Positions 1-46,622 of a DNA stretch of 46,622 nt are shown one piece after another. The DNA lies in IMG/VR virus record IMGVR_UViG_3300018080_000260, positions 1 to 46,622 of that record; one strand, 5' to 3'. The translations under genes and the position numbers were made by a program. The first letter of the stretch is position 1. Every line of letters begins with the position of its first letter. Below the pieces are notes generated by a model. That model had not been told where the DNA came from, ran no database searches, and worked only from the letters and a program-made list of their open reading frames with translations. This DNA is from a virus.

Positions 1-146
1 CAGGGAATCGTCGATATTATCCAGTCGCCCCAGATGGACATTCAGGGAGTCATCAACATTGTCCAACCGCCCAAGGTGGACCTGAAGGGAGTCATCGATG
101 TTATCCAGCCGCCCCAGGTGGACCGCCAGGGAATCGTCCAGGTCGT
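1..146 (-). repeat. 42-bp in-frame tandem repeat (14 residues) in the tail-fibre gene
   Basis: Three full 42-bp units (1-42, 43-84, 85-126) and one partial unit (127-146) follow each other without spacers, and more may lie beyond the edge. Each encodes 14 residues with the core VHLGRLDN(I/V)DDSL; only one to three residues vary. Hydrophobic positions are regularly spaced (L, I/V, L, V, L), which suits a trimeric coiled or beta-helical shaft. The lack of spacers and the preserved frame rule out CRISPR. Confidence 0.9.
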
Positions 147-978
147 CCACGGTTAAAAGTTCTGCGTCACTGATCGACCCGTCACTCCCATAGGCCGTAC
201 CAGAAATCTGAACCCAGTTGGCCAACACCCCTCCAATGGCGGTCCCTGTTCCGTCTGTCAGTGTGTCCGCGGTCAGTTTAATGGGTCTCAAATTGCCAGT
301 GGGAGTAATATAGGCCCTGACGTCAGAGCCAGGCGTGACGTTCTGTCTCCACTCATAATTGTCGTTATTATCCCCTCCGGCGTCATGGTTCGGCCCTGCG
401 TACCAATGGCTTTCCGACGCAGTGCTTGGATCAAAAAAAATGAACCCATCATCACCAACAATCTCTGTAAAGCTATTCACCTCCAGGGTCCCTGCGACGT
501 CCAGCCCGTTGGCTGACAGGCTGATGTACCCAAGAGTCATGTCAAGCTTTATGATTTTACCACCGTCATCGGTCATATATATTTCGTCGTTATCAATCAT
601 GACACAGGCGGTATCAACGAGTTCATTGAGTGTGGACCGATTAAGATTGACGGTGGTGTCCACAATGGCTATCCAGGCCGTATTGTTTCCAGACCCTTCG
701 AACGTGGCCATGTGGGACGTTAGGGTGTCCACATCCAAAGACGTAATAAGGAGGGGATCCCCGACCATAAAAAACTGATCCCAGGACGTGCCAGTGCCCA
801 CATAGCACCCTCCTGAATAGCGCATAGTAAAGCCTGCTCTGTGGGTCCAGGGACCACTGGAAGAGTCGGCCACAAGGGGAAAATTGGGCATTCTGAGGCC
901 GAACGGCCTTATATCCTGCTGCGCGAACAGCCCCGACACCACCAGGAGGAAAATCAGAGAAAATAGCAGTTTTTTCAT
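1..978 (-). CDS. Secreted tail-fibre-like protein, C-terminus cut by the window edge
   Basis: I read this reading frame directly from the sequence; it is open from an ATG at 978 to the window edge (326 codons). GGAGGGCATT precedes the ATG. The protein begins MKKLLFSLIFLLVVSGLFAQ, a clear Sec-type signal peptide. The middle is glycine-, aspartate- and threonine-rich and predicted beta-rich, as in fibre proteins. It then enters 14-residue repeats (VHLGRLDNIDDSL plus one variable residue) at the truncated end. It is the last visible gene of the leftward late operon, 11 bp after the preceding secreted protein. Fibre or spike function is inferred from position and composition. No enzymatic motif is visible. 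The export signal is odd for a virion protein. Confidence 0.7.
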   Translation of the reverse strand, partial: MKKLLFSLIFLLVVSGLFAQQDIRPFGLRMPNFPLVADSSSGPWTHRAGFTMRYSGGCYVGTGTSWDQFFMVGDPLLITSLDVDTLTSHMATFEGSGNNTAWIAIVDTTVNLNRSTLNELVDTACVMIDNDEIYMTDDGGKIIKLDMTLGYISLSANGLDVAGTLEVNSFTEIVGDDGFIFFDPSTASESHWYAGPNHDAGGDNNDNYEWRQNVTPGSDVRAYITPTGNLRPIKLTADTLTDGTGTAIGGVLANWVQISGTAYGSDGSISDAELLTVDDLDDSLAVHLGRLDNIDDSLQVHLGRLDNVDDSLNVHLGRLDNIDDSL

Positions 979-989
979 AATGCCCTCCA

Positions 990-1532
990 TTAAAAAATGA
1001 CGTGACCGATTCCCCGGAGCCTGAACTTATTGTCTCCGGTCTGGATCCGGTGGCCAGTCAGTGCGATTATTTCCATGTAATAGTACCTGTACCCGGGATA
1101 GGTAAAGTCGTTGGCCATGGACCAGTAGTACCCGTCAGCGGTGATATTGGTCGCTGTCGTGCCGTCCTTTCTCCAGCTCAGATTTCCGATATAGTCAAAA
1201 GTCGAAGTGTCGGTGGAGTGTCCAGCGTAAAATTTTGCATACAATTTAATGCTGTCCGTGGCTGCCGTGTCCAATGCCTGTCCTTCAAAGAACTGATAGG
1301 GCCAGAGCCGATACACGCACGTTGCCAACGTGTCACCAGCATTAATATCCAGAAACCATGTGCTGTCTGAGTAGGCCGTATGCCCATATAAAAAATGATA
1401 CCAGTCGTCCTTTGGCCAGCCCTTTTCGTAGGCATCTCGGTCCTGTTTGATGTTTGACTGCCCCAACGCACCGGCCATGGTGGCCAGCATAAAGACCGCC
1501 ATAACGAACAGGGTTTTGATGTGGTTTCGCAT
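990..1532 (-). CDS. Small secreted beta-rich protein of the tail module
   Basis: 180 residues, ATG start with AGGAGGAAGGA directly upstream. The first 25 residues (ending MAGALGQ) form a signal peptide. The mature part is rich in Tyr, Trp, Asp and Thr with alternating hydrophobic stretches (for example KLYAKFYAG and YYYMEIIALTG), suggesting a beta-sandwich. It lies between the giant 3377-residue virion protein and the repeat-bearing fibre gene, so a tail accessory, decoration or receptor-binding role is likely. It has the same length and general build as the secreted protein next to the capsid gene at 20774-21316, but I cannot show homology by eye. I do not recognise a named family. Confidence 0.7.
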   Translation of the reverse strand: MRNHIKTLFVMAVFMLATMAGALGQSNIKQDRDAYEKGWPKDDWYHFLYGHTAYSDSTWFLDINAGDTLATCVYRLWPYQFFEGQALDTAATDSIKLYAKFYAGHSTDTSTFDYIGNLSWRKDGTTATNITADGYYWSMANDFTYPGYRYYYMEIIALTGHRIQTGDNKFRLRGIGHVIF

Positions 1533-1565
1533 TCCTTCCTCCTGTGAATTGTCTGTGTGTCTTAC

Positions 1566-4500
1566 TTAAAAGACATACGATTCCCGGCGCTTCTCCGTAC
1601 TGCTCCGCCTGGCCGGCACGTCGGGCTTCTTACTTTCCATGTGATCAACTGCTTTTTCTATCAGCTCCATAACCTTTTTGTCCTTCCTCTCGTCCGGGTA
1701 GTTCGATCTTCTGCGGACCGCTACAATCTTCTTATAGGTATTCTCAAGCAGATTATGGTAGGGATGCCTGTTCTCTGAATGCTGCCGTTTCATGGCGTCT
1801 GAATAGGCAGAGAAAAACCGGGCCGTCAGCCGGTTGTTCATGGTCGAAGGCCGGGCGAACAGATCTCCAATAATGGGGATGTCCCAGAGTCCTGCAGGAC
1901 GATCCTTGACGTTCTTTCCCATAAGATTTTTGATAATCAGTCGATCTGCAGCCCCAATTGTCCTCCGGTAGAAACCTCCGGTGGTCTGGTTCACAAAGTA
2001 TTCAAATTGAGCAGGAGAGATGCCCGTACTTCTCAGTGGTTTAAACGCCATGATTGACTTTGATAGTTCAGTGGTCCATTCATTCGCGATGGTCCAGGCT
2101 TCCTGGGTTTGTCGGGCATACTTCGGTTCGATGGGGCGACCACTCCAGGATCGATTTGCCTTGATCTCCATGATAGTCGAAACAAACGGCCAGCTGGTGG
2201 GGAGGGGAAGCAGCTCAGAAAAGTGTTGATCCCAGAGAAACCGCAGATATTCCTCGTCTGCCTGCCGGTCTCCGATCCCCTCGAGCAGAGCAGCATGTAG
2301 ACCTCCATGGAAAACAGCGCCCAAGAGGAACGGTGTCACGACCTTTAGATGGTCGCCATTGACCCAGAAATGGAAATAATTGGCTCTTTCCCAGTCGTTT
2401 AGCTTCTCCCATTCCTCGTCATCTCGGAGAAAATAAGAGAGAAGGGATAGTCCGGTAATCCACCCCAGGGCCTTGGCCATACGCTTTCCGGCGTTCTTCC
2501 TGGAGGATTCCGCCTGGTACTTGCCATGATATCCTGTTATTTCCTTTCCGAAGAAGCCACGAATAAACTTGCTGAACCCCTGCACATTCGCATTATAGAA
2601 GGGAATGATCTGGTTCAGCTGCCTTCCCCAGTATCCGGCCCGGGCAAAGTCTGTCGTAATATCCTGACTGGCCCTCGCTGCCCGGATAAACGCCTCCTCG
2701 GGATCTCCGGTCTGATTCATGACCTTTTCATAGACAGCCTTGAATTCCGGGATTCTGTTGGTGTTCTCAAAGGCAGAGAATAACAGGCGCAACCCTTCAA
2801 TGGGATGCTGCAGCCCGAACTGGATGGTTTTACCTTTAATATTGGATTCTGCCAGCCTTGCCATTTTTTCCAGCTTTGTCCGGTCAAAACCGGCCATGGT
2901 GGACACGACGCCTCCGGCCTTCATATACAGATCTGCATACTCGGGATCCACTCCCAGTTTTTTTAGGGCTACAGGTAGAATGTCTTTGTCCTTATAGATC
3001 TCAGCCAGAAGTCCTTGAATACTACGGAACGGATGTGCTTTCCCGGATTCACTCATGACCGTTGCTTCTATGGCATCCCGGATTACATTTCGAAGAAGGA
3101 TGAAATTCGGGTTCAGACCAGTGGCGCCCAGGCGGATCCCCCTACAGAACGGAGCCATTACCTTGGCAATTCCGACCAGGGGAGCAGCTTCAATAGATTG
3201 AATGAAGTTGAACAGATCCGGGTGCAGCTCGTAGAATGCTCGTTTCCCATTCCTCCAGACAGACACGATGGGACGACCTTTCTTGACGTGGACGCCATTA
3301 TGCCAGAACTCAACCAGGGTATCGCCCTCGATCTCAAGCATCTGATTCTTATTAGAAATGTCTGCACCCATCTTTGTAAGGAGGCCCACGATCTCTTTCA
3401 CGCTATGTTTGGTCACCTCGGGAGGTGGATCTGTTTCACGGATCAGCGGAGCCATGCCCTGTAGGTGAGCAAAAGAGGCGAACGCATTCATGACCCTGGC
3501 CTTGGTAGCCCAAAGAACAACCCGTTCCGTGTGTTTGATCCATGCATCCATGTAATACTGCCATGGATAATCGGATCCTTTCGCTCTCATATACGGTTTA
3601 TTCTGATTGGCCATGCCTTTCTTTCCGTGTCGGCTCTCCCAAACTACATCGTGGGCGATTTCCCGGAGGAAAGGTACGTAGTGGGGATGACGCCAGCGGA
3701 AATATTTCAGAGTGGCATTAGAGACTCCACCTTCATGGTACACCAGCTGCATGAGCTGGTCGAAATAGTTGTTGATCTCGTCTCCCCAACGTTCAAAATG
3801 AGAATTCCCTAACCGTTCCACCACGGCCTTGGCCTGAGCCAGCGAAATACCCGGATTCTTCGGTTTGAGCATTTGAACCTTACGCCTCGCCTCCTTGAAA
3901 ATCTTAATTCTTTCTTGCTCGTCGAGAAAGCCAAGGTCCGTGTCACCGTTGACAATATCCACATTCTCGTCCAGCTCGGGGTGGTGGATCCAGTCGATCG
4001 CATGTCTGGCATACAGATAGGTGATCAGGTCCTGAATTTGATACCCCTCCTGGTCGCATTCCCGCAGCGTCTGAACCGCTCCTTTGGACAGATCCATGCC
4101 CATGCCGGTGCGAATGTCATACACACCATGGTTCAGCATCTGTTCGGCCATAGCGCCAGCCTTCATGTTATAGGCTCTGAATACGGTTATAGGATTCAGC
4201 CTGGCCGGGAGAGAATGATATCTGTCTCCCAGGGTGGATTTCAACAGGTATTGAATCTCCGCTGCAGAATCAGAGAATTTCGACTTAAACTTGGACCATG
4301 CTGAACCGACCTTCTTTTTCCGTACCTCTGAAGGCGCCTGCTTGAACTGCCTTACTTTCTCTTTGGTCCTGGCAGCATTCGTTCTCGGCCGGTGGAAACC
4401 CAATTGGGACTTGGTGAACTCAACCGCGTCTTGAGCCACGAAACTGCCAACCATCTGCTTGGCCTTCCAGAATCGTCCACTCTTGTCGTATTCAGGGAGA

Positions 4501-7500
4501 ACAGACGTTTCGAAATACCTTGTAAACATGGGAGCAAAGGCCTCGGCTCCTGAATCCGAAATCCAGAGCCTGACGAACTCCGCAAATCCTTCTCCTGTCC
4601 GGCGCTTGTTCTGGTCGTAATCCAGGTCCCGCAGTTCGTTCATCATGTCCGGGGTGGCTCCCTTTTCCAGCCACCGGAGTTCATTATCTCTGTAATCTCC
4701 GAATATTTGATTTTGGAACCAGTGAGCTGTTTCGTGAAAGTCAGCGACAGGACTGGCAAAATTCCGCCCTTTTATCATGTTGCGGTCGCTGTTGATTTCA
4801 CCCATTTTGTCCCGCCTCCACCGGTCCTGCATCTTAGCCCTAAAGGTGATTTCAGGAAAGAGGGCGCGAAATCCACCAGCCAGGTCATTGCTGCTCATTC
4901 CCTTAGCACCAGTTCTGTCCTGGTGATAGTCGATCAGCTCCGAAGATCGATACATATCCTGCCGCGGCTTTTTTGTTTCCATGTCACTATGCCGCAGATC
5001 TGAAGCCCCTTTCGGTCTCGGCTGTCCCTGTCCCAGGTCGGATGCGGGGATCCGTAGCATCGATGTAGAACCAAAGGAGGGAGAGGACTGGTTCGCAACC
5101 GCCCACCGATCAGTGAGTTTTTTAATGATGTCCAGAGCCTTTTCTTCCACTCCGGGGATATAGAACATATCCTTGAACTGCACTCGTTCATATAGAATGC
5201 CCAGTTTGCGGAGGGTATCGCGCATAGGAGTTTTTGTCCCGATTAGCTCGATGATGTCGCCACCCTGCCAGTATCTCCGCATCAGCTGAATACCATTTTC
5301 CAGCTCCACCGGCTTCCTGGAATTCATAACCGCATTATAGACCTGTTCCGGCGTCTCCAACTTCCGGTTTACTCCAATAGCTGAGAGAACCGCGTCTACG
5401 GCCTTGTTTGGGATCCGAACACCAACAAATCGCTGCCCATCTACGGTCGTGGCCCGGACGATCTTTAGAGGCGCACCGTGTACATTACTCTTCATCCGGT
5501 TCCACAAGGGGAGGATCATGCCTGCAATCAAATGAACCTCCTCTGTTCGAATGGCTGGATACTCTTTGACGTGTTTCTCCCACCAGGCCTTAAAATCCTT
5601 GTTTTCCTTCTTAACGGGTTTGAACTTAGCCTGCAGGTCTGCATGGCTTGTGATCTCGCGGGCCCCCGTGTATCGATATTCATAGAACCGGCGCTGGATC
5701 CGGCCCGTCTCCGGATCCGTCTTTGTGGCTGCCTCCTTGGTGATGACATAATGGCCAGAGTGTGTATTTTTGTGTACATCGAAACCGGCCTGCAGCATCT
5801 TTTCTGCATCTTCCCACTTCAATGGAGTGGTCTGAACGTCCCGCTCCATTTCTATGTGTTCGGTTGTGGCGCCCACGGCTTTGTCTTTACGGATCTCCGT
5901 GCGGTTGATCAGCCGAATTTGCTTCGAAACCAGATCCTCTACGCCATCATCAAACACGCCCTTCTCTTTGGCATCCTCCACCAGGGCAGAAAAAATCTCA
6001 TGATAATGTTCATGAAGCGCATTTTGCTCGTCTGCATCCAAAACAAGTATTCGGTTTAAAAACTTATTTATATTTGTTTTATCTCCTTCATTTATTTTGT
6101 ATGATCCATATTCATCCATGTAAACAACATTCATATTGAGAAGGGTCTGGATCGGATTATCAATACCGGGAACCTCCTGGCCGTTCAACAGGCTTGTGTA
6201 TAGGGCAGCCACGGCCAGAGAACCATAATCGGAACTGTAATCATATTTATCCAGAACGTCACCGCTACCTGCGGATCCACGCTGGCCTCGGGTCAGTGCG
6301 CCCAGAGATCCCAGGCGCTTGGCGATTGTAGAACTAAACCGGGATTCTCCGCCCAGGTCCATAGTCAGAATTATATATTCCGGGGGTTGAGCTTGATTGC
6401 TTCGGTGACCACGGCCAAACTGTTGCATCTGCTGATCTGCGGACCAGGACAGTTCCATGGTGATAAACACACGCTTCTGCTGGTTTTTCGCCCTCCTGCT
6501 GGCATGGAGAGAAATACCCTGGCTGGCAGCTGCAGAAACGATGGCAATTCGTTTCTTCCCACTCTGAAAGTTTTCCTCCTCCCATTTCGATGCACTCTGG
6601 CTACCGGCAGGTCCACGCCGTACCCATTCCTTCTTTCCTGTGTTTTTGTTTACCCGAAGGACCTTCTTCCTACCTGTAAGCTCAGCCACACGCCAAGTTT
6701 CATCCCCTGTCTTGTCGGCTTTGTCGTCAAAATACTTGATAATCTGATCCATGGGGTTGTCTGGAAGATTGAGGTCTGACAATGAATCCATAAGTCTTTG
6801 TCTCAGCTGTAAAGCCAACTTACTCTGTACGGGCTTCCCGTCTGGCCCTATCACTGGTTTGTGGACCACGTTGCCATTTGAGTCTTGTTCCTCTTGGAAC
6901 AGGTTTACAGGAAAACAGTTTTCCAAATAATTGCCGATCATCTGTCTGGGAGTCAGGTCCAGGGCTTCAAGATCTTCCCCCTGCTCCAGGCGCTCCTGTA
7001 CGGCTCTTTTCAGGGCTGCTTCACCAGTCCCGAACAAACCAATAATAACAGAATTCTCCTTCTTTAGCTGGGCTTCTGTCTGTTTAATGATAGTTGGAAC
7101 CTTAAATGCCATAATCATCTGCCGGGCAAATCGCTGGTGGTTTCCCCATAACATTCGTATGGCCAAGGATCGCTGCTTTTTCCCTGCATTTGTGGCCTCG
7201 ATAGCTGCACCAATATTATTTACAATGGTTCTCCAAATCTCTGCTGAACTATTCCAAACCTCTCTCTGTTTGGGGGTCATTTTACCTTTAACTTCAGTAT
7301 ATTTAACACCTTCGTAGCTCAATGACCGGGCCAGATATTTGCCTTGGGCCTTAAGATCCCGGGCCACCATTTCCATGGCGCCCATACCTCCGGTGTTCAC
7401 TTCACTGATAAAGTCCTCAAATGAATCGAACTGAGTGCCTTCTCCCCAGAGTCCCAGGCGAACCATATAGCCCATATTGGCCAACTCTGTGGCGCCAGTA

Positions 7501-10500
7501 GCAGAAGCATAGAGGACACGGGCCTTGGGGAGCAGGTTCTCCTGCAGATCAACCACCGTAAGACCGGTCTGGGTAGGCTTCTTCAATCCCTTGCCAGTGA
7601 ACGCATTCTTGGCCTTGTGGCCTTCGTCGAAAACAATAACACCATCCGGCCCGAGCCATTCCACCAGCTGATCCAATCGATTCTTCTTGATGAGAGTGGC
7701 GTAAGTACAGAAAATACAACCGTCACCCATTTGTACCGGGCCCTTGGAAGGCGCGACTTTTTTATCATTCAGGACGCCCAGGGGAATGATATGGTCAATT
7801 CCCAAACCTTCCTTTTCTCCAAAGTCTCTCGCTGCGTCATCGGCCAGGTCCTTACTGTATGACAGCCATACGGCACGACGACGACCATGATTCCAGTTAT
7901 CAAGGATTGTGGCTGCAATCTGAATCCCTTTACCTACACCGGTCCCATCACCCAGGGAAAAGCCCATACGGTGCCCGCTTGGAAGCATAATATCGTGACA
8001 TTGGCCAGCCAGAGACACGGCTTCTAACTGCAGGGCAGAAATAATGGGATTTTTCATCCCTTTCAGGTCGGGTTTGTATTTGATGTCCGGGGTTTCAATG
8101 GCAGCCATGGAAGAAGATTCCACGATCTTGCCAGGGTGGGCTTTACCGCCTTTTAACTTGGAAGGAACATAATCGACGAATTTACCAGCGGATTCCTCTT
8201 GTCGCTTCTGCCTGCGCTCGTAATCCGTCTCAAACTGTACATTTACTCCAGGCCCGCCAGGGCTGCCAGTAGGTTCTGGGCCAGGCGCAGCTGGTTCTGC
8301 TTCTGGTTCTTCAACAGATTCGGATCGTTCAGCGGACTCTGATCCACGTTCTGTGCCAACTGCAGGACTTGGCGCTTCAGGGACGGATCGTTCTCCAGGT
8401 TCTCGATCCACCTGTCCACCACGTCCAGGGGAGGTAGTTGAAGTTCCTCCGCCTCCGCTTCCAGCTGTGCCGGATCCTCCTCCGCGACCGCCTGATACGC
8501 GCTCTTTAGGAGATGCCACAGGTTCTGTTCCAGCCTTGTCAGTGTCACTTTCTTCTGTGGCTGCTGTTGCAGGCTGGGCTGCAGCGGAGATGGCGGCTCT
8601 TGTTGGGATGTTTTCGATACTTTCAAGGACTTCCTCCAGACTCTGGTGTTCAGCGACATAGGTTTCGTCAGATATTGCCTCTGAGAATCTTGAACGCTGA
8701 ACTTTGTCGATTACCAGATAAATTGTACCAAAATTCGTGCCATATTTACGATACGCCTCTTTGGGATTTTTTATCATCGCCTGGACGGTGTACTCTTTCC
8801 CCAGGTTGTTATACCAATCTTGTGCGATCTGTCTGTCTGGCCATGCGGATTCACCCAGAATGGCCACCAAACGGCCCCCGGGAGCCAGTCGGCGCAATGC
8901 TTGGTCTATATGGCGGAATCCATACTTGGCGCTGTTTTTGCTCTTGCTGAGACGACCACCAGTAGAGGAGAAGGGAGGATTCATAATAATGGCCGTTGGC
9001 CGAACATCATCCGGAAGGACATCGTCAAGAATTTCTGCGTCGAATCCTGCGTTCTTTTGGTAAAGCGGTTTCAAGTTTAGTCTGTCCAGAACGGCTGTAC
9101 GTGATTCGTCAATCTCGTTGGTTATGACATCGGCAAACGGCTGAACGGTTACGGCCAGATTCCCAGTACCAGCTGAAGGTTCCAGGATAATATCGTCTTT
9201 TTGTACGTCCAGCATAAGACCGGCTGCATAGGCCATGGCCGGGGGAGTGCTAAACTGTTGAAAATCATCCTTTTCGGCTGTCCGGTGTGTTTGAGTTGGA
9301 ATGCGTTTTTGTAGATCTATCAGTTTGTCAAGAAGTTCTTTTCTTTTCTCTGGGCTTATTTTCTTCCGAATCCGGTAGAAAGTATTGTCCACTTCTTCAA
9401 CACTGGGTTCATGTTCGGTTATCAGCTCCCGGACATACTTATTTACCCCTTCTTCCAGGGCATTATACATATCCTGGCTCTGGAAGATGCCGTCAGCTCT
9501 CTTTCCTCCGAATGCTCTCTCGGCCATTCTGTTGAGAGCTGGATTGTCTTTAATGACGCCTCCGGCCTTCATCAGTTTATAAACTTCGTCAGCAAGGATG
9601 CCTTGAGGGTTATTGTATTTGTCTATCAGAGCTTCACCCTCTCCCTTCTTCGGGATCACAGATCCACGATCCTTTGTCAAGTCGGAAGGTTTGAACCCTT
9701 CTTCTGGCTCTTGGCTTTCTCCCTTCTCAACATTCTTGACAATGTTGTTTATTTTCCCCTGGGAACCCCAATCTATATTGTCCCAATACTCTACTGCGAG
9801 TTTCATTGCTTCATTGGACGTTTTTGCTTCCCCAACAACTGTTTCTTTGTCGCCTTCTTGGTGGATAACCTTAACGACTTGGTCTTTCGTTCCGGCATTA
9901 AACTTGGATATATAAACCGCATTATCAACTATCTTAGGATCAAAATCATCCAGCCACGCATAGGGAGTCTGAGGTAAAGCCTGGGGGTCGAACGTAAAAC
10001 GATGCTTATAATTCGTCTCTACCGGCGCCTCGGCTTTCACTTCCGGGATCTGTGGACTTTCTTCCTGTTTCGGCTGCTCGGGACGCTGCTTCTGTTTTTC
10101 TGTCTCCTGGGCATGCTGTTTGGCCTCAGATAATGAAGACAGCCAGTCCTGCATGGCTGTTTCTTCTTTTTTCTGGCCTGTCTGCTGGAATGCTCCGGCC
10201 AATCGCTGCATTACAGAGGTGTATTCTTGTTCACCATATAAGATTTCGCCTAATGCCTCTGCTCCCTTAAAAAACTCTCCCCTGCCTACATTTCGATGAT
10301 GTCTATACATCTGCTGTCTGGCACTGGGAATCATCTCGTTAATCTTGCGCTGCTCTCTTGTCCCTTTCTTTTCCAGGTCTGCAAGAATACTATAAAGCCT
10401 ATCTTTAGCCTTTGGATCTCCGCGCCATCTATTGTGAAGCTGTTGGAGTTCATTGATGGGATTCTGCTCCTGGATGGTCATAGCTTCTTCCCACCAGTCT

Positions 10501-11699
10501 ACATATTCCTGTCTCTCTGCAGGAGACATTTCATAAAGAACATCCCTAAGAGTATCCCAATCCTCCTCTGACGGCTCGATTTCCTCCCATTCTTCACGCT
10601 GGTACGCATCGCCCAGGACGTCCTGAATATCCGCATTGATCTTCTTTTGTGAATTCTCCAGAATCTGTCGGGTTATTTCTTCCGGAACTCCATGCTGACG
10701 CAGGTCTGAGACACCCTTGTCGATCGCGACGGACGTGCCACCACCGACGATCGCGCCGATCAGCCCTTCGTAGAGTACGTTTTTGATGATTTCCCACGCA
10801 GATTCCGATCGAATCCCGGCAAAGTTGGCAATTCCTGAGTCAGCTGCAGACTGCAGCATTTCCTGAATAGCCTCCTCTGCCGTCTTGATCAGAGTACTCC
10901 GCAGTACGCTTCCGTATGATTTTAAGAAGATATCCAGGCCGACCTTTTCCAGAGCGCCTTCGGCAAAGCCAGAACCAGAAGATATGTCTCCGGCCTTCTC
11001 AGGATCCATGCCTGTTGCCCGGGCCTCCTGGTACATCCGTGATTTCTGCATCACACCGAACAGGGCAGCTGCAGCCATGGGGCTTTTTGTGGCTGCAGAA
11101 ATACCCACGGCCATGGCCAAAGACGCGCCTCCAGATCCAATATCCTCAAAAAATCGCTGATATCGTCTGTCACCCCTGGGGAACATAGAGGAGACCTTTT
11201 CCAGGTTCTTCTGGGCCACTTGAGTTCCCATCTGAACCATGGATTCATCCAAGGAGGACCGTTTCGCAAGGGAGGCAATGCCCTTTCTGGCCAGAACGTA
11301 GCTCTCTCCAATGAACGGTACGACTTTCGAAACTGCAGATGGAACGGCCGTGTCCGGATCCAGCTCCGCACGTTCTCCCATTTCCTGCAGGATCCCACCG
11401 GCCACAGAGGGGAGGGAGGCGAACATTCTGCCTGCGCCCCTGCCGAGACTGGTTCCGGCTTCTCCTACGGTCTTGGCCACATCCGCAATGCCCCTGCCCA
11501 TCTTCCTGGCCATCATATTGAGTGGACCGCCTTCCGGCCTCGCCTGCGGAGAAAAACGGGTTTCCAGAGCCTCAGAGAGCTGCTCATCGTCATATTGCGC
11601 ATAGGACGGATACTTAGTCCTGATTGCCTGCAAGATCTTGGCATCTGGATATTTAGAATACTCTGGATGCGCGTTTTTGAACTGGGTTAAAGGCTTCAC
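1566..11699 (-). CDS. Giant polyvalent virion protein: methyltransferase, strawberry-notch-type helicase, zincin, LPD38-like
   Basis: 3377 residues from a GTG start that overlaps the upstream TGA (GTGA). Visible in order: an N-terminal part with Gly/Ala-rich hydrophobic helices (about 60-330) as in ejection proteins; an N6-adenine methyltransferase with motif I EPSAGTGNL (about 840) and NPPF (about 907); a Gly/Pro/Glu-rich linker (about 1060-1155); a superfamily 2 helicase of strawberry-notch type with Walker A GDGTGVGKG (about 1250), DEGH (about 1358), SAT and QQFGRGHRSNQ (about 1759); a zincin HETAHW (about 2321) with a downstream GEGFAEF glutamate; and an LPD38-like end (RNVIRDAIEA, about 2875; later ISPAQFEYF). 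Methyltransferase plus helicase resembles DarB of phage P1, which is packaged and protects entering DNA from restriction. By analogy this is an internal virion protein injected with the DNA. Injection and anti-restriction are inferred; the domains are seen. Confidence 0.9.
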   Translation of the reverse strand: MKPLTQFKNAHPEYSKYPDAKILQAIRTKYPSYAQYDDEQLSEALETRFSPQARPEGGPLNMMARKMGRGIADVAKTVGEAGTSLGRGAGRMFASLPSVAGGILQEMGERAELDPDTAVPSAVSKVVPFIGESYVLARKGIASLAKRSSLDESMVQMGTQVAQKNLEKVSSMFPRGDRRYQRFFEDIGSGGASLAMAVGISAATKSPMAAAALFGVMQKSRMYQEARATGMDPEKAGDISSGSGFAEGALEKVGLDIFLKSYGSVLRSTLIKTAEEAIQEMLQSAADSGIANFAGIRSESAWEIIKNVLYEGLIGAIVGGGTSVAIDKGVSDLRQHGVPEEITRQILENSQKKINADIQDVLGDAYQREEWEEIEPSEEDWDTLRDVLYEMSPAERQEYVDWWEEAMTIQEQNPINELQQLHNRWRGDPKAKDRLYSILADLEKKGTREQRKINEMIPSARQQMYRHHRNVGRGEFFKGAEALGEILYGEQEYTSVMQRLAGAFQQTGQKKEETAMQDWLSSLSEAKQHAQETEKQKQRPEQPKQEESPQIPEVKAEAPVETNYKHRFTFDPQALPQTPYAWLDDFDPKIVDNAVYISKFNAGTKDQVVKVIHQEGDKETVVGEAKTSNEAMKLAVEYWDNIDWGSQGKINNIVKNVEKGESQEPEEGFKPSDLTKDRGSVIPKKGEGEALIDKYNNPQGILADEVYKLMKAGGVIKDNPALNRMAERAFGGKRADGIFQSQDMYNALEEGVNKYVRELITEHEPSVEEVDNTFYRIRKKISPEKRKELLDKLIDLQKRIPTQTHRTAEKDDFQQFSTPPAMAYAAGLMLDVQKDDIILEPSAGTGNLAVTVQPFADVITNEIDESRTAVLDRLNLKPLYQKNAGFDAEILDDVLPDDVRPTAIIMNPPFSSTGGRLSKSKNSAKYGFRHIDQALRRLAPGGRLVAILGESAWPDRQIAQDWYNNLGKEYTVQAMIKNPKEAYRKYGTNFGTIYLVIDKVQRSRFSEAISDETYVAEHQSLEEVLESIENIPTRAAISAAAQPATAATEESDTDKAGTEPVASPKERVSGGRGGGSGTAGSGGGGTSTTSPGRGGQVDREPGERSVPEAPSPAVGTERGSESAERSESVEEPEAEPAAPGPEPTGSPGGPGVNVQFETDYERRQKRQEESAGKFVDYVPSKLKGGKAHPGKIVESSSMAAIETPDIKYKPDLKGMKNPIISALQLEAVSLAGQCHDIMLPSGHRMGFSLGDGTGVGKGIQIAATILDNWNHGRRRAVWLSYSKDLADDAARDFGEKEGLGIDHIIPLGVLNDKKVAPSKGPVQMGDGCIFCTYATLIKKNRLDQLVEWLGPDGVIVFDEGHKAKNAFTGKGLKKPTQTGLTVVDLQENLLPKARVLYASATGATELANMGYMVRLGLWGEGTQFDSFEDFISEVNTGGMGAMEMVARDLKAQGKYLARSLSYEGVKYTEVKGKMTPKQREVWNSSAEIWRTIVNNIGAAIEATNAGKKQRSLAIRMLWGNHQRFARQMIMAFKVPTIIKQTEAQLKKENSVIIGLFGTGEAALKRAVQERLEQGEDLEALDLTPRQMIGNYLENCFPVNLFQEEQDSNGNVVHKPVIGPDGKPVQSKLALQLRQRLMDSLSDLNLPDNPMDQIIKYFDDKADKTGDETWRVAELTGRKKVLRVNKNTGKKEWVRRGPAGSQSASKWEEENFQSGKKRIAIVSAAASQGISLHASRRAKNQQKRVFITMELSWSADQQMQQFGRGHRSNQAQPPEYIILTMDLGGESRFSSTIAKRLGSLGALTRGQRGSAGSGDVLDKYDYSSDYGSLAVAALYTSLLNGQEVPGIDNPIQTLLNMNVVYMDEYGSYKINEGDKTNINKFLNRILVLDADEQNALHEHYHEIFSALVEDAKEKGVFDDGVEDLVSKQIRLINRTEIRKDKAVGATTEHIEMERDVQTTPLKWEDAEKMLQAGFDVHKNTHSGHYVITKEAATKTDPETGRIQRRFYEYRYTGAREITSHADLQAKFKPVKKENKDFKAWWEKHVKEYPAIRTEEVHLIAGMILPLWNRMKSNVHGAPLKIVRATTVDGQRFVGVRIPNKAVDAVLSAIGVNRKLETPEQVYNAVMNSRKPVELENGIQLMRRYWQGGDIIELIGTKTPMRDTLRKLGILYERVQFKDMFYIPGVEEKALDIIKKLTDRWAVANQSSPSFGSTSMLRIPASDLGQGQPRPKGASDLRHSDMETKKPRQDMYRSSELIDYHQDRTGAKGMSSNDLAGGFRALFPEITFRAKMQDRWRRDKMGEINSDRNMIKGRNFASPVADFHETAHWFQNQIFGDYRDNELRWLEKGATPDMMNELRDLDYDQNKRRTGEGFAEFVRLWISDSGAEAFAPMFTRYFETSVLPEYDKSGRFWKAKQMVGSFVAQDAVEFTKSQLGFHRPRTNAARTKEKVRQFKQAPSEVRKKKVGSAWSKFKSKFSDSAAEIQYLLKSTLGDRYHSLPARLNPITVFRAYNMKAGAMAEQMLNHGVYDIRTGMGMDLSKGAVQTLRECDQEGYQIQDLITYLYARHAIDWIHHPELDENVDIVNGDTDLGFLDEQERIKIFKEARRKVQMLKPKNPGISLAQAKAVVERLGNSHFERWGDEINNYFDQLMQLVYHEGGVSNATLKYFRWRHPHYVPFLREIAHDVVWESRHGKKGMANQNKPYMRAKGSDYPWQYYMDAWIKHTERVVLWATKARVMNAFASFAHLQGMAPLIRETDPPPEVTKHSVKEIVGLLTKMGADISNKNQMLEIEGDTLVEFWHNGVHVKKGRPIVSVWRNGKRAFYELHPDLFNFIQSIEAAPLVGIAKVMAPFCRGIRLGATGLNPNFILLRNVIRDAIEATVMSESGKAHPFRSIQGLLAEIYKDKDILPVALKKLGVDPEYADLYMKAGGVVSTMAGFDRTKLEKMARLAESNIKGKTIQFGLQHPIEGLRLLFSAFENTNRIPEFKAVYEKVMNQTGDPEEAFIRAARASQDITTDFARAGYWGRQLNQIIPFYNANVQGFSKFIRGFFGKEITGYHGKYQAESSRKNAGKRMAKALGWITGLSLLSYFLRDDEEWEKLNDWERANYFHFWVNGDHLKVVTPFLLGAVFHGGLHAALLEGIGDRQADEEYLRFLWDQHFSELLPLPTSWPFVSTIMEIKANRSWSGRPIEPKYARQTQEAWTIANEWTTELSKSIMAFKPLRSTGISPAQFEYFVNQTTGGFYRRTIGAADRLIIKNLMGKNVKDRPAGLWDIPIIGDLFARPSTMNNRLTARFFSAYSDAMKRQHSENRHPYHNLLENTYKKIVAVRRRSNYPDERKDKKVMELIEKAVDHMESKKPDVPARRSSTEKRRESYVF

Positions 11700-12730
11700 T
11701 TAGTCTCCAGCAGGTCCAGGATCCCGAACGGATCCTCCTCTTTTTGTTTGGACTTTGATTTTTTGCCTGCCATTCTGCCCAATGAAGAAGGCTTTGTTTT
11801 TGGTGCAGCTCCGGTGACAGCGTCAAGCTGCAGTTTGTTTTTTCCTTTTCGGCCCTTAGACCCTCCATAGTCGGCCATGGTGGAATTCATGGGCACAGAC
11901 ATTGGAACACGGCCTTGATTTTCTTCGTGGTACAGCATAAAATTACTCAGATCCCGGAACAGCTTCTCGTCCTCCTCCGTCCACTGGCCGGATGCAATCT
12001 GTTTTTCCAAGTGGTCCACGGCCTTTAAATACTCTTGGAGCAATTCTTCCTTATAAGGTTCCAGGCTGGAAATCTCTCCGAATTCGTCATAAGTGGGGAA
12101 CCCGCCCTGGTTGGCTATGGCTGCAGCTCCCTGGCGATACCTGGCTAAAATCTCTCCACGTTGTTTCAGTCTCGGTTCGTCTGTTTTTGAAGTACTCCGG
12201 CCTCTGTTTTGGCTATTGATCCTCGCCACTTTTTCCCGGGTTTCCAGCTCTTTGCCTTTGTATTCCTTCTCCCATTGCCGGTCTCTCTCTTGGTCATACA
12301 GCGTCTTAAAACGCATATACTGACTGGCAGGAAGGTGGGATTTTCCGGATCTGGAGAAAAAACCTCCCATGGCCTTGTCCCACTCCGGAGGAACGGGATA
12401 CATCTCCCTCTCAACATTTTGTGGATTGATTTCCACGTTCGGATCAGCAATCAGGTCCATCATTCGACCCATAATGTTTGTTCGGGATTCGGGAGTAATA
12501 TCAGGGGTGTTGCCCATGGCCTCCAGAACACTGAGCTTTCGATTGGTCATGTCCCGTCGATCCTGGCGTTCCACGGTATTCTGGTATCTCTCATCCTCCC
12601 TTTGCCATGCCTCGTCTCTCCACTGCTTTTGACGCATTTCCTCTTTTCGACGAAGGATGTCACCTGCAATCATGTCAGACGCCTGGGCCATCATGGTCAA
12701 GGCTGAATTCTGCCAGTCTCTCTGTGCCAT
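11696..12730 (-). CDS. Charged coiled-coil protein, probable internal virion or ejection protein
   Basis: 344 residues. The N-terminal 100 residues are strongly helical and charged (RRKEEMRQKQWRDEAWQRED), with a second coiled-coil segment near 165-200 and a basic Lys/Ser-rich tail. There is no signal peptide or membrane segment. AAGGA lies upstream of the ATG. Its stop overlaps the GTG start of the giant protein by four bases, so the two are translationally coupled. Position between the lysis genes and the giant injected protein matches internal core or ejection proteins of podoviruses. Function is inferred from context only. Confidence 0.75.
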   Translation of the reverse strand: MAQRDWQNSALTMMAQASDMIAGDILRRKEEMRQKQWRDEAWQREDERYQNTVERQDRRDMTNRKLSVLEAMGNTPDITPESRTNIMGRMMDLIADPNVEINPQNVEREMYPVPPEWDKAMGGFFSRSGKSHLPASQYMRFKTLYDQERDRQWEKEYKGKELETREKVARINSQNRGRSTSKTDEPRLKQRGEILARYRQGAAAIANQGGFPTYDEFGEISSLEPYKEELLQEYLKAVDHLEKQIASGQWTEEDEKLFRDLSNFMLYHEENQGRVPMSVPMNSTMADYGGSKGRKGKNKLQLDAVTGAAPKTKPSSLGRMAGKKSKSKQKEEDPFGILDLLETK

Positions 12731-12742
12731 GGATAGGAATCC

Positions 12743-13240
12743 TTATTTCGGTAGTTCGGCCTGTTGCCCCTGTTCCGGTGTCAGCATCCCGGACTGATAC
12801 AGCATCATAGCCCTGGTCAGAGATCCTATTTCCGGGGTAAAATCAAACTGGCCATGCTGGAACTGTGCCTGGGCATTCTGTGAGCCCATGAGCATATTGT
12901 GATAATTTAGCAGCTGGTTATGACGTTCCTTTTCCAGACTCACGTCCAGGTCTGCTGTGGCCCGTCCTGCTTTACTGGCAAATCCATGAAGGCCGGACGT
13001 TACCATGCCAGCTGGCATTTTATTCGCTGCAGCCCATGAACGGAAGGAGGCCATTGGAGCTGCCATGCTCTCCTGGATCCGGCGCTGTCCCTGTCCGCGG
13101 AGCTGCGCCATGTCTCCCGGACTCATAACCAGTTCGTCTTTGTGCTTCCTGGGATCATACATTTTTCCACCGCCAAAGCCCAGGACCTTGTTCAGAGCGC
13201 TTACGCCTGTACCTATGGCCATCATTGCAAGCGGTCCCAT
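12743..13240 (-). CDS. Small Gly/Ala/Met-rich protein, probable internal virion protein
   Basis: 165 residues, start supported by AAAAGGAG upstream. The N-terminus is Gly/Ala/Met-rich and hydrophobic (MGPLAMMAIGTGVSALNKVLG), followed by a Gln- and Met-rich helical body (GQGQRRIQESMAAPMASFR). This composition is typical of short ejection proteins made beside large internal virion proteins. It lies 12 bp before the 344-residue coiled-coil protein. No enzymatic motif is present. The hydrophobic N-terminus could be membrane-active but has no clear cleavage site. Confidence 0.7.
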   Translation of the reverse strand: MGPLAMMAIGTGVSALNKVLGFGGGKMYDPRKHKDELVMSPGDMAQLRGQGQRRIQESMAAPMASFRSWAAANKMPAGMVTSGLHGFASKAGRATADLDVSLEKERHNQLLNYHNMLMGSQNAQAQFQHGQFDFTPEIGSLTRAMMLYQSGMLTPEQGQQAELPK

Positions 13241-13259
13241 AAAATTCTCCTTTTAAAGT

Positions 13260-13290
13260 GGGTGACGGACCCCTGCGAAGCCCGTCACCC
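13260..13290 (-). other. Intergenic hairpin with a competing alternative pairing
   Basis: GGGTGACGG (13260-13268) is perfectly complementary to CCGTCACCC (13282-13290), giving a 9-bp stem in the gap before the 165-residue gene. On the minus strand it is followed by ACTTTAAAAGGAG, so it sits just upstream of that gene's ribosome binding site and lacks a long T-run. The loop contains GCAGGGG, which can instead pair with CCCTGC about 20 bases upstream, so two structures exclude each other. It could be a processing or attenuation hairpin rather than a terminator. Confidence 0.5.
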
Positions 13291-13322
13291 GGGGTACTGG
13301 AGGCAGCGTGCAGGGTCCGGCG

Positions 13323-13592
13323 TTAGCCGGGTAATTCGGGCAGGGCGAATCCGCCTTCCTCTGCGGCATCCTCACACTGTTTGATAAAGAGATTCAGAGC
13401 CATGTCGTCGTACGGCGTTGACGAACTGTGGACCAGTTTTTCGAGCCAGATCTTGGCCTCGATATAGCCTGACTGAATGGCCTTGATCTGGGTTTCATTC
13501 AGTTCTTCACCCTTGACAATGGAGTCCAGGGCTGCGGAAGCCAGCTCTTTAATGCTTCCAATGACCATCGGTAAAAATACGGAAAAGTCCAT
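13323..13592 (-). CDS. Small helical protein of the lysis/internal-protein region
   Basis: 89 residues starting MDFSVFLPMV. I prefer this ATG because GGAGGCAAAA precedes it at ideal spacing; an in-frame ATG four codons upstream sits inside the ribosome binding site. The N-terminal half is amphipathic and may associate with membranes, followed by acidic helices. No known family is recognised. It follows the 103-residue membrane protein gene, with the recurring AAGGCACACAG motif just upstream of its ribosome binding site. Confidence 0.65.
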   Translation of the reverse strand: MDFSVFLPMVIGSIKELASAALDSIVKGEELNETQIKAIQSGYIEAKIWLEKLVHSSSTPYDDMALNLFIKQCEDAAEEGGFALPELPG

Positions 13593-13618
13593 TTTTGCCT
13601 CCAATCTGTCTGTGTGCC

Positions 13619-13930
13619 TTAGTTGTTCTTCTTTTCTTTGCGCCGTTCCCTTCTTTCTTCCCGGCGTTTTAGACGTTCTTCTTTACGGAGAGCCTTTATC
13701 AGCTCCCGTTCGTGTTCAGTTACTACTGCGACCATCTTCGTGCCCTTTGGCGCCTTCGCTGCGCGGATTCCTTTTGCCACCAATCCGGCAGCTGACAGTC
13801 CCAGTCCGGTCTTTACCATAAAGGCGCTGACCGGCTGCAGGAAGGGAACTTGTCCAACGGCGCACCCTGCAACCGCCACTGCGATACCTCCCAAGAACTT
13901 GGGGATCCGCTTCAAAAATCCCAGTTTCAT
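13619..13930 (-). CDS. Small membrane protein with basic tail, holin candidate
   Basis: 103 residues with two short hydrophobic segments (about 12-28 and 36-52) and a very basic C-terminal tail (LKRREERRERRKEKKNN). AGGAGG precedes the ATG. The start overlaps the stop of the NlpC/P60 hydrolase gene (ATGA). Two membrane segments, a charged tail and linkage to a peptidoglycan hydrolase fit a class II holin. The segments are Gly/Ala-rich and short, so a different membrane role is possible. Confidence 0.6.
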   Translation of the reverse strand: MKLGFLKRIPKFLGGIAVAVAGCAVGQVPFLQPVSAFMVKTGLGLSAAGLVAKGIRAAKAPKGTKMVAVVTEHERELIKALRKEERLKRREERRERRKEKKNN

Positions 13931-14400
13931 GACTCTGCCTCCTGTAACTTTTGTGCTTTAAATGGATCATATATGCCCAGAAGATCATCCCTTCGATCAA
14001 CAGGACGGATCTTCATAAACGCATTATATTTACTGGCCTCAGACTCCGTGTCAACTGAACGGCGCCCGTCTCCTGCTTCGATCATTAAATCCATGTGATA
14101 ACAGATTCCTACGTGTGTAGCCCTTCCTTCTCTGCCATAAAAGACCAGTGCGCCTTGTTTGGGCTCTGTAAGAACCAGATGAGGCTTCCCAAACTTCTTG
14201 AACAGCTGGTTCGCAGTCAGATAGGCATAAGGCCCCAGTTTTCCCACAGCCCGGAGCATTTCACACGCCAGATTGGAACAGTCAAATCCTTCCATAGGAT
14301 CGTTTCCTCCCCAATGATAGGGGAGGCCGATAAAACGGGAAATATAGCCGACTGCCAGAGCTGCCAGCTGGTCATTCCTCGAAGAAGTCTGATTCATCAT
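13927..14400 (-). CDS. NlpC/P60-family peptidoglycan hydrolase (endolysin or virion lysin)
   Basis: 157 residues matching an NlpC/P60 cysteine peptidase. The core YHWGGN..MEGFDCSNLAC gives Cys41 as nucleophile, and RATHVGIC gives His96 as base. These enzymes cut peptide bonds in peptidoglycan stems. There is no signal peptide, so release would need a holin or delivery in the virion. GGAGG lies upstream of the first of two adjacent ATGs. It is flanked by two small membrane protein genes, which supports a lysis-cassette role. A tail-associated cell-wall hydrolase remains possible because the tail hub gene is close. Confidence 0.85.
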   Translation of the reverse strand: MMNQTSSRNDQLAALAVGYISRFIGLPYHWGGNDPMEGFDCSNLACEMLRAVGKLGPYAYLTANQLFKKFGKPHLVLTEPKQGALVFYGREGRATHVGICYHMDLMIEAGDGRRSVDTESEASKYNAFMKIRPVDRRDDLLGIYDPFKAQKLQEAES

Positions 14401-14689
14401 ACAATACCTCCACTCCCAATTTTTCAGACATGGCCTTCATCTGCTTCAAAAGCGCCCGCATACATTTCCGGGTTTGAACCATCTCTGTGCAGTTTGCTTC
14501 CACCTTACTTACTACACCGTCCCATTCCCTGTATATCTTCCTGGCCTTACCGAATGCAGAGGCAATGCTGAATACAATAGCCACGATCCAGAGAAGCGTA
14601 CCCAGCCCCAAGGTAATTTTTACGGATCCGGGCTTGAACTTGGGCAGATGAATGGTAGATCCTCCATTTCCGTCAGCTGAGAGCTTCAT
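14372..14689 (-). CDS. Single-pass membrane protein with cytoplasmic or periplasmic coil, holin or spanin candidate
   Basis: 105 residues with one strong membrane segment at about 24-45 (TLLWIVAIVFSIASAFG) followed by a helical region containing two Cys and an acidic end. AGGAG lies upstream. The 3' end overlaps the hydrolase gene by 29 bases. One membrane segment plus a long helical tail next to an endolysin resembles an inner-membrane spanin or a small holin. The sequence alone does not decide between them. Confidence 0.6.
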   Translation of the reverse strand: MKLSADGNGGSTIHLPKFKPGSVKITLGLGTLLWIVAIVFSIASAFGKARKIYREWDGVVSKVEANCTEMVQTRKCMRALLKQMKAMSEKLGVEVLYDESDFFEE

Positions 14690-14699
14690 TTAAGCACTC

Positions 14700-14864
14700 C
14701 TATGCACTTTCCAGGGTTTGAATTCTGTTTTCAAGGGCATTTATCTGTTCTTGTAGCGATCGAATCGATTGCTGAAAAGCAGAAAATTGGCGCTCCAGGT
14801 TAGAAGCGGATATATCGCTGTCCTGCTCGAACCGAAATGCCCGTTCTGCTTGTGACTCGCTCAT
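14700..14864 (-). CDS. 54-residue coiled-coil microprotein of the lysis cluster
   Basis: 54 codons from an ATG that overlaps the stop of the tail hub gene (ATGA), ending in TAG. The C-terminal half has a clear heptad pattern (SIRSLQEQINALENRIQTLE), indicating an oligomeric coiled coil; the N-terminus is polar. The 105-residue membrane protein starts 10 bases after its stop. The tight coupling and in-frame organisation indicate a real gene. No function can be assigned; a partner of the adjacent membrane protein is conceivable. Confidence 0.7.
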   Translation of the reverse strand: MSESQAERAFRFEQDSDISASNLERQFSAFQQSIRSLQEQINALENRIQTLESA

Positions 14865-17659
14865 GCGTTCACTCCAAAGACATTGATTGTGGGAGTCAAC
14901 CTACGGACCTGTATCGAAAGATCGTCTGCTGAATCCGTTTCCAGGATCAATAAGAGATTGCGGAACAGATATAGAGGCCGATCGATTTTCAGGTCCACGG
15001 CTGCAGAGTTCAGGGTCATGGTAGACGTGGTCTTGTCCGCTACGTCGGCTGCCCATAACACAGGATCCTTGGCCGAGATAGTCACATCACAGTTGCCTTT
15101 TGCCATCAACTCTAATGATTCCAGTTTGTTATACCGTTCCGGGTCAGACATAATCAACTCTGTGATGAATGACGCCTGCACGGTTTCGTCGAACGTCGTC
15201 TGGTCATGGTTGAACCGGAATAGCGTGGATATAACCATTCCCATAGGACCGGATTCTTGGGCCAAAAGAATCAGATGTCCGTCGTACAGGTTAAATGCCT
15301 GTATCGGCGTAAGTCCAGTGGACCGTATATACCAGTGTTTGTAATCCACTTGAAAGGCCATGATCGTGTTAGACAGGACCAGCCATAATTCCCGGTCGAT
15401 GCGGTTCCATGCGAAGAACGAATCTGTATCAACATGAGCCTGGTAGTATTGTCTCATGCGATGGGATCCAAGCATAGGCTGAGCTGCGCCTCCGGAGAAA
15501 GTGTAAACCTCATCCTTGTCCATGAAATACAGGACGCCCTCAATAACGATCCAGCCATTATCGGTATAAAGGCCAGCCTGGGTGAGAGCTACGTCTGTAT
15601 AGAAATTTGTGCCTGAATACTGCATCTGAGTGATAGAGTGCCGTTTCAGGAACATGATCTTATTGTCTCTTTCACACACAACCCGGACGCTATCAGCTCC
15701 TCCGAACTGGGTCTGAGCAATATTCCCATTGGGAAACACGTCATATTGACTGGGGAGGCTGTATCTCGCTGCGTCTGCCTCATTGTTCTCTGCAGAATTA
15801 CACCAGGCCCGGCCCTCTGCAATACAATAATGGGTATAGTCTGGGTTCGTGTCCAGGGTCCCGGTCGGAATCCCTGTATATGATTCAAATGTCGTGGAAG
15901 GAAGATCCAGCAGATTGACGCAGAGAGTAAAGACCAGATAACGGGTTCCTGAATCATAGGCCTCGACCGGCTCCATGTAAAACTTCAACCATACCCAGTC
16001 TGACGGAGCATTAATGGCCGAAGATAAATCATCTTCAAAGTAATACTCGTTACTTATGTCGTTCGGATTTCCTACTGGATCCACCTTGCCGTAATAGGTT
16101 TCCTGTTGGTGTACCCGGGTAGAAACAACTCCATCACTTCCAATTACATCCACTCGACGACCAGCTGCAGCCCTGGCCCGGATTATCATCTCGCGACCCA
16201 GGTCGTCCACTTGTGACTGAATTGTATCGTCAAAGGTGTTGCCAATACACTGTTTCCAGTAAATATTTGCGTTATCTTCGTGATAATTATCGTTTGTTGC
16301 TGTTCCTGCATTATAAGCAGCTACGACCGTGTATGCTGAAAGCAGCTTTTTAGGATCCACATCCTCCATGACATCGATCACATCGGCCACAATCCATGGG
16401 ATTTCTGGATCCGCTGGATTATTCCCAGATGCAGACTGATACACCAGAAGCCCTACGCCTGTAACCCGGACCCCTTCATTCCCGTCGAACCAGTTGGAAT
16501 CTTCCAATTCAACCTGGAAGCGCCTGGCCAGACCCGTATAATCGTCTACATCGCCGATCTGGTCCATGGTATCAAGAGGGATGGGGAGAGAGTATTGTCC
16601 GTTATCGAATATGAAAAATATTGCATAATAATAGCTGGACCGATCTCCGCCTCCTGCTCCTTCCTCACATTCGAACAGTTCCGTAGTCACCGAATATGAG
16701 GGCCAGTCAGTGACTTCGGCCTTAAACAGATACCATTCGGACGAAAATATCCTTTCTCCGTCCTCCTCGATGATGATTAAGTCGAAATAGCCGGTGTTCG
16801 TGCCGGACCCAGAGTCTGGGGAGAGAGTAATAACCAGAGATTGTGCAGAGGCCGGAGTAAAGGAAACCTCCAGCTCTTCCCAGGACCCACCGGCCGTATT
16901 GACTGTGTCACTGCCAAATGCCGAACTATCCGCAACAGCTCCACACTTTAGAATCGGATCATAGGCAGGACCAGATGGAAGTAACACCCTGGCTTTGACT
17001 GTGTAAGCATAACCAGCCTTCATGGTGAATGCCGTTCGATAGACATACCCGGCGCCGGTGGTCTTGATAACTTTCAGGCTGTACTGCCCCTCTGCAGCTG
17101 CGACACCCAGGCCGTCAGCATCTGCCTGTTGATCATATTGCGAAATAGTCGCATTGGATCCGGTGTATTCTGCAATCCCCCCGGAGAGGTCGTCATATAG
17201 GGGATAACACGCCAGGTCTGAGTTGATCGTCTTGTCACAATACCCGTACCACATGGGATGCGAACCGCCAGTGATCCGCAGCACACCCTTGAAGTAGTGA
17301 AATTTCAGAGTCACGTTGCCGATCGTCACGCCGGAAGGGAGGGTCAATGTCGTGGGTGTTTCGTTCTCGTAGCCGTCTCCGTCTCCGTCGTCATAGAGCA
17401 ACCGTTTAACACAGTTGGCTCCGTAGCCGTCCTGATAGATGATACACCGGCCTCCGTCGTCGTTGGAAATCTCGATTGCTGTCCGAATCTCACAGAAAGA
17501 CTTTGAGAAAGACTCCACATAGCCCCGTACGGACTCAAACTCGCCCTCCTTGCCCATGCGAAAATTTACCACTTCCTTGAACCGATTGTGTCCCAGGGCG
17601 TGTTCAGCGATATCCGAATACATGCTGCCAGGGAGAATGTCAAATTGTGCCCGCGGCAT
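14861..17659 (-). CDS. Tail hub/nozzle-like protein with inserted carbohydrate-binding-like module
   Basis: 932 residues. The first and last thirds resemble podoviral tail hub proteins (T7 gp12 and P22 gp10 type): an N-terminal FKEVVNFRMGKEGEFESVRG segment and a C-terminal beta-propeller-like part (NKIMFLKRHSITQMQYSGTN, VYTFSGGAAQPMLG). Between about 165 and 300 lies a separate beta-sandwich resembling carbohydrate-binding modules (GYAYTVKARVLLPSG, SWEELEVSFTPA, GYFDLIIIEED). The ATG overlaps the upstream stop (TAATG). It follows three adaptor-like genes, as expected for a portal-adaptor-hub assembly. The family placement is by eye and moderately sure; the sugar-binding role of the insert is inferred. 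Confidence 0.75.
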   Translation of the reverse strand: MPRAQFDILPGSMYSDIAEHALGHNRFKEVVNFRMGKEGEFESVRGYVESFSKSFCEIRTAIEISNDDGGRCIIYQDGYGANCVKRLLYDDGDGDGYENETPTTLTLPSGVTIGNVTLKFHYFKGVLRITGGSHPMWYGYCDKTINSDLACYPLYDDLSGGIAEYTGSNATISQYDQQADADGLGVAAAEGQYSLKVIKTTGAGYVYRTAFTMKAGYAYTVKARVLLPSGPAYDPILKCGAVADSSAFGSDTVNTAGGSWEELEVSFTPASAQSLVITLSPDSGSGTNTGYFDLIIIEEDGERIFSSEWYLFKAEVTDWPSYSVTTELFECEEGAGGGDRSSYYYAIFFIFDNGQYSLPIPLDTMDQIGDVDDYTGLARRFQVELEDSNWFDGNEGVRVTGVGLLVYQSASGNNPADPEIPWIVADVIDVMEDVDPKKLLSAYTVVAAYNAGTATNDNYHEDNANIYWKQCIGNTFDDTIQSQVDDLGREMIIRARAAAGRRVDVIGSDGVVSTRVHQQETYYGKVDPVGNPNDISNEYYFEDDLSSAINAPSDWVWLKFYMEPVEAYDSGTRYLVFTLCVNLLDLPSTTFESYTGIPTGTLDTNPDYTHYCIAEGRAWCNSAENNEADAARYSLPSQYDVFPNGNIAQTQFGGADSVRVVCERDNKIMFLKRHSITQMQYSGTNFYTDVALTQAGLYTDNGWIVIEGVLYFMDKDEVYTFSGGAAQPMLGSHRMRQYYQAHVDTDSFFAWNRIDRELWLVLSNTIMAFQVDYKHWYIRSTGLTPIQAFNLYDGHLILLAQESGPMGMVISTLFRFNHDQTTFDETVQASFITELIMSDPERYNKLESLELMAKGNCDVTISAKDPVLWAADVADKTTSTMTLNSAAVDLKIDRPLYLFRNLLLILETDSADDLSIQVRRLTPTINVFGVNA

Positions 17660-18312
17660 TAATACTCTCCGTAGTCGTCCTCTCTTGGTCCGGGAGTCCC
17701 GGATCCTCCTGCAAACAGGGTAGTAATGTCCTGATCACCGGCGCCCAGTTTGAATAGCTCGATTTTCAGCTCCTCAAATCTCAGCCGGTCCTCCTGGTAC
17801 ATGGGATATTCATTGCTTAACTCTATGGCCGTCCCGTAAAGGAGAATCTCATGAATATGCTCCCATGGCCATTCAGGAGACTTGGCTTCCGATGCTGCAG
17901 CGTCTCCATCCTTGTCCACCAGGGTCAGCCCTGAAGCGTAGTACCAGAGAGTGATAACCGTATCGTCTGCGATGTTCGCGAAATAAAATTTCCCTCCGAA
18001 CTGGGTGAACGTCCGGTAACCAGCGTTCAGCTCCTCGTCGTCCAGGTTCATTTCGTCTGGGTGTTTGTACACATACACAGGCTCGATGCGGAATGCCTTG
18101 ACGTAGTCAGTCGGCACGGACCAGTATTGAACCAGGGGATCCAGTGTGGAAAAATCCATTTCCAGCTCTTTGACCAGGGCATTTGTTTTCCGGTTCAGGT
18201 CATGATAGACCCGGTTCATGGCCCGGATAATGGCTGGCTTAATCGCCCTGGCCTTATCGATCTCGTTTCCCAGGCGAAAAGCCACATCGAAAGCCAGATC
18301 TTTTACAGTCAT
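17659..18312 (-). CDS. Head-tail adaptor-like protein (third of three)
   Basis: 217 residues: N-terminal helical segment (AIIRAMNRVYHDLNRKTNAL), a central beta segment with VPTDYVKAFRIEP, and a C-terminal helix (ILLYGTAIELSNEYPMYQED) before an acidic flexible tail. This layout matches podoviral adaptor or gatekeeper proteins (P22 gp4, T7 gp11 type) that connect portal and tail. The ATG overlaps the preceding stop (ATGA). The same helix/PxDY/helix pattern occurs in the two upstream genes, so the three probably share a fold. Confidence 0.7.
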   Translation of the reverse strand: MTVKDLAFDVAFRLGNEIDKARAIKPAIIRAMNRVYHDLNRKTNALVKELEMDFSTLDPLVQYWSVPTDYVKAFRIEPVYVYKHPDEMNLDDEELNAGYRTFTQFGGKFYFANIADDTVITLWYYASGLTLVDKDGDAAASEAKSPEWPWEHIHEILLYGTAIELSNEYPMYQEDRLRFEELKIELFKLGAGDQDITTLFAGGSGTPGPREDDYGEY

Positions 18313-19130
18313 TCCACCAATCCGTTTGTTTTCAAAATAGCAGCCAAACGATTGTCCAGGGCGCTCAGATCACTTCCCCCCTCTCCTTCAATGGCCCTGG
18401 CCTTTTTCAGCTCGATCATCCCTGCATCCACGATCAAGTTATGATATTCCTCGGGGACAATAGGGATAATGGCATAGTGATATTCCTTTGTGTTGTCGAA
18501 AATACCAGATCCTTCCAGGGTAATAACTTTGGTGGATCCGACATAATCACTGCACTTATAAATCCCCTGAAGCGTAAACGTATTGCCTCCGGTGATTTCG
18601 TATATCGCCACATCGTAGCTGTTATACACATCATTGTCAGGGGAGGAGTTACCAGCAAGCGTGGCCGTTGTCGCGCTGGCGTATGTGGCCTTTCCCATGG
18701 TCAGATCCACCACACGACGACGATAACGGATTCTGACATCTGAACTGCTGGGCGCAGGATAAATGTAAATTTCCCTTCCTTCCAGGCAGTACAAAGGTTC
18801 GGACGCGGCAGATTTAGCGTTAGGATCCGCATCGATATGGCTCCGGTCCTCTACTTCGATCTTTCCGGCAGGACGCCACACATCCCCTGAATCTTTCCGC
18901 TCCACTGAGATTAAGCGTAATGCCTCGCCGGGAAAGTCAATAGAAGCTGCCGACACACTGGCTTCCTCGACGGTTGTTACCAATAATTCATGGTAGATTG
19001 GATAAAGAACCTGTGCGACATAGTGCATCCCCATATTGGCATACCTACGGAGAAGCATTGTTGGAATATCGCTTTCATTCTTGAGTTTAGCGTAATTCCT
19101 GATCGTGGATAGGATCTCAAAGGTATCCAT
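18309..19130 (-). CDS. Head-tail adaptor-like protein (second of three)
   Basis: 273 residues. The N-terminal helical part (MLLRRYANMGMHYVAQVLYP) is followed by a segment beginning IDFPGEALRLISVERKD and a C-terminal helix (LIVDAGMIELKKARAIEG). A beta insert at about 145-215 makes it longer than its neighbours. The start lies three bases after the upstream stop, with AAAGGA upstream. The position between two similar proteins and the hub gene supports an adaptor or tail-ring role. The relationship to its neighbours is judged from pattern, not alignment scores. Confidence 0.65.
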   Translation of the reverse strand: MDTFEILSTIRNYAKLKNESDIPTMLLRRYANMGMHYVAQVLYPIYHELLVTTVEEASVSAASIDFPGEALRLISVERKDSGDVWRPAGKIEVEDRSHIDADPNAKSAASEPLYCLEGREIYIYPAPSSSDVRIRYRRRVVDLTMGKATYASATTATLAGNSSPDNDVYNSYDVAIYEITGGNTFTLQGIYKCSDYVGSTKVITLEGSGIFDNTKEYHYAIIPIVPEEYHNLIVDAGMIELKKARAIEGEGGSDLSALDNRLAAILKTNGLVE

Positions 19131-19133
19131 GGT

Positions 19134-19778
19134 TTATTGATCCTTTCGCTTGGAGGAACCAGGAACCAGGCGTTCAAGCTCCTCCTGATAATAGCCGAAA
19201 AATTCTTTCTGCAGCCCCAGAGAGTTGCCCTCGATGGTGGCAGACAGAGAGGTGGCATAGAAAAGCAGCAAGTTCCGTAAATTAGGCCAGAGCAGACAAG
19301 GCTGCGTGTTGGATATGTCCGGGAGTTGATACACGTACCTGCATCGCTGTCCGTCTATCACGTCCGCGGTCGGAATAGGGCGTATATGATAGCCCCCTTC
19401 CAAGTCTGTGGCTACGGCTGGATAATCAGTCGTAGGAAGCAGGTCCACGTTGGAGTCATCGAACAGAGCAGCCGACTCTTTGACTTCCCGGGCTGGTCGG
19501 CCAGGATTTGTTTCAGTGATGGGATCTGAATAATTCAGTTCCAGGGAAACAAAGCGGATATAGTCAGCTGGCCATTGATACTGTGCAATGTCTTGTACCA
19601 GCTTCCATCTCCACGTCCGTATGGCGTTGGCAACCAGGCGCGTGGGAAGAATATTGAGCAGGTGCAGCTGTGCGCGGTTTAGGGCAGACAATGTCTGATA
19701 TTTGTCCGTATCGCCGGTGTTGATCTGCAGAAAACCAGTAATTTCAGCCTCTAATCCGGCTTTCGTCATCGTAGCCAT
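19134..19778 (-). CDS. Head-tail adaptor-like protein (first of three)
   Basis: 214 residues with N-terminal helices (YQTLSALNRAQLHLLNILPT), a motif QWPADYIRFVSLELN matching the PxDY-type strand of phage adaptor proteins, and a C-terminal helical segment (LRNLLLFYATSLSATIEG). AGAGAGG lies just before the ATG. It begins a block of three adaptor-like genes that leads to the hub. In podoviruses one such protein normally contacts the portal; why three are present is unclear. Confidence 0.7.
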   Translation of the reverse strand: MATMTKAGLEAEITGFLQINTGDTDKYQTLSALNRAQLHLLNILPTRLVANAIRTWRWKLVQDIAQYQWPADYIRFVSLELNYSDPITETNPGRPAREVKESAALFDDSNVDLLPTTDYPAVATDLEGGYHIRPIPTADVIDGQRCRYVYQLPDISNTQPCLLWPNLRNLLLFYATSLSATIEGNSLGLQKEFFGYYQEELERLVPGSSKRKDQ

Positions 19779-19799
19779 GCCACCTCTCTAACAGGATAA

Positions 19800-20372
19800 T
19801 TATTCTGGAAAAGGTCCGGTGTCGTCAAACTCCGAACCATCCTCGTCCTCCGTATCCGGGGGAGGAGGACCGTCATCATCCTTGCCATTACTCCCGTTGA
19901 CCATGGCGTCCATGGGGCTGGTCCGGGGTGGTCTGGCCGGTTTTTTGGCCTTGTCGTTGCCGTCATCGATCTCGGCGTTCAGGTCTTCCTCAACGATTTC
20001 CTCTTCCACGATATCGGTATCGGGAACGGACACAGCTTCTTCTCTGCGTTTGATTCTGGCCTTGCGCCCGAAAATGGGCTGTTCTGCAGGACCGGACTGA
20101 GGAACGCCGGACGCACCGGACATACGCCGTTCCTCGTCCCTGCGCTGCTGTTCCTTCCTTCTGGCCCGGGTAATGACCCGATCCTTGTCATTATCGAAAT
20201 CGCCGATATGATCAGGATACTTCTCCCGGAGCTTTGTGGCGTCGGGTTCATTAACCTCTGTTCCCCGGTCAGGATAAAGCCGGGCAACGTGCCGGACGGA
20301 CTGCTTGGGACCCTCTCGAAGCCCAAAGGTCTGGCCTGTGGGCAGCCATTTCTTCAAATACAGTCGAGGCAT
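19800..20372 (-). CDS. Charged disordered structural-module protein
   Basis: 190 residues from MPRLYLKKWLPTG. This ATG is preferred because GGAGG lies eight bases upstream; the longer frame to 20444 would run through a terminator-like hairpin. The N-terminus contains a folded-looking basic segment. The rest is highly charged (RARRKEQQRRDEERR, then Asp/Glu-rich and Pro-rich), indicating disorder. It sits between head proteins and adaptors. No family is recognised; a head-completion or scaffolding role is possible from context. Confidence 0.6.
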   Translation of the reverse strand: MPRLYLKKWLPTGQTFGLREGPKQSVRHVARLYPDRGTEVNEPDATKLREKYPDHIGDFDNDKDRVITRARRKEQQRRDEERRMSGASGVPQSGPAEQPIFGRKARIKRREEAVSVPDTDIVEEEIVEEDLNAEIDDGNDKAKKPARPPRTSPMDAMVNGSNGKDDDGPPPPDTEDEDGSEFDDTGPFPE

Positions 20373-20394
20373 GGTTAAAACCTCCAGTTTGAAA

Positions 20395-20430
20395 TAAAAG
20401 TAAAAGGGGAGGGGGGGTGGTATCCCCCCC
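20395..20430 (-). terminator. G7/C7 terminator-like hairpin after the small head gene
   Basis: On the minus strand seven G (20430-20424) and seven C (20417-20411) form a perfect stem around a six-base loop, followed by TCCCCTTTTACTTTTATTT. This is a plausible rho-independent terminator or strong attenuator between the 95-residue head-region gene and the charged protein gene. Because both belong to the same direction, partial readthrough would adjust the ratio of head to tail proteins. Confidence 0.6.
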
Positions 20431-20456
20431 TGAAACCAGTTCAATCGTTCAATCGG

Positions 20457-20744
20457 TTATGTGATGTCTCCGATTTCCGCCCAGGTCGTACCCGTGACGG
20501 TCATCATATAGATCATGGGCGTACTCTTGTCCACCAGGAGGGATCCGCCCATAACGTTGGTCCCATCGTCGTGTGCAAGGAAATGGGCAGTATTGACGGC
20601 ATCCTCAGCAATGAGAATGGACCAGTCAATAGTCCTGTCCTGGGATTCATAGCCCAAAAAGCCCACATTGCCGGTATGGCTGGAGAAATCTGTGGGACCT
20701 TTCTCCAGTCGGGTTTTCTGAACCATCAGTTTCATGGTGGCCAT
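20457..20744 (-). CDS. Small head-region protein, decoration candidate
   Basis: 95 residues, with AGGAG about 11 bases before the first ATG; a second in-frame ATG lies three codons on. The sequence is Gly-, Asp- and Thr-rich with predicted strands (MIYMMTVTGTTWAEIGD) and no helix-rich or membrane parts. It follows the secreted protein and the major capsid gene. Small beta-rich proteins at this position are often capsid decoration or cement proteins, but no family is recognised. Confidence 0.55.
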   Translation of the reverse strand: MATMKLMVQKTRLEKGPTDFSSHTGNVGFLGYESQDRTIDWSILIAEDAVNTAHFLAHDDGTNVMGGSLLVDKSTPMIYMMTVTGTTWAEIGDIT

Positions 20745-20773
20745 ATGATGTGTCTCCTATGTTCGAACCAGAC

Positions 20774-21316
20774 TTAGATCTTGTTCTTAATCCGGCTCTG
20801 TTTGCTCAGGACACGGCCAACTTCGGGCTTGGTAAAGGTCATAAACCAATACACATCGACCTCATCCATATTGGTGGCCTGTCCATCGAATTTCAGTCGG
20901 ACCCAAATCCCACCCTGGTAAAGTGGATCAGGAACGGTATCCGCGACGTTTAGTGAATCGCTCTGCAGCGTCCCGCCGTTCAGGTTGTCCACAACCTTCC
21001 CAGAGTTGATCGTGGCCAGCTTCCAAGTCTCCCGGTCAAAGCTGTACTGCGCGTACACGTCCACGTCACACGTACCGCCGGCATTATCGTATGCGGTGAT
21101 AATCGCGTTGTACACGGAATGGCAATCAGCGATATAGATACACTGGGTATAAAAATTCCCAGTGCTGTCCGTGGAGAAGTCAATGGTTCCATAGGCCAGA
21201 AGGGAGTAAGGATCCTCCCGAACGCTGACGGTCTGATCGTAGGTATCCCCTGCAAAAACAGGCACGGAGAGCAGAATCAGAGACAGCAAGAGAAAGCTGA
21301 AAACTCGTCGGATCAT
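20774..21316 (-). CDS. Secreted beta-rich protein beside the capsid gene
   Basis: 180 residues with a clear signal peptide (MIRRVFSFLLLSLILLSVPVFAG, cleavage probably after VFA). The mature part alternates strands (VDVYAQYSFDRETWKLATI, GGIWVRLKFDG) like a jelly-roll or beta-sandwich. GAGGT precedes the ATG. It sits between the major capsid gene and a decoration-like gene, so it reads as a head accessory protein. An export signal on a head-module protein is unexpected. Alternatives are a periplasmic or surface protein made late in infection. Confidence 0.65.
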   Translation of the reverse strand: MIRRVFSFLLLSLILLSVPVFAGDTYDQTVSVREDPYSLLAYGTIDFSTDSTGNFYTQCIYIADCHSVYNAIITAYDNAGGTCDVDVYAQYSFDRETWKLATINSGKVVDNLNGGTLQSDSLNVADTVPDPLYQGGIWVRLKFDGQATNMDEVDVYWFMTFTKPEVGRVLSKQSRIKNKI

Positions 21317-21356
21317 TGTTTTTTTACCTCATGTTTGATCTTTCTCGTTACCAAGG

Positions 21357-21386
21357 CCCGGAGGCAGCGTTTAAGCCGCCCCCGGG
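21357..21386 (-). other. 12-bp GC-rich hairpin downstream of the major capsid gene
   Basis: On minus-strand RNA, CCCGGGGGCGGC pairs with GCTGCCTCCGGG around a six-base loop, with two G-U pairs that exist only in the minus-sense RNA. No T-run follows (CCTTGGTAACG), so it is less likely a full terminator than an mRNA-stabilising or attenuating structure between capsid and accessory genes. Confidence 0.6.
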
Positions 21387-21409
21387 GTCAGTAATGGAGG
21401 AGAAGATGA

Positions 21410-22660
21410 TTACATGGACGGTTCTTCCGCCCAGGTCACGAATACGGCGGATCCGTAGTTCTTGACATAGGCCCCACGGGTTCCGTCGTCGTCGTTCCAG
21501 GAATCAGCCCGGGAGTAGCCTTCGACCACACGGTAGGCAATACCCAGGATTTCCTCATAGTCCCGGGTGCGCTGCTTGTACTCAAAGGCGTTCCCGGTCG
21601 CCTTGTACAGGGCGTTATTGCCGATAACCACACCTGCGAACTTCTGGTAGGTGCTGTAAGACCGGAAAGACTGGAGATTGGTGATGGTGCTGGGTCCCCA
21701 GATCGGCTTGCCGGTCGTCCCGCTGACAGACACGGGCCAGGCTGCGGTATCGCTCACGAAAATGGCGAATCCTCCCCAGAAGTATTTGCAGCCGGTGATC
21801 ATCGGGTTGTCCTTGGCCATTTGCTGTGCATACACCGTAGCAGCTGGCACGTTGAACTTGGGATCCTGCTCCAACGTGTGGATCTGATAGGGATGCACAA
21901 CCATCAGCCAGAACTCATTCCCGTCCTTGGCGATAATGGGATCAATCTCCTGCATGGTCTGGTGTGACTTGAGACCGGACAGGAAATTGGTGTCATAGAT
22001 GTTGGTATCGTTCATGGCATTGAGTGCCGTGCCGATATTCGTCTCGTAGTTGGCGGTTCCGGGGTAGTCCGAGACGCCATAGCTGACTTTCCCCTGTCCG
22101 GCCAGGAAAATGTGGGGATGGCTGATCGCCTTGATCGTCGAATGGCCGGAGAAACGAACAGACCCAAGGATATTCCGGCTGAAGCCGTAGAATAGGGACC
22201 ATCCGCAGCCGAGAAATTCTTCGACCTGCGCATAGTGACGGACCAGCTGAGGTTTGGAGTTGAGAATAAACTGGTAATCCTTGGTGGTCTGCGTCATCAT
22301 AATGCCCTCTTGGGGCTGGACGGCATGGCGAACGATGTCGATAGGCACGACGGCATGATTGACAAATTGCTCCTCTTCGAAGCCTTCCATCTGATCGCGC
22401 CCATAGGTGGGCAGATTGACAAGGTTCCGAAGCATGGGAATTTTCATTTCGTCGCCCATCGTCCGTTCCAGTTCGTGCTGCATGACAATGGGAGAGGCAA
22501 TAGGCTTGGGGATATTGCCTTTGCGGACCACCACTTTGGCCTTGGGCGCATTGAACTTGGCGAATTTGCCCCAGAAGTGATGCTCCAGCACTTCCCACTT
22601 CATCTGTGCAGCCAGTATTTTCGGAACATTCCCGGTGAAGGAACGATCTATAATGGCCAT
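21410..22660 (-). CDS. Major capsid protein, N4-gp56 family
   Basis: 416 residues. Features of the N4-gp56-type HK97-fold capsid family are visible: an N-terminal arm (FTGNVPKILAAQMKWEVLE), the conserved region LPTYGRDQMEGFEEEQFVNH followed by VVPIDIVRHAV, and a C-terminal region ending in FVTWAEEPSM. AAGGAGG precedes the ATG at good spacing. It lies directly downstream of the scaffold-like and portal genes, the expected head-module order. The main shell subunit role is well supported; the exact subfamily is from recall of family patterns. Confidence 0.9.
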   Translation of the reverse strand: MAIIDRSFTGNVPKILAAQMKWEVLEHHFWGKFAKFNAPKAKVVVRKGNIPKPIASPIVMQHELERTMGDEMKIPMLRNLVNLPTYGRDQMEGFEEEQFVNHAVVPIDIVRHAVQPQEGIMMTQTTKDYQFILNSKPQLVRHYAQVEEFLGCGWSLFYGFSRNILGSVRFSGHSTIKAISHPHIFLAGQGKVSYGVSDYPGTANYETNIGTALNAMNDTNIYDTNFLSGLKSHQTMQEIDPIIAKDGNEFWLMVVHPYQIHTLEQDPKFNVPAATVYAQQMAKDNPMITGCKYFWGGFAIFVSDTAAWPVSVSGTTGKPIWGPSTITNLQSFRSYSTYQKFAGVVIGNNALYKATGNAFEYKQRTRDYEEILGIAYRVVEGYSRADSWNDDDGTRGAYVKNYGSAVFVTWAEEPSM

Positions 22661-22727
22661 GAAGTGTCCTCCTTACGATTTCGAACGGGAGGACAGAAAA
22701 AGGCGAAGGGGGATGAAGCTCCCATAT

Positions 22728-22774
22728 CTGTGTGCCTTTCTTTCAGCTGGCGGTCTGCCAGGACGGACCAGCTG
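22728..22774 (-). ncRNA. Conserved stem-loop element, copy B (before the capsid gene)
   Basis: In the untranslated gap between scaffold and capsid genes, CAGCTGG pairs with CCAGCTG around a 17-base loop containing CCGTCCTGGCAGACC on the minus strand, followed by AAGAAAGGCACACAGA. The same 15-base loop core and trailing AGGCACACAGA occur at 39634-39683, where the stem bases differ but still pair. A constant loop with different paired arms indicates a functional RNA structure. Its role is unknown; antitermination or protein binding is inferred. Confidence 0.65.
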
Positions 22775-22786
22775 TACAGTCAGAGA

Positions 22787-23770
22787 CTATCCTGTCTCCC
22801 CGTTGAGTTCTTGTTTGAGCCGTTCAGCAAGCGCCTCTGGCCCCAGGCTGTTTATTTCTACCTGAGAGAGGGATGCTGTCGGCCTGAATTCACCACCCTT
22901 CGGGCCTTCACCTGCAGGAGCGCCTTCTAACTTGGATCCGGCTCCGGCTGCATTATTGATAGAACTGATTGCCTCCTGTCTGCCTTGGCGTATTTTGCCG
23001 GACAGAACCTTATTCTTGTTGTATCTCAGATACAGAGTTGAGAAGGTGTCGTAGGTTACGGATCCGTCCTGTTCCTGAAACCTGGAAGGATTCGCCTCGA
23101 TCGCCTGACGCACCTTAGCAAATTCAGGAGAATTGAAGACTTGTTTCACGTTCTCCGGCTGCTGGTCCCAGGGAATACCGGGATCCACTTGAATACCCAG
23201 GTCGTCATTGACAAATTGCAGGAAGCTGAGAGAAGTGGTCTGATAGGCCAGCTGTGCAGCCTGAGCCTCCTCCTTCTGAACTTCTGCATCATAGCTTGCC
23301 TGATCGACCTTGTATTGGTCCATCGCACGGACAGCCTTTACGTATTCGTCTGGATCCTCGTCTCTCAGTTCCTGCAGCTCCGCTTCTGAATATTGCCGCG
23401 GCTGCACCGGCTTTTTCATCTCGCGCATCTGTCTTCGAAGCTCGGCATTCTCCGCTCTGACGGTTGCCAGCTCCTGTGATCTGGCATGAAAAGCCCGTTG
23501 GGTGTTGCTCAGCCTATCATCGGATTCTTCGCCGGGTTTGCCTTCGGGAGTTCCTTCCGGAGCCTCGGGCGTACCGTCACCAGAGGGCGAACCTTTGTCC
23601 GCATCCGATTCCTCTGGCTCTTTAGGAGCCTTTTGGAGAGTTCCATCGTCATTGATAACCATGGAGTCCAACGTCTCCTTATCCAAATCGTTGACATTCT
23701 GCCCTTCCAGTCCGGGAGTTCCGTCTTGTTCGGAGCCGGGCTGTTGCTGGTTGTTATTTTCACCAGACAT
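22787..23770 (-). CDS. Capsid scaffolding-like protein
   Basis: 327 residues from MSGENNNQQQ. This ATG is chosen because GGAGG lies six bases upstream; an ATG four codons earlier overlaps the ribosome binding site. The N-terminal third is acidic, Pro/Gly-rich and disordered. It is followed by a coiled coil (ELATVRAENAELRRQMREMK) and a helical region with DPDEYVKAVRAMDQYK. The C-terminus is helical (PEALAERLKQELNG). This architecture and the position between portal and capsid are typical of scaffold proteins. Scaffold function is inferred from these features; no protease motif is visible. Confidence 0.8.
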   Translation of the reverse strand: MSGENNNQQQPGSEQDGTPGLEGQNVNDLDKETLDSMVINDDGTLQKAPKEPEESDADKGSPSGDGTPEAPEGTPEGKPGEESDDRLSNTQRAFHARSQELATVRAENAELRRQMREMKKPVQPRQYSEAELQELRDEDPDEYVKAVRAMDQYKVDQASYDAEVQKEEAQAAQLAYQTTSLSFLQFVNDDLGIQVDPGIPWDQQPENVKQVFNSPEFAKVRQAIEANPSRFQEQDGSVTYDTFSTLYLRYNKNKVLSGKIRQGRQEAISSINNAAGAGSKLEGAPAGEGPKGGEFRPTASLSQVEINSLGPEALAERLKQELNGETG

Positions 23771-23829
23771 TATTGCCTCCATCTTTGCGGGTCCACGTAG
23801 GAGAGTCCGCTTATGATTATGCAGGAATA

Positions 23830-25752
23830 CTAATTCTTGTCGAGATTGGCCTTCTGGCCTGCTGCACCACCTCCTTGTCTTCCGTTCGGCGTTCCGACCG
23901 TCGCCGGATCTCCTGCAGCATTGGCCATGGCCTGACCAGCCTGCATGATCTGTTGCATCTGCATGGCTGCCCGGTCTTCTTCTGAGGCAATGCCCATGGA
24001 TGCCTGAACGGCTTTGATTTGATCTATGAGAAGTTGAATCTTTTCGTAGGGAGCATCCTCCAGCCAGAATTCTACATTCACACCACCAGGACCGAACAGC
24101 TCAGCCACCAGACGGATCAATTCCGTGTTTTCTAAGAATTTCGCTGCCCTCATGGTCGGGTTTGCATCATCCGCGATGGGAACCACCTGGAAATCACCAT
24201 GGAGGATGTTATTGAAGACCTGATCACCAATACGCATATTGACAATCAATTGCTCTGTTTCCTGAGAGCCTATCTTCGGGAAATACCAGGCTTTATCGTA
24301 GGGAGTGTATCGCTGCAGCAGCTTTAGGGATCGTTTACACACTTCTTTGCCAACTCTACGGAATACCCGTTCTGTGGGGATCAGTGACTTGGACGCCTCC
24401 TGTACTCGCTGCGCAAACAGAGTAGCATTCTCCTGGGCGGTCTGGGTTTCGCCTCTCATGTTCTCCGTCACGCCAATGATCTGCTCCAGGAGCATCTTGG
24501 ACGTTTCAGAGAGCTGTTGGTTGGCATACGGATTCTTGGGAGGATCAAAGACCTTGATAGAGTCCTCGATCTGGGCGTCTTTATTCACCTTTACGACCAA
24601 ACCGGGCTCTGAAATGTGCCGCTCAACGTGCCGGACGTTCTGTATGTTCTGAGGTTTCATGGCTGTCAGGGCGCTGGCAGCCTTATTAACGATATCCAGC
24701 ATCCGGTTGCGTTGATCATTGAAGTCCTTCTGTGGTCCCATGGCATTTTGCATCAACCCGAAGTAGTCCATGACACGCTTCATGTTCTGGTAGGCAGACA
24801 TCACGAAGTAGTCAAAATTCCCGTCCTGGATCTCCTGGTCCTTGGTTTCCAGCAGGAAATTCAACCCCGGGACGAATGTGGCAATTCGGATCAACTCCGC
24901 CCGGTTTGTGTGGACCAGCTGTACATCGGGATTCGTCCGGAGGAACAGCTCTCTCTTCTTTCCTTCCAGAATGAGAATTTCGCTCTCATTGGCGGTAACG
25001 TTGTAAGCAACATCTGCAGACTGATCATAATCCCGGTAGAGGAATTCCACCACTTTGTATTGGCCATGGTACTCGTCTGAGAAATGGGGGCTGCGCATCA
25101 TGTCAGCCATTTCAGTGTCTACACTGGACCAGAATTGAGATTCATCCTTGTCCTTCATGATCCCCTTGAGCTTGGTGCGATGATTCGGCCAGATTGACAG
25201 GATCTGTGGAACAGTCATCCACCGCATACGGGCTTGATACTGGGCGTCGCGTAACAATTCGTGCCTGGCCCTGGAATCAAACAGGATATCGAACTCGTCC
25301 ACGTTCGTAATGGCCAGATCGCCTTCCAAACTGAGAGAATTTGAGATATGGGGATAGATCACACCACGACGGACCAGTGTAGCGAAGATTGTTTTTGCGA
25401 ATTCATCCCGATATTCGGAGTGTATGGCCACGGCCTCCCATTTCTGCTGCAGGGCTGCAGCTCCATCGGGGCTGGCGCCATTAATGGGATAGATGCGCTC
25501 AGTCAGCTGGTTGAGATAATAATCTCCCAGTATACGGTTGAAAATGGGGAAAATGAGGTTCCAAACATTGGTGGGCCTGCGAAGTCGTTTGTAGTAGGCT
25601 TTTTGGGAGGGAGTATACTGTTCTCCGGCATACCATAAATAGCCTTGCCGGTATTTCTCATACTCTGACTGAAATACGTCCAGCTCATTGCGGACAGTGG
25701 TGGTGAACTTCTTGACTATCTCGTCGCGCTTCCGCTGGCTCGATGGGAGCAT
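23830..25752 (-). CDS. Portal protein, P22-like podoviral type
   Basis: 640 residues from MLPSSQRKRD, with AAGGGG five bases upstream. The sequence follows the P22-like portal pattern: an N-terminal helical part with VWNLIFPIFNRILGDYY, a central beta-rich wing (TNVDEFDILFDSRARHEL), a long segment ending in GLMQNAMGPQKDFNDQRNR, and a helical crown side (GVTENMRGETQTAQENATLF). The C-terminus is Gln/Met/Ala-rich. It forms the dodecameric DNA channel at the capsid vertex. It is the first gene after the late promoter at 25799-25827. Confidence 0.9.
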   Translation of the reverse strand: MLPSSQRKRDEIVKKFTTTVRNELDVFQSEYEKYRQGYLWYAGEQYTPSQKAYYKRLRRPTNVWNLIFPIFNRILGDYYLNQLTERIYPINGASPDGAAALQQKWEAVAIHSEYRDEFAKTIFATLVRRGVIYPHISNSLSLEGDLAITNVDEFDILFDSRARHELLRDAQYQARMRWMTVPQILSIWPNHRTKLKGIMKDKDESQFWSSVDTEMADMMRSPHFSDEYHGQYKVVEFLYRDYDQSADVAYNVTANESEILILEGKKRELFLRTNPDVQLVHTNRAELIRIATFVPGLNFLLETKDQEIQDGNFDYFVMSAYQNMKRVMDYFGLMQNAMGPQKDFNDQRNRMLDIVNKAASALTAMKPQNIQNVRHVERHISEPGLVVKVNKDAQIEDSIKVFDPPKNPYANQQLSETSKMLLEQIIGVTENMRGETQTAQENATLFAQRVQEASKSLIPTERVFRRVGKEVCKRSLKLLQRYTPYDKAWYFPKIGSQETEQLIVNMRIGDQVFNNILHGDFQVVPIADDANPTMRAAKFLENTELIRLVAELFGPGGVNVEFWLEDAPYEKIQLLIDQIKAVQASMGIASEEDRAAMQMQQIMQAGQAMANAAGDPATVGTPNGRQGGGAAGQKANLDKN

Positions 25753-25798
25753 AAAAACCCCTTGCGATTCACTACACAAATGGCCGGATTTACGCCAT

Positions 25799-25827
25799 AT
25801 TATACGCTATATGTAGTATAAGCGCAA
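25799..25827 (-). promoter_or_regulatory. Late promoter of the structural operon
   Basis: On the minus strand TTGCGC (25827-25822) and TATAAT (25804-25799) are separated by exactly 17 bases, giving a start near 25792, about 40 bases before the portal ATG. Between the boxes lies the palindrome TTATAC-N10-GTATAA (25800-25821), which would suit a repressor or activator dimer. No other strong promoter is obvious for the head genes. The match to sigma70 consensus is good at -10 and partial at -35. Confidence 0.7.
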
Positions 25828-25839
25828 GGGGACGGTGCT

Positions 25840-25884
25840 ACATTTGGACAACTTTACGAATTTCTCGCCATTTTGTCCAAATGT
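25840..25884 (-). terminator. 12-bp inverted repeat ending the terminase-side operon
   Basis: ACATTTGGACAA (25840-25851) is the perfect complement of TTGTCCAAATGT (25873-25884), with a 21-base loop. The repeat covers the 3' end of the zinc-ribbon gene and lies just upstream of the late promoter. There is no T-run, so it may be a rho-dependent pause, a protein-binding palindrome or an RNA hairpin insulating the late promoter. Confidence 0.5.
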
Positions 25885-26030
25885 GTACCTTTTATTCGGT
25901 CCACACGCTCCTCAGTGGTGAATCTGTGGCCACATTCCAGGCAGCGCCGGTATCTTAGGACCATGTGCTTAAACTGATAGAGCCGGGTTTTATATACCTT
26001 GGTCTTGCCGTCACACTTTGGACAGAGCAT
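25854..26030 (-). CDS. 58-residue NrdR-like zinc-ribbon protein
   Basis: 58 residues starting MLCPKCDGKTKVYKTR and containing RRCLECGHRFTTEERVDRIK. The CxxC...CxxC spacing and the CxxCGxRFTT ending are those of the zinc ribbon found at the N-terminus of NrdR-type transcription regulators and phage transactivators. The ATP-cone domain of NrdR is absent. GGGGAG lies before the ATG. It is the gene immediately upstream of the late promoter, so a late-gene activator role is an attractive but untested inference. Confidence 0.75.
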   Translation of the reverse strand: MLCPKCDGKTKVYKTRLYQFKHMVLRYRRCLECGHRFTTEERVDRIKGTHLDKMARNS

Positions 26031-26268
26031 CTTGCTCCCCCTCGTCCTCGACGATCAACTCGTACCAGATCCCGTATCCTGGAGGAATGACTGAATAATG
26101 AGGATTTTGTGCGTCTCTGGCTCTGATCGTGCCGTCAGGATCGATCTCCACGTATAGGACGTGCATTTTTTTGGCTTTTCTGTCCTTTCTGAAACCGTAC
26201 AGGTCCGGCCACGTCGGAAGGCTGATCCGCCGGTACTCTCCCGTCTCCTCCCATGGATCCGGCTTCAT
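26011..26268 (-). CDS. Small hypothetical protein of the terminase region
   Basis: 85 residues from MKPDPWEETGEYRR; an upstream start would overlap the preceding gene entirely and reads like a shadow. The segment MHVLYVEIDPDGTIRARDAQ looks like a beta-hairpin. It overlaps the end of the preceding gene by 134 bases and the start of the zinc-ribbon gene by 20. The upstream ribosome binding site is weak, so coupling from the upstream gene is likely. No family is recognised. Confidence 0.55.
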   Translation of the reverse strand: MKPDPWEETGEYRRISLPTWPDLYGFRKDRKAKKMHVLYVEIDPDGTIRARDAQNPHYSVIPPGYGIWYELIVEDEGEQDALSKV

Positions 26269-26662
26269 GGATGTCTTTTTCCGTAGGTTTGAGACGAGAC
26301 TTGAAAGAAACACCAGGAACCACTTCCATGTCTTTGACGACCAGGTCGCGAATCGTCCCATCCTTAATTTCCTCCAGATATTTTGATATAATGAGTAGCT
26401 GCCGCTTCACTTTGTCTCTGCCCTCCTGTAGCAACCGTTCGCGCCTCCGTTCCCTCCGTTTTCCTTTCTTGCAGAGGCGTTTTGGGATATCAACCTCAAT
26501 GTACGCTCCGCTGCCAACACTGACCTGTGTCTCTCCTTGAAAGTACAACAGGAAGCCACGGACCATGTGCCGGATCTTCGGTTTTTTCTCACTCAGATAG
26601 TCCGGTGTCTTAAACTGGGGAGACAGAACCAGGGTGTCAATCTTGATCTTTTCGATTATCAT
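26135..26662 (-). CDS. Hypothetical basic protein of the terminase region
   Basis: 175 residues from MIIEKIKIDT; AGAGG lies six bases before this ATG, and a GTG two codons upstream is less likely. Residues 1-70 look beta-rich, followed by a very basic helix (KKGKRRERRRERLLQEGRDK) that could bind nucleic acid. The last 45 residues overlap the next gene in another frame and have shadow-like composition, so the functional part may end near residue 130. No family is recognised. Confidence 0.55.
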   Translation of the reverse strand: MIIEKIKIDTLVLSPQFKTPDYLSEKKPKIRHMVRGFLLYFQGETQVSVGSGAYIEVDIPKRLCKKGKRRERRRERLLQEGRDKVKRQLLIISKYLEEIKDGTIRDLVVKDMEVVPGVSFKSRLKPTEKDIHEAGSMGGDGRVPADQPSDVAGPVRFQKGQKSQKNARPIRGDRS

Positions 26663-26822
26663 TTTCACCTCTTTTCAGTTGAAAACACAGATCACACAGG
26701 TAATGACCGGCCCGTTTCGGTACAAATTTCCGTCCACAGCGACACGTCTTGACGGCTGGTTCGCTCCGGCGTCCGGCCAGGGCAGGAAGAAAAAGCCTTA
26801 GAAAGTCGATGTTTGGATCCAT
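26637..26822 (-). CDS. Small zinc-ribbon protein
   Basis: 61 residues from MDPNIDFLRLFLPALAG. It contains CRCGRKFVPKRAGHYLCDLC, two Cys pairs suited to one zinc ion. The longer frame would overlap the upstream regulator. The start lies just after the regulator's stop (26827), and the end overlaps the next gene by 26 bases, typical of this tightly packed operon. Small zinc ribbons like this often bind nucleic acid or proteins, but no specific function is visible. Confidence 0.6.
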   Translation of the reverse strand: MDPNIDFLRLFLPALAGRRSEPAVKTCRCGRKFVPKRAGHYLCDLCFQLKRGENDNRKDQD

Positions 26823-26826
26823 GGCG

Positions 26827-27369
26827 TCACCCTGCCACATCGATATACTCATCATCGCCGAGCCAGTGGCCATGAAGGATAGCCAATATCAACTGACGCT
26901 TCTTGGCAAGGTTTGCCATGCTGAAGTTTTCAGGAAAGATCTCCTCCTTGATTGTGACCATCGTTTCAGCGGTGGTAATTAAATACTTTGGTTTTTCCCC
27001 ACCGGTCTTTTTGGCATAACCTTCCATAAGCTTCGTAATTGTTTGGCCGAGTGCAATCCGCTTCATATCTCCCTTTGAGAGTTCAAAGCCTCCGTGCGTT
27101 TCTTTCTTGGCAGCATTTTCTCTGGTATACTGCCTTTTCATCTGCTCGAAGGTGTGGTAGAAGTGTCTCAGGTCTGGAATAATTGCCTTGGTAAAACAAC
27201 TGCCAATTCTTCCATTTTCCAGATTTGATATCGATTTTAGGGAATAGTGTGTGATTTCGGCCACAAGCTTCTGGGGAAGCCCCAGGTTCAGGCGTTGAAG
27301 TCTCAGCTCCTTGCCGATCGAGATTAACCTCTCCCTGGTGATATTTTTGGTCAGACTTGGCCTTGCCAT
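26827..27369 (-). CDS. XRE-type helix-turn-helix regulator
   Basis: 180 residues from MARPSLTKN, with GGAGG upstream. Residues about 18-62 form an XRE helix-turn-helix (LNLGLPQKLVAEITHYSLKSISNLENG). The C-terminal part is helical and contains no peptidase domain. It lies directly after the terminase large subunit and before the zinc-ribbon genes that precede the late promoter, so control of late transcription is plausible. It is distinct from the repressor at 39.8 kb. Confidence 0.75.
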   Translation of the reverse strand: MARPSLTKNITRERLISIGKELRLQRLNLGLPQKLVAEITHYSLKSISNLENGRIGSCFTKAIIPDLRHFYHTFEQMKRQYTRENAAKKETHGGFELSKGDMKRIALGQTITKLMEGYAKKTGGEKPKYLITTAETMVTIKEEIFPENFSMANLAKKRQLILAILHGHWLGDDEYIDVAG

Positions 27370-27404
27370 GGTTCTGCCTCCATTGGTTTGAACGTTATAC
27401 AACC

Positions 27405-29066
27405 TTACACAAAATCAGCTCCTTCTCCTCGTTCTCCTATTGCCTGGGAATCCCTCCCTTCGTAATCGTAGTCGTCGCCATACGGGGATTCCCGTTCTGG
27501 CATTGGGAACCACTTATAATCCACTACTGCAGCATATCGCAGTAGATCCGGAAAGTCCTTGCCGATCTCCCGGACCTTAAGGGACAAATCTCTCTTCTCT
27601 GCTGCTCTTCCTGTTGGCTCTGGTTCGTAGGCGTAGGTCCTCATACCCCAATCGCAATTTCTACAAGCCCTCGATATTGCCAGCTGGCTATCTCCATATT
27701 GATTAGGCTTTAACATATCCTTCACCGCCTGGTGGCCGGTGGCCAGATCATCAACGGCATCCAGAATAAACCCTCTTGGTCTGCCGAACTTCCTGAATGC
27801 TTCCTCATACTCCTGGAACAGCTTCTTCCCGGTTTTTAGGTTTGGCTTTAATCCATAATTGGGATCTATTATTGACTGGATCCTGTCAATGGGTATTCTT
27901 AGCTCCTCCTCGATCTCACACCAGAACCGAACAAAATCGTCCAGAACGTAGGGCGCTGCATCCTTGATCTTGTGGAAAGGAAGATGATGATACTGCGGAT
28001 CAGACCTGGACGGCCATTCGCGGATCACTCGATGGCGCTGCCATTGGTCGATACGGATCCAGACACAGGCCGGAGGTCTCCGATCATGGGGATCCAGGAC
28101 GAACTTGTACACGAATCGCCTGGGATCATGCTGCACCTTGAGGTTGACAAAATGCCGGGCCGAATCATAGGTCTTATAGACCAGACCGGATAGATGCTGG
28201 AATTTACCATGGATCCGGGCCTCCATCTCGTCAGGATCACAGTTGCGGATCATGAACTCGATATCTCTCTGGAATAAGACGCCCTTCGGCTGCAGGCCAT
28301 AATCCGGTCCCAGGTCCCAGTTTCCGCACGTTTCCCGGCAGTTGTCCCACATGGACACAGTTTGGTGATATTTGTCATTGTCCAGCTTGACCCGGTCGAT
28401 GATCTCATCCACGAACCAGGCTGCAGTAATCAGAGGTGTAGCCGGTATGATGATGATCCCGCCCTTGCGCAGCCGGAATAGAGCTGCACGGAACAAAGCC
28501 AAGGGAGGAGGTTCGTCGAAGATGACCATGGAGATATTGGCGCTTTCAAAGGTCTTTGAATCCTGGTCGACAGTCTTGAAGTAGAGCCGGAAGTCAGTCC
28601 CTTTGAATGCCACTTCATCCACATGGGTCTTGCCGTTCTTGGACCACTTCATCAGCCTTTCAGGGATCCAGACCTTGAATTCATCCCAGATGGCAGACAG
28701 AGAGTCCCGGTTGGACACGTACCAGATGTTCTTTGGCCACCCAGAGGGAAAATGCTGGTATAGGGGATAATCAAAGAACCCAGACGGGAATTCGTTTCCT
28801 GTGTCTGGGTCCTTTACGTTCCTGAATATGTTTTTGGCGTCAAATACTATATTGGCGATGATATTGATCGTGGCCGATGTCTTGCCGGTCCCGTTTCCGG
28901 ATGTCATGAGAAAGATGCGCTTATCGTTATACTGCTCTCCGATCACACGGATAATGTCTGCCTGTGGCCGGTTCGGGACAAAGAACAGCCAGGGGAACCG
29001 CTTTCGCAACCACATTAGTTTCCATCGTTTTTTCAGGCTTAGGTTGGTACGTGTGATCAGAAACAT
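27405..29066 (-). CDS. terL: Terminase large subunit
   Basis: 553 residues. Walker A SGNGTGKT is at 56-63 and Walker B MVIFDE at 180-185, followed by the coupling segment GGIIIIPATPL. The C-terminal nuclease has RNase H-like acidic motifs (FVLDPHDRRPPA at 322-333; IIDPNYGLKPN). This motor translocates DNA into the capsid through the portal and cuts the concatemer. Its start overlaps the preceding gene by 10 bases. The packaging strategy (headful or cohesive end) cannot be decided by eye. Confidence 0.93.
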   Translation of the reverse strand: MFLITRTNLSLKKRWKLMWLRKRFPWLFFVPNRPQADIIRVIGEQYNDKRIFLMTSGNGTGKTSATINIIANIVFDAKNIFRNVKDPDTGNEFPSGFFDYPLYQHFPSGWPKNIWYVSNRDSLSAIWDEFKVWIPERLMKWSKNGKTHVDEVAFKGTDFRLYFKTVDQDSKTFESANISMVIFDEPPPLALFRAALFRLRKGGIIIIPATPLITAAWFVDEIIDRVKLDNDKYHQTVSMWDNCRETCGNWDLGPDYGLQPKGVLFQRDIEFMIRNCDPDEMEARIHGKFQHLSGLVYKTYDSARHFVNLKVQHDPRRFVYKFVLDPHDRRPPACVWIRIDQWQRHRVIREWPSRSDPQYHHLPFHKIKDAAPYVLDDFVRFWCEIEEELRIPIDRIQSIIDPNYGLKPNLKTGKKLFQEYEEAFRKFGRPRGFILDAVDDLATGHQAVKDMLKPNQYGDSQLAISRACRNCDWGMRTYAYEPEPTGRAAEKRDLSLKVREIGKDFPDLLRYAAVVDYKWFPMPERESPYGDDYDYEGRDSQAIGERGEGADFV

Positions 29067-29500
29067 GTAGTATAAAAATCCCTTCTCATCTTATATACAG
29101 CTCTCCAGTTAATTATTTGCCATTTAAGTTTTGCGTCTATACCAAAAAAACAATATCTCCAACGGAGTTCTCTCTCATTCGGTTCTCCATATCCCCTCAA
29201 CATCTGTTCTGCGGTCGGACGTCTGAAAAATCGCCTCAATACCCCTCGTTTCGATAACCCCCATTTGATAGCTAAAAGACACACAAGGTTTCCGTGGAGA
29301 GGAGGCGGACACCTTGTAGGTCGTGGATCATCCGCTGGCCATGAAACCATCCATTTCGCCGTTGGATGTCGCAGCCAATCAGCTACAACGGGCTTCCGAA
29401 TATATCTCCTTTGAACACCACACAAAGGGCATTTATGAAAATTTCGATATAAATAGCGCCGTATTTTAACCTTTAAGAATGCTCTTAACGCAGGATCCAC
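29057..29500 (-). CDS. Hypothetical basic Cys-containing protein between the terminase genes
   Basis: 147 residues, very rich in Arg and Trp. It has one Cys pair (KCPLCGVQRRY) near residue 24 and further Cys/His (RCPPPLHGNLVC) that might complete a zinc site. The HNH signature is not recognisable. It sits between the terminase subunits, where HNH endonucleases are often found in phages. The start is uncertain because only a moderate ribosome binding site (GAGGAG) precedes the ATG. No function is claimed. Confidence 0.55.
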   Translation of the reverse strand: MDPALRAFLKVKIRRYLYRNFHKCPLCGVQRRYIRKPVVADWLRHPTAKWMVSWPADDPRPTRCPPPLHGNLVCLLAIKWGLSKRGVLRRFFRRPTAEQMLRGYGEPNERELRWRYCFFGIDAKLKWQIINWRAVYKMRRDFYTTCF

Positions 29501-29630
29501 TTTCTCCTCCTTCTTTTTACTCAGCCGGCAGCAGGTTTGTCTTTCCCGGGGCGCTCTCCGGGTAACATGGGATTGATTCCTTCGATGGGGTGAATAAAAA
29601 GAACACGCTGCCAGCTGTTAACCAATGTTT

Positions 29631-29744
29631 TTAAATTTGGGATAGTATTAAGAACCAGAGAGCCAGCCAAAAGACTCCAAAAACGGCGATTGATACAATA
29701 AGTTTTATTAAATCCTTGTCTGGGACTTTTTTAATTTTCTTCAA
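29631..29744 (-). CDS. 37-residue single-pass membrane microprotein
   Basis: 37 residues from a TTG start preceded by AGGAGGAGTAGAGA. The N-terminus is basic (KKIKKVPDKDLIK), followed by one membrane segment (LIVSIAVFGVFWLALWFLI). It begins just after the terminase small subunit stop. The strong ribosome binding site and the hydrophobic segment make it likely real, although the TTG start lowers confidence. The following 130 bases to 29501 hold only a possible 15-34-residue frame that I do not call. Confidence 0.5.
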   Translation of the reverse strand: MKKIKKVPDKDLIKLIVSIAVFGVFWLALWFLILSQI

Positions 29745-29747
29745 TCT

Positions 29748-30389
29748 CTACTCCTCCTCTGATTCGAGTTGCCTCCGAATCTCGTCTTCGTCCGGCATAT
29801 CTTTCAGCGGATCATCTGCCTTGTTGCCTGATTTATCCCACATACCCAGATAGACGCCCAATTTCTCCAGGGCCGGAATCTTGGGCTGCAGCGTGATCTT
29901 GATGCGCCCGTCCTCTGTCTCGTGAAAAGTGGCCACAGCACCAATAATGTGACGGGGAATCTCCTTGGGGTCTCTCAAATACATCCTGGTGACCTCTTTG
30001 AACTCCTGCTTTTGCCCCTCCTTTGGTTCCCCCATGGGGACCATGGGGACCCTCTCGGTGACAAACTCCACATAATCGTCGAGATTGGCATTGGCGATAA
30101 GAAAGAGCTGCTGCAAAACGAACTTCTGTTCGATCTTCAGCTCCTTGAGTTGCTGGTCCTGTAAGAAGGAAATGCGGTCCTGGATGTTAACATACGTCAT
30201 CAGCCTACTACCTTGAGACCGTGCCGAATCTTTGCTATATCCAGCCTTAATAGCAGCATAGGTCATATTGGCCCTTATCAGGAAATGTTGACAGAACAGC
30301 TCCTGTTTCCGGTTTTTGAGTGGCTCTGACCCCGGTTTGACGTACTTTGGATCCCCTGGAGAGACGTTTTTAGGGTCTTTTTTCGGCAC
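29748..30389 (-). CDS. terS: Terminase small subunit (Terminase_2 type)
   Basis: 213 residues from a GTG start (GTG CCG AAA AAA) with GAGGGGG upstream; the longer frame would overlap the preceding regulator. The N-terminal DNA-binding part contains KNRKQELFCQHFLIRANMTY followed by AAIKAGYSKDSARSQGSRLM, the Terminase_2 pattern. A helical oligomerisation region and an acidic tail follow. It recognises packaging sites and controls TerL. Two genes lie between it and terL. Confidence 0.85.
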   Translation of the reverse strand: MPKKDPKNVSPGDPKYVKPGSEPLKNRKQELFCQHFLIRANMTYAAIKAGYSKDSARSQGSRLMTYVNIQDRISFLQDQQLKELKIEQKFVLQQLFLIANANLDDYVEFVTERVPMVPMGEPKEGQKQEFKEVTRMYLRDPKEIPRHIIGAVATFHETEDGRIKITLQPKIPALEKLGVYLGMWDKSGNKADDPLKDMPDEDEIRRQLESEEE

Positions 30390-30402
30390 AATAAGCCCCC
30401 TC

Positions 30403-30885
30403 TTACACTCTGCCCAGGGAAAAATGCGCCAGATCACAGGCGATACAGGCAATCGCGCATCCTTCCCAGTCGCCATCTTTGACCCATAATCCACACTTAT
30501 CCTTCATACATGGAACCGGATCCTGCAACAATGTTCCACCACCCAGGAATGGACAGTATTTCTTTGTTGGATCATAGTTCGGCTGCACAGGCGATTCGGA
30601 CGCCAGTTTTTCTTTCTTCTTTCGCGCCTTGGGAGGAGCTGCAGCCTTCTTCTCCTTTTGTGGAACATACTGCAGTGGAACATACTGCAATAGGGCTTCC
30701 GCGTTATATTCCAGCGCCTTGGAGATACGACGAAGCACCGAATTCCTCGGCCGGAGGGTTTCCCCTTTTTCAATGTGCATCAAAGTGGCATACGAGATAC
30801 CAGCCAGCTTTGCCAGATGATTGAGACTATAATTCAACTCCTCCCGTCGATGGCGAATTTTCTCTCCCACTGTTTCAAATTTCAT
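30403..30885 (-). CDS. XRE helix-turn-helix protein with Cys-rich C-terminal domain
   Basis: 160 residues; the ATG at 30885 overlaps the upstream stop (ATGA). Residues about 5-60 are an XRE helix-turn-helix (LNHLAKLAGISYATLMHIEKG). A Lys/Pro linker leads to a compact Cys-rich module with CPFLGG, PCMKDKCGLWV and GCAIACIACDLA, about seven Cys in 45 residues. Such modules may hold zinc or an iron-sulphur cluster. A fusion of DNA-binding and metal-binding domains suggests a sensor-regulator. It immediately precedes the terminase genes. Confidence 0.7.
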   Translation of the reverse strand: MKFETVGEKIRHRREELNYSLNHLAKLAGISYATLMHIEKGETLRPRNSVLRRISKALEYNAEALLQYVPLQYVPQKEKKAAAPPKARKKKEKLASESPVQPNYDPTKKYCPFLGGGTLLQDPVPCMKDKCGLWVKDGDWEGCAIACIACDLAHFSLGRV

Positions 30886-31346
30886 CCTCTCCTCCATCTG
30901 TTGAATTCTGATAGTATGGCTTCAGACTGTATTCTGATTGACTGAGGGCTGAACATAAACAGCTGACTGTGTCCTTCGATCAGCCGTCTCAAATTCCTGC
31001 TCGTCACCCGGCACAGATTGACTCCAGGCATAGCAGCCAGTACATTGGCCAGATGATCATATTCCTCAGATTCAGTAAAATCCCTCAGCATGATACGGGC
31101 TGCCCGAATTTTCAGCTTCCAATGTGACGGCCATTCAATGTGGGGGAGGCGCCAGAACAGCTTGTAGAGTCTGGGATGTCTGGAGGCTTTGATCCCAAGG
31201 GAATGGATTATGCCTCCTCCGATCAGCTGGAACTCTCCAAGACAATCACCCTGCTCGGGACAGACTTCCCGGTCCACGAACCAGGTTGCCGGTTTCCTGG
31301 TTGGATAGCAACAACCGAAATAATATGCGATGATGTCAGTCCTCAT
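30882..31346 (-). CDS. Hypothetical protein upstream of the terminase module
   Basis: 154 residues from MRTDIIAYYF, chosen for the GGAGGGAGCC immediately upstream. It has a Cys pair (GCCYPTRK) and CPEQGDC near the N-terminus, then a helical basic region (KIRAARIMLRDFTESEEYD). No family is recognised. The start overlaps the preceding zinc-ribbon gene by 11 bases and its stop overlaps the next start, so it belongs to the same operon. Confidence 0.6.
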   Translation of the reverse strand: MRTDIIAYYFGCCYPTRKPATWFVDREVCPEQGDCLGEFQLIGGGIIHSLGIKASRHPRLYKLFWRLPHIEWPSHWKLKIRAARIMLRDFTESEEYDHLANVLAAMPGVNLCRVTSRNLRRLIEGHSQLFMFSPQSIRIQSEAILSEFNRWRRG

Positions 31347-31521
31347 GGCTCCCTCCCTTCTCGATCTTGGCCGGTTCAACAGCGTCACCATGACAACGGA
31401 AACAGAATGCGTTCATGTACGGACCACCCACAAATCCACAGTTCAGACAGACGAACGTCTCCGGCTGTTCTTCCAGAACGGCCAGATCCTCCATGTAAAT
31501 TGTGATTTTGTCCTCACACAT
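31336..31521 (-). CDS. Small zinc-ribbon protein
   Basis: 61 residues with CLNCGFVGGPYMNAFCFRCHG, two Cys pairs spaced for one zinc ion. The N-terminus is acidic. It is one of several tiny zinc-ribbon proteins in this region and is translationally coupled to the next gene by an 11-base overlap. Function is unknown. Confidence 0.6.
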   Translation of the reverse strand: MCEDKITIYMEDLAVLEEQPETFVCLNCGFVGGPYMNAFCFRCHGDAVEPAKIEKGGSHED

Positions 31522-31535
31522 GATATCACCCTCTT

Positions 31536-31823
31536 CTATTTTTCTGGAAACCTCTTGTCAGCAGTCACACGTATACCACGTATCACCTTGTCAATGTCCT
31601 GTTCAGGGACAAAGACGTTGGTTACAAACTTAACTCTCTCAAGGCCCCCATTGTCATTGCATACCCTGTAAGTGTTCGTACACACCCACCCTCCGGGGAC
31701 ACGCAGGAAGTAATATTCTTCATCACGATCAAAATATTCCCCTTCAAACATTTCCATAGTATAGAGCAACTCAGCCTTTAGCACTTCCTCCTCGATCCAC
31801 TGTTTTTTTGTTAAGGTCTCCAT
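31536..31823 (-). CDS. Hypothetical acidic protein
   Basis: 95 residues; GGAGGAAAGA precedes the ATG. The N-terminus is a charged helix (KKQWIEEEVLKAELLYTMEM), followed by a beta-rich part (YYFLRVPGGWVCTNTYRVC). No family is recognised. It lies between the early replication genes and the terminase block. Confidence 0.6.
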   Translation of the reverse strand: METLTKKQWIEEEVLKAELLYTMEMFEGEYFDRDEEYYFLRVPGGWVCTNTYRVCNDNGGLERVKFVTNVFVPEQDIDKVIRGIRVTADKRFPEK

Positions 31824-31863
31824 TCTTTCCTCCGTTTTGTTGCGTGATCCATCACCCTTTTCC

Positions 31864-32262
31864 TTAAAACAGCCCCATTTCGATTTGAGAAGTATCCGTT
31901 GCTCCTACGCATTTCAGTACATCCTCTTTCGAAATGTGCACAAACCTCCAAGCCCCGTTATCTCCCTTGGTCTTTCCGAACTTGGCCAGAGTCTTGACCT
32001 CGCTGCCCTTTGGCTCCCTCCCCAGGGCGTCCCTGAGAATCACCGCTGCAGCCTGGTAAAAAAAACGGATATCGTCACTGCCGTTGGGATAATCCTCCGG
32101 AGAAAAGTCGGTTTCGAAAATTGTCTCGATCTTTACCCCCGAAAAATCATTCGGATTTCGTCCAACAGGCCCTGTTCGCCTTGTGACGTCAAAATGATTC
32201 ATGCCAGGCTGAGGTCTGTACATCCACCCACAACCATAGTGTGTTTCAATCTCACTACTCAT
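31864..32262 (-). CDS. Hypothetical protein of the early operon
   Basis: 132 residues. The ATG overlaps the stop of the lipoprotein gene and uses GGAGTGG upstream. The sequence contains a helical segment with AAAVILRDALGREPKGSEVK and a basic stretch LAKFGKTKGDNGAWRF. No catalytic motif is visible. Compact size and position suggest an accessory protein of the early or middle operon. Confidence 0.55.
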   Translation of the reverse strand: MSSEIETHYGCGWMYRPQPGMNHFDVTRRTGPVGRNPNDFSGVKIETIFETDFSPEDYPNGSDDIRFFYQAAAVILRDALGREPKGSEVKTLAKFGKTKGDNGAWRFVHISKEDVLKCVGATDTSQIEMGLF

Positions 32263-32632
32263 AGATTTCCACTCCTTCCGGCAGGGCCACGATCTTCCAT
32301 GGTCCAGGCTTCGCGGTCAGGTCAGTGGAGTAGTGCCATACGCTCTCAAGGCCGTTATGACCAATAGCCCGGATCCCCACAACACAGGTTCCGATGGTGT
32401 CAGGCTTTATGTAGTACCAGCACTGATTCTCCTTTACCTGGGCAACAACAACATTGTTCAATGAAATTTCAAAGCCAATAATGGCCATAGGCTTTCCGGT
32501 AATATCCCGGAACGAATGCTGCCAGGAGATTTCAACCCCTTGGCCATGCGGGACATAAATCAGCGCTGAGTGACTACATCCGAGGAATATTACCAAAAAA
32601 CAGCACAGAACGAATGATGCCCATCGATTCAT
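32255..32632 (-). CDS. Predicted lipoprotein with fibronectin-III-like fold
   Basis: 125 residues. The signal ends in VIFLGCSH, a lipobox with the lipidated Cys at residue 19. The mature part has the strand order of a fibronectin type III domain (GVEISWQHS, GFEISLNNVVVAQV, TCVVGIRAIGHNGLESVW). GGAGGAACACA precedes the ATG. It overlaps the RusA gene by 59 bases. Phage lipoproteins of this size are often superinfection-exclusion or receptor-blocking factors (T5 Llp type), which is an inference here. Expression with replication genes, before virion release, fits that idea. Confidence 0.7.
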   Translation of the reverse strand: MNRWASFVLCCFLVIFLGCSHSALIYVPHGQGVEISWQHSFRDITGKPMAIIGFEISLNNVVVAQVKENQCWYYIKPDTIGTCVVGIRAIGHNGLESVWHYSTDLTAKPGPWKIVALPEGVEIYE

Positions 32633-33032
32633 TGTGTTCCTCCATTGTCACTTTGACAATTCGAATTTCTGTACGCGGAGAAGCTGGATCCACGGCCTTA
32701 TGCAGTATCGCGGTCACGATCTGAGAGTCATCCTTATAGGCCAGACCGACCAGGGCGTCCAGAATAGGCTTATCGTAGTTGGTCACATCCCGCCAGCGCC
32801 GGTCCGGGAAGTAATAGGTAATTTGAATGGCCAGTGGTCCAGTTAAAGGCTCTTGATCCCTGTATTTAAGGAAATAAGCGTCTTTAACTTGGAGCTTCCA
32901 GATCTTCCCTTTACTGGTAACGACCCGGCCATGATAGGATTTTCCAGTTTTTTGAGACCGTAGGACCTGTGGGCGGTAGAGTTTATTCACGCTGATCGGA
33001 GAGCCGAACATGACGATTTTTCTAACCTTCAC
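32574..33032 (-). CDS. rusA: RusA-type Holliday junction resolvase
   Basis: 152 residues from a GTG start overlapping the previous stop (GTGA), with GGAGGGG upstream. The RusA core is visible: PISVNKLYR near the N-terminus, then RWRDVTNYDKPILDALVG and KDDSQIV. Asp82, Asp92 and Asp101/102 are candidate metal ligands. In E. coli RusA the first pair is DLDN; here the second acidic position is Thr84, a possible variant active site. It resolves branched DNA during recombination or before packaging. Confidence 0.85.
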   Translation of the reverse strand: MKVRKIVMFGSPISVNKLYRPQVLRSQKTGKSYHGRVVTSKGKIWKLQVKDAYFLKYRDQEPLTGPLAIQITYYFPDRRWRDVTNYDKPILDALVGLAYKDDSQIVTAILHKAVDPASPRTEIRIVKVTMEEHNESMGIIRSVLFFGNIPRM

Positions 33033-33406
33033 TTTCCCCTCCGTTTCTTTTTCTTGGCCTTAGCCTCCCGAACCTCTTTTCGAAGGTTCAATAACCGTGT
33101 AGTGTTCCACTTAACGAGGCGTTTCTTTTCTTTGAGCTGTTCTTTATTTCTGTCAAGTAAAAGAACGAGGTTTGACGCCTCCTGCCTCAGTTGTTTCAGG
33201 CTTTCAATTTCATTACAGTATTCTATTACATGGACAGGGGAGAGGAAAGCAGGAGTGACCATCTTTCTACAGTGAGCGCAAAACAGCTCATACCTGTAAT
33301 CAGACAGACGGTTTCCGTTTGCCACTGTGCAGCTACGCATATAGGTGCCGCCAAAACCACACTCGGGACAATTGGGTTTGTGCTTAAGCTTAATAGGATT
33401 TACCAT
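33029..33406 (-). CDS. Zinc-ribbon protein with basic coiled-coil tail
   Basis: 125 residues from MVNPIKLKHK; the ATG overlaps the stop of the ASCH gene (TGATG). The N-terminal half has CPECGFGGTYMRSC and LFCAHCRK, a four-to-five Cys zinc ribbon. The C-terminal half is a long basic helix (EQLKEKKRLVKWNTTRLLNL, ending KKKKRRGK). Zinc ribbon plus basic coil suggests nucleic-acid binding. It is coupled to RusA. Confidence 0.65.
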   Translation of the reverse strand: MVNPIKLKHKPNCPECGFGGTYMRSCTVANGNRLSDYRYELFCAHCRKMVTPAFLSPVHVIEYCNEIESLKQLRQEASNLVLLLDRNKEQLKEKKRLVKWNTTRLLNLRKEVREAKAKKKKRRGK

Positions 33407-33813
33407 CAGCGATCCTCCCATGACGGAACAGCGTTTGCTAAATACATCTCCGGGCTGTCCATGCGAACATTAAAAATGCCTTGCTGACCACGATAGGGTT
33501 TAAATGGCAGCACCATGGGGTCCTGCAACCAGAAACCGAACGGACCCTCAAACCATTCACTGGGGCAGGTTTCCAACACATCGACCATATTCACCACACC
33601 AACGATTCCACCTGTCTGCATGGTTGAGATCTGAGGGAGGCTGGGGAATTCGGCCAGGAAGCGGTGAAACGCCTCCTTGTCTATGGTTTTTGACGCATGA
33701 ATCAAGAGCTGTCCACGATGTTCGGTGTTCCAGGACCGGTTTTCTATGTCCTTCCCGGCATGGAGAATAAGCCATGCCCAGGGCTGCTTAATTGACAGTG
33801 CTTTTAAGACCAT
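33406..33813 (-). CDS. ASCH-domain protein
   Basis: 135 residues. The N-terminus LSIKQPWAWLILHAGKDIEN followed by RSWNTEHRGQLLIHASK is the hallmark of the ASCH (PUA-like) fold, which binds RNA or modified nucleotides. AAGGAG precedes the ATG. It overlaps the preceding gene by 26 bases. Similar proteins are common in phage early operons, and the ligand is usually unknown. Confidence 0.85.
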   Translation of the reverse strand: MVLKALSIKQPWAWLILHAGKDIENRSWNTEHRGQLLIHASKTIDKEAFHRFLAEFPSLPQISTMQTGGIVGVVNMVDVLETCPSEWFEGPFGFWLQDPMVLPFKPYRGQQGIFNVRMDSPEMYLANAVPSWEDR

Positions 33814-34315
33814 GGATCTGCTCCTTTAATTTGTCAGGACTGTATCCCGAGTTTAAAAGTCTGGAAATTAATAAATTCATTTCCCTGGTCAGATTTGCGG
33901 GATCCTGTTTCTTACGCGGAAGATCCCCATTGAAGATCATGACGATCTGTTGGATCCTACGGATTGCATCCTGTATCCAGGGCTGTTCCAGCTGGTGTTT
34001 CCTCCGTATTTCCGGTATCAGGTCCGGCGTACGCTTCTCCTCCTCTTTGAATCTCTTGGACATCCACTCCAGATATTGCAAGGCAAACCGGATCCGCAGC
34101 ATGGGAAACGCATCAGTCACCTGTTTTCCAAAAAAGATAGAAGGATCCAAATCTTTGAGTGCCGCGATCAGAAAAGGCTGGGGATATAATTTCAGAAATG
34201 CTCCGGCCATATTAGACCATCGCTGCTTCTTAAAGTCGTCGTCGATGTGGGCGACCTTAAAAACCAACAGATTGTAGACTGGTTGAATGTTTCTCCATGT
34301 GATTTTTTCAGCCAT
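33788..34315 (-). CDS. Hypothetical helical protein beside the replication gene
   Basis: 175 residues, mostly helical and basic (ALQYLEWMSKRFKEEEKRTP, IRRKHQLEQPWIQDAIRRIQ). No conserved nucleotide-binding motif is visible. It starts without a strong ribosome binding site, just after the 15-bp hairpin at 34324-34361 and overlapping a small preceding frame by eight bases. Next to a DUF1376 replication protein, a helicase-loader-like role is possible but not shown. Confidence 0.55.
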   Translation of the reverse strand: MAEKITWRNIQPVYNLLVFKVAHIDDDFKKQRWSNMAGAFLKLYPQPFLIAALKDLDPSIFFGKQVTDAFPMLRIRFALQYLEWMSKRFKEEEKRTPDLIPEIRRKHQLEQPWIQDAIRRIQQIVMIFNGDLPRKKQDPANLTREMNLLISRLLNSGYSPDKLKEQIHGLKSTVN

Positions 34316-34514
34316 CCCGTAGGGATTTTAAGAAAAAGGCGTTAGGCTTTTTCTTAAAATCAATCCTTTCTTTGAATATGTAGTAGAAGATGAATATGAA
34401 GATGAAGGCCATGGTTTTGCCAGGATGTTTGCCATGGTGTTTGCCATGAATTTTGCCTGCAGGCTGCCAAGATGTTTGCCATGGCCTCCATCTCTCCGCT
34501 ACTCCTTTTCCCAT
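34308..34514 (-). CDS. Possible small membrane protein overlapping the replication gene tail
   Basis: 68 residues with His/Gly/Lys-rich repeats (KIHGKHHGKHPGK) and one hydrophobic stretch (TMAFIFIFIFYYIF). It starts inside the DUF1376 gene and overlaps the next start by eight bases, which would suit translational coupling. However, the same DNA also reads as a typical DUF1376 C-terminal tail in another frame. It may therefore be only a shadow. Confidence 0.3.
   Translation of the reverse strand: MGKGVAERWRPWQTSWQPAGKIHGKHHGKHPGKTMAFIFIFIFYYIFKERIDFKKKPNAFFLKSLRDG
34324..34361. terminator. 15-bp perfect hairpin, bidirectional terminator-like
   Basis: GATTTTAAGAAAAAG (34324-34338) and CTTTTTCTTAAAATC (34347-34361) are perfect complements around an eight-base loop. 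The A-rich and T-rich flanks could act as an intrinsic terminator on either strand. It lies between the DUF1376 gene and the next leftward gene, so early transcription must read through it, again pointing to antitermination or attenuation. Confidence 0.6.
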
Positions 34515-34873
34515 CGGGAGTCCGCTCCCTTTTTTCCAGCCTCGGATCGGACACGGCTCTTGTGTTCGAATTCTTTCCGGTGGATCTCCATCCGTAGATT
34601 CTGGAGTCGGGAATTATTGCCATTCACACACTGGAACTTATCGGATAGACGTATATCTTCTCCTTTCCACATCTGTAGAAATAAATCGAGTGGTTCTCCT
34701 GTCATAGAAGCCAGGCGCTGAGGATCATTGGGAATAGAGCCTTTATTCCATTGAAAAAGTAAGAGTTTAAGATATACGCCAAAGGCATCGTTCGGCAGCT
34801 CTGCTGCAGAAACAAGGACGTCTCCGATATAGATCGGACAGTATGGCCACTTCTTCGTATCAGTGGGAGGCAT
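34499..34873 (-). CDS. DUF1376 (YdaU-like) replication protein, interrupted by an in-frame amber codon
   Basis: 124 residues to a TAG at 34499-34501. The core PYCPIYIGDVLVSAAELPND followed by AFGVYLKLLLFQWNKGSIPN is the DUF1376 signature; the family is found in phage replication modules. AAAGGAG precedes the ATG. The frame continues past the TAG for 56 more codons to TAA at 34328-34330, and that extension contains MANTMANILAKPWPSSSYSS, very like the Ala/Asn- and Ser-rich tails of this family. The TAG is therefore likely a nonsense mutation in a dispensable tail or a readthrough site. Other genes here use TAG as a normal stop. Confidence 0.75.
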   Translation of the reverse strand: MPPTDTKKWPYCPIYIGDVLVSAAELPNDAFGVYLKLLLFQWNKGSIPNDPQRLASMTGEPLDLFLQMWKGEDIRLSDKFQCVNGNNSRLQNLRMEIHRKEFEHKSRVRSEAGKKGADSRWEKE

Positions 34874-35034
34874 GACGCTCCTTTAAAACGGATAGACAAA
34901 AGCGGTGACGTGGATTGGATTATTGTAAAAAAGGGCAATCAACAACAACGTAACCAGGCCTATGGGCACGTAGCGTGTCTCGTATTTGTGATTGATTTGC
35001 CACCGCCTTTGTCGTCCGTTTTGTTATAGTTTTG

Positions 35035-35454
35035 TTAAAGAGAAATCGCCAATTGAATTCCGGTTTTGGTGGATCCGAAATTAAGGCGATCGTTCTTTAA
35101 TTGTCTTGCAAGATATTCCCATGCCATGCCGATGACACAGCCGACAGCAGGAACAATGGGGTCGCCCTTGTGGTCAGCGCCTCCGGGATCCGGCGCCAGC
35201 CAGGATATGCCGATATCTGTCTGGTATCCATCGATCACAACTTCCCACAGCTGAAAGAGGGCATAAGTGGCAACAGGGCGCCAGACTGGACGCATCCCCA
35301 CTGCTTTCCATACCCAGTTGAAAGTCATGCCGATACCGATCCGCGGAAATGTCCACTGGTCTACCGGATCCGGGTCTTTCTGTATCCTGTAGTCCGCTGC
35401 CTGCGCAGACCAGGCAGCCAAGACGATCAGAACAACGATTAAAATCTTTCTCAT
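35035..35454 (-). CDS. Secreted or membrane-associated small protein
   Basis: 139 residues with signal peptide MRKILIVVLIVLAAWSAQAA and AGGAGATAAG upstream. The mature part is aromatic-rich with two weakly hydrophobic helices (ATYALFQLWEVVIDG, VPAVGCVIGMAWEYLARQL). It may be periplasmic or outer-membrane associated. It lies in the early operon, so a host-surface or exclusion role is possible. The 160 bases before the DUF1376 gene (34874-35034) contain only a possible 28-residue hydrophobic frame from a GTG, not called. Confidence 0.6.
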   Translation of the reverse strand: MRKILIVVLIVLAAWSAQAADYRIQKDPDPVDQWTFPRIGIGMTFNWVWKAVGMRPVWRPVATYALFQLWEVVIDGYQTDIGISWLAPDPGGADHKGDPIVPAVGCVIGMAWEYLARQLKNDRLNFGSTKTGIQLAISL

Positions 35455-35594
35455 GATCTTATCTCCTATGCGTTACCTCCCCGCAGGCCCGGGAAGCAGC
35501 CCCAGAAAGCACTGCTCGTCCGAACTCACTGCTCCTCCGGGCCACGCGTACAATCAGGAGGGATCCAGGGGGGAAGGGGGCTAAAAACCCTGGA
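35455..35594 (-). other. Non-coding interval with two hairpins
   Basis: No gene is evident. On the minus strand GATCCAGGG (35596-35588) pairs with CCCTGGATC (35570-35562) at the end of the 161-residue gene. A larger hairpin is formed by GGCCCGG and CCGGGCC (35486-35492 with 35537-35543) extended by AGCAG/CTGCT. These look like attenuator or processing structures before the secreted-protein gene. Confidence 0.5.
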
Positions 35595-36080
35595 TCAATT
35601 CTCGATGGTGTCCTCGTCGGATCCGAACGGATTATCGTCGTCAGTGTCTGGCGGAGGAGTATCTTCCGACTCTGGCGATTCCCCGTCACCATCGGCCCTG
35701 GATTCTTCGTTCAGGTCCAGCCCGGTCTGCCGTTCACTCGGATGCAACTCACGGCTGAACAGGACTTCACCTGTATCCTCACGGACCCGGGTGAATTCGT
35801 TGTCCTCAACATTGATGGTCTCTTTCACTGATACCGGACGATCCTCTTTCTTTGTGATCAGTTTCTGCCGGAGAGTGGACGCCTCCTCCTGCAGCAATTT
35901 GATTTCTTCTTTCCGGGAGGAAGTGACGGACTTCAGCTCCGCAACCCTGTCATGTATCTGTACCTGAATTTGCGAGAAGCGTATGGCCACATCTGTCAGT
36001 TCGGAATCGGTCAACTGACAAGGCAGCATGGCCATCTCAAATATGACCTGTGGAAGAACTTTCTGTTTTTTACTCGGCAT
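35595..36080 (-). CDS. Coiled-coil acidic hypothetical protein of the recombination operon
   Basis: 161 residues. Residues about 35-75 form a charged coiled coil (DRVAELKSVTSSRKEEIKLL), followed by a small motif FTRVREDTGEVLFSRELHPS seen in many phage recombination-region proteins, and a disordered acidic tail. GGAGG lies upstream, and the start overlaps the preceding gene by 11 bases. Function unknown. Confidence 0.6.
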   Translation of the reverse strand: MPSKKQKVLPQVIFEMAMLPCQLTDSELTDVAIRFSQIQVQIHDRVAELKSVTSSRKEEIKLLQEEASTLRQKLITKKEDRPVSVKETINVEDNEFTRVREDTGEVLFSRELHPSERQTGLDLNEESRADGDGESPESEDTPPPDTDDDNPFGSDEDTIEN

Positions 36081-36348
36081 TCTCCGGCCTCCAATCTTCT
36101 TTGTGAGGACCGTTCTCGACCTCTTTCAGATCCTCTTTGATACACTCGATCACGGCAGAAAGAGATCGGAGATCATACGTGAGGCCAGCGGTCCAATCGC
36201 TTCCGATGGAGAGAGAAGCTTTTAGGTATAGATACCCATGGATTCGAATCAAGCTTTCCAGGGTGCTTTTTCCAATCCGCACTTCTGAACCATCAATTTT
36301 GATCCGCCTCCCCAGGAACCTTGTAATGAACTGATTGAGAACGTTCAT
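36070..36348 (-). CDS. Hypothetical protein next to the exonuclease
   Basis: 92 residues; AAGGAGTGATAT precedes the ATG. It has a basic N-terminal segment (FITRFLGRRIKIDG) and a helical C-terminal half. It starts four bases after the exonuclease stop. No family is recognised. Confidence 0.55.
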   Translation of the reverse strand: MNVLNQFITRFLGRRIKIDGSEVRIGKSTLESLIRIHGYLYLKASLSIGSDWTAGLTYDLRSLSAVIECIKEDLKEVENGPHKEDWRPENAE

Positions 36349-36351
36349 ATA

Positions 36352-37224
36352 TCACTCCTTCAAATTTGTAGTGAGAGGCTTGAGGCCTTCAGCAAGGTTG
36401 CTCTCATGGGGGAGGCCAGGTCGCTTCTTTGCAGAGTCTGGCTTTCCGGCTTTTACCGCATGGACATATGTGGCCCATTCCCTCATTTCTCGAAACGCAC
36501 GAGGATTGAGATTCTTCTTGTTCCGGGTAAACTCCTTCATGGGATGCAGATGAAGGGCCAGCAAAAAGATGTAGAAGCAGCTGTCCATTTCGGTATTAGC
36601 CAGCGGATGATGGTTGAACGCGCCGGTTTCCTTGTCAAGCTGGAGGATATGGACTTCGTTGAGCTTCTCCTGGAAAAAACCCTCATAAAGACGCCGATAG
36701 GCAGCCACCTGGATTTTATGGTCGATGTACACACCCTTGGAGGTTTTCAAATCCAACAGACACAGCTTTCCGTCAATCCGAGCGATCACATCGATCGTAC
36801 CGCCGTACAAGAGCTGGTCCGATACGATCTGAACCTCAGAGTGAATGTATTCCGGCTTGAACCGTTTCTCCCAATCCAGAAAACCAAGAAACCCATTTTC
36901 TGCCTTGTCGATGTCGTTGGGAGCAAAATCACCGAGATCCGGCTCCCATCCGTTGATATGGCATTCCACCAGGAAGTGGGCAATGGATCCCACGTCGGCT
37001 GCTTTATCACGAACAGCGAAGGGATCCCTACCAGCTTTGGTTTCCTTCACGGCCCAGTACATCAGCACGTTTTTATTCCAACCCAGGTTGTTGAGAATCG
37101 TGGTCACACCGGAAACACGAAGCCCCCATGACGTTTTGTAGATCTGGTGAGGCTTGGTTTTGTCCAGCTTCACGACCTGTTTTTCTGTGGTCGTAGCCGG
37201 GGCGGTGATAGTGGCTCCGCTCAT
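36352..37224 (-). CDS. PD-(D/E)XK exonuclease of the recombination module
   Basis: 290 residues. The RecB/Cas4-like nuclease core is visible: GSIAHFLVE with His83, Glu130, GGTID (Asp145), LLDLKTSK (Asp158, Lys160), then Gln172 and Tyr176. The ATG overlaps the ERF stop (ATGA), so it is coupled to the annealing protein. Together they form a two-component recombination pair comparable to lambda Exo/Bet: resection by this enzyme, annealing by ERF. Confidence 0.88.
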   Translation of the reverse strand: MSGATITAPATTTEKQVVKLDKTKPHQIYKTSWGLRVSGVTTILNNLGWNKNVLMYWAVKETKAGRDPFAVRDKAADVGSIAHFLVECHINGWEPDLGDFAPNDIDKAENGFLGFLDWEKRFKPEYIHSEVQIVSDQLLYGGTIDVIARIDGKLCLLDLKTSKGVYIDHKIQVAAYRRLYEGFFQEKLNEVHILQLDKETGAFNHHPLANTEMDSCFYIFLLALHLHPMKEFTRNKKNLNPRAFREMREWATYVHAVKAGKPDSAKKRPGLPHESNLAEGLKPLTTNLKE

Positions 37225-38177
37225 GCTGCCCTCCCTTCTTTCGTTCCGCCATTACGCTCAAAGGCATCAATCTGAGTCTCCAGCTTCAAAAACAGATGGT
37301 GCATATGCTTGGGCGGCATTCCGGTTAAGTTGTTATGGAGTTTTTTGGTCTGTTTCAAGAGGATCTGGGCAAACTTTTTCTCGTCACCGTCAGAGAGATA
37401 GAGCAGGTAATCAAAGATACGATTGTGTTCGACTTCCAGCTGCTCTTTGGAGGGAAGGGCTGACGAATCGGACGAAGCCGAGGCGCTGTCCTGTTTGTTC
37501 CCGGCAGAGGATTTGTTCGAAGCCTTGGAAGAACCCTCAGATCCCTGTTTGTTATTGGAAGACTGTTTTCCTTCCCCGTCATCATCGTCGGCAGGAGCCA
37601 GACAGAGAATGCACATGATGGAATATCTGCGGAGATAGGTAATGACTGATCCCATCTTCTGGGGGTCTTTAGATGGGGTCCACTCCCGGGAATTCTCTTT
37701 ACGATAACCGGCGTGCCCCTTCACAGAGCAATGAATATTCTGGCCGGATTTATGCCCCAGGATCGTATGGACCAGAACAGTGCCGTCGTTCGCATTCACT
37801 ACTGACGGAAGCTGAATAATACACAGGCCGTTATTGGACAGGGGTTGCCGAACAGCTCGCAGAATAGATGCCGTATCCGCATATCTGCTGTGATAGAACG
37901 GATTTTCATTGTCCTTTTCAACCACTCCAAATTCGCCCTGGGCTTTAGACATGGCCTCATAGAGCTTATCCAGCTTGGTGTTGGAAAAAGTTCCTTCTCC
38001 CAAAATGAGAAAGTTCTCCCCTGTGCCATAACGCTCTTTGATTTTGTCCAAAGGGGAGGGCTGAAACTCCTGAATATGGACCTCCCGGGGTCCGCCATCA
38101 TCTGACGGCTCTGGGGGAACCTGAACATCTGCCCCTGATCCCTGGGGTTCGGGCTGTTTCTTCTGTTCTCCTGGCAT
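37221..38177 (-). CDS. erf: ERF-family single-strand annealing protein
   Basis: 318 residues. The ERF core spans about 68-202: LYEAMSKAQGEFGVVEKD, then FYHSRYADTASILRAVRQPL, and KMGSVITYLRRYSIMCILCL followed by acidic ADDDDGE. A Ser/Asn/Lys-rich linker (205-250) and a helical C-terminal domain follow, as in ERF proteins that form rings on single-stranded DNA. AAGGAGG precedes the ATG. Confidence 0.92.
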   Translation of the reverse strand: MPGEQKKQPEPQGSGADVQVPPEPSDDGGPREVHIQEFQPSPLDKIKERYGTGENFLILGEGTFSNTKLDKLYEAMSKAQGEFGVVEKDNENPFYHSRYADTASILRAVRQPLSNNGLCIIQLPSVVNANDGTVLVHTILGHKSGQNIHCSVKGHAGYRKENSREWTPSKDPQKMGSVITYLRRYSIMCILCLAPADDDDGEGKQSSNNKQGSEGSSKASNKSSAGNKQDSASASSDSSALPSKEQLEVEHNRIFDYLLYLSDGDEKKFAQILLKQTKKLHNNLTGMPPKHMHHLFLKLETQIDAFERNGGTKEGRAA

Positions 38178-38192
38178 AGATCTGCCTCCTTT

Positions 38193-38435
38193 TTACTGTG
38201 TGCCTTGGTTGAGAATACGCTCTGCTTCTCGTTCTATATCGAAAACAGGCTTTATTTTCTGTCCAAAATGGGTTAGGAAATGATCCACGGCTGCCTTGGC
38301 CCAGTACCTGCCTTTCCCATTGACCAGGACCGGATCGGGAAAACAGGGGAGGGCAATCATCTGGTCTGTAATGGCGAACGACTTGCCAAAATATACTTTA
38401 AGGTCGTTTCTATTCATCAGTGCAGGCAAATCCAT
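38193..38435 (-). CDS. Small AlpA/excisionase-like DNA-binding protein
   Basis: 80 residues. NRNDLKVYFGKSFAITDQMI and GKGRYWAKAAVDHFLTHFG fit the MerR/AlpA-like winged helix-turn-helix seen in phage excisionases. AGAGGAACCC precedes the ATG. Position near the start of the leftward early operon, with attP and integrase nearby, suits an excisionase or an early regulator. Assignment is tentative because such domains are short. Confidence 0.6.
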   Translation of the reverse strand: MDLPALMNRNDLKVYFGKSFAITDQMIALPCFPDPVLVNGKGRYWAKAAVDHFLTHFGQKIKPVFDIEREAERILNQGTQ

Positions 38436-38444
38436 GGGTTCCTC

Positions 38445-38738
38445 TTATCGTTTTTCCAGCTCTTCTGGGCCCTTTGGGTATTTTGGGGCCCCTTCTGGGC
38501 CCTCTGGGTATTTTGGGGCCCCCTCTGGCTCCGCCTTCCATGGAGGAGGAACAAGACAGGGGCATGCCCCGGGAAAGAAGCCTCGATCGATACATTCAAC
38601 TAAATAACCACAAGTCATAGGGTTGCCAGCTTTGAAGATCCGGCGAGCAACATAGTGGGCCAGAGGCAGGAAAGGATTCAAGAAGATCACCACCAGGGCA
38701 ATGAATAAGTGTTTGTTACAAAACTCACGTCTTGTCAT
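38445..38738 (-). CDS. Membrane protein with Pro-rich decamer repeats
   Basis: 97 residues from MTRREFCNKH, chosen for GGAG six bases upstream and because it no longer overlaps the preceding gene. The N-terminus has one hydrophobic segment (LFIALVVIFLNPFLPLAHY). The C-terminus carries two near-identical decamers (PEGAPKYPEG, PEGAPKYPKG) from a 30-bp DNA repeat. Three Cys lie in between. Function unknown. Confidence 0.55.
   Translation of the reverse strand: MTRREFCNKHLFIALVVIFLNPFLPLAHYVARRIFKAGNPMTCGYLVECIDRGFFPGACPCLVPPPWKAEPEGAPKYPEGPEGAPKYPKGPEELEKR
38462..38521 (-). repeat. 30-bp tandem repeat, two copies
   Basis: Two adjacent 30-bp units (38462-38491 and 38492-38521) differ by one base, and a partial third follows. 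They encode the decamer repeats of the membrane protein. The low divergence suggests recent slippage. Confidence 0.85.
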
Positions 38739-38751
38739 AACAAGCTCCGAT

Positions 38752-39186
38752 TTATACCCAAACAAAAAATATTACCCAGGATTGGAGAATTTTAAAGAAA
38801 TCATCAAAGAAGGTCTTGAATTTGGCAGCAGTGGATTTTGGAACCACATAGAATCCATAAGCAGCACCCAAGGTCCGCATTAAACGAAGACAAAACTCCT
38901 CTGCCTGTTCTGCCTTGGCTTCGTCTCCCTGGTCCCGACAATCTGAAATTAAAAGCCTGGATTCTCGACCAACCCGAACGGCCGTTTCAATGAATGATAT
39001 CCGATGGTTGTTTGAATCACCTTTCTGCATGTCCGGAGGAGTCTTCATCTTGGAAAAAGTCGACAAAGCCGTCTCCCCCTTGGGAGCTTTGATCTGAAGA
39101 ATCCGACAGGCTTCTGAGTTACCAAACATTTCACCCATGAGCCTTATGATTTCCTCTGGTGTGGCCGTTTTTTTTGACGCTGCCAT
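38752..39186 (-). CDS. Hypothetical early protein
   Basis: 144 residues; GAGGAGCTTTGAC precedes the ATG. The N-terminal half is helical and polar (ATPEEIIRLMGEMFGNSEAC), with a helical middle (AKAEQAEEFCLRLMRTLGAA). The end is aromatic-rich (SWVIFFVWV). It is the second gene of the leftward early operon. No family is recognised. Confidence 0.6.
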   Translation of the reverse strand: MAASKKTATPEEIIRLMGEMFGNSEACRILQIKAPKGETALSTFSKMKTPPDMQKGDSNNHRISFIETAVRVGRESRLLISDCRDQGDEAKAEQAEEFCLRLMRTLGAAYGFYVVPKSTAAKFKTFFDDFFKILQSWVIFFVWV

Positions 39187-39232
39187 GTCAAAGCTCCTCG
39201 ATTTATTTCTTTGACTTTTAGCTTACACTTTG

Positions 39233-39517
39233 TTATTTTGGTACTGGAGTAGCGGCCTGAATCACATCCGAATCATTAAAACGAATCGTAAGTCCACGCT
39301 GAACCATGACGGCATTGATCGCGCACAGGATGGGAATGTAGTATCCGCGTATCTGGCTTTTACCGTTATCGCAAAGGATATCACTCAAATGCTCGGGAGA
39401 AACATGACCGTTACCGAATCGTTTGGGGATAAACCGGACCAGCTCTGTCCGCCGGATTCCGTGCGTTTTGATCAGTGCGAGCAATCCCTTGCGAAGCACA
39501 TCATCCTTGTTTTGCAT
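39233..39517 (-). CDS. First leftward early gene, Cro/CII-position DNA-binding candidate
   Basis: 94 residues from MQNKDDVLRKG with GGAG six bases upstream; the longer frame to 39568 runs into the promoter region. A basic helical region (LIKTHGIRRTELVRFIPKRF) followed by HVSPEHLSDILCDNGKSQIR could be a helix-turn-helix. It is the first protein gene after the leftward promoter, in the Cro or CII position, so a regulatory role is inferred from context. Confidence 0.6.
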   Translation of the reverse strand: MQNKDDVLRKGLLALIKTHGIRRTELVRFIPKRFGNGHVSPEHLSDILCDNGKSQIRGYYIPILCAINAVMVQRGLTIRFNDSDVIQAATPVPK

Positions 39518-39529
39518 CTTGACTCCAAA

Positions 39530-39555
39530 ATTTTCTTGACTTGCAGAAAGAAAAT
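39530..39555. promoter_or_regulatory. Operator copy 1
   Basis: Perfect inverted repeat ATTTTCTT-N10-AAGAAAAT. It overlaps the -35 box and spacer of the rightward promoter. A near-identical copy lies at 39720-39745 on the leftward promoter. The likely ligand is the adjacent XRE repressor. Confidence 0.7.
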
Positions 39556-39564
39556 CAGTACAAT
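39536..39564 (+). promoter_or_regulatory. Rightward promoter toward the repressor
   Basis: TTGACT (39536-39541) and TACAAT (39559-39564) with a 17-base spacer, start near 39571. It points toward the repressor gene and faces the leftward promoter 130 bases away, so the two transcripts collide and overlap. The repressor transcript would carry a long leader that is antisense to the stem-loop element. Confidence 0.75.
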
Positions 39565-39620
39565 ACAAATACAGGCGAAGGGGCCTGAAACGACGAAGGG
39601 AGAAATCTTTTTGTCGTCAT
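39555..39620 (-). CDS. 21-residue leader peptide candidate
   Basis: ATG at 39620 directly after AAAGGAGGCG, ending in TGA at 39555-39557: MTTKRFLPSSFQAPSPVFVL plus Tyr. It lies in the leader of the leftward early transcript, after the stem-loop element and 37 bases before the first regulatory gene. The ribosome binding site is strong but only two bases from the ATG. It could be an attenuation or coupling peptide, or not be translated usefully. Confidence 0.35.
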   Translation of the reverse strand: MTTKRFLPSSFQAPSPVFVLY

Positions 39621-39633
39621 CGCCTCCTTTAGT

Positions 39634-39683
39634 CTGTGTGCCTACTTCCCGCTGCCGGTCTGCCAGGACGGGGCAGCGGGAAG
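39634..39683 (-). ncRNA. Conserved stem-loop element, copy A (leader of the leftward early transcript)
   Basis: CTTCCCGCTGCC (39683-39672 on the minus strand) pairs perfectly with GGCAGCGGGAAG (39656-39645) around the loop CCGTCCTGGCAGACC, followed by TAGGCACACAGA. It begins about 21 bases after the predicted leftward start, the place where lambdoid nut or HK022 put elements sit. Copy B at 22728-22774 keeps the loop and trailing motif but has a different, still paired stem. Confidence 0.7.
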
Positions 39684-39710
39684 GCTTTATTAACAACATA
39701 CCTTCAGTCG

Positions 39711-39739
39711 AATATAATCATTTTCTTTTGGGAAGTCAA
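39711..39739 (-). promoter_or_regulatory. Leftward early promoter
   Basis: On the minus strand TTGACT (39739-39734) and TATATT (39716-39711) with a 17-base spacer; start near 39704. It drives the early operon leftward. Its -35 and spacer region closely match those of the rightward promoter (TTTTCTTGACTT...AAAGAAAAT), so both are probably bound by the same repressor. Confidence 0.8.
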
Positions 39740-39745
39740 GAAAAA
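39720..39745. promoter_or_regulatory. Operator copy 2
   Basis: ATTTTCTT-N10-AAGAAAAA, one mismatch from perfect symmetry, overlapping the -35 box and spacer of the leftward promoter. It matches operator copy 1 at 39530-39555. Confidence 0.7.
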
Positions 39746-39797
39746 AAACGTAAAATAGGAAAAAATGCGTATGGAAGTGTGATTAAAGGAAACATCA

Positions 39798-40220
39798 ATG
39801 GATAAATTAGCGGAAAAAATTCTGCTTTACAGAAAAGAGAAGAAATTAAATCAGAAAAAATTCGCTAAGCAGATCGGAATAAGCGATAAAACCCTAAGTA
39901 AAATTGAAGCAGGAGAGTCAGTACATAAAAATACTTTAGTTTACGTTGAAAGACAGCTGGAACATCTTTTGTCACCTCGTAAAGAACACAAGAGAGGGCA
40001 AAGGGACGGTGCTTTTATTAATTTTACTGAGGAAGAAGCGTTATTCCTCATACAGCTGAGAATGATTAGTAACGGATCGCCAGAATTATCGCTTACAAAG
40101 GAGTCAATAACACGACTGACAAAAATTAGCCGGTCACTTGAAAACGATAAAAACTTACAGCAGGCATTTTTTGACTTTGTGGAAAAACTACATGGCAAAC
40201 GTAGTCCAAAACAAAAGTAG
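39798..40220 (+). CDS. XRE-family phage repressor
   Basis: 140 residues; AAAGGA precedes the ATG. Residues about 8-58 form an XRE helix-turn-helix (KKLNQKKFAKQIGISDKTLS then KIEAG). The C-terminal half is helical. There is no S24 LexA-like self-cleaving peptidase domain, so induction would not use RecA-stimulated cleavage. It lies beside two operator copies and transcribes with a membrane protein and integrase, the standard lysogeny layout. Base composition is more AT-rich than neighbouring genes. Confidence 0.85.
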   Translation: MDKLAEKILLYRKEKKLNQKKFAKQIGISDKTLSKIEAGESVHKNTLVYVERQLEHLLSPRKEHKRGQRDGAFINFTEEEALFLIQLRMISNGSPELSLTKESITRLTKISRSLENDKNLQQAFFDFVEKLHGKRSPKQK

Positions 40221-40551
40221 GTTTAAGGATTATTCAGATATTGCTCCCTCTGGAATGTGTTTTGTCTGCGCTTTTTTAGGCTGGTTCATTGGAGTCTATA
40301 TGGCTCTTTATCAATTTGATAATGGGAGCATTTATTTCTTTTCTTGGGGCAGAATACTTCTCTCTCTTATGGTCTCTATTCTTGGAACTGCCACTTTTTC
40401 AGGAATGATATTTCTATATTTAATATTACGATTGATAACATGGTGGCAGGTACGTTTTAAGTCCAAATTAATAATTCTATGTCTTGGCCCAGGACTCTCT
40501 TTTATCATCCCATTATTCTTCTGGGTGGCAATCATAAAGATCTATGGATAA
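40192..40551 (+). CDS. Multi-pass membrane protein of the lysogeny operon
   Basis: 119 residues from MANVVQNKSR, overlapping the repressor end by 29 bases; an upstream start would overlap even more. About four membrane segments are visible (CFVCAFLGWFIGVYMALYQF, ILLSLMVSILGTATFSGMIF, LILCLG-like and PLFFWVAIIKIYG regions). Such proteins expressed from the prophage often give superinfection exclusion or abortive infection, which is an inference. The ribosome binding site is weak, suggesting coupling to the repressor. Confidence 0.65.
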   Translation: MANVVQNKSRFKDYSDIAPSGMCFVCAFLGWFIGVYMALYQFDNGSIYFFSWGRILLSLMVSILGTATFSGMIFLYLILRLITWWQVRFKSKLIILCLGPGLSFIIPLFFWVAIIKIYG

Positions 40552-41713
40552 CCATAGTCTTCCAAAACACGTTTTCGTTCGCTGTGACAGGAAAAAACAC
40601 CCAGAGATCATTCTTGTCTGGCCGGACAAATCTCGAAAGAGCTTCACGGTCCGCACGGATCCGGAGACGGCTAAAGAAGTGGCTGCGGAGATCCGTCGAA
40701 AAATAGCGCTTCGCACCTTTGATATCACTTCATACATCCAGCCAGAAGGCGCCCGTGTTTCCCTTGAACATTTCTATGGTCTGTATCTGAAGTACCGGGA
40801 GCAGCAGCATGAGATCGGTCACCTGGCCAAGAATACGATCAGCACGGACAGGTACGCCCTGCAGCTCCTGTTGTCCGAAATAGACCCTGCAACCAGGATG
40901 TTGGACATTACTCCGGCCACCGCGGAGAAATTCGTTCATGGGCTGAGACGGAAGAAAAACAAGTACAGGGAGACATACCGTCCTGGCGCGATCAATTCGT
41001 ATGTGAAGCACATCCGCGGAGCCTTTAGCTATGCAGTGAAGGCAGGTCTTATCCCATCGAACCCGTTTGAGAACATAAAGCCCTTGCAGGTCCGTAGAGA
41101 GATTCGATATCTAACCAGCGAAGAGATCCAGCAGCTGAGAGATTATTTCTCCCAGGATCCCGCAGCATGGAAGCTGGATTCTTTTAATTTTGCCATCTGG
41201 ACCGGCTGCCGACTATCTTCTATTGTGGCCATCAAAAGTTCCGATCTGGGATCCAGGATGGTGGAGGGTAAAGAGTATCCGGTGTTTCGATTTTTGGAGA
41301 AAGGGGATAAAGTACGCTGGATTCCACTGTTTCCAGAAGCTCTGCAGCTGATCCAAGGACGAATGGAAACCTTGCGAGATCCCGAGAAAGCCCTGGCCAT
41401 GGTCTCTCATCCGGTGCATTACCCCATGGCTGCAGGCCGGATCCAGGACGGGTTTATCTTTTGGGAGGTCCGGGATAGATCCACGATCACAAAGGCATTC
41501 ACAGAGGCGAAAAGGGCGCTCGGTCTGGATCCTGAATTGACGTTCCATTCCCTGAGAAAGAGCTATGGGACCTACGCTCTGGAACAGGGGGCCAGCCTTT
41601 CTACAGTTCAATATGTCCTGGGCCACTCATCGATCCGAATCACAGAGGAGATCTACGCGGACATCACCATGGAGAAGGTCTTAAAGGAAATGGAGCCGGT
41701 AAAGGGAAAGTAA
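40544..41713 (+). CDS. int: Tyrosine-recombinase integrase
   Basis: 389 residues. The catalytic set is visible: Arg223 in WTGCRLSSIV, His335-x-x-Arg338 in FHSLRKSYGT, His361 in LGHSSIRIT and Tyr371 in EEIYADIT. The middle part (about 72-165) is the SAM-like core-binding domain, and the N-terminus is an arm-binding candidate. It overlaps the membrane protein end by eight bases. The attP site with arm repeats lies about 270 bases downstream. Confidence 0.95.
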   Translation: MDNHSLPKHVFVRCDRKKHPEIILVWPDKSRKSFTVRTDPETAKEVAAEIRRKIALRTFDITSYIQPEGARVSLEHFYGLYLKYREQQHEIGHLAKNTISTDRYALQLLLSEIDPATRMLDITPATAEKFVHGLRRKKNKYRETYRPGAINSYVKHIRGAFSYAVKAGLIPSNPFENIKPLQVRREIRYLTSEEIQQLRDYFSQDPAAWKLDSFNFAIWTGCRLSSIVAIKSSDLGSRMVEGKEYPVFRFLEKGDKVRWIPLFPEALQLIQGRMETLRDPEKALAMVSHPVHYPMAAGRIQDGFIFWEVRDRSTITKAFTEAKRALGLDPELTFHSLRKSYGTYALEQGASLSTVQYVLGHSSIRITEEIYADITMEKVLKEMEPVKGK

Positions 41714-41783
41714 AGAAGTGTCAGTATCTGAAAATAAAGTTGTCTATATAACGACACTTTAATATAAGGAGAGGAGAGGCATT

Positions 41784-41984
41784 ATGGAAAAACAAATTGT
41801 CAAACAGGACGGAGCAACGGAGGCAGTGGTGTTTGAAGTTTTTAAATATATCCGTAAGATTGCTGAGGATTACAGGGGGGAGACGCCAGGGACAAGGAAA
41901 TCGGCCACGAAAGACGACCTCCTGAAGCTCTACCATGAAGTGGATCTGGTTGTAAGGTCGGGGAGGGATCCGACAAAAAAGTGA
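41784..41984 (+). CDS. Small hypothetical protein between integrase and attP
   Basis: 66 residues; AAGGAGAGGAGAGG lies upstream. It is helical and charged (FEVFKYIRKIAEDYRGETPG). Its stop lies inside the first attP arm repeat. The 70 bases before it hold AAGTGTC...GACACTT arms and TTTAATAT, a possible weak promoter. No family is recognised; a recombination directionality role is conceivable from position. Confidence 0.6.
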   Translation: MEKQIVKQDGATEAVVFEVFKYIRKIAEDYRGETPGTRKSATKDDLLKLYHEVDLVVRSGRDPTKK

Positions 41985-42242
41985 CAAACAGGTGACAAAT
42001 TTCCATGACAAACAGGTGACAAATGCAAGCTGGAGGAAGCTAGAGGAAGGGGATCCAATTATAGAGGACGTGGTCAATTTACTATACTGAAAAACAGGCA
42101 TTTATGAGCTGATCAAATTGATCAGCCGAATAACTGGGGGTCATGAGGTCGAGAGTTCAAATCTCTCCGCCCCGACTAAAAAACAGGCAGTTAAGTACAC
42201 CAACTTGACTGCCTGTTTTCTTATGACAAACAGATGACAATT
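41982..42242. other. Phage attachment site attP with arm-type repeats and tRNA 3' end
   Basis: Two 19-base copies TGACAAACAGGTGACAAAT (41982-42000 and 42006-42024) lie on one side, and TGACAAACAGATGACAAT (42224-42241) on the other. Between them is a 17-bp palindrome CTGATCAA-A-TTGATCAG (42109-42125) and the tRNA 3' segment whose T-arm GAGAG-TTCAAAT-CTCTC (42151-42167) and acceptor strand CGCCCCGA (42168-42175) are clear. CTGGGGGTC before it suggests tRNA-Pro. The 5' half of the tRNA is missing. Arm repeats on both sides of one core define attP, not a hybrid junction. Confidence 0.8.
42180..42219 (-). terminator. Strong intrinsic terminator of the late operon
   Basis: AAAACAGGCAGT (42180-42191) and ACTGCCTGTTTT (42208-42219) are perfect 12-bp complements with a 16-base loop; on the minus strand six T follow (CCTGTTTTTTAG). 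It ends the leftward tail/Acb2 transcripts just before the attP core, and it can also stop rightward transcripts from the integrase side. Confidence 0.85.
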
Positions 42243-42244
42243 GG

Positions 42245-42460
42245 TTAGTTTGGATTTCTGGCAATGCTCGCATTTGCCCACATAACGGCTTCTTCCAGCT
42301 TCGTAAAGGCCAAAGCCTTTTCCCTGGTCTTCGGGGGACATGAATGAAGAAATAAATATGCCAACTCCTTGGCTTTCTCCTGGATCCTCCGATATTGTTC
42401 TGTTTGCTCTTCGTTCCAACGATGATAGTTAAAGTTGTTTTCGATTGTTGGTGTATCCAT
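42245..42460 (-). CDS. Acb2/Tad1-type hairpin protein (anti-CBASS candidate)
   Basis: 71 residues; CAGGAGGACAATA precedes the ATG. The C-terminal half (REKALAFTKLEEAVMWANAS then IARN) is the signature of the Acb2/Tad1 hairpin family (Acb2 of Pseudomonas phages, Vs.4 of T4). These small helical hexamers bind cyclic oligonucleotides and starve CBASS (and sometimes Thoeris) immune effectors. The RxxALAxTKLEEAVMWAN pattern is strongly conserved. It is the last gene before the late terminator, a typical accessory-gene position. Ligand range cannot be predicted by eye. Confidence 0.85.
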   Translation of the reverse strand: MDTPTIENNFNYHRWNEEQTEQYRRIQEKAKELAYLFLHSCPPKTREKALAFTKLEEAVMWANASIARNPN

Positions 42461-42475
42461 TATTGTCCTCCTGTT

Positions 42476-45454
42476 TTATTGCTGCAGCAGCTCCTCCAGC
42501 GCCTGGATCCGGCGTTCCAGATCCTCAATTTTTTTCTCTTGTGATCGGATTTTTTCGATCAACTCTTGAGTCACTTTCCACTGTATGGCCATCACCTGAT
42601 TAAAGTTGATACTCGTGCCGTCTGGATTTCCATTAAAAGCTCCATTAAATTCCTGAGCCAGGAATCCCCATCTCACCTTGGCGGAGGCCTCCGCGGCATG
42701 GAGGGAGTTTCTTAAAACAAACTTACGTTCCTCCCGGGAGATGATCCTGTTTTTCAGTTCGGCATACGCCCAGTCATATAATATGTAGATCTTGATTTTT
42801 TTGCCATTTTCAAGGATTTGTTTTTTCCATTTCCCATAGTCTTTTTTCTTTTCGTCTGGGATCTGATCAATCACATACTGGCGATCCACCAGCCGGTCCC
42901 AATAATTCCAGTCAAAATCCCGCAGGAAAGCCATCTTTTTATAACAATAAGTCACAGGCGAAACCTGTAGAAATTTTTCGGTAAGGATAGGGAGAGGTTT
43001 GATCTTGTTTTTCAGTGATGAATCTGAGGAGGCTGTCCATGCTGCATCTCCGGCGTCTATGGCAGAATAAGCCGAACCGTCGATCACTGAGAAGTCTGCT
43101 GCCTTTGGTGTGCCTCCAACAGCAACTCTTTTTTCAGCCCCATCCATATAAAGAGTGGTGTCAAAACCCGATCCATGAAACAGAATATCCATGTCGATCT
43201 TCTCTACATTAAAATCGATCTGAGCCTGGCCAACGCCTGCCTCCATACCGTCCAGCCTCATGAAAGTCCGCAAGGTGTCGTCTACCATAATCTGGACTTG
43301 TTTCTCTCCTGCTGTATGGCCGTCACTGGCATCCTCTAAAAACCATCGCTCCCGGGTAATTTCCTCTTCTTCGTCCCCGTCGTCCTGGGCAAAATTGCTG
43401 AGTTGACCTACAGCGTCATCGTCTGCGGGACTGGCAGAATGTCGGTCAAAAATAATGCGCGGAGCCGTGTTACCGGCCTCGGTGTTGGAGAGCCTCAACC
43501 TGGGATGCCCAGCATAGGCGCTCATTAAATTCATCAACCCCTTTGAGTTCATGGAAAAAAATGGCACATCAACGCTGTCTATTATTGATTCCCACCATAC
43601 GACCGCCTCGTCCGGATGCGGTTCCATAGCCCTAATATAATTTCGTCTTGGGCTTTTAATGGTACGATAAACCGAAGAGCCCGACCTCGCTGCAGGAGGG
43701 GCGTCTCCATGACCGCGAATGTTTGGGAGGCTGTCACTGGTCATGGCCTCTGCGGTAACCTCAAACACCTCTCCAATGGGGAACACTTTTAGGTCATCTA
43801 CATAGAGATCGTCACCAAAACTTACACCGTTCCCAAAGGATATGCGAAGGTTGTGATAATTTGATGTGGCCACAGTATAAAACTCAAGGTACAGCTTCTC
43901 CCATGTATCTGTGGTGCTGGCCGTGTTCGATGTTTGAGCCCGTATTTGCGCCACATTCCGCGCCCACCAAGACTGGATCTCAACACTATCAGGATCTATT
44001 CCTCCCGAAGGAATATAAACCCAACATTCTGCTCTGTACCTTTGGCCAGGGATAAAACCATTTCTGGAGCTATCCTCACCGAAGAAAACATAGCTGACCC
44101 CTGCTCCTCCACTGGCAACAAAATGCATGGCATTACTGCCACCATGGGCCTGTGCTCCAGGATAAGTGACCACCCCATTCTCTGGATCGTCTTGTGGTGT
44201 CCAACCGGCAGATTCGCAATCCCCATCTGTTACAATAGACACACAGGAGCCATGATGCAGCCAATCAGGTACACCGCCACCCGCATGGACAAACTTAATC
44301 TGATCTGCCGACAGAGGCATGTTGTACATTGAAATATTATTCCACATCCCATAAAAATATCCGCCAAAATCTGAGTCCATGCCAACCTGGAGTCGGCTCG
44401 TCACCGAATCATACATTGCCGTATAGTTGGCCGTACCGCTGGTATCAAGCTCTCCATTGACATAAGTTGCCCAGTCTCCCTCGTCGAAAGTGAGGGCAAT
44501 CCAGGCCGGTTCCAAATAGGCGCAGTGCGCTGTGGTTGTTTTTGGGTATCCAATTGTGTCGATAATTGTGTCTGTCCCATCCGGACTGAACCGAAAGCTC
44601 TGTCTGTAATTATTCAGGCCCCATGTCCATTCAACATTAGGAGTACCCGTGCCTTTGTGGAGTAGCGGGCAATAGACAGCGTTAAGCCCCTCGACCAGTG
44701 CAATCATAGTGAATCTGTCGGTAATATTAACAGCACTGTCCGACGTGCTGAACGAATAGCCTCCCGTTCCCGACCTTATCCAAAAACTCGGCTTGCTGGC
44801 CATCTGCCACCTGTCCATCTCGTCATTGTGCCGATCAATTACCGCTTTTACTGTATCCTTAGCTGACGTGGCCAGGGCGGTTCCATACACACCGGCAGCC
44901 TTGATTCCAATGGTGTCGCCTCCCTTGTTCTCCAGGGTCACATCGTCCGGGTTATTTGTAACTTCGCCTCCAGCTCCGATAAAATTGTAGGCTGCTGTGG
45001 TTAAGTTATAAAGGGCCACAATCGAATCCTTCAGTGCAGTAGAGGTTACACTCGTATCCCCCAAGAAGGCACTGGTTGCCGTCCAATCACCAGAATTAAG
45101 CCGGTCCCAGAAGTAGGTCATCCAATCTTCACCCAAAATAATCTTCCCGTCTGACACCCCCGCTCCATCGAATGTAGCATCCTGAATATAGGAGGATCCA
45201 CCGGCTGGATCATAGTAAAGTTTATATGGCCCTGACTTGGTAACCTGAAATTCGTGCATCCGATAACTGGTAATATAGGTTCCCTGAAGTACTTCCCCTG
45301 CGGTCCTCGTTCCTGTTACTCCCCGGAGTTGTGCAGTATAAGAGCTGCTTGCCATGCGGATTCTGTACGAAGTCTGGGCAAAAGACAAACCAGACAAAAG
45401 TAGCAGAACCAGAACGGCCTTATTCTTCTTCGACTTCATCAATGTCATCCACAT
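42476..45454 (-). CDS. Large tail fibre with signal peptide, lectin-like modules and S74 chaperone domain
   Basis: About 992 residues; the ATG at 45454 has AAGGAG upstream, and a start at MKSKKNK five codons on is also possible. A signal peptide ends in LSFAQ. Modules follow: a LamG/concanavalin-like part (about 250-380; FTMIALVEG, LQVGMDSDFGGYFYGMWNNI), a carbohydrate-binding-like beta-sandwich (about 413-555; RYRAECWVYIPSGG, DDLYVDDLKVFP), and a C-terminal intramolecular chaperone of S74 type (about 809-992; SSDSSLKNKIKPLP, WGFLAQEFNG) ending in a coiled coil. S74 domains trimerise fibres and cleave themselves off using a Ser-Lys pair. The receptor-binding role is well supported; the signal peptide is unusual. 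Confidence 0.85.
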   Translation of the reverse strand: MWMTLMKSKKNKAVLVLLLLSGLSFAQTSYRIRMASSSYTAQLRGVTGTRTAGEVLQGTYITSYRMHEFQVTKSGPYKLYYDPAGGSSYIQDATFDGAGVSDGKIILGEDWMTYFWDRLNSGDWTATSAFLGDTSVTSTALKDSIVALYNLTTAAYNFIGAGGEVTNNPDDVTLENKGGDTIGIKAAGVYGTALATSAKDTVKAVIDRHNDEMDRWQMASKPSFWIRSGTGGYSFSTSDSAVNITDRFTMIALVEGLNAVYCPLLHKGTGTPNVEWTWGLNNYRQSFRFSPDGTDTIIDTIGYPKTTTAHCAYLEPAWIALTFDEGDWATYVNGELDTSGTANYTAMYDSVTSRLQVGMDSDFGGYFYGMWNNISMYNMPLSADQIKFVHAGGGVPDWLHHGSCVSIVTDGDCESAGWTPQDDPENGVVTYPGAQAHGGSNAMHFVASGGAGVSYVFFGEDSSRNGFIPGQRYRAECWVYIPSGGIDPDSVEIQSWWARNVAQIRAQTSNTASTTDTWEKLYLEFYTVATSNYHNLRISFGNGVSFGDDLYVDDLKVFPIGEVFEVTAEAMTSDSLPNIRGHGDAPPAARSGSSVYRTIKSPRRNYIRAMEPHPDEAVVWWESIIDSVDVPFFSMNSKGLMNLMSAYAGHPRLRLSNTEAGNTAPRIIFDRHSASPADDDAVGQLSNFAQDDGDEEEEITRERWFLEDASDGHTAGEKQVQIMVDDTLRTFMRLDGMEAGVGQAQIDFNVEKIDMDILFHGSGFDTTLYMDGAEKRVAVGGTPKAADFSVIDGSAYSAIDAGDAAWTASSDSSLKNKIKPLPILTEKFLQVSPVTYCYKKMAFLRDFDWNYWDRLVDRQYVIDQIPDEKKKDYGKWKKQILENGKKIKIYILYDWAYAELKNRIISREERKFVLRNSLHAAEASAKVRWGFLAQEFNGAFNGNPDGTSINFNQVMAIQWKVTQELIEKIRSQEKKIEDLERRIQALEELLQQ

Positions 45455-45569
45455 ATCCGTCTCCTTCTGGGAAATACTGTGTTTTCCATGGGCATTCATC
45501 ATCGCCGGTTGAAGCTGTAGGCGATTCCTGCTCCCCGTCCGGTTCGTTCTCTATGTAATCAATCCCCAT
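45420..45569 (-). CDS. 49-residue acidic protein overlapping the fibre start
   Basis: 49 residues (MGIDYIENEPDGEQESPTAS...; ends DDIDEVEEE), strongly acidic. AGGAAGTAGGATC precedes the ATG, and its stop lies inside the signal-peptide codons of the fibre gene, 35 bases after the fibre start. The same DNA thus codes for an acidic tail in one frame and a basic signal-peptide start in the other. Function unknown; translational coupling to the fibre is likely. Confidence 0.55.
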   Translation of the reverse strand: MGIDYIENEPDGEQESPTASTGDDECPWKTQYFPEGDGYVDDIDEVEEE

Positions 45570-45573
45570 GATC

Positions 45574-46622
45574 CTACTTCCTCTTGCCGTTCACCGACAG
45601 TATTTTGCCAGCATCTTTGCCATTAATTTTGCCAGGCACCTTGCCATTCATTCTGTGGGCCCAGCCTTCCTCCTCCGCCCCTGTACTCGCCTCTATTGTT
45701 ACTGATTTTTGATAAACCCGATCTGTTCCGTCTGCATTGCAATAAGTGACGATTACATTATAAGCTGATCCTGCGTGTCCCGTTACTGTAATCTTGCCGG
45801 TCGTACAGGCAGACCCCTCGAACTTGAGACTGTCAACAACGGCTGAGATTACACCGGACTCGTTTACCGTGCGCGTTTTGAGCCACCCATAGCCATCACC
45901 GTCTACACCAATATAGGCAAACACGTCACCGGCAACATGCTTCAGATCGTGGAGGGTTTCCGTGACGTTGGTTACCAGGGTATCGACCGGAGGCCCGTCT
46001 GCGCCCCCTGTTATAACCCCAGCATTCGATATTTCAACCGTGCCGAACTCAATAGGATTGACCGCAACATAATTTGATCCAAACAGATAATAGTCTGAGC
46101 CTTCTTTCCAGTCGATACAAGTATTTGTAGGAGTGTAGTCGTCTTCATATTTAAGGGTATCCACAGCACCTTCAGACGCACCCGTTCCGTGGGTGAATCG
46201 CCACGTATAAACGACCCCATTTCCAGAGCCAGATCGACCCGCTATTATTGCCGTAGAGCTGGTATCTTCTGCGACACACAAATCGCTTGCTCCATCCACA
46301 GACCCAGAAGAATACTCCACAAGAGCATTGATTGTAAGGTCGCCTGTTGTTCTATTATAATACCCACTTCGAAGCCACCCATCACCTCCGTCAGACTCAT
46401 TCTGCCCCTGCACAAAAAAGATAGTATCGCCCTCGACCTTAGCCAGTTGAGAATATCGCCAGTCATCTATTGCACTAATAGCCAACTGTTCAACGGTTCC
46501 GCCCAACGTTCCGGCAGCTGAGTCCGTTTCGTAGCACTCGATATAAGAAAGGGCATCAGTATCATAGCAGACAACCGAATAATCACCGCCCTGGATCGTG
46601 AAGGCATCATATATCTGCTCAA
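45574..46622 (-). CDS. Beta-propeller-like tail protein, N-terminus cut by the window edge
   Basis: The frame is open from the window edge to TAG at 45574; the visible part has about 348 residues. About five degenerate repeats of 45-55 residues (for example SQLAKVEGDTIFFVQGQNE, DLKHVAGDVFAYIGVDGDG, GWLKTRTVNESGVISAVVDS) suggest blades of a beta-propeller. The C-terminus carries MNGKVPGKINGKDAGKILSV, a short NGK-type repeat seen at the ends of many phage tail and fibre proteins. It lies upstream of the acidic protein and fibre. Receptor-binding or tail-tip function is inferred. Confidence 0.65.
   Translation of the reverse strand, partial: EQIYDAFTIQGGDYSVVCYDTDALSYIECYETDSAAGTLGGTVEQLAISAIDDWRYSQLAKVEGDTIFFVQGQNESDGGDGWLRSGYYNRTTGDLTINALVEYSSGSVDGASDLCVAEDTSSTAIIAGRSGSGNGVVYTWRFTHGTGASEGAVDTLKYEDDYTPTNTCIDWKEGSDYYLFGSNYVAVNPIEFGTVEISNAGVITGGADGPPVDTLVTNVTETLHDLKHVAGDVFAYIGVDGDGYGWLKTRTVNESGVISAVVDSLKFEGSACTTGKITVTGHAGSAYNVIVTYCNADGTDRVYQKSVTIEASTGAEEEGWAHRMNGKVPGKINGKDAGKILSVNGKRK

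Follow-up and report, generated by a model that had tools for sequence, protein, structure and literature searches.

The antisense RNAs studied well in phages stem from a small number of model systems, mainly enterobacterial, and mostly pair with a single partner message. In lambda, OOP RNA covers a portion of the cII coding sequence, and in plasmid copy-number control of the pT181/pIP501 type the binding of an antisense RNA to a leader frees a terminator hairpin. The established phage antisense RNAs sar, OOP, sas, c4 and aQ each have one main partner; sar of P22 is 68-69 nt long, pairs with the ant mRNA and blocks its translation, and the 77-nt OOP is antisense to cII (PMC12197685). C4 RNA of phages P1 and P7 covers the ribosome binding site (RBS) with its b' loop while its a' loop pairs upstream for specificity (PMC5320573). 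A different kind of regulatory RNA, the put element of HK022, is present in two copies of ~70 nt, each of two stem-loops (PMC9378689). For the locus described here we lean towards a phage antisense RNA of ~122 nt that would act in cis on attenuation and translation, would block Shine-Dalgarno (SD) sequences in trans and would have a partner in the leader of the capsid gene.

The window, 46,622 nucleotides, is the entire virus record IMGVR_UViG_3300018080_000260, with genes almost all on the minus strand. Judged by its gene content the virus is a temperate phage, with a P22-type portal, a Phage_capsid_3 capsid, an Erf recombinase, an integrase and a helix-turn-helix (HTH) repressor. The ends of the window (1-149 and 46546-46622) join in a 42-bp tandem repeat array. 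A twin contig (G001) runs from window positions 46546-46622 through ~950 extra bases with repeat similarity into window base 1, a continuity that makes the record look like a circular genome cut open where a repeat had collapsed. Coordinates of the features are collected in Table 1.

Table 1. Positions in the window of the candidate RNA, its control elements, motif sites and predicted targets.
Feature	Position	Strand	Basis
Candidate small antisense RNA, ~122 nt	39571..39692	+	fold, promoter, U-tract at ends
Candidate seed, anti-SD CCUCC + UCUGUGUGCCU, complementary to motif + SD sites	39619..39645	+	duplex energies, shuffles, opening cost
Terminator-like hairpin (copy A on + strand), stem end ...GGGAAGGC then UUUAUU	39640..39692	+	fold
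Predicted promoter Ps, TTGACT-17-TACAAT	39536..39564	+	consensus match
Predicted promoter PL of the leftward early transcript, TTGACT-17-TATATT, start predicted at ~39704	39711..39739	-	consensus match
Predicted repressor promoter PRM, TTAACA-17-TATAAT	39690..39718	+	11/12, best in genome
Operator TTTTCTT-N10-AAGAAAA over Ps	39531..39554		exact match
Operator TTTTCTT-N10-AAGAAAA over PL	39721..39744		exact match
HTH repressor	39798..40220	+	PF01381
Copy A hairpin + tail, leader of leftward early transcript	39634..39683	-	sequence
Copy B, shortened duplicate of RNA body, capsid-gene leader	22692..22773	-	alignment
Masked terminator-like hairpin, PL leader, CAGGCCCCUUCGCCUG + UAUUUGUAUU	39563..39587	-	pairing probability
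Motif site, copy A: TAGGCACACAGA-N5-GGAGG-CG-ATG	39633..39644	-	sequence reading
Erf motif site AAGGCACACAGT-N5-GGAGG, ahead of the start at 38177	38195..38206	-	duplex -36.0 kcal/mol
Motif site AAGGCACACAGA-N6-GGAGG, upstream of 89-codon lysis-region gene, start 13592	13609..13620	-	duplex -36.6 kcal/mol
Motif site ahead of gene 990-1532, weaker: AAGACACACAGA	1552..1563	-	net pairing energy ~0
Motif site of copy B, AAGGCACACAGA	22727..22738	-	motif match
Predicted target: Erf-type single-strand annealing protein	37221..38177	-	PF04404 4e-26, phrog_2324
Predicted target: major capsid protein	21410..22660	-	PF13252
Predicted target: 89-aa protein adjoining NlpC/P60 protein, lysis region	13323..13592	-	seed pairing

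An earlier note on this DNA had described a stem-loop in two copies with a constant loop. The minus-strand loop CCGTCCTGGCAGACC does occur exactly twice, at 39657-39671 (copy A) and 22752-22766 (copy B), each time inside a perfect stem, and the trailing AGGCACACAGA is present 3' of both hairpins. The positions given for the copies also stand: copy A starts 21 nt past the predicted start of PL, and copy B precedes the major capsid gene, sitting after the stop of gene 22787-23782. The stems had been said to differ while pairing perfectly, of which the pairing holds and the difference only in part, GCTG/CAGC being common to A and B. Those four pairs and one more are identical among the eight inner pairs; the other three show two double compensatory swaps (C-G>G-C and C-G>A-T) and a C-G>U-G wobble. 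Random placement of the same five substitutions keeps all eight pairs with P = 0.006, so that their survival supports the proposed selection on the RNA fold, from two compensatory events.

The likeness of A and B exceeds the hairpin. Positions 39564-39678 align with 22692-22773 across a large internal gap, and the score of the alignment block outside hairpin and tail was reached in 9 of 5000 shuffles. Similarity starts at the end of the plus-strand -10 element. By this alignment, copy B duplicates the copy A region in shortened form.

The fold is favoured on the strand opposite to the lytic genes. On the plus strand the candidate RNA reaches -64.7 kcal/mol, the lowest minimum free energy among all 122-nt windows of both strands of the 46.6 kb, with a z-score of -6.93 and none of 200 shuffles as stable; the same segment on the minus (lytic-sense) strand gives -49.7 (z -4.43). 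Six G-U pairs, which are A-C mismatches on the minus strand, and a GAAA tetraloop are formed on the plus strand only. The RNA would consist of a 5' hairpin CAGGC/GCCUG or, alternatively, a long-range stem, a 12-bp hairpin with the GAAA loop, a linker carrying the seed and a terminator hairpin. Other unusually stable folds of the genome lie on the minus strand at 35481-35602 (z -3.3) and at 21341-21462 (z -4.0), the latter located where the capsid gene ends and a candidate for a terminator or for a processing hairpin.

Promoter and terminator signals are found at the two ends of this fold. Ps is one of five plus-strand matches of at least 10/12 in the genome, transcription from it is predicted to start at 39571, exactly where pairing in the RNA begins, and it has operator and spacing in common with PL. 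Exact dyads of the operator type occur only twice genome-wide, over these two promoters, and the HTH repressor is presumed to bind both; with identical dyads, Ps and PL look co-regulated and convergent. Their predicted transcripts overlap by ~133 nt. At the other end the copy A hairpin read on the plus strand is extended to GCC/GGC and followed by UUUAUU. The U-tract score is highest for this strand and copy, such a tail being absent from the other strand or copy; the tract is short and interrupted after a very stable hairpin, and a simple terminator scan missed it. It is overlapped by the -35 element of PRM, a promoter that would serve the HTH repressor gene. These signals and the fold suggest that the small antisense RNA probably exists. 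Like OOP it would have its own promoter and terminator, both predicted here, and would converge with the early transcript in the immunity region, and unlike OOP it overlaps the early leader. As with sar, a small phage RNA is predicted to shut an RBS in a lytic transcript by antisense pairing; in contrast to sar, its cis target would be the early PL leader, further targets are predicted in trans, and the capsid leader would hold a duplicated partner. The candidate RNA showed no relation in sequence to sar.

The tail of the hairpins is a motif in its own right, dispersed in the genome. When up to one mismatch is allowed, AGGCACACAGA has five sites genome-wide, all on the minus strand. The three beyond copies A and B lie on the sense strand upstream of GGAGG, ~17-30 nt before gene starts. 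All three fall within the 45 nt upstream of starts, regions that make up 4.8% of the minus strand, and chance would place 3/3 in initiation regions with a probability of ~1e-5 (strand included). As a repeated word the motif has an unremarkable count; its position is what stands out. At copy A the motif precedes a 21-codon ORF (start near 39616), read from the sequence. The recurrence of the tail just upstream of the SDs of other genes points to translation and to RNA pairing, and not to RNA polymerase, as what the motif concerns.

This bears on the role that the earlier note had proposed, a put-like RNA that would act in cis against termination, one copy serving the early transcript and the other the late operon. 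In HK022, put RNA contacts the zinc-binding domain of RNA polymerase beta' and suppresses termination. The locus resembles HK022 put as a structured RNA adjoining PL with two related genome copies, the first beginning ~21 nt past the early start, and on the minus strand two stem-loops can be drawn in each of A and B. However, the second stem-loop joins different segments in the two, and the architecture of HK022 put common to both copies was not found. Copy A is just downstream of the early promoter but copy B lies mid-operon before the capsid gene, away from any convincing promoter. The opposite strand is the one favoured by the fold, and the motif recurs at SDs that have no hairpins. For the terminator-like hairpins cited downstream no clear enrichment was seen (6 vs 3.0 +/- 1.6; 15 vs 9.7 +/- 3.6), and those near copy B are mostly on the plus strand. 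By reading, no lambda-type nut boxA (CGCTCTTTA-like) is present from the PL start to the hairpin. A structured regulatory RNA is retained from the earlier note, while an antitermination role of put or nut type is unsupported by the strand preference, the differing second stem-loop and the SD-linked motif sites, and we regard it as very improbable.

The motif sites would also suit a protein that recognises, on the minus strand, both AGGCACACAGA directly ahead of SDs and the constant hairpin loop of the two leaders. Such a protein, of phage or host, would turn translation of a small phage regulon down or up, and the plus-strand fold would be a mere mirror of the leader structure. All five motif sites (5/5) are in sense orientation upstream of genes, the stem varies while loop and tail are constant, and the U-G pair of copy B forms on the minus strand, as this explanation expects. 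It leaves unexplained the plus-strand promoter, the U-tract end and the stronger plus-strand fold, and a candidate RNA-binding protein was recognised in none of the proteins scanned. Protein binding, which the earlier note had given as its alternative, is the main rival and still live, though we think it unlikely.

Pairing of the antisense RNA with other messages was evaluated through its seed. A ranking of the full-length RNA against all leaders was uninformative, since long loose duplexes dominate, and was replaced by seed-only pairing. The seed lies in a 27-nt linker, AUCGCCUCCUUUAGUCUGUGUGCCUAC, exposed when the 5' hairpins form locally, an opening that costs ~14.6 kcal/mol against the closed fold; in the minimum-energy fold it is paired. 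Scored against 50-nt windows of the whole genome on both strands (background -13.8 +/- 4.5), the seed pairs best with its own complement (-53.7), followed by the initiation regions of gene 13592 and of Erf at the energies of Table 1. The fourth-ranked duplex (-35.2) is with 11381-11430 of the plus strand, antisense to coding sequence, and the next gene after 13592 and Erf reaches -25.8. Net of opening, the values are -35.8 for the own complement, -19.5 for 13592, -14.2 for Erf, -4.0 for the next gene and ~0 for gene 1532. No shuffled seed (0/1000) gave two genes at -30 or better. By duplex energies and shuffled seeds, the complementarity in trans to several initiation regions exceeds what chance would give. 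Pairing with the SD by itself yields moderate scores at many genes, and motif-only duplexes at -14 or better are not unusual in number (6 vs a mean of 3.2, maximum 13). Erf and 13592 pair with the RNA beyond motif and SD, an extension that protein recognition leaves unexplained. The layout of the seed, an SD complement plus a specific upstream block, recalls the two-part recognition of C4. RNase P cuts C4 out of a larger transcript, whereas the candidate RNA has its own predicted promoter on the opposite strand. Regulation in trans is a tentative reading of these pairings, less likely than the existence of the antisense RNA.

The leader of the capsid gene is also predicted to pair with the RNA. 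Loop and tail of copy B have full complementarity to the plus-strand RNA, and its leader pairs with the RNA at -102 (80-nt window) or -113 (whole leader), compared with -45 +/- 9.5 for 80-nt genome windows. The exact complementarity covers the RNA terminator loop (-32.5) and the linker (-22.0).

These elements can be assembled into a model in which the copy A hairpin serves as terminator and loop domain of an RNA transcribed rightward from Ps across the early leader. The RNA would be made whenever PL is derepressed and would pair in cis with the PL leader, where its seed covers AGGCACACAGA and the SD, so that translation of the 21-codon leader ORF would be blocked. Folding predictions for the leader give a further effect: hairpin 39587-39572, which has a U-rich tail, is masked in the free leader by the motif-SD strand (probability ~0.01) and forms with probability 0.98-1.0 when 39619-39645 is occupied in silico. 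RNA binding may therefore free this hairpin and attenuate early transcription. Release of a leader terminator by antisense binding is the pT181/pIP501 principle, predicted here for a phage early operon instead and with a weak, 5-bp terminator. In trans, the seed would block the SDs of the Erf recombinase and of the lysis-region gene, and the capsid leader would be a duplicated partner recognised by loop-loop (kissing) contact. We propose such pairing as the reason why loop and tail stay constant while the stem drifts. The paired part of copy B has no SD, which suggests control of capsid mRNA processing or stability, or titration of the RNA late in infection. Overall the RNA would be a brake on lytic genes. 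A wider version, doubtful in our view, would have the RNA, under the operator of the early promoter, control the whole lytic programme by early attenuation in cis and by silencing of the recombinase and the lysis-region gene in trans through the shared SD-adjacent site; late in infection the duplicate of its own target in the capsid leader would titrate it, with capsid mRNA as the release signal.

Stable stems stand where the early transcript begins and directly before the capsid gene, and the motif adjoins the SD at four sites; this could also be read without any RNA acting in trans. The hairpins would then be duplicated 5' stabilisers or RNase III processing sites and the motif an SD-adjacent translation enhancer. 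Neither an exact 15-nt loop on a changed stem nor a plus-strand promoter and a terminator-like end is expected from such elements, and we hold this explanation to be quite unlikely.

If the antisense RNA exists, the case differs from the established ones by combining an antisense RNA on the early leader, a short target site repeated at other gene starts and a duplicated partner in the leader of a structural gene. Dispersal of that site would have let the phage gather a small regulon under one RNA, with a structural-gene mRNA perhaps serving as sponge. The sequence by itself suggests a complete RNA circuit in a virus with no sequenced relatives in the collections searched. The sole other copy of the element is in the twin contig, 99.99% identical across 29.5 kb. 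Searches with terminase, portal, capsid and repressor yielded no independent relatives, only the twin or terminases and capsids of ~19-31% identity, and the capsid loci of the latter have no similar leader. In IMG/VR the 15-mer of the hairpin loop is found in 74 contigs, with stem and tail in this virus and its twin only; one contig has the 15-mer in a wobble-containing stem, judged to be chance. Among 84,980 prokaryote genomes the loop + tail pattern gave two matches, in Streptomyces and in an Acidobacteria MAG, judged chance at the expected rate; the flanks of the Streptomyces match were inspected and the stem is absent. The motif + SD pattern matched 13 contigs of IMG/VR, none but the twin with the SD-start layout and several copies, and the operator pattern gave 64 single matches with no common leader. 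No Rfam family matched at the gathering threshold and none was plausible at E up to 10, the C4 RNA model being unmatched.

Other features of the genome were noted. The early region has two near-identical 30-nt copies head to tail at 38462-38521 (CTTCTGGGCCCTTTGGGTATTTTGGGGCCC). The distal end of the structural operon is a single 3377-aa ORF (1566-11699, minus strand), which recalls the giant proteins of Bcep22-like podophages. Near the integrase, 42110-42170 (minus strand) resembles the 3' half of a tRNA, with GAGAGTTCAAATCTCTCCGCCCCGAC on the plus strand, which we take to be tRNA-Pro-like; ARAGORN found no complete tRNA there, and the segment is a probable attachment site. Repeated TGACAAACAGGTGACAAAT units at 41971-42242, between the integrase and a tail-fibre-like gene, are possibly recombination arm sites.
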